The translations under genes were made by a program, and so were the position numbers. Below the pieces are notes generated by a model. The model saw only the letters and a list, made by a program, of their open reading frames with translations. It did no database searches and was not told where the DNA came from. Below are positions 1 to 25,816 of a DNA stretch of 25,816 nt, piece by piece. The DNA comes from Candidatus Poribacteria bacterium (GTDB taxonomy: Bacteria > Poribacteria > DTPJ01 > WJIO01). Each line of letters starts with the position of its first letter. The first letter of the stretch is position 1. The DNA lies in the NCBI GenBank assembly GCA_014730235.1, contig WJIO01000021.1, positions 1 through 25,816 on the forward strand, written 5' to 3'.

Positions 1-39
1 AAGCATCAAAATTGGCTAAATAATCATAAAAGGAAAAAT

Positions 40-59
40 GGGCACGTATTGGCGTGCCC
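40..59. promoter_or_regulatory. hairpin ahead of the ABC ATPase gene
   Basis: GGGCACG (40-46) and CGTGCCC (53-59) form a perfect 7-bp stem with a 6-nt loop. There is no U-run after it on the plus strand, but read on the minus strand it is followed by ATTTTTCC. It may separate an upstream gene from the ATPase gene, act as an mRNA processing or attenuation stem, or terminate minus-strand transcription. The 82 bases before the ATPase gene hold nothing else that I can support. Confidence 0.45.
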
Positions 60-82
60 CAAAACTATTCAGAAAGTAACTT

Positions 83-1162
83 ATGATTCAGCTTCATTTT
101 AAGGATGTATCGAAATTTTTTGGTGAAACCATAGCTGTTGATCATGTTACCCTGGACGTTGAAGAAGGTGAATTGTTTTTTTTGCTGGGACCGTCTGGCT
201 GTGGAAAGAGCACATTTTTAAGAACTATTGCCGGATTTTACCAGCCGGATACAGGCGAGTTATATTTTGACGACAGGTTGATGAACGACGTTCCACCCCA
301 TAAAAGAAATATCGGTATGGTTTTCCAGAATTACGCCCTGTGGCCTCACATGACAGTCTACCAAAATGTTGAATATGGTCTAAATGTGCGAAAGCTTCCT
401 GACGAAGAAAAAAAGAAGAGGGTTTATGAAGTGCTGGAAATCGTCAGGATGGAAAAATATGCAACCCGAAATCCAAACCAGCTATCAGGCGGTCAACAGC
501 AGAGAATAGCCCTGGCCAGAGCATTGGTTATCGAACCTGACGTATTGCTTCTGGATGAACCATTGAGCAACCTGGATGCTAAGCTGCGTCTGGAAATGCG
601 CAAAGAAATCAAGCGTATACATTCAGAGGCCGGTATTACATCAGTTTATGTTACCCACGACCAGAAAGAAGCCCTTTCGCTTGCTGACCGGGCGGCTGTT
701 ATGGAAAATGGCAAAATCATACAGGTAGGAAATCCCAGGCAAATATATAATCTGCCTATAAATAAATTTGTTGCAGGATTTATCGGCGAAACAAACTTTA
801 TTGATGGAAAAGTAAAATCTACATCCAGCAAAGATATTATAATGGATACGGAAATAGGTGAAATACATTCCATTTTCGCCGACCATGATTTTAATTCAGA
901 CGAAAATGTAACATGTTCCGTCAGACCCGAATCCATAATTATCTCAGAAAATGAAAAGGAAAATATACCCAATCAATTTGCCGCTACCATTTCTTCTGTC
1001 ATTTATCTGGGGGATGTGGAAGAATACTGGCTGGATGTGGCTGATACATGGGAAATAAAAGCTGTTCTGCATAATCCAGGGCAACAGGAACGTAAATCGG
1101 GAGATCAGGTTTATATAAATTTCCAGCCATTAGATGCTGTTTGCCTGCCTGTTGAAACATAA
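83..1162 (+). CDS. ABC transporter ATP-binding protein, Fe3+/spermidine/sugar (FbpC/PotA/UgpC-like) type
   Basis: This is the cytoplasmic ATPase of a binding-protein-dependent importer, 359 aa, which is full length for the family. Walker A GPSGCGKST is at residues 36-44, the Q-loop Gln at about 82, the signature LSGGQQQR at 134-141, Walker B with LLLDEP at 155-160, the D-loop SNLD at 162-165 and the switch His of THDQ at 192. Residues from about 238 to the end form the TOBE-like regulatory domain that marks the FbpC/PotA/MalK branch. The fused permease gene follows 153 bp downstream and is the obvious partner. The Shine-Dalgarno sequence ahead of the ATG is weak. The substrate cannot be read from the ATPase: ferric iron, 2-aminoethylphosphonate, polyamine or sugar are all possible. 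The binding-protein gene is not in the window and is probably just upstream. Confidence 0.93.
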   Translation: MIQLHFKDVSKFFGETIAVDHVTLDVEEGELFFLLGPSGCGKSTFLRTIAGFYQPDTGELYFDDRLMNDVPPHKRNIGMVFQNYALWPHMTVYQNVEYGLNVRKLPDEEKKKRVYEVLEIVRMEKYATRNPNQLSGGQQQRIALARALVIEPDVLLLDEPLSNLDAKLRLEMRKEIKRIHSEAGITSVYVTHDQKEALSLADRAAVMENGKIIQVGNPRQIYNLPINKFVAGFIGETNFIDGKVKSTSSKDIIMDTEIGEIHSIFADHDFNSDENVTCSVRPESIIISENEKENIPNQFAATISSVIYLGDVEEYWLDVADTWEIKAVLHNPGQQERKSGDQVYINFQPLDAVCLPVET

Positions 1163-1217
1163 AGACAATTTCTTCTTCAGAGTTAATTGTGGTAAAAATG
1201 GAAAGGTTTTATAAGCA

Positions 1218-1245
1218 TGTCATTCCTGTAAAAGCAGGAATGACA
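1218..1245. repeat. dispersed palindromic repeat, copy A
   Basis: The arms TGTCATTCCTG (1218-1228) and CAGGAATGACA (1235-1245) are perfect inverted copies around a 6-nt loop. The same arms recur at 25596-25623, with degenerate copies at 3047-3073 and 10375-10403. This copy lies between the ATPase and permease genes, so any transcript covering both would carry the hairpin. Confidence 0.85.
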
Positions 1246-1315
1246 AACAGAGGATATTTTTTCATTTTAACACTAAACTCGGAAGAACCAAACAATTTAA
1301 GTTGGATAAATCTAG

Positions 1316-3022
1316 ATGAATAAACGTTCATTTTTCAGCAAATACGATCTGACACTCTCTACATCAGTTTTCCTGCTTTTATTGATATGTTTCTTTGCAT
1401 TGTTCCTGTTTTACCCCCTTGTTTATGTGTTTTCTCAGGCCTTTATTGTTGATGGTAAAATATCCTTTGCCTTCTTCAAATTGATGTTTACCAATCCCCT
1501 GGAGCAGGAAAGCATAATAAACAGCATTATATTAGGATTTGTGGTAACCCTGACCACAACTTTATTAAGCCTTCCACTGTCATATTTCCTTGTGCGTTAT
1601 AACTTCAAAGGCAGGTCATTACTCCAGGGATTGATACTCGTGCCTATGGTAATGCCACCCTTTGTAGGTGCTATAGGTATGAAACAGCTTTTTGCCCGGT
1701 TTGGAAGCGTTAATCTCATACTGATGAAGCTGAATATAATCGAACCTACAGGGGCTATTGACTGGTTTGGTAGCGGATTCTGGGGTGTTGTATTTCTGGA
1801 AGTTCTCCATTTATACCCTATCATGTATCTGAATATAGCCGCAGCCTTGGCCAACATTGATCCAAGTCTGGAAGAAGCGGCTGAAAGTATGGGCGCTGGC
1901 AGGTTCAGGCTTTTCCGAACAGTGACAATGCCATTAATGCTGCCAGGATACTTCGCCGGAGCAATTATTGTATTTATCTGGGCATTTACCGATCTGGGAA
2001 CGCCTCTTATATTTGAATATCGCAAAGTAATCCCTATACGAATATATGATAAGGTAGGCGATATAAGGGTAAATCCCATGGGCTTTGCCCTGGTGGTTAT
2101 GGTAATACTGCTGACCCTGGTGTTTTTCTATCTATCCAAGAAATTCATGGGAACAAAGCGTTATGAGATGATGTCCAGGGGACACGCGGATATTCGGGAG
2201 AGAGATGTAGGCCCTGTGGGAACCGTATTTATATATATATTTATACTGGGTGTTATAGGTATAGCCGTTTTGCCCCATATCAGCGTTGCTCTTTTATCCG
2301 TTACTGAAAGATGGGCTATGACTATACTTCCCAGCGATTTTACCCTTGACCAGTATGGCAAGATATACTCCCACGATCTCACGTTGTCCAGCATCAAAAA
2401 CAGCATGATCTACAGCTTTTCCAGCACTATTGTAGACCTGATTTTGGGGGTGCTTATAGCCTACATCCTGGCCAGAAGACGTATTCCGGGTAAAAACATA
2501 CTGGATGCAACAGCCATGCTGCCTTTGGCCTTACCCGGTCTGGTATTGGCTTTTGGCTACATAGGCTGCTTCTCCGGGAGTTTTCTTGATCCCAGGGAAA
2601 ATCCCATTGCCCTAATAATTATTATTTACGCGGTTCGCAGGCTTCCGTATATGGTGCGTTCAGCTTATGCTGGATTTCAGCAGACCAGTATATCCCTTGA
2701 GGAAGCTTCTCAAAGCCTTGGTGCCTCTCCGGCCAAAACCATGCGAAAAATAACTTTCCCGTTGATAATAGCCAACCTAGTGGCTGGGGGTATTCTGTCA
2801 TTCTCCTTTGCTATGTTGGAAGTCAGCAGCAGCTTGATTCTGGCCATGAAAGAAAAATTCTTTCCCATCACCAAAGCTATATACTCCCTTTTCAACAGAA
2901 TAGAGGACGGAACTTACATCGCCAGTGCAATGGGTATGCTGGGGATGGTATTGCTCATAATCAGTCTGGTTCTGGCCGGGCGATTTTTGGGTAAAAGAAT
3001 GGGAGAGCTTTTCCGGGCTTAA
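1316..3022 (+). CDS. ABC transporter permease, fused two-domain FbpB-like
   Basis: This 568-aa inner-membrane permease contains two BPD-transport permease domains in one chain, as in FbpB/SfuB ferric transporters and some 2-aminoethylphosphonate permeases. Hydrophobic segments begin at about residues 17-40 and continue through both halves, about twelve in total. Each half carries the EAA loop that docks on the ATPase: EEAAESMGAGRF at about 186-197 and EEASQSLGASPA at about 462-473. The short linker between the halves is at about 275-300. It belongs with the ATPase gene upstream, but the 153-bp gap carries a palindromic repeat and the Shine-Dalgarno sequence is weak, so expression may be uneven between the two. 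The next gene downstream is convergent. The fusion and fold are clear; the substrate is not. Confidence 0.92.
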   Translation: MNKRSFFSKYDLTLSTSVFLLLLICFFALFLFYPLVYVFSQAFIVDGKISFAFFKLMFTNPLEQESIINSIILGFVVTLTTTLLSLPLSYFLVRYNFKGRSLLQGLILVPMVMPPFVGAIGMKQLFARFGSVNLILMKLNIIEPTGAIDWFGSGFWGVVFLEVLHLYPIMYLNIAAALANIDPSLEEAAESMGAGRFRLFRTVTMPLMLPGYFAGAIIVFIWAFTDLGTPLIFEYRKVIPIRIYDKVGDIRVNPMGFALVVMVILLTLVFFYLSKKFMGTKRYEMMSRGHADIRERDVGPVGTVFIYIFILGVIGIAVLPHISVALLSVTERWAMTILPSDFTLDQYGKIYSHDLTLSSIKNSMIYSFSSTIVDLILGVLIAYILARRRIPGKNILDATAMLPLALPGLVLAFGYIGCFSGSFLDPRENPIALIIIIYAVRRLPYMVRSAYAGFQQTSISLEEASQSLGASPAKTMRKITFPLIIANLVAGGILSFSFAMLEVSSSLILAMKEKFFPITKAIYSLFNRIEDGTYIASAMGMLGMVLLIISLVLAGRFLGKRMGELFRA

Positions 3023-3046
3023 CAAATCAGCAAAGATATAAGTTCC

Positions 3047-3073
3047 GTCACTATTGCGAAAACAGGAATCCAG
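3047..3073. repeat. dispersed palindromic repeat, degenerate copy B
   Basis: This 27-base stretch matches GTCATTCCTGCGAAAGCAGG followed by AATCCAG at 23 of 27 positions. The left arm has decayed and the right arm (ACAGGAATCCAG) is kept. It fills the 57-bp gap between the convergent permease and FAD oxidoreductase genes. Confidence 0.6.
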
Positions 3074-3079
3074 ACTTTA

Positions 3080-5848
3080 TTATTCAGGCAAAACCTTATT
3101 TGCATATCGTCTGACATAAGCCCTTTCATCATCCAGATGCGGCTTTACAATATCCCGAATTTCATCCCCTTCTGAACCCAGCTTTGATAAAGTTTCAGCT
3201 ACAGTCAATTCAATTTGCCATAGAGCATCATCCGTCGTTCCCCATCCGCTGTTCATTACCCTTGTGGTTGGTAAATCCTTGCGCTGCAAAAATTCCTTTA
3301 AGTCAGGAATAACAGATTTATCGCCTATTCGTCCCAGGGCTATAACCGCGCCTGTGAGAGCATCAAGGTTAGCTTCTTTATCTTTCAGCACATCCACCAG
3401 AGCAGGAACAGCCTTTTCATCCCTGGCCATGCCCAGGAAGGGAATAGCAGCCTGCCAGAAGGGAACGTTTCGCCTTCCCTCTGTCTCTGTTGTTACCCGA
3501 TCTTCCACAGTCTTTAAAAGCTCAGGTATGCCTTCGTCCAGACCATGCCATGCTAAAGCGGCTGAAGCTCTGAACCTGACCTGGGGATCGTCGGAATTCA
3601 GCATATCTTTTAAGGCCAGGGCATCTTCTTTGCTTCCCTGACTTGACAACCACACCAATTCCTTTGTCTTTTGGGAATCCAGCTCTTCGGAAGAGGGTAG
3701 TTCCAGAACTTTTCTTTCAGGTATGGCTACATCCGGTCTGTGTTCTTCATCTAATAAGCCTTTTTGTCTTATAATCTCCTGAAGTTTATTTACATCAATC
3801 CGTCGTGGATTAACACCATTTTTAACAGCTAAAGCCGCAGCTATACCTGCCACCTCGCCGATGCGCTGCATGTCATTCTGCATTCTGAATTCCATATGGG
3901 CATCATAACTGATAGAAAGGGCACGACAGGCCAGGATTAATCCGTCTACACGCTGGGGTATAAGGCATCTGTATGGTACTTCACAACCGATACGCTGACT
4001 CCAGTTACCCAAAGCCCAAACCCATAGAGTGGCTTCGTCGCTTTCGTTTTCGTAATCATGGTGGTGGTTATCGTAGTGGGCTATTGTGAAGGAAATTGCA
4101 TCTTCAAAGCGTCTTCCCGCTATTTCATCTGCCAGTGTAAGGACATATTCACCCATGATCTGTCGACTCTGGCGTAAACCGATAATTGGTGCGAGATATA
4201 GTATGCGGTTGTCTTTTGTGAATTTATCACGCCAGTATTGACTTACTCCAAGCCTTCTGGCCCTGGTGAGGTCTGTTATATCCGACGGATCTACATAACC
4301 CGCGTCAAAGTTGTTATGACCTAAAGTTCCGTCTTTATCCAGCCTGCCGGATGATTGAGAATAGGCATGAGGCAGATTATCCTTTTCCCTTCCAATAACA
4401 AAAGGAGCGCCGGCCATTACCGCCAGATCGCCGTCGCCGGTGCTGTCGATGAATACTTTTGCATTGTAATCGGCTATTCCACCGGAATTTACGGCGATAA
4501 CGCTGGTGATCTGGTTGCGTTTTTCCCTTCCTTCTGAAACAGCTATGGATGTAGTTGTGGCTTTTTCTTCTCCCGATGTTCCATCTTTGCATAACGCGCC
4601 GGTGACTGTGGTATTAAGGAGTATGTCAACCCCTGCATCTATGGTCATATCCTGCAGGATAATCTTCTTTATCAGAGGATGGAATCCTCTAACCTTCCAT
4701 TTACCTGCAAAAAGGGGTGTCATGTCTTTGATCCTCTGATCCATTTCATCCTGTATACCCCCTCGAACGCCATGATAATAGGAATGGATGGCTCCACCTG
4801 TCCCTATACCTCCCAGACATGGAGAAGCTTCGATCAATGTGGTTTTTACACCTTCACGACCGGATGCTATTGCCGCAATGGAACCGGCTGTACCACCACC
4901 GACCACCAGGACATCGCAGGAAACTACCGGTTCCTCAATATATGAACCGGTCATCATGTCTTCGGGAAATTCTTTTACACCTTCACATTCTGATGCGATA
5001 GTGCCCGTTATTTCACCGGTTTTTAGTCTTAAGGAAGCTATATTTTCATCTCTGGATGCGTATAACGAAATTCTGAATAAATTCTTTAATGTGCTGTGCC
5101 TGGGACTATCTATATGGAATTTACCCACATTTTCAAAAGGCGCAGGTTCATTCCCTGCATGGCTGACCATTGCATCTCTAAGCCGGGGAACTTCCTTTCT
5201 TACATACTCGACTATCTCAGGCATTTTACTTACAGCCAGGAGTGTGTCACATTTTTCGATGGTGTATTCAACCCTCACCTCACCGTCCCATACAGAAGGC
5301 AGAACTCTGACACCGTTGCCTGCATCCAGAGGCAAATCCATATTTTCATTAACATTGTTGAAGTAAATAACGTGTTTGCCTCTGGATTCAGATTTTCGAG
5401 GTATGTCACCGGTCTGATTCCATAGGATCTGCTGATTTGTAGCATCCACGATGGTTTTTGATTTAATGATCTGTTCGCCGCTTTTGTTGCCTACAACAAC
5501 ACCGTAGGCCAGGTCATTCTCATATATCAATCGGATAGGATATGAATAGAGTAATACCGAAACTCCAGCATCTTTTGCCAGTTTATTAAGCACCATTTCA
5601 AGAATTGGCGCATCGGCTGTATCGTCTTTTATGCCGCCTGCGGATTTAAGTTCTGATTTAATTTTTTCCACAATGGATGATTCATGTTCCCCTAAATCCA
5701 GTTGACATGCCCACGTGCTTTCCCAACCCAAAGCAGGTCGTCTTTCCACCAGGAGCACGTTTTTATGGAGGGAAGCAGCTTCCAAGGCAGCGGCAAAACC
5801 ACCCATGCCGCCACCGTAAACAGCAATGTCGTAAATTTTATCTGTCAT
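3080..5848 (-). CDS. FAD-dependent oxidoreductase, tandem FAD modules plus C-terminal HEAT-like repeats
   Basis: The 922-aa protein has three parts. Residues 6-17 form a first dinucleotide-binding motif (GGGMGG, ending a beta strand) followed by the acidic end of strand 2 (LLVERR). Residues 311-322 begin a second, better conserved module (VLVVGGGTAG), with LIEASPCLGGIGTGG at 338-352 and the FAD-contact motif DSTGDGDLA at 468-476, as in the FAD_oxidored family (PF12831). From about 733 to the end come alpha-helical HEAT/PBS-lyase-like repeats, for example VPALVDVLKD and VIALGRIGDK. There is no signal peptide, so it is probably cytoplasmic. A clear AGGAGA precedes the ATG by 6 nt. It is the last gene of the five-gene minus-strand operon, 15 bp after the UroD paralog. 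The first FAD module looks degenerate and may be structural. The substrate is unknown. Confidence 0.85.
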   Translation of the reverse strand: MTDKIYDIAVYGGGMGGFAAALEAASLHKNVLLVERRPALGWESTWACQLDLGEHESSIVEKIKSELKSAGGIKDDTADAPILEMVLNKLAKDAGVSVLLYSYPIRLIYENDLAYGVVVGNKSGEQIIKSKTIVDATNQQILWNQTGDIPRKSESRGKHVIYFNNVNENMDLPLDAGNGVRVLPSVWDGEVRVEYTIEKCDTLLAVSKMPEIVEYVRKEVPRLRDAMVSHAGNEPAPFENVGKFHIDSPRHSTLKNLFRISLYASRDENIASLRLKTGEITGTIASECEGVKEFPEDMMTGSYIEEPVVSCDVLVVGGGTAGSIAAIASGREGVKTTLIEASPCLGGIGTGGAIHSYYHGVRGGIQDEMDQRIKDMTPLFAGKWKVRGFHPLIKKIILQDMTIDAGVDILLNTTVTGALCKDGTSGEEKATTTSIAVSEGREKRNQITSVIAVNSGGIADYNAKVFIDSTGDGDLAVMAGAPFVIGREKDNLPHAYSQSSGRLDKDGTLGHNNFDAGYVDPSDITDLTRARRLGVSQYWRDKFTKDNRILYLAPIIGLRQSRQIMGEYVLTLADEIAGRRFEDAISFTIAHYDNHHHDYENESDEATLWVWALGNWSQRIGCEVPYRCLIPQRVDGLILACRALSISYDAHMEFRMQNDMQRIGEVAGIAAALAVKNGVNPRRIDVNKLQEIIRQKGLLDEEHRPDVAIPERKVLELPSSEELDSQKTKELVWLSSQGSKEDALALKDMLNSDDPQVRFRASAALAWHGLDEGIPELLKTVEDRVTTETEGRRNVPFWQAAIPFLGMARDEKAVPALVDVLKDKEANLDALTGAVIALGRIGDKSVIPDLKEFLQRKDLPTTRVMNSGWGTTDDALWQIELTVAETLSKLGSEGDEIRDIVKPHLDDERAYVRRYANKVLPE

Positions 5849-5863
5849 AACAATCTCCTGTGT

Positions 5864-6874
5864 TTATCCAACAACATCTATTATAGTCATAAGAGCGTTT
5901 TTATATGTTTCTTCCATCTCAATGCTGTCAATATTTCGTAAATTTGTTAATCCGAGTATCAAAGAATTTCCTGATTTGTCCTGCCGTATTAATTCTTTTA
6001 TATATTCCCTTAGTGAAAATGAATCATCGAATAAAATACAATCGGGTAAGTTTAACCAGATAACAGAATCTATCTCCAAAGCTTCTTTGATGGACAGATC
6101 ACCTTCCGGTGGTGGAGTAAAGCCCTGTAACACATCCACACCGATTTTGGATATCATTTCTTTTATACCAGATATTCTGGATGTGTTAATATCCAGAGCG
6201 CATATTTTATCTTCTTCCCGGAGTTGGGGGATATATTCATGATAAAAAGGAAGAACGTATTTCTTTAATAATTCAGGTGAATAATAGTTACTTATAAAAC
6301 CAACAGACACAAATATGGCCGGTGAGTTAATAATGACTTCCAGAAGTCTTTCTGTTCTGTGTTCCAAGGCTTCTATTAACCTTTTTAATTCTTGTGGATG
6401 CCGTTCTAACTCCTTTTCCAGATTGCCTACACCTATAAACCCAGCCGCTTCCTCCAGGGGGTTTAAGATACCTGATGCTCTGACTAGGCCATCAGACCCC
6501 AAATCCCTGACGGTATTCAGGTATACGCTGTAATCTGGATGAAAAATTGTATCCTCAATCATAAAAATAACGGGTTCATAATCTTTAACATTTTCTATCA
6601 TCCGTCGGATTTTGTTATTTTTTCTGCCAGACGATATTTTACCTACAGGGGTATTATATACTGTAAGTCGGGTATCTTTCTGTGTTTCGTATTCTGTTTT
6701 TACATCCGGCATTTCATGCCAGCATACAGGGCTTTCGGAATATAACCCCATACCTTTATTCCGCATTTCCCGCTCAAAACGACCACGAGGTATCAGGCCT
6801 GCTTTTGGCGCAAAGGGAACTTTATCAGGCTTTTTGCCATATAGAACCGAGTTTATTCTTTCCAGAAATGTCAT
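5864..6874 (-). CDS. UroD-superfamily protein, paralog 1, probably catalytically altered
   Basis: This 336-aa TIM-barrel protein belongs to the uroporphyrinogen decarboxylase/corrinoid methyltransferase superfamily (PF01208). Its N-terminus (MTFLERINSVLYGKKPDKVP) is nearly the same as that of the next gene, as are IPRG-FEREMRN-GMGL (29-44) and FTPPP-GDLSI (252-262), so the two are tandem duplicates. The residues expected to bind substrate or metal differ. The upstream paralog has CAMHAH, whereas here it is CALDIN, giving Asp228 and Asn230 in place of two His. Its conserved Glu in VIEAF is Gln250 here (VLQGF). It could be a non-catalytic partner of a heterodimer or an enzyme with changed chemistry. 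AGGAGA lies 8 nt before the ATG. It is not the heme-pathway HemE, which has a different N-terminal motif. Confidence 0.82.
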   Translation of the reverse strand: MTFLERINSVLYGKKPDKVPFAPKAGLIPRGRFEREMRNKGMGLYSESPVCWHEMPDVKTEYETQKDTRLTVYNTPVGKISSGRKNNKIRRMIENVKDYEPVIFMIEDTIFHPDYSVYLNTVRDLGSDGLVRASGILNPLEEAAGFIGVGNLEKELERHPQELKRLIEALEHRTERLLEVIINSPAIFVSVGFISNYYSPELLKKYVLPFYHEYIPQLREEDKICALDINTSRISGIKEMISKIGVDVLQGFTPPPEGDLSIKEALEIDSVIWLNLPDCILFDDSFSLREYIKELIRQDKSGNSLILGLTNLRNIDSIEMEETYKNALMTIIDVVG

Positions 6875-6886
6875 AATGTGAATCTC

Positions 6887-7951
6887 CTAAAAAGCACATT
6901 CGTCAATGGCATCCATTATGGCCTTAATGCCTTCTTTAAAGGCATTTTCGGTATATTCGTCAGCAACGCCATAAAGACCCAATTCGGTCATACCAATGAC
7001 CAGAAGGCCTGGGGGATCGCTTTTAATTAAATCGATGGTGTATTCTTTTGTGGCTTCAGGGCCTGAAAGGAATACCGTTTCCGGGAAGTTGACCCATATA
7101 ACAGTATCATTCCCCCATGCCTTTCTGGCTTCAGCTATGGACAGATCGCCTATAGGCGGAGGCGTAAAAGCTTCGATAACGTCAATATCTGCGGCAGCCA
7201 GCAGGTTTCTGAATCCCCACAGATTGGAGGCGTGGGCGTGCATTGCGCATATTTTGCCTTTTTCCCTTAGTATTGGAATATATTTTCGGTAGAAAGGCAG
7301 TATGTATTTTTCATATTGTTTAGGGCTGTATGATCCGCTTAAACCACCAAAAGCTATAAAATCCGCCGGTGAATCAGCAACATAAGGAAACATTCTTTCA
7401 GCGCGCCTTTCCAGCGCGTCCAGAAGTCTACTAAAATGGTCGGGGTGATCATACTGTTCTGTTCCCCATTTAAAAAGGCCAAAATAACCCTCTGTGGAAT
7501 CATAAGGCGCGGTAAGTCCTGACCCTCTTACTATACCATCTGTTTCCCATTGTCTTAAAGGTTTATTATATCCTTCGTCATTGGAATAGAACTGAGCGTT
7601 ATCAATCATAAATATAACCGTTTCATAATCTTTAATGTCCTTTATCATCCATTCCAACTGCACACTTCCGCTGTCGCTGAGACGACCCAGATGGGTGCGT
7701 CTTTTAGTAGACACATCACCAACAGGGGTATGATATATAGTCTCGATTATGTCACCACTTCTAAAAGACTCAGACCATACATCAGGTGTTCTTGATCCCA
7801 CGCTGGATCGTCTTGCACATAATCCCATACCACGATTACGCATTTCCCGCTCAAAGTCACCTCTGGGAATCAGGTTATCATAGGGTGCAAAGGGAACTTT
7901 ATCGGGCTTCTGGCGATTTAAAACTGTTTTGACTCTTTCCAGAAAAGTCAT
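6887..7951 (-). CDS. UroD-superfamily protein, paralog 2, active-site residues kept
   Basis: This 354-aa protein of the UroD superfamily (PF01208) has residues consistent with an active enzyme: His238 and His240 in CAMHAHASNLWG, Glu260 in DVIEAFTPPPIGDLS, and a C-terminal IGMTE segment. Relatives include zinc-dependent corrinoid methyltransferases such as MtaA/MtbA and many uncharacterised proteins of environmental bacteria. A third Cys ligand as in MtaA is not evident, so a classical zinc methyltransferase is not assured. AAGGGGA precedes the ATG. The gene is 15 bp after the sulfatase-fold gene and 12 bp before its shorter paralog, so they are surely co-transcribed. The likely role is transfer or removal of a one-carbon or carboxyl group in a catabolic pathway. 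That role is an inference from superfamily and neighbours. Confidence 0.85.
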   Translation of the reverse strand: MTFLERVKTVLNRQKPDKVPFAPYDNLIPRGDFEREMRNRGMGLCARRSSVGSRTPDVWSESFRSGDIIETIYHTPVGDVSTKRRTHLGRLSDSGSVQLEWMIKDIKDYETVIFMIDNAQFYSNDEGYNKPLRQWETDGIVRGSGLTAPYDSTEGYFGLFKWGTEQYDHPDHFSRLLDALERRAERMFPYVADSPADFIAFGGLSGSYSPKQYEKYILPFYRKYIPILREKGKICAMHAHASNLWGFRNLLAAADIDVIEAFTPPPIGDLSIAEARKAWGNDTVIWVNFPETVFLSGPEATKEYTIDLIKSDPPGLLVIGMTELGLYGVADEYTENAFKEGIKAIMDAIDECAF

Positions 7952-7966
7952 GTTATTCCCCTTTTA

Positions 7967-9415
7967 TTATTTATCATCGCTGTAGTCAATGGCCCAGCTT
8001 CCATCGGCGTTTAAAGTAGGATTTTTCCCCCAGCATTTTAGAGTATCTTGCGGTGCTTCGTATTTATTCAGATGATCTATAAGGAGTCCATGCATCTGCT
8101 TAACAATATCCTGGTTATCTTTGGAAATATTATTGGCAGCCAGAGGATCAACTGATATATCATACAGTTCAGGATTACCTTCTGCACCAACAGGAGTATA
8201 ACCCCATTTTTCCGTAACCAGGAAAGGTGTGGTGACTTTGGATGGTACTGCTCCACCCTCTTTTGATCTGGCAAAACACCCACTAACCACATAATCCCTG
8301 TGTTTGCCTTTGCCATTTCTCAGGGCTTCCGCAAGAGATTCACCATGAAAAGGAATAGGTTGATCAACCTGAACACCAGCCAAATCGCAGACTGTAGGTA
8401 AGAAATCCATAGGCTGACCGAAAACATCCAGGATGTTTCCTTTTGGCACATCAGGGGCAGCTACAAGAAATGGTACATGGCCGATCTCAGGATATATGGG
8501 CCAGTAGCGGTTATCATCGTCGCTTATATTGCTTTTCCCTGTCCTGCTATGTTCACCTAGAGACATACCATGATCGCTGGTAATCACTACAACGGTATTC
8601 TCCCACATCTGCAAATCATCTATTTTTTGCAACACCCTACCGATCCATCGGTCTACCAGTTCAGCTTCGGCGGCGTAATGGGCCCGAAGATTTCTCAGTT
8701 CATCATCAGTATAGGCTTTTGTATTGCCATAATTGGGGTGAATCATGGGTATGCCGTCATAATCAGGAGTATATCTTTTGACCATGTATTCCGGGGGATC
8801 CCAGGGTTCATGGGGATCAAAGAAATCTACCCACAGAAAAAATGGTCCGGCTTTATGATTTTCTTCCAGCCATCTTACAGCCAGGTTTCCGGTCTTGGCT
8901 GGGAAGGTTTCAGTTTCATAGCGCCAATACCTGTTATGCCATCGGTGCTGATCCGACAGGGGATAACCTTTGTATAAAGGACGCATCCTGGTTTTTTCAT
9001 GTGGCATAACCACTTCAATTGGATCATTCAGATGCAGAAGGGCTTTATCACCTTCCTGACCTCTGGTCTGATAAGCTGCGGTAAAACCAAACTGAAATCG
9101 AGCATTAAAAAGATGAGGACAGTCACATATTAACTGGGAAGCATAACCTTTATTACTCAACATACGGCCTATATGATTCTGACCACTCTGGTCAATAGGC
9201 TGCCAACCGTAATTAGGCCAACCCAGTAGCCCTGTGGCAATATCTGTGCGATGAGGTATTGTTGGAAAACTTCCGGTGTAAAAACCTTCCACCGACGTTG
9301 CCTGTTTATCTATAAAAGTATCCATTTCAGGAGTGCGAACAGGCATTTCTTTGGCTTTATCCCCAAGGTTATCATAACGAAAAGTGTCAGTAATCAATAA
9401 TATGATGTTATGCAT
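7967..9415 (-). CDS. sulfatase-fold hydrolase with Thr at the formylglycine position
   Basis: This 482-aa alkaline-phosphatase-superfamily protein (sulfatase family, PF00884) has metal-site motifs ITDTFRYDNLG at 8-18 and TSDHG at 279-283. The C-terminal LYDISVDPLAANNI matches the usual sulfatase ending. The catalytic C/S-x-P-x-R motif reads T-I-P-H-R at 52-56 (codon ACA, complement of 9260-9262). Thr cannot be converted to formylglycine by the known maturases. The GK-x-H motif of ordinary sulfatases is also missing; CDCPHLF stands in that area. Thr is the nucleophile in other branches of the superfamily, such as nucleotide pyrophosphatases and LtaS, so a phospho- or phosphono-ester hydrolase is as likely as a sulfatase. 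There is no signal peptide. AGGAGA lies ahead of the ATG. It is the second gene of the operon. Confidence 0.85.
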   Translation of the reverse strand: MHNIILLITDTFRYDNLGDKAKEMPVRTPEMDTFIDKQATSVEGFYTGSFPTIPHRTDIATGLLGWPNYGWQPIDQSGQNHIGRMLSNKGYASQLICDCPHLFNARFQFGFTAAYQTRGQEGDKALLHLNDPIEVVMPHEKTRMRPLYKGYPLSDQHRWHNRYWRYETETFPAKTGNLAVRWLEENHKAGPFFLWVDFFDPHEPWDPPEYMVKRYTPDYDGIPMIHPNYGNTKAYTDDELRNLRAHYAAEAELVDRWIGRVLQKIDDLQMWENTVVVITSDHGMSLGEHSRTGKSNISDDDNRYWPIYPEIGHVPFLVAAPDVPKGNILDVFGQPMDFLPTVCDLAGVQVDQPIPFHGESLAEALRNGKGKHRDYVVSGCFARSKEGGAVPSKVTTPFLVTEKWGYTPVGAEGNPELYDISVDPLAANNISKDNQDIVKQMHGLLIDHLNKYEAPQDTLKCWGKNPTLNADGSWAIDYSDDK

Positions 9416-9427
9416 ATTTTATTTCTC

Positions 9428-10165
9428 CTATTTCAAATCTAGACTAACTTTATACATCTTCGATACTTCATCATCGGACAGATGGTTATATGGTTTCCAT
9501 AATTCTTTGATCACCGGACCGTGATAGCCCCTTCTCTGAGATACAGCACCATCACAGCGCATATCAGATGGTTCTATTTTAAATCCCAGTTTGCGAAAAC
9601 GCTCAACGCTTAAGTGGTTTGACCATGACATTAAGGGTGGTATATGCTGGATGGCCATGCCGCTAATTTCATCCCAGTCATTTTCCCGTGCCCAGTCAAT
9701 CAACTTTTTTAGCATATTTATGCCTATACCAAGCTTATAGTAACTGCTCCTTTCTCCCTTACTTACAGAACCATATACTTCCGCTATCTGAAAGCAATAC
9801 AGACGCAGAGATTTTTTGGATAGGGATTCCTTTTCAGGTATTTTAAAATTCGTATTTGCTATATACTTCAGATGATCCAGAGTCTGCACACATAAATTTC
9901 CATCCATTATATCTAAAGGCTCTGTAGGATAAAACCTCAGCTTTCCCACCACAAAATCATCTTCCACAGCTAATATTGCACATGAATCATAAGCTTTGCA
10001 TACTGCTCTAAGAAAAGAAGCCACTGTATCAGCCAGCACACCAGCTTCTTTTTCACCGGGTAACAACTCATCATAAACTGAAGACAACTCCTGCTTGCTA
10101 ATCTTACCACCATGTAAAAAATAGCATAGAAGATTATTCTCACCCATTAAAGTGTATTCGATCAT
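9428..10165 (-). CDS. GNAT-like N-acetyltransferase domain protein
   Basis: This 245-aa protein is weakly recognisable as GNAT-like. VVGKLRFYP looks like the central beta strand, YYKLGIGINMLKKLIDWARE like the acetyl-CoA-binding motif A (glycines followed by a helix), and SVERFRKLGFKIEP like the C-terminal strand typical of GNAT enzymes. The frame is open further upstream, to an ATG at 10249. I chose the ATG at 10163-10165 because AAAGGAACAGG lies directly ahead of it and a good promoter (-35 at 10207-10212, -10 at 10184-10189) lies between the two starts. It is the first gene of the five-gene operon, 12 bp before the sulfatase-fold gene. The substrate is unknown. The alternative is an uncharacterised family with only GNAT-like topology. 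Confidence 0.65.
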   Translation of the reverse strand: MIEYTLMGENNLLCYFLHGGKISKQELSSVYDELLPGEKEAGVLADTVASFLRAVCKAYDSCAILAVEDDFVVGKLRFYPTEPLDIMDGNLCVQTLDHLKYIANTNFKIPEKESLSKKSLRLYCFQIAEVYGSVSKGERSSYYKLGIGINMLKKLIDWARENDWDEISGMAIQHIPPLMSWSNHLSVERFRKLGFKIEPSDMRCDGAVSQRRGYHGPVIKELWKPYNHLSDDEVSKMYKVSLDLK

Positions 10166-10183
10166 ATTACCTGTTCCTTTCAA

Positions 10184-10212
10184 ATTATAACCTAATGCAA
10201 GCAGAATATCGA
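10184..10212 (-). promoter_or_regulatory. sigma70-like promoter of the GNAT-sulfatase-UroD-FAD operon
   Basis: Read on the minus strand, TCGATA (10212-10207) serves as -35 and is followed by a 17-bp spacer and a consensus TATAAT (10189-10184). Transcription would begin at about 10177 and give a very short leader that still contains the AAAGGA ribosome binding site. Confidence 0.55.
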
Positions 10213-10374
10213 AGGTTATCGAGTTACAATAGTATACAAATACTTGCATATGTATTCAAGAGTCAATTTTATCAAGACTTTTTGGTTCTCCTTTACTATC
10301 ATCAAATAGTCTCTATCATAATCAAATATAGTTTCACATGTCTTATGCTGGAAGCCAGGAGCTTAACATAATGA

Positions 10375-10403
10375 CTGGATTCCTACCTCCGCAGGAATGA
10401 CAG
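10375..10403. repeat. dispersed palindromic repeat, copy C (reverse orientation)
   Basis: CTGGATTCCT (10375-10384) and GCAGGAATGACAG (10391-10403) match the complement of the repeat seen at 3047-3073 and 25596-25623. The middle (ACCTCC) has diverged. It lies in the divergent region between the five-gene operon and the lipoprotein gene. Confidence 0.65.
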
Positions 10404-10452
10404 AAATTAATTTTTAAATTTATTAATAGAAAAATAGTGATACTAATAAGGG

Positions 10453-10481
10453 TTGCTTTCATTATTAATATGTGTTATAAT
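10453..10481 (+). promoter_or_regulatory. promoter of the lipoprotein gene (extended -10)
   Basis: TTGCTT (10453-10458), a 17-bp spacer and TATAAT (10476-10481), preceded by TG at 10473-10474, form an extended -10 promoter. The leader would be about 105 nt. A second TATAAT at 10511-10516 has no matching -35. Confidence 0.6.
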
Positions 10482-10594
10482 GCGTTTATTCCAGCTTTTG
10501 TTTGATGAAGTATAATTAAGATTTAATAGAAGTATTGTGTAGTTATTTACACATTCTGCCTATCTTAACGGTAAAATACACAGGAGGTAGATGT

Positions 10595-11287
10595 ATGTCG
10601 AAAAGGTTCCTGGCCATGATTTTTTTGGTACTTTTTACCATCCCATTATTAGGATGTGGACTTCAGGCTATTATGCCCAGTAAGAAAGTACCTCCTTTGG
10701 AAGGATACTCATCAATAGTTCTGATGCCCTTTGATATAAAGAAGTCTTCAGGTGAATATGATGATCTGCCTACTATGTTGACTTATGGTATCGGTACAAA
10801 ACTTAGTGTAAGGTTTGAGGATAAAACCTGGCATTATGACCAATCTCAGGAAGTTCAGCCAGTTAGCGACAAACTCAAGGAACTCGGTATATCAGCAACT
10901 GATGTATACAATGATCCTACGAAAGCAAGCAAAGTAGCTGAAGCTTTCCAGGCAGACCTTATTGTTGTAGGTCTATTGGAAGAACCTGAATATACTATGG
11001 AAGAATCCGGTAAGGTTGAAGAAGACAAATCTGATGTAGGACCTACCGGTGCTGCACGTTACTACGCTATTCTTCAGTCTGCTTTACTTGCAACTGACGT
11101 AAAAATCATTGATCCTAAAAAACCTGAACCTGTCTGGGACGGTAGAATATTGGGATTTAGACGTTATAAAACTCAATATCGTACTGGAGAATCCAAAAAA
11201 ATGCAGCGTGAAGAAACTATGCTAGCTGATGTCAGAAGAGATCTGGTAAATGAATTTGTAGAAAAACTTTATCCATCCGAAGAATAA
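10595..11287 (+). CDS. predicted lipoprotein, CsgG/TolB-like fold
   Basis: This is a 230-aa lipoprotein. The start at 10595 is set by a perfect AGGAGG (10582-10587) 7 nt upstream; the longer frame from 10535 lacks a site, and an ATG at 10591 is out of frame. The signal peptide is MSKRFLAMIFLVLFTIPLLG with lipobox LLGC, so Cys21 would be lipidated. The mature part alternates strand and helix: YSSIVLMPFD, then KVAEAFQADLIVVGLL, then TDVKIIDPKKPEPVWDG. This resembles periplasmic CsgG/TolB-N-type lipoproteins, which begin with a VLPF-like strand and later carry an ADLIVxG strand. It would be anchored in the outer or inner membrane facing the periplasm. It has its own promoter and terminator and so is monocistronic. 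Its role in this neighbourhood is unknown. Confidence 0.75.
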   Translation: MSKRFLAMIFLVLFTIPLLGCGLQAIMPSKKVPPLEGYSSIVLMPFDIKKSSGEYDDLPTMLTYGIGTKLSVRFEDKTWHYDQSQEVQPVSDKLKELGISATDVYNDPTKASKVAEAFQADLIVVGLLEEPEYTMEESGKVEEDKSDVGPTGAARYYAILQSALLATDVKIIDPKKPEPVWDGRILGFRRYKTQYRTGESKKMQREETMLADVRRDLVNEFVEKLYPSEE

Positions 11288-11300
11288 TATTATATAAAAT

Positions 11301-11344
11301 AATAAAAAAGGGCGTGAAGTTTAAACTTCACGCCCTTTTTTATT
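11301..11344. terminator. bidirectional intrinsic terminator
   Basis: A perfect 44-nt palindrome consists of AATAAAAAA, GGGCGTGAAGTTT, AAACTTCACGCCC and TTTTTTATT. The GC-rich stem (11310-11335) is followed by six T on each strand, so it can stop transcription in either direction. It ends the lipoprotein gene. Confidence 0.93.
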
Positions 11345-11372
11345 ATGGCTTTATTTCTCGTTTAAATTTCTC

Positions 11373-11401
11373 TTGCCTACTAAACCTCATGGTAGTATAA
11401 T
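11373..11401 (+). promoter_or_regulatory. promoter of the Cys-type sulfatase gene
   Basis: TTGCCT (11373-11378), a 17-bp spacer and TATAAT (11396-11401) lie just after the terminator. The leader would be about 50 nt, with an AACAGGA ribosome binding site ahead of the ATG at 11457. Confidence 0.6.
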
Positions 11402-11456
11402 CATGTGTCACTCATTTAAAGATGAAGATAATAAATAAAGAGAACAGGATAGTAAT

Positions 11457-12986
11457 ATGACACAAAAACCTAATGTATTATTTATTATATCAGACCAACA
11501 TAACGCAAAAGTTCTTGGTCATAAAGATCATCCTGATGTAAAAACCCCTAATCTGGATAAGATGGCCCAGGAAGGTGTGCGGTTCGACAATGCTATTACT
11601 CAGAATCCCATATGCACACCAAGTCGGGTTTCGTGGTTTTCAGGACAGTATTGCCATAATCACGGTTATTATGGTTTGAGTGGTCCTAAACCAAAAGGTC
11701 TGCCTACTCTTTTAGGTCATTTGCAGGAAAATGGTTATAAGATCGGTGCTGTGGGTAAGATACATTGTCCTGAAAACTGGATTGAAGATGATTCGGACAT
11801 ATTCCACGACACATGTGGAACAAGCGTTCAGGGAAGAAGTAAAGAATATGCTGAGTATTTGGCAGATCGAAATTTAACTGAATTAGAAGATCACGGCGCA
11901 ATGCGGGAATTCGGCAAACGAGGTAATCAGACTGTTGAAGGTAGACCCTCAAAAGTATCTTACGAAGATGGCCAGGAGGGTTGGGCTGTCCGTAAAGGTA
12001 TGGAATTTATGACCCAATGTGTAGATGATAACGATCCCTTCTTCTTACATGTTAGCCTACCTAAACCCCATCAATGCTACACCCCTGCACAAGAATTCTG
12101 GGATTTGTATGATGAATCAGATTTAACTCTACCACCCAATGCCGATTACGATATGATCGGCAAAGCACCAAACCTCATTCGCACAGCAAATCACTTTCGC
12201 AACGGTAACTGGCAGTTGTTTGAGCCAAAAACATACAAAGCAGGAAGACTTCGCAAACTTCATGGATACCTGGGTAACGTAAGTCATGTGGATCATGCTG
12301 TGGGTGAATTGATTGACTGGCTTAAGGAAAATGATCTTGATGAGGATACTATCGTTATATATTCATCAGATCATGGAGACTACGCCTGTGAACATGGTGT
12401 ATTGGAAAAAGCACCGGGGATATGTTCTGATGCCATAACCCGAGTGCCTATGATCTGGCGATGGCCGGGTGAATTTAAGACGGGTTATAAAGCCGATGAG
12501 ATAGTTGAATCTGTGGATTTCTGTAATACCATCTGTAATCTGGTAGGTATTGACAACATGGAAACATCAGACGGCAAAGATATCTCTCATCTTCTACGAG
12601 GTGAGAAAGGTCAGGTGCATGAAATTGGTGTAACGGAATTTGCATGGAGTAAAAGCATTCGTAAAGGTAAATATCGTCTGATATATTATCCAGAGGAAAT
12701 GTTTGCATCTGATTATCCCGATGGTTTTGGGGAACTTTATGATCTGGATGCAGACCCCTGGGAAATGAAAAATCTTTTCTTTGAACCGGATTATCAGGAC
12801 GTGGTGCAGGAACTACAACAAGATTTACTGCACTGGCTTGTTACTACTACAAGACCTGCAACCGTGCATCCCCTGAATATACCCCAGACGGATCAGACAT
12901 TTATGGCCTATGGAAAAACCGTCAACGCCGATGGTAAAATTAACCCTGAGAATATTAAATCCATAGCTGGCAGGAATTATGTTTAG
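11457..12986 (+). CDS. sulfatase, canonical Cys (formylglycine) type
   Basis: This 509-aa type I sulfatase (PF00884) has the maturation and catalytic motif C-T-P-S-R at residues 53-57, where Cys53 would become formylglycine. Metal ligands are in IISDQH (10-15) and SSDHGD (303-308), and the GKIH motif at 100-103 supplies the catalytic Lys and His. The C-terminal GELYDLDADPWEMKNL matches the family ending. No signal peptide is visible, which suggests cytoplasmic desulfation of imported small substrates, unless the start is misplaced. It would release sulfate from a sulfated sugar or similar ester. A Gfo/Idh/MocA dehydrogenase follows 125 bp later, which fits desulfation followed by sugar oxidation. 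It contrasts with the Thr-type paralog at 7967-9415. No maturase gene is in the window. Confidence 0.93.
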   Translation: MTQKPNVLFIISDQHNAKVLGHKDHPDVKTPNLDKMAQEGVRFDNAITQNPICTPSRVSWFSGQYCHNHGYYGLSGPKPKGLPTLLGHLQENGYKIGAVGKIHCPENWIEDDSDIFHDTCGTSVQGRSKEYAEYLADRNLTELEDHGAMREFGKRGNQTVEGRPSKVSYEDGQEGWAVRKGMEFMTQCVDDNDPFFLHVSLPKPHQCYTPAQEFWDLYDESDLTLPPNADYDMIGKAPNLIRTANHFRNGNWQLFEPKTYKAGRLRKLHGYLGNVSHVDHAVGELIDWLKENDLDEDTIVIYSSDHGDYACEHGVLEKAPGICSDAITRVPMIWRWPGEFKTGYKADEIVESVDFCNTICNLVGIDNMETSDGKDISHLLRGEKGQVHEIGVTEFAWSKSIRKGKYRLIYYPEEMFASDYPDGFGELYDLDADPWEMKNLFFEPDYQDVVQELQQDLLHWLVTTTRPATVHPLNIPQTDQTFMAYGKTVNADGKINPENIKSIAGRNYV

Positions 12987-13082
12987 ATGTAAAAGAGTAT
13001 TTTACATTGGCGGAGGATTCTCCTGCCTTTAAACTGGGCTTCAAGCCCATTGACTTTTCAAACGTAGTCCGCGACCAGCGGA
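12987..13082. promoter_or_regulatory. string of four hairpins between sulfatase and oxidoreductase genes
   Basis: Four small inverted repeats follow one another: ATGTAAAA/TTTTACAT (12987-13007); GGAG-GATT-CTCC, extended by GGC/GCC across a bulge (13009-13027); TGGGCT-TCA-AGCCCA (13035-13049); and TCCGC-GACCA-GCGGA (13068-13082). None has a proper U-run. The set could be a structured leader of the downstream gene, an mRNA stabiliser or a decayed mobile repeat. Confidence 0.5.
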
Positions 13083-13111
13083 TAAGCTAACGATTAATAA
13101 GGAGAAATTTA

Positions 13112-14122
13112 ATGGAAAAAATCCGACTTGCAATGATCGGTTGTGGTGGCAATTCATCAGGCCATGCCCGTAGAATGAAAGGTAAACCCGAGGTACAGAT
13201 CGTGGCTGGCTGCGATGTAAATACTGATATTGTGGATGCTTATATTGAGCGCAATCTTCCGGAAGTTAAGCCAAAACCCAAGGCTTATGACGATCTGGAT
13301 AAAATGCTGGAAGAAGTCAAGCCCGACGCTGTCCTTATTTCAACTCCTCACACATTGCACTTTGAACAGGGTATGAAATCCCTGGACGCCGGATGCCATG
13401 TATTCATGGAAAAACCCATGGTTACATCGGCAGAACATGCTTATAAAATTGCCGAAAAGGTTAAAGAGACTGGTAAAGTATTTGTCATCGGATATAATAC
13501 ATCCTGTTCGGCTAATTTCTATTATTTAAGAGAACAGATCCGAAGCGGCGCTTTTGGAAAGCTGGAACTGGTTATCGGTTATATTACCCAGAACTGGAAA
13601 AAGGGTACTGCGGGTAAATGGAGGCAGAATCCTGAATTATCCGGCGGCGGACAGACCTATGACAGCGGTGCTCATCTGTTAAACAGTCTTTGCTGGTCTG
13701 TAGAATCATCTGTAGAGGAAGTTTTTGCCTTTGTGGATAACGTGGGCACACCTGTTGACATAAACTCGTCCATAAACGTCAAGTTTGAAAACGGTGTTTT
13801 TGCCAGCATAGTTGTCAGTGGCAACTGCCCAAGCCCGGGCGGAACTCACATGGCCTTTATATTTGACGGTGGACGCATAGAAATTGACGGCTGGGGCGGC
13901 GGCTGGATTAAGGTATTCAAAGGCACAGAACTTCTTGAGCCTCCACCCATCACCCCGGAAATGTCTGGAGGCACACCTGACGATAATTTCATTGATGCCA
14001 TTCTGGGCAAAGCCGAACCACGCACAAATCCGGTAAACGGTATTATCCAGTCGGAATTAATGGACGCTATTTACGAATCGGCTGAGACAGATAAACCCGC
14101 AAGGCCTAAACGTAGAGGCTAA
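13112..14122 (+). CDS. Gfo/Idh/MocA-family oxidoreductase 1
   Basis: This 336-aa NAD(P)-dependent sugar or cyclitol dehydrogenase has the N-terminal Rossmann motif AMIGCGGNSSGHA (7-19) and the family Glu-Lys-Pro motif in FMEKPMV (98-104). It also has a D-x3-H catalytic pair in TYDSGAHLLN (Asp184, His188). Residues from about 125 on form the C-terminal alpha/beta domain. AAGGAG lies 8 nt ahead of the ATG. It follows the Cys-type sulfatase and ends in a terminator, so the two may be co-transcribed through the hairpin string. It most likely oxidises or reduces a sugar released by the neighbouring hydrolases; the substrate is not predictable. No signal peptide was seen. Confidence 0.92.
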   Translation: MEKIRLAMIGCGGNSSGHARRMKGKPEVQIVAGCDVNTDIVDAYIERNLPEVKPKPKAYDDLDKMLEEVKPDAVLISTPHTLHFEQGMKSLDAGCHVFMEKPMVTSAEHAYKIAEKVKETGKVFVIGYNTSCSANFYYLREQIRSGAFGKLELVIGYITQNWKKGTAGKWRQNPELSGGGQTYDSGAHLLNSLCWSVESSVEEVFAFVDNVGTPVDINSSINVKFENGVFASIVVSGNCPSPGGTHMAFIFDGGRIEIDGWGGGWIKVFKGTELLEPPPITPEMSGGTPDDNFIDAILGKAEPRTNPVNGIIQSELMDAIYESAETDKPARPKRRG

Positions 14123-14129
14123 GTAAATT

Positions 14130-14163
14130 AACGGGACGTTTTAAACGTCCCGTTATTCTTTTC
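14130..14163 (+). terminator. intrinsic terminator after oxidoreductase 1
   Basis: AACGGGACGTTT (14130-14141) and AAACGTCCCGTT (14143-14154) form a 12-bp perfect stem, followed by a T-rich ATTCTTTTCT tail. Confidence 0.85.
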
Positions 14164-14260
14164 TAAAAACTTAATTGATCTTTACCAAAAATTATGATAT
14201 TTTATCTATAAATAATTGCCATTTTTATTTATCAATCAATTTTCAAGGAGGTATAGTTCA

Positions 14261-15004
14261 ATGAAAAGTATATTTATAAGTTTTCTTGTTATTTTCGTGA
14301 TAGTCACCCCATGTTTTGGTGCGTTGGATTTAACCGATCCAGAACTACTGCTTTACCTACCTTTCAATGACGATACGGAAGATTATTCAATCCATGGCAA
14401 TCATGGTACATTGGCAGGTAATGCTGAATTTGTGGAAGGAAAATTCGGTCAGGCTATGGAATTTGAGGAATCCGGCGAAGTTAAATGTCCGTATATTCCC
14501 CTTAATAACAAGAGCTTTACCATCTGTATGTGGGTAAGACCTGAGTTATCAGGTGCTGCTGAACAGTGTGTATTCAGCCAGATGCAGGCGAATGCCACAA
14601 ATACAAGTATGCACTACAGGATTTATACAAATGGAACAGTAAGGATGGGATTCTATAGTAACGATCTGGACGCTCCAGGAGTTGCCCAGGCCGGTGAATG
14701 GATGCATATTGCTTTCTGGCTTGATGTAGAAGGTAAATCGAGAAAGGTTTTCATCAACGGTGAGGAAGCTGTTACAGATGCTGGCAAGTCCGGAATAGAG
14801 TATCTAGGCACATCCGGCGATACTATTATTGGTTCATGGGGAACCAGTGGTCAGAGATTCAGAGGCGTTATAGATGAAGTCCAGATATGGGACAGACCTT
14901 TGACGGAAGATGAAATTCTCCAGAGCATGGAAGATATTACCGCTCTTGCTGTTGAACCTGTTGATAAATTAACATCAAGTTGGGGTGAATTAAAAGAGAA
15001 ATAG
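14261..15004 (+). CDS. secreted LamG-like (concanavalin A-like) domain protein
   Basis: This is a 247-aa exported protein. The start at 14261 is set by AAGGAGG (14245-14251), although the frame is open from 14216. The signal peptide is MKSIFISFLVIFVIVTPCFG, with likely cleavage before ALDLT. The mature part is one LamG-like jelly-roll (Laminin_G_3, PF13385): LLLYLPFNDDTEDYSIHGNH opens the domain, FTICMWVRPE and MHIAFWLDVEG follow, and FRGVIDEVQIWDRPLTEDEI is the hallmark ending at about residues 202-221. The domain usually binds glycans or acts as an adhesive module. About 25 residues follow it without an anchor motif. The gene stands alone between two terminators. A weak promoter may start at TTGATC (14175-14180). 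Confidence 0.9.
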   Translation: MKSIFISFLVIFVIVTPCFGALDLTDPELLLYLPFNDDTEDYSIHGNHGTLAGNAEFVEGKFGQAMEFEESGEVKCPYIPLNNKSFTICMWVRPELSGAAEQCVFSQMQANATNTSMHYRIYTNGTVRMGFYSNDLDAPGVAQAGEWMHIAFWLDVEGKSRKVFINGEEAVTDAGKSGIEYLGTSGDTIIGSWGTSGQRFRGVIDEVQIWDRPLTEDEILQSMEDITALAVEPVDKLTSSWGELKEK

Positions 15005-15016
15005 ATATATTTTATT

Positions 15017-15049
15017 GAATCAGCAAATCCAAAATGGATTTGCTGATTC
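15017..15049. terminator. terminator between convergent LamG and DUF3343 genes
   Basis: GAATCAGCAAATCCA (15017-15031) and its complement (15035-15049) form a 15-bp perfect stem with an AAA loop. On the plus strand a T-run follows at 15053-15058. It ends the LamG gene and may also stop the opposing operon, with a weaker tail on that side. Confidence 0.85.
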
Positions 15050-15057
15050 CACATTTT

Positions 15058-15282
15058 TTAGGGTATTTTGTGAATTCCCGCTATTTCAACCTTATCAAAT
15101 TCCAGGGCATTTCTTACACTATCAGCCAATTCCCAATCAAATCTTAATGATATACCGCAGTCGCTGGATAACTCCCTGGGAGTGGGTATCAGTTTTGCAT
15201 ATATATTACCATTTTCCAGAACTTTTTCTGCCCGGATAGCAGAGGATGTTGTATAAAACAATACTACCCCATAATTACTCAT
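15058..15282 (-). CDS. DUF3343 putative Se/S carrier-like small protein
   Basis: This 74-aa protein matches the DUF3343 pattern (PF11823, described as putative Se/S carrier-like). An N-terminal VVLFYTTSSAIRAEKVL strand-helix is followed by the hallmark KLIPTPRELSSDCGISLRF (positions 30-48). The conserved Cys in SSDCG would be the functional residue. Family members are often linked to selenium or sulfur trafficking. The ATG is 7 bp after the stop of the beta-helix gene, so it is the last gene of the glycosidase operon and is probably translationally coupled. Its link to glycan metabolism is unclear, and the placement may be incidental. Confidence 0.85.
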   Translation of the reverse strand: MSNYGVVLFYTTSSAIRAEKVLENGNIYAKLIPTPRELSSDCGISLRFDWELADSVRNALEFDKVEIAGIHKIP

Positions 15283-15289
15283 ACCAATA

Positions 15290-16234
15290 TCACCATCGTT
15301 CTTCCCTGCGAACTCCCGCTTCCTCGATTCTGGATGATCTGGGTGAATCTACGCTTTCTACATTGTAATATTGATCACCATTCATGGATTCCCCTGTATC
15401 TATAACATCCATACCTCTTTCCTTGTTTCCCTGGATAAAATTGCGGTTAAGTTTTCCTCCACCATATACAGCCCAGTCGCTGTTATACATTATATTGTTC
15501 TGGTTAATCTCAGGAGAAGAGCCGGAGTAGCATGATATGCCATTTCCCAGATTATTGCTTATAAGGTTATGGGATATTTTGGCAAAAGATGAGCGTTTAC
15601 ATTCTATACCATCTCTGAGATTTGCTGTAATAACGTTATAATTTATATTGGGAGAAGCTGAATCATCACAAAGTATTCCAATTCCATTTTTGGTAATTTT
15701 GTTGTCTTCAATTGTGGGTGAACAAGCCTTAAAAACTAAACCCACCTGGCTTGCCTGGCCTATAATACAACGATTGAGGCGGAGAGAATCACTCTGGCAT
15801 ACTATCAGTGTATGGAAATCTATCACACAATATTCTATACGCGTATCAAGGCTTAGATCGCTTATGAGTATGCCACCCCAGTCTCCCGGTTCAGGCTCTG
15901 ATTCTGCGGAAGTCATAATTACAGCACGGTTTGGTTGTCCCTCTACATACAGATTACCGTCAACTAATAGTTTTTTGTCTTTTTCAAATTTTATTGTAGT
16001 TCCATCGGTTATAATAAGGGTAATATCCTCAGGAACAAGAATATCGTCTTTGACAATTATATTCCCAGTCCAGGTTTCATCCTTTGTCAATTCACCGGAT
16101 TTTTCCACCGGCGCAGTGTTACCTGTCATGGCTCCCGGTTCACCTATTTCTATGGGTTGACAACCCATTTGCATAGAAACCAGAACGAATAAAGCTAAAG
16201 CGATTAATATTATAACGGGATAATATTTTACCAT
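15290..16234 (-). CDS. exported right-handed beta-helix repeat protein
   Basis: This 314-aa surface or periplasmic protein begins with MVKYYPVIILIALALFVLVS, ending in MQMGC. The signal peptide is clear, but the lipobox is poor (Q and M before GC), so lipidation at Cys25 is uncertain. From about residue 75, repeated turns of about 22-24 residues such as PTIEDNKITKNGIGILCD, PNINYNVITANLRDGIEC and PEINQNNIMYNSDWAVYG show the right-handed parallel beta-helix seen in NosD-like and pectate-lyase-like proteins. AAAGGAAG precedes the ATG. It follows the glycosidase by 21 bp. The last 18 residues (from SPRSS) are charged, Arg/Glu-rich and do not continue the helix. A carbohydrate-binding or carbohydrate-cleaving role is plausible but unproven. 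Confidence 0.82.
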   Translation of the reverse strand: MVKYYPVIILIALALFVLVSMQMGCQPIEIGEPGAMTGNTAPVEKSGELTKDETWTGNIIVKDDILVPEDITLIITDGTTIKFEKDKKLLVDGNLYVEGQPNRAVIMTSAESEPEPGDWGGILISDLSLDTRIEYCVIDFHTLIVCQSDSLRLNRCIIGQASQVGLVFKACSPTIEDNKITKNGIGILCDDSASPNINYNVITANLRDGIECKRSSFAKISHNLISNNLGNGISCYSGSSPEINQNNIMYNSDWAVYGGGKLNRNFIQGNKERGMDVIDTGESMNGDQYYNVESVDSPRSSRIEEAGVRREERW

Positions 16235-16255
16235 TTACACTTCCTTTCTCTTTTT

Positions 16256-18355
16256 TTATACAACACGAACTCCCTCAGGAACTTCAGTTTTAACCACGAT
16301 CTGTCCGTCTTTTTTCCTTATCCAGGATACGCCAATAGGCCCCCTTGGCGTTGATACTGTACCCTCACACCTGTTAATACCGTCAGGAGTCCATATAGCT
16401 ATTTCTACTTCACTGTAACCGGGAGTAACGGGATTTACACCCAACAATACCCGGGAGAACCATTCAACAGGTGTGCTGCTCCAGGCGTGGCAAAGACTTA
16501 TACGATATTCGTCGTATGCCGTATACGTTGTAAGGTCTTTGTGAAAATCGCTTGAATATTTGCATCGGGCAGCTTCCCAAAAGGTAGTAGCTCCTCTTGC
16601 CAGCATGCCGCCCCACAGGGATCTTATTATGGAGAAACCCCGATGAGGTATATCAAGATCAACGTCAAGACATGCCAGAAGATAAGCCGAACAGGGGGTT
16701 ATTGGGTCAGCAAGCCTATAACTGTCTGCAAATTCAAAAGCCTTTTTATTATCAACATAACCAGCCAAGATGCCCAAGACCTTTGTTACTACAGGGTCAA
16801 CCTTAAGAAATGATTCCCCCGATATCTCAGGTCTGGACCAGTTGAAGTTAATATCCAGATCGGGTATAAATTCTTTTATATTAAACAGGGCCTGTCTGGC
16901 AATAGTATAAATGGCCTGGAGGGATAGATGGCGTTCATCTTCTTTAATAGGAACCCAGTCAATGAAGCTATTAGGTGCATTTAGAAAACCATTTTCATCA
17001 ATGTTCTCAGTGACCCATTTTATATGACGCTGCATCAAAGGCTTAAGTTCATAGACAAATTCAAAATCTCCTCGCTGCATAAGGTATTCCCATATAGTTA
17101 CAAACCACCACAACGTATAACTGGCAGTGCCATTCATCCATAAGCCATAGGGAGTTTCACCAAGTTCCACCAGGGAGCGGCGCAGTATGGAAAAATCGTT
17201 CCATATAGGATAAGCACCTCTGGCAGCCAGATAGAGATCATAAACCCAGGGAAGTCTGTCTCGTTTAATACCATCCCATAGGGCCAACTGATGGCACAGG
17301 TAGTTAGTATGGACAGCGGTTTCATATATCTTGTTGATTTGTTCATCATCACATTGAAAATTACCTGTTTTCGACAGCTTTGCCCCCACCGATTCAAAAA
17401 CCAGGTCAAGATCAAACTCGGTTTCAACAGCTCCCATGACAAACAATCCTACATATTTCATACCTGTTGGAACTGAGTATACCGTTTCACCGGGATTTAC
17501 TTCCAGTATCTCTGTAATGCAGTTATCATATTGAGTCATTTCCAGAAGGGATTCGGCGCCGTTCCAGAGAATTGTTATCTTCTTTGCGCTAAGATTGTGT
17601 ATACATAGTCGGGCATTATATTCCCTTTGCAGGTCAAACAGAACGCTTGGGGTTTGCTCCTTCTGATTTTCCCACTGGATTTTGCGAAGCCTTTTCCAGT
17701 CGTCCTGCTTTCTCAGGTGATAAATAGGTATAAAGCTTTCATGCTCCAGGGATTCAGGTATATACCCGCTTTTTATTTTGCCTGATAATTTTATCAAACT
17801 ACCTTTTCTCTGGCATTCTATTTCCCTTGTTCTCATAACCGCACCCTGGATAATATAGGCCTTTAGATCGCCAAAACCGGAACGGACAAAGTCATCGGGT
17901 GGATAATCCGGGTTACCAAAAGGCTCTTGACCCAACAAGCAGATTTCTTCGGCTAGATCGTCATCAGCCGACCATGTATCATCCGTAACCAGTCGGAAAT
18001 CCTTCCCTTCCAGCCATGCCGCACATCCTACAGTTCTGTCATGGGCAAAGGAAATAGCGGGATGTTCTGGCACAGGTTCTTTACAATTAATCTGGATTTC
18101 CAGTAAATGCTCTCCTGCACCCAAAGGCATTACATTCATATAATTAAACTTACATATATTAGCAGGACTTTCGGGAATATCCATTATGGTAATACCATCA
18201 ATCATTACTTTTGTGCTGCCGGTGAGAGCTATTCCAAATTTAGGTGATTTAAGATTCCTGTGTAATTCAAACCTTCTATACAATATTGTTTTAAGGCGAT
18301 TTTTTCTTTGAGGGTGCCATATCCATCGGGGCAAAGATAAACTTTTGGAATTCAT
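16256..18355 (-). CDS. GH78-like alpha-L-rhamnosidase / six-hairpin glycosidase
   Basis: This 699-aa glycoside hydrolase has N-terminal beta-rich regions (1 to about 330), with WIWHP and YRRFEL as in rhamnosidase N-domains. An (alpha/alpha)6 catalytic domain follows at about 335-635, then a short C-terminal beta domain. Features of GH78 relatives are WDGIKRDRLPW (360-370), where Asp would be the acid, GATTFWE (588-594) with Glu594, SLCHAWSSTPVEWF (620-633) and GTVSTPRGPIGVSW (665-678). Without a signal peptide it would act inside the cell on imported oligosaccharides or glycosides. AGGAG lies 9 nt ahead of the ATG. It is first in an operon with the beta-helix and DUF3343 genes. The exact sugar specificity is unverified. 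Confidence 0.85.
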   Translation of the reverse strand: MNSKSLSLPRWIWHPQRKNRLKTILYRRFELHRNLKSPKFGIALTGSTKVMIDGITIMDIPESPANICKFNYMNVMPLGAGEHLLEIQINCKEPVPEHPAISFAHDRTVGCAAWLEGKDFRLVTDDTWSADDDLAEEICLLGQEPFGNPDYPPDDFVRSGFGDLKAYIIQGAVMRTREIECQRKGSLIKLSGKIKSGYIPESLEHESFIPIYHLRKQDDWKRLRKIQWENQKEQTPSVLFDLQREYNARLCIHNLSAKKITILWNGAESLLEMTQYDNCITEILEVNPGETVYSVPTGMKYVGLFVMGAVETEFDLDLVFESVGAKLSKTGNFQCDDEQINKIYETAVHTNYLCHQLALWDGIKRDRLPWVYDLYLAARGAYPIWNDFSILRRSLVELGETPYGLWMNGTASYTLWWFVTIWEYLMQRGDFEFVYELKPLMQRHIKWVTENIDENGFLNAPNSFIDWVPIKEDERHLSLQAIYTIARQALFNIKEFIPDLDINFNWSRPEISGESFLKVDPVVTKVLGILAGYVDNKKAFEFADSYRLADPITPCSAYLLACLDVDLDIPHRGFSIIRSLWGGMLARGATTFWEAARCKYSSDFHKDLTTYTAYDEYRISLCHAWSSTPVEWFSRVLLGVNPVTPGYSEVEIAIWTPDGINRCEGTVSTPRGPIGVSWIRKKDGQIVVKTEVPEGVRVV

Positions 18356-18423
18356 ATGTTTCGCTCCTGAAATATGAGGTATTATGGAATGGCTAAATTA
18401 ATCAAAAAAGTTAATTCTGGCTT

Positions 18424-18452
18424 ATAATAACATCCAGGATAAACAGCGTCAA
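18424..18452 (-). promoter_or_regulatory. promoter of the glycosidase operon
   Basis: Read on the minus strand, TTGACG (18452-18447), a 17-bp spacer and TATTAT (18429-18424) match the consensus at five of six bases each. The leader to the ATG at 18355 would be about 62 nt. Confidence 0.7.
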
Positions 18453-18471
18453 CATAAAATTGATATAACTC

Positions 18472-18500
18472 TTGAATTACAAGAATTACTGCGCGATAAT
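18472..18500 (+). promoter_or_regulatory. promoter of the GT-C gene
   Basis: TTGAAT (18472-18477), a 17-bp spacer and GATAAT (18495-18500) face away from the glycosidase promoter. The two -35 boxes are about 20 bp apart, so one regulator could control both operons. Confidence 0.55.
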
Positions 18501-18557
18501 AAAATCTCAATAAATAATAGACAAAGGTATTCATAAAACGTAAAGGTTGTAAAAATA

Positions 18558-21071
18558 TTGAAATCAGATACAAAAACTCAATTTTACCAGATATATAAAA
18601 TAATAACAGGTAAAGAAGGTAGACTTTATACTGCCATAGTACTTGCCTGCGGTTTTTTGTTTGCTGTTGGTCTTTGTCTGGTTATTAAACCAACCTTTGA
18701 ATATTCTGGCAATCGCGGTGTAGTTAGCTGGATTTCAGCTAATAAATATCCTAAACAACAGGAGATGTTTTATTATATCGGATCATTGATCTTTATTCCT
18801 ATTATATCTATGTTGATTCTGGGTACGTGGGTAGTTTGCTTATGGATAGTATCAAGTCTCACTAGACTACCAGTTGAAAAAATGTTCAGAAAATACGCTT
18901 TTACATATATTCCATTTGTGCTGATCCTCTGGAAATTAAAAGAGCCAACTTTTTCCGGAACTTTACTCCTACCCATCATTCTTATTCCACTGTCCAAGAT
19001 ATTATTTCTTATACACGATCTGCTATATACCAGGCTTCAAAACATCCGGCATACAATTTTTTATAAAGGTTCAGCATATAACCATTGGAGCGTTATTACA
19101 TGCGGTATATGTGCTGGTTTATTTGCTATTATTGTAGACATGCATCATACTAAAGATACCACAGCATGTATTATGATTATAGCGGCTTTTGCCATCTTTA
19201 CATGGCTGTTCTGGTTGATATATTCCAGAATTATAAATACTTTCACCCAAGGGACCTACAGTGACATTATCAATTCCGATGCCATTACATATATACCAAT
19301 TACGATGCTTTTGGCTTCAACTGTTCTGTATCAACATAAAAAATTACTATTGCTATTATCTATATTCCTGTTTTTGGTATTAAAAATTATAACATTGGCG
19401 AAGTCGAACTGTTTTAGTAGAAATGAAAACATACATAAATATTTTCTGGAATATCTTATACTTCCAGCTATTATATATGCATTCTTCTACAGTGGGGGAA
19501 ATATTCACGGTAATGTTGACATGTTCCACGAAGGTGAACGACTCGCGCCGTTAAATGCCTTATTAAGAGGTAAAATTCCATACAGGGATATTTATCTTCA
19601 ACATGGCCTTTTTCACAATGCCGGTCGGCCCCTGCTGGCAGCAAAATTATTCGGAACAAATCTGGCAGCAGACAGGATTCTAGGCCATTTACTAGACCCA
19701 TTAAGACATGTGGCAATATATATACTATGCTTACAGGCTTTCAGAACAAAGCTCTTTGCAATTCTGGCTGTTTGGATTACTGCATCAGGTAAGACCTATG
19801 ATCTAGCCCGGAGGGCATTATCAGCCCGAAATACTCTGGCTTATGCAAGTCTTGCTATTGTTTTGAGTTATGCATTAAAAGATCGAAGACGAAAGCTGTT
19901 TGGGCTGGATTTATATCCGTTTTTAGCCGGTACAATTGCTATGCTGAATGTCTTTTACAGTCTGGAGATGGGTTTCTATACCCTGGCTTCAGGATCAATA
20001 TTTCTTCTGGTCTTTGCTCTTTATATCAGGGGGAATTTAAAAATACGCCTTAAACCTTTCATTAGCTATGCCGCAGGAGCTTTTGTAGCCTTTCTTCCCT
20101 TTGGGATATATTTTGTCTTGTATGGTGCTCTGGATGATATGCTGGTTAACTGGTTTATCCAGACCTATTACCATATTCCTACCTGGGGTTTACCTTTTCC
20201 GTCTATTACAACAGAGCTTGCAAAAGTCCAGTCTTTGGAAACCCTTAAAGCCTTCGTCCTTAGCCAGACTTTTGAATGGTACCTTCCGGTGATAATCTAT
20301 ATCATATCTCTAATATACCTGCTTTACAAACTTACAATAGGGAAATTTTGGGGTACTAGATCCAACGTTATTATTTTATTGCTTGTAATTAGTGGTGTAA
20401 TATTTTTCAGAACACCTTTAGGCAGATCTGACCTCTGGCATTTATATGGCATATCCTTCGCGTGGCTTATAATCATCATTTTGTCTGAAAGACTCGCTGC
20501 AACTGCTTGCAGGGATTTTGGAACCAGAGCAGAACTTGTTCCGGCAGCCTTCTGGAAAGCGGTGCTGGTTTTGCTGGTTGTATGGCATGTTAATTCCCTG
20601 TATCATCCTCTGGATATGGCAAAGGACAGACTCGCAACTCTGGCTGAATATGAAAAAATAAAGCGGGATATACCGATACAGATCAAAAGGATTGGACCTA
20701 TAGAAATATCCAAAGAGCAGGCAGACCATATCAAAGCCGTTATTGAATATATTCAAGAAAATACAAAACCTGATGAAGCCATATTTGATTTCAGCAACCA
20801 AGGTTCCTATTACTTTTTTGTTGACAGGCCTATGGTTTCCAGGTACCATCAGGTCTGTTACGCTTCTGCTGTTTCTATGCAGGAGGAAGTGGTCAGAGAC
20901 CTGGAACGCGATAAGACAAGGATAATTATATCCAGATCAGGTACAAGCTATGATGGCATTGATGGTGTTCCCAATGATCAGAGACATGCTATAATAGCCA
21001 GATACCTAGATGAAAATTATGTAGAAACTGCAAAAGTAGGAAATGCGGTTATATTGATGCGAAAAGAGTAA
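18558..21071 (+). CDS. polytopic membrane protein, GT-C glycosyltransferase-like
   Basis: This 837-aa integral membrane protein starts at a TTG; the next ATG is 69 codons in, and AAAGG lies 11 nt upstream. Many hydrophobic segments (about 25-43, 72-100, 113-150, 178-225, 244-310, 383-410, 428-440, 500-523, 572-590, 602-617, 628-645, 664-677) are followed by a soluble tail of about 150 residues. After the eighth or so segment comes DMFHEGE (321-327), then YRDIYLQHG. This is an acidic pair like that in the first outer loop of GT-C enzymes, which use polyprenyl-phosphate sugars. The motif normally sits near the N-terminus, so about 300 residues of extra membrane domain precede it. It heads a plus-strand operon with oxidoreductase 2 and the FG-GAP protein. 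The function is a family-level guess. Confidence 0.7.
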   Translation: MKSDTKTQFYQIYKIITGKEGRLYTAIVLACGFLFAVGLCLVIKPTFEYSGNRGVVSWISANKYPKQQEMFYYIGSLIFIPIISMLILGTWVVCLWIVSSLTRLPVEKMFRKYAFTYIPFVLILWKLKEPTFSGTLLLPIILIPLSKILFLIHDLLYTRLQNIRHTIFYKGSAYNHWSVITCGICAGLFAIIVDMHHTKDTTACIMIIAAFAIFTWLFWLIYSRIINTFTQGTYSDIINSDAITYIPITMLLASTVLYQHKKLLLLLSIFLFLVLKIITLAKSNCFSRNENIHKYFLEYLILPAIIYAFFYSGGNIHGNVDMFHEGERLAPLNALLRGKIPYRDIYLQHGLFHNAGRPLLAAKLFGTNLAADRILGHLLDPLRHVAIYILCLQAFRTKLFAILAVWITASGKTYDLARRALSARNTLAYASLAIVLSYALKDRRRKLFGLDLYPFLAGTIAMLNVFYSLEMGFYTLASGSIFLLVFALYIRGNLKIRLKPFISYAAGAFVAFLPFGIYFVLYGALDDMLVNWFIQTYYHIPTWGLPFPSITTELAKVQSLETLKAFVLSQTFEWYLPVIIYIISLIYLLYKLTIGKFWGTRSNVIILLLVISGVIFFRTPLGRSDLWHLYGISFAWLIIIILSERLAATACRDFGTRAELVPAAFWKAVLVLLVVWHVNSLYHPLDMAKDRLATLAEYEKIKRDIPIQIKRIGPIEISKEQADHIKAVIEYIQENTKPDEAIFDFSNQGSYYFFVDRPMVSRYHQVCYASAVSMQEEVVRDLERDKTRIIISRSGTSYDGIDGVPNDQRHAIIARYLDENYVETAKVGNAVILMRKE

Positions 21072-21106
21072 ACCTATTTAAATTCCCATTAAAAAAGGAG
21101 AAAAAC

Positions 21107-22132
21107 ATGCTGAAAGCAGCATTCTTAGGATGCGGAGGCCGTTCCAGAGGCCATGCCCATGCTTATCAACACGTTACAAAAGGTGAGTTAGTGGCTGTAT
21201 GCGATCTGGACGAAACACGACTTAAAGAAAGAGGGGAAGAATACGGTATTCCCAAAGAGAAACGCTATACTGATATTCATGAGATGCTGGACAAGGAAAA
21301 GCCCGATGTCCTACACATAGTCACAGCCCCTATCTGGCGAGTTGAGCTTATGACCATTGCCGCAGATCATAAGGTTCCTGTGGCTATTGTAGAAAAACCT
21401 GTGGCTCTGCAAGGAGAAGATTGGAAGCAGATCAGGGATTTGAATGACAAATGTAAGACAAAGTTTGTCATAAATACCCAGCTTCATTTCCATCCCAACA
21501 ACCTTATGTTGAAAAAAGACGTGGCCGACGGAAAAATCGGTGAAGTGCGTTTCATGGAAGCCAGTGCTCGTTCCACCATGGTAGATCAGGGTGTGCATGT
21601 CCTGGAACTGGCCCACTCATACAATGGTTTTGCAAAACCCATAAAGGTTTTTGGTAACGTATCCGGTGGAAAATCCATCAGTGGTCGTCAGCCGTCACCC
21701 AACACAGCCGAAGCTGCTGTTGAATTTGAAAACGGCGTAAGGTGTATGCTTTTAATCGGTTCTGTTGCGCCTGAAACAAACGACAGCGGAAGCATATATT
21801 CCCACAAGCGTATATCAGTATATGGAACAAAGGGATTTGTCCAGTGGACAATGCACTGGTGGGAGCGCAGCACTCCTGAAGGTGGTTACGAAAAGGGAAC
21901 TCATAGCTACGGACAGCAGGATGTCCTGGCTCAAGCTGCTCTTACCGAAGCTGCATTTGACTGGGCTGTGGATGATTCCAAACCCCATCCCACAAGACTG
22001 GAACATGCCCTGGTAAAATCCAACATCATAATGGGAGCTTATACCAGCACCCTCATCCATGAACCTGTCGAACTACCTTTTGATCCACCTGACGGCCTTC
22101 TGGATGCCCTGAAAGAGAGAATAGCTGAGTAA
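21107..22132 (+). CDS. Gfo/Idh/MocA-family oxidoreductase 2
   Basis: This 341-aa NAD(P)-dependent dehydrogenase has the Rossmann motif FLGCGGRSRGHA (6-17), an acidic strand-2 end (CDLDE), the Glu-Lys-Pro motif in IVEKPVAL (94-101), and D-x3-H in MVDQGVHVLEL (Asp160, His164). AAAGGAG lies ahead of the ATG, and the gap to the GT-C gene is only 35 bp, so they are co-transcribed. Compared with oxidoreductase 1 it has the same fold and motifs, but little identity is visible outside the motifs, so the substrate probably differs. A long palindrome follows its stop. Confidence 0.92.
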   Translation: MLKAAFLGCGGRSRGHAHAYQHVTKGELVAVCDLDETRLKERGEEYGIPKEKRYTDIHEMLDKEKPDVLHIVTAPIWRVELMTIAADHKVPVAIVEKPVALQGEDWKQIRDLNDKCKTKFVINTQLHFHPNNLMLKKDVADGKIGEVRFMEASARSTMVDQGVHVLELAHSYNGFAKPIKVFGNVSGGKSISGRQPSPNTAEAAVEFENGVRCMLLIGSVAPETNDSGSIYSHKRISVYGTKGFVQWTMHWWERSTPEGGYEKGTHSYGQQDVLAQAALTEAAFDWAVDDSKPHPTRLEHALVKSNIIMGAYTSTLIHEPVELPFDPPDGLLDALKERIAE

Positions 22133-22138
22133 ATTGAG

Positions 22139-22174
22139 CAATGACCCGGGTTTGTGCACAAACCCGGGTCATTG
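22139..22174. repeat. 36-nt perfect palindrome in the operon gap
   Basis: CAATGACCCGGGTTTGTG (22139-22156) and its exact complement (22157-22174) abut with no spacer. There is no U-run after it, so it is a poor intrinsic terminator. It may be a processing or stabilising stem that changes expression between oxidoreductase 2 and the FG-GAP gene, or a protein-binding site. Confidence 0.85.
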
Positions 22175-22192
22175 TCATATATGGAGAATAAG

Positions 22193-23509
22193 ATGCAAAT
22201 TGAATTAATAAAAACTATAGAAGCGGGTCAAAACGGTGGTGAATGTCTGCATTTTTACGATATAGACAGCGATGGCCAAAAAGAACTTATATTTCGTCAG
22301 AGTTCGGGACTTCTAGGTCGGGAAGATGAACGAAATAGTCCATGTATGGACGACGAAGACAACCTTTATTTGCTGTGTTACACATGCTTTAAGCAGGATG
22401 GCTCTATGCTATGGCAATTTGGCAAACCCTGGTTAAAGGATAAGCCATACAGAAATCATGGAGAACCTAATCTGACAGCTATTTTTGATATTAACAGCGA
22501 CGGCAAACCAGAACTTGTGTATCGCCATAAAAAGAGAATATTTATCCGGGATATCCAGACAACAGAATTGCTGGCTGAATTCCAGCTTCCCAATGATGAT
22601 GTAAATAAAATTGTCCCGCAGAAAGTAGGAGATGATTTTAATATTATCACCCTGGGTTATAAACAGGTTCTGGCTTATTCCAGCGATTTTCAGCTTTTAT
22701 GGGAAATTCATGGTGATGACGAATATAACGCTTTTAGATTTGCCGATATAGACAACGACGGCAAAGATGAGCTTTTTATTGCTGGTAGTCTATACGACCA
22801 TGATGGCAGTCTGATATGGCAGCTTGATCATGAATCCCATGTAGATTTTGTAAACGTATCTGATATTAACGATGATGGAGAACTGGAAGTGCTTTATACC
22901 CTCTGTGGAAGGGATTTTTTGATTCTAGATAAAGATAGCAAAGAACTTTTCAGGGATACCAGTTTCACCCACCCTCAGGTTTTTCTTGTAGGTAATTTTA
23001 TGCCTGAAGTTCCAGGTTCTCAGATATTTATTACTGAAAAGGCCAGTGTTGGTGGTTCCATCATGATGGATTATAAAGGAAACAGGCTCTGGGAATACCC
23101 ATGCAATGGCTACTGTATGCTGGCTTCGGGAAATGAAAACCAGGCCGACATGATTATTCACAGTCCAAGCCCCGGGCGCATGTCTCAGGAATTACAGGAA
23201 AAATACTTGGCAAAAGCCAGTAGCCTTGGTTATGAAGACCTTCCCATCCAATCAGGTGATCCATCTGATCCTATAGTCCTGAGTGGTAATGGGAAAATAT
23301 TAACCCGTTTCCCAAAACTGGAATCTGATAAACCTGTAAATCTGGACGAATGTCTTAAGATGTGGAATCTAGATGTCCGTATTCCCGGTGATTTTGGCCT
23401 GACTTACAACATCATCGTTGATGATATTGATCAGGACGGCAAAAATGAATGGATAGCCCATAACCGCCGCAAGGTTTGGATATTTAAACCCAATGAAATG
23501 AAACTATAG
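22193..23509 (+). CDS. FG-GAP/VCBS-type calcium-repeat protein without signal peptide
   Basis: This 438-aa protein has five Asp-rich calcium-loop repeats of the FG-GAP/EF-hand-like type: DIDSDGQKE (23-31), DINSDGKPE (99-107), DIDNDGKDE (185-193), DINDDGELE (224-232) and DIDQDGKNE (411-419). These pattern with beta-propeller blades, as in integrin-like and rhamnogalacturonan-lyase-like proteins. The start at 22193 follows GGAG (22183-22186); the longer frame begins inside the palindrome with GTG and lacks a site. No signal peptide is visible from either start, which is unusual because such repeats normally work outside the cell, where calcium is high. It is the last gene of the GT-C operon and convergent with the SDR gene, with 13 bp between them. 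Confidence 0.82.
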   Translation: MQIELIKTIEAGQNGGECLHFYDIDSDGQKELIFRQSSGLLGREDERNSPCMDDEDNLYLLCYTCFKQDGSMLWQFGKPWLKDKPYRNHGEPNLTAIFDINSDGKPELVYRHKKRIFIRDIQTTELLAEFQLPNDDVNKIVPQKVGDDFNIITLGYKQVLAYSSDFQLLWEIHGDDEYNAFRFADIDNDGKDELFIAGSLYDHDGSLIWQLDHESHVDFVNVSDINDDGELEVLYTLCGRDFLILDKDSKELFRDTSFTHPQVFLVGNFMPEVPGSQIFITEKASVGGSIMMDYKGNRLWEYPCNGYCMLASGNENQADMIIHSPSPGRMSQELQEKYLAKASSLGYEDLPIQSGDPSDPIVLSGNGKILTRFPKLESDKPVNLDECLKMWNLDVRIPGDFGLTYNIIVDDIDQDGKNEWIAHNRRKVWIFKPNEMKL

Positions 23510-23522
23510 ACAAATCTATCTC

Positions 23523-24335
23523 TTATTCCTGCAATTCATCGGTAAACCACGAACCACCGGCCAGAAAACCACCATCAACTGTGATATTTTCACCGGTAAT
23601 ATAAGACGAGGCATTCGATGACAGCATGATAGTAACCCCCACGAGTTCCTCAGGTGTTCCAGGGCGTCTTGCTCTTATACGCTTGCGGAACCACGGGGCT
23701 TTTTCATCATCTCGCCATAAATGCTCTGTCAATGGTGTTCTTATGAATCCCGGTGTTACACAGTTTACCTGGATATTATCCTTAGCCCATTCTACGGCCA
23801 TGACCTTAGTCAATTGACCCACACCGCCTTTGCTTAGACCGTATACTGAAACCGTATCCAGGCCATAGAATATATTAATGGAACCGATATTCACTATCTT
23901 TCCGCCGCCCTGTTTGCACATAATTGGGTATACAGCCTGACTCAGGAAATAAATACTGCGAAGGTTTACAGCTACTATAGTGTCAAAATCATCCTCTGTA
24001 GCTTCAGTAATGGGTTTTCGACGGTTCATACCAGCGCAATTTATAAGTATATCTATCTTACCCAGGACTTTATTAGCATCAGCTACCAGTTTACGGCAAG
24101 TCTCAACTTTTCTCAAATCAGCCGGAAGGGCAACAGCGCGGCCTCCGTTGCTTTCTATTATGGATCTTGTCTCTTCCAGACGTTCCTGGTTCCGGCCGTT
24201 GATTGCTGCTTCCGCACCAGCACCGGTCAGGCCTATGGCAAGAGCCTGACCAATTCCGCTGGATGCACCGGTAACAAGGGCAGATTTACCTTCCAATGAA
24301 AAAAGCTTTTGTAGAATAGGTTGTTTATCATTCAT
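23523..24335 (-). CDS. short-chain dehydrogenase/reductase, gluconate 5-dehydrogenase-like
   Basis: This 270-aa classical SDR has the cofactor motif TGASSGIG at 22-29, NCAG at 99-102, catalytic Ser151 or Ser152 in GSIN, and Tyr165-x3-Lys169 in VYGLSK. PGFIRTPL (195-202) and the C-terminal ITGENITVDGGF complete the family pattern. The N-terminal LFSLEGKSALVTGASSGIG resembles gluconate 5-dehydrogenase and 2-deoxy-D-gluconate 3-dehydrogenase proteins. NGRNQERLEE after strand 2 suggests NADP(H). AAAGGA is 9 nt ahead of the ATG. It lies 36 bp after the universal stress gene and is probably co-transcribed with it. A sugar-acid redox step fits the neighbourhood. Confidence 0.92.
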   Translation of the reverse strand: MNDKQPILQKLFSLEGKSALVTGASSGIGQALAIGLTGAGAEAAINGRNQERLEETRSIIESNGGRAVALPADLRKVETCRKLVADANKVLGKIDILINCAGMNRRKPITEATEDDFDTIVAVNLRSIYFLSQAVYPIMCKQGGGKIVNIGSINIFYGLDTVSVYGLSKGGVGQLTKVMAVEWAKDNIQVNCVTPGFIRTPLTEHLWRDDEKAPWFRKRIRARRPGTPEELVGVTIMLSSNASSYITGENITVDGGFLAGGSWFTDELQE

Positions 24336-24371
24336 AAATGATTTTCCTTTAGAAATTAATATTTTTTTACT

Positions 24372-25349
24372 TTAATCTACCTTTACAAAATCATGCTCTG
24401 GTTTTTTAACGCTCAAAACAGAGCATGGAGCATTCCTTACAACGGCTTCTGCTACACTCCCATGAATAAGTCGGGATAAACCTTTCCGTCCATGGGTGCC
24501 TATTGTTATCAAGTCTATATCTTCAGTCTTAGCAATTTCTACGATTTCGTGTCTTGCGTTTCCCGTTATAATTCTTGATGAAACCTCAATATCATGTTCA
24601 TCAATCCGGGTGCATATTTCATCTGTAAGTTTTTGAACTGATTTGGACAGGTCATCATAATATACTGTCACGACCCCGTAACTCGGAACTTCACTTCCGG
24701 ACATGGCTGAAAATTCCGCTACCCTCTCCATTACATGAAGAACCTCAATCTCAGCACCATATTCCTGTGCTAATGATATAGCATAATCAGCGGCAAGTCT
24801 TGAATACTCAGAGAAATCCGTTGGTAATAATATCTTGCGTTTTTCATCTTCCCCTGGTTCGACAATTTCATGCATGGATCGGATTTTTTCACCGTTTTGG
24901 GATTCCGAAGGAACATGAACAGACAAAACCGGACACGGAGATAACCTGATAACTCTTTCTGTAGTATGACCCAGAACATATTCCAAACCTGTTTCATTAC
25001 TAGCCAGCATTATGATCATGTCTGTTTGGGATTCCCGGGCGAATTTTGCTATTTTGTCATAGGGAACACCTTCTTTAAAGACTATATCCAGATTGACGGC
25101 GAGGGCTTTATCATGCTGAAGCACATCAATTATTTCTTCCTCTTTTTCTTCTCTATACAGATCCACAAGTTCACCAAAGCTAAAAGCTCCGGTTTCGCCT
25201 CCGGGAATATCCATATGGGGATTTTCCAGAACATGTATAACTGTAAGAGATGCTCTGTAACGTCCTGCCAAATTATGAGCAAAGACAAGGGCATCCATAG
25301 AATTCTTTGTAAGGTCTACTGGACAGAGAATCTTATTTAGATTTATCAA
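24372..25349 (-). CDS. tandem-domain universal stress protein (UspA family)
   Basis: This is a 325-aa cytoplasmic protein of two Usp domains (about 5-147 and 172-315). The start is a TTG (complement of 25347-25349), chosen because a perfect AAGGAGG lies 8 nt upstream (25364-25358); the longer frame to 25382 would place that site inside the gene. The second domain has the full ATP-binding pattern G-x2-G-x9-G-S in GTHGRKGLSRLIHGS (284-298). The first domain has ASNETGLEYVLGHT (116-129), with the first two glycines missing, so only the second is likely to bind ATP. Both domains end in the usual APC-VLSV / SPCPVLSV strand. It probably responds to stress or energy state. It is transcribed toward the SDR gene. 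Confidence 0.92.
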   Translation of the reverse strand: MINLNKILCPVDLTKNSMDALVFAHNLAGRYRASLTVIHVLENPHMDIPGGETGAFSFGELVDLYREEKEEEIIDVLQHDKALAVNLDIVFKEGVPYDKIAKFARESQTDMIIMLASNETGLEYVLGHTTERVIRLSPCPVLSVHVPSESQNGEKIRSMHEIVEPGEDEKRKILLPTDFSEYSRLAADYAISLAQEYGAEIEVLHVMERVAEFSAMSGSEVPSYGVVTVYYDDLSKSVQKLTDEICTRIDEHDIEVSSRIITGNARHEIVEIAKTEDIDLITIGTHGRKGLSRLIHGSVAEAVVRNAPCSVLSVKKPEHDFVKVD

Positions 25350-25400
25350 TATTAACACCTCCTTGTATTTGGTTTTCAACAAATCTTTTCAACTTTCTCC

Positions 25401-25452
25401 TAATGGGCAAAGCCCATTATTCACCCTTAATAAGGGGGAAAAGGCTTCGCCT
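25401..25452. promoter_or_regulatory. three hairpins in the leader of the Usp gene
   Basis: TAATGGGC-AAA-GCCCATTA (25401-25419), CCCTT-AAT-AAGGG (25424-25436) and AGGC-TTC-GCCT (25442-25452) lie 37-88 bp upstream of the Usp ribosome binding site. If transcribed with Usp they would form a structured leader. They could also be a decayed small mobile repeat. Confidence 0.5.
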
Positions 25453-25567
25453 ATTAAGTGAAAGATTGAATAGATTTTCTTGAAATTGCTTAAATTTTTA
25501 AATACTACTGAGAATTCTAAAAAATCTCTAAAACCAATTTTTATAAGGATTCAGCATGAAGAAACAG

Positions 25568-25641
25568 ATGAAAATGCTCAAAGAATATAGTTCTATGTCA
25601 TTCCTGCGAAAGCAGGAATGACAGCCTGATAGCATTTTCAT
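25568..25641. repeat. nested palindrome with dispersed repeat copy D
   Basis: The inner repeat (25596-25623) is a perfect hairpin, TGTCATTCCTGC-GAAA-GCAGGAATGACA. It is enclosed by a second perfect inverted pair, ATGAAAATGCT (25568-25578) and AGCATTTTCAT (25631-25641). The whole resembles a small non-autonomous palindromic element. This is the best preserved of the four copies. Confidence 0.8.
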
Positions 25642-25702
25642 TTGCTAGTGTCTCTTTAAGCATTGCAACATCTGATTTTAGTTAATTTTAGAAATATCAA
25701 TA

Positions 25703-25816
25703 CTATTCCTCTACTTCCCATTCTTTAAGACCCAAAGGCATAGGCGCGGGTTGTTCTATCAACGTTTCCATATACACATGTTCGCCAGATTCTGAGGATT
25801 TATCAAAAGCCGTCAT
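25703..25816 (-). CDS. C-terminal fragment of a gene running off the right edge
   Basis: The last 37 codons before a TAG (complement of 25703-25705) are open to the window edge and read MTAFDKSSESGEHVYMETLI, then EQPAPMPLGLKEWEVEE. An Ala/Ser-rich helix followed by ESG-x-x-V resembles the last helix of Gfo/Idh/MocA oxidoreductases (compare YESAETDKPA in oxidoreductase 1). The identification is therefore tentative. The ATG at the edge is probably internal. Confidence 0.5.
   Translation of the reverse strand: MTAFDKSSESGEHVYMETLIEQPAPMPLGLKEWEVEE

Follow-up and report, generated by a model that had tools for sequence, protein, structure and literature searches.

Threonine nucleophiles occur within the alkaline phosphatase superfamily in phosphodiesterases. 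The formylglycine sulfatases use a different residue for their nucleophile, and it has been pointed out in the description of SulfAtlas that an oxidised Thr would yield a ketone instead of formylglycine, and that experiments are needed before Thr-type proteins can be classed as sulfatases (PMC5066984). The URO-D superfamily comprises UroD/HemE as well as the methyltransferases MtaA, CmuA, MtoB, and CdmB. The last of these, a chloromethane methyltransferase, works without zinc (PMC13222342). Our literature search returned no paper on uroporphyrinogen decarboxylase in Poribacteria and none on URO-D proteins together with sulfatases and Gfo in Planctomycetes. Here we describe an operon in which members of these families stand side by side. 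It lies in a window of 25,816 nt (by which we mean the whole stretch of DNA analyzed) taken from a draft assembly of 451 contigs that is 91.6% complete. Judged by its sequence, the operon looks like a lineage-specific, uncharacterised set of known families and not like a recognisable new pathway. The operon genes and three of their neighbors in the window are the following:

83..1162, plus strand: ABC transporter ATPase, outside the operon (PF00005 and TOBE_2; best NCBIfam subfamily potA, near PhnT2)
1316..3022, plus strand: two-domain ABC permease of the FbpB/PhnU2 type (two PF00528 stretches; PhnU2 E 2.4e-45, below its cut-off)
3080..5848, minus strand: double FAD_oxidored and HEAT-repeat protein (FAD/HEAT protein), 922 aa (PF12831, HEAT_2)
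5864..6874, minus strand: URO-D-like protein A, 336 aa (PF01208 score below cut-off; 42% identity to B)
6887..7951, minus strand: URO-D-like protein B, 354 aa (PF01208 score below cut-off; AlphaFold fold match)
7967..9415, minus strand: Thr-type sulfatase-fold hydrolase of the alkaline phosphatase superfamily, 482 aa (PF00884, T-I-P-H-R motif, orthologues)
9428..10165, minus strand: GNAT-like protein, 245 aa, or 273 aa from an upstream ATG at 10249 (open reading frame, weak PHROG match)
11457-12986: Cys-type sulfatase with an ordinary C-T-P-S-R motif

The window further contains rhamnosidase-like, Gfo/Idh, and SDR genes, which together with the Cys-type sulfatase form a context that we counted for the explanation preferred below. 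A tRNA scan of the window came back empty.

The ORF list shows five intact genes on the minus strand between 10165 and 3080, in the order GNAT-like protein, hydrolase, URO-D-like protein B, URO-D-like protein A, and FAD/HEAT protein, separated by gaps of 12, 15, 12, and 15 bp. A purine-rich ribosome-binding site was found at all five starts (aaagga, ggag, gggg, ggag, and ggag, in operon order). Because the gaps are this short and each start has its own ribosome-binding site, the five genes are likely to be carried on one transcript, and four such junctions in succession suggest selection for co-expression. None of the five proteins, the hydrolase included, has an obvious signal peptide, so all of them are probably cytosolic. 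These observations agree with the original prediction as far as the packed five-gene operon and its 12-15 bp gaps are concerned. The single promoter that it had also assumed did not emerge from a consensus scan, in which 22 promoter-like sites were found versus 23 expected from shuffled sequences and none stood above chance. Four of its five family assignments were borne out, namely the two UroD-like proteins, the FAD/HEAT protein, and the Thr-type hydrolase, which carries T-I-P-H-R at the nucleophile motif and matches PF00884 (Sulfatase) with E 2.5e-33 in Pfam.

The fifth assignment, GNAT, is a weak match only. Specifically, residues 144-197 of the first protein (54 residues) resemble PHROG 1249 "acetyltransferase" with E 0.0039, and searches against Pfam and NCBIfam gave no match. 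Its single-sequence AlphaFold model has a pLDDT of 43.9, which is too low for use. No relative was detected among 97 relatives of the genome or among 386 genomes from 293 genera, and a plasmid tblastn gave no match either. A GNAT gene beside a paralogue of the Thr-type hydrolase in the same genome (C326, L083) was considered as a recurring pair and rejected, the two GNAT-like proteins sharing only a 16-residue match.

What had been proposed for the operon was an undescribed but conserved pathway, in which ester hydrolysis, one-carbon or carboxyl transfer by the URO-D proteins, and flavin oxidation would act on a substrate supplied by an FbpBC-type importer. As a conserved unit, the set is absent from the genomes sampled. 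The five genes were neighbors in none of the 97-386 genomes searched, the comparison sets being 97 relatives and 386 genomes over 293 genera, with the nearest relative sampled belonging to the same order only. The lack of such neighbors in any relative had itself been named as the outcome that would speak against the proposal, and it was observed in every genome sampled. Tight packing argues for the proposed pathway, as do two partial pairings in other genomes. In G079 a URO-D gene lies ~20 bp behind the hydrolase orthologue, and in G266 a URO-D gene and a GH38 mannosidase gene follow the FAD/HEAT orthologue. However, these URO-D partners belong to other subfamilies (19% identity to B in G079, no BLAST match in G266), and both pairings may be due to chance, given the abundance of URO-D genes in genomes of this sort. 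The importer genes are real (83-3022) and, as predicted, convergent with the operon, ending 57 bp from it, but no link between the two was found and the importer is a separate unit. Its best matches fall in the PotA/PhnT2/PhnU2/FbpB range, none of them over a cut-off specific enough to name a substrate; the contig starts 82 bases before the ATPase gene, where an upstream binding-protein gene would fall outside our view. A conserved pathway fed by this importer thus strikes us as improbable.

The T-I-P-H-R motif of the hydrolase occupies the place of C/S-x-P-x-R in formylglycine sulfatases. When the protein is aligned with its Cys-type neighbor, the metal ligands D10, D281, and H282 and the active-site residues H202 and K294 are all kept. 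The Thr nucleophile was present in each of the 28 orthologous stretches fetched (the window's own copy included), and six more distant relatives also have Thr, within TIPTR or TVPNR. Profile matches in the PDB were to sulfatases and to the phosphonate monoester hydrolases 2w8s and 2vqr. Because Thr is not known to give formylglycine, phosphoryl transfer through this residue is a better guess for the activity than sulfatase action. Orthologues with 59-74% identity were found in 60 of 83 relatives within the phylum and also in two genomes from elsewhere. Their commonest surroundings are a cluster of beta-helix protein, UbiA prenyltransferase, and hydrolase, found in many genomes of one family. 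Other settings differ, with peptidase C26 and glutamine synthetase genes following the orthologue in G001, and an APH-type kinase, a calcineurin-like phosphoesterase, and a DMFA2_C-domain protein accompanying it in G194. A homologue of the cluster's beta-helix protein persists at 15290-16234 of the window (34-38% identity), which suggests that the hydrolase has probably been at the locus longest and that the other operon genes joined later.

The two URO-D-like proteins score 20.6 bits (B) and 18.5 bits (A) against PF01208, both under the curated cut-off of 23.9. The AlphaFold model of protein B (pLDDT 87.8) superposes on human UROD with Z 21.6 over 292 residues (rmsd 3.4) and on the MtaA-type methyltransferase of M. 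mazei, 4ay7, with Z 20.5. The predicted structure therefore confirms a full-length URO-D fold in B, and the 42% identity between the two proteins extends this fold to A. When PDB sequences were searched with B by itself, only spurious crystallin matches came back. The segment VLHICGN of 4ay7, which bears the HxC zinc motif of the methyltransferases, aligns with CAMHAHASN of B and CALDINTSR of A, and the motif is lost in both. Four-fold degenerate sites are only 39% identical between A and B; conservation is much higher (73%) over an initial stretch of 45 residues. On these comparisons the pair is an old tandem duplication, and the fact that both frames remain intact across such divergence argues that both proteins are in use. 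No orthologue of the pair was found in 97-386 genomes; a genome-contig scan with an A/B alignment gave one uninformative locus at 20% identity, and the best relatives of B outside its own genome (32-34% identity) are single genes. One might imagine A and B as an obligate zinc-less heterodimer which, with the double-FAD fusion, would catalyze a carbon-bond reaction of a new kind, its substrate being a metabolite that is phosphorylated or derived from glycans. We consider this quite unlikely. If it were true, the reaction would be one of many run by the large URO-D family of the genome.

The last gene of the operon encodes a protein matching PF12831 (FAD_oxidored) with E 1.2e-85 (288.8 bits versus a cut-off of 27) and HEAT_2 with E 2.6e-13 in Pfam. 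Nucleotide-binding motifs are present both at residues 7-47 and at residues 312-347. No characterised homologue was found. In G016 (contig C224) and G074 its halves are separate adjacent genes, confirmed by Pfam in the former, which supports the view that the halves function jointly. Orthologues were detected at 57-64% identity in G001, G016, G057, and G079 of the phylum and at 42% in the outsider G266. Several of them lie on contigs of 4-6 kb, so that their neighborhoods are seen in part; the genes adjoining them encode LamG or unrelated proteins and include neither the hydrolase nor the GNAT-like gene. The exception is G266, with its URO-D and GH38 genes.

The genome background is more surprising than the operon itself, for the genome holds 76 URO-D genes, or about one per 73 kb. 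A clearly expanded set (at least 14 of at most 19 scored) was found in ten of 84 phylum genomes, most of the 84 having two. A FAD/HEAT gene, full or split, is present in six genomes of the phylum (the present one, G001, G016, G057, G074, and G079), and all six are among those ten. This is suggestive of a co-occurrence of the two at the level of genomes, which phylogeny may explain. The 70 immediate operon neighbors of URO-D genes represent 164 Pfam families, the commonest of which, Gfo/Idh/MocA, was counted four times; with neighbors so mixed, a link to carbohydrates is weak.

Given the methyltransferases in the superfamily, we also considered a corrinoid-dependent demethylase, in which the role of methyltransferase I, with a methylated sugar or ester as substrate, would fall to one or both URO-D proteins, and oxidation of the product to the FAD protein. 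The superposition of protein B on 4ay7 is in line with this, and so is a corrinoid protein that adjoins another URO-D gene of the genome (C202, at least one such case). The loss of the metal motif in both A and B counts against it; we had taken this loss as an exclusion of methyl transfer and dropped that argument, since CdmB is zinc-free (PMC13222342). Neither the operon nor the window proteins scanned include a corrinoid protein, a methyltransferase II, or an activating enzyme, and an Rfam scan of the window was empty, with no cobalamin riboswitch. The whole genome has only four B12-binding_2 domains, all on contigs other than that of the window, which against 76 URO-D genes makes a dedicated corrinoid partner for most of these proteins hardly possible. 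A demethylase of this type is in our judgment an unlikely candidate.

The explanation that we prefer, and to which we give an even chance of being correct, is that of a genuine operon that came together in this lineage and whose genes share some catabolic role. An old, phylum-wide Thr hydrolase would have come to be co-transcribed with a tandem URO-D pair, a fused FAD oxidoreductase, and a GNAT-like protein. We infer the joint function, the order of steps, and the class of substrate as follows. The operon would serve to break down or modify, in the cytosol, a small molecule that is probably carbohydrate-derived or phosphorylated. With Thr forming the intermediate, the hydrolase would take off a phosphoryl group (from a mono- or diester); the product may be oxidised by the FAD protein, and the URO-D pair may carry out a carbon-bond step that is decarboxylation-like or of the one-carbon type. 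The GNAT-like protein could acylate an intermediate or a partner. It is possible, though we think it rather less probable than such a joint role, that the genes share a transcript and no common pathway, having accreted as a hydrolase of the housekeeping type, an unrelated pair of URO-D genes, a FAD protein that stands alone, and an acetyltransferase-like orphan. Each part does have its own distribution and its own neighbors elsewhere, and with URO-D genes at the density seen here chance co-location would be easy. Mere accretion sits less well with the succession of short gaps and ribosome-binding sites, and with the confinement of FAD/HEAT genes in the phylum to URO-D-expanded genomes, subject to the phylogenetic caveat given above.

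If the genes act together as in the joint catabolic reading, the operon would offer a handle on the role of the very large and mostly uncharacterised URO-D expansions of uncultured bacteria, because here operon structure joins a URO-D pair with hydrolase and flavoprotein genes. For the present it serves mainly to illustrate that genes packed tightly in a single genome do not amount to evidence of a conserved pathway.

Compared with known systems, the proteins of the operon stand at different distances from their nearest described relatives. The GNAT-like protein has only its weak PHROG likeness in common with GNAT acetyltransferases, with no GNAT domain of Pfam or NCBIfam and no relative in 386 genomes. 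The hydrolase shares the fold, PF00884, and the metal ligands with the formylglycine sulfatases (SulfAtlas S1, and the phosphonate monoester hydrolase/phosphodiesterase group S1_0), whereas the S1 enzymes have a Cys or Ser convertible to formylglycine and the hydrolase and every orthologue have Thr. Protein B shares a predicted full-length fold with the URO-D superfamily (UroD/HemE and the MtaA/CmuA and CdmB methyltransferases; Z 20-22), but at only 12-14% identity; the pair scores below the Pfam cut-off, has no HxC motif, and has no corrinoid partner nearby. The FAD/HEAT protein is a strong match to the FAD_oxidored proteins (PF12831) and differs from them in its architecture, with two FAD domains and a HEAT tail united in one chain.

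A whole-genome count gave 76 URO-D (PF01208) genes in the genome carrying the operon, as against only 4 B12-binding_2 domains. Across the phylum, the URO-D set was clearly expanded in 10 of 84 genomes, and most genomes had two. This abundance is more surprising than the five-gene operon itself.

Homologues of the operon's Thr-type sulfatase-fold hydrolase lie in further settings, both in the same genome and in relatives:

L083:6676-8789 (own genome), hydrolase paralogue with GNAT gene
L154:6896-10462, also L155, L156, L157, L152, L066 and L067 (relatives), beta-helix protein, UbiA prenyltransferase and Thr-type hydrolase

The paralogue scored 36% against the operon hydrolase, carries the motif TIPTR, and is overlapped or abutted by a clear GNAT gene (PF00583, E 3e-07). 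Many of the phylum's genomes share the conserved beta-helix/UbiA/hydrolase cluster, which in some cases is adjoined by ffh, rpsP and trmD-type genes and which offers a better setting than the operon for studying the hydrolase. As for the FAD/HEAT protein, its two FAD domains were found in relatives as a pair of adjacent genes (L059:5202-8200 and L062:4066-7106), with the HEAT tail carried in L059 by the second.

Other features of the window were as follows:

11457-12986, strand opposite to the Thr-type hydrolase and 2 kb upstream of it, canonical Cys-type sulfatase (CTPSR motif)
14216-15004, 16256-18355 and 21107-24335, LamG-domain protein, rhamnosidase-like protein, two Gfo/Idh/MocA oxidoreductases, FG-GAP protein and SDR
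1217-1260, 10379-10403 and 25595-25638, short palindromic-looking intergenic repeat ATTCCTGCnnnnGCAGGAATGACA
11299-11346, near-perfect 20-bp inverted repeat flanked on both sides by A/T runs

The inverted repeat, which scores on both strands, is likely a terminator behind the gene ending at 11287. One ATTCCTGCnnnnGCAGGAATGACA copy sits upstream of the operon, and a related tail (caggaatccag) lies near 3065, between convergent gene ends. The genes within 14216-15004, 16256-18355 and 21107-24335 are predicted to constitute a carbohydrate-degradation neighbourhood.
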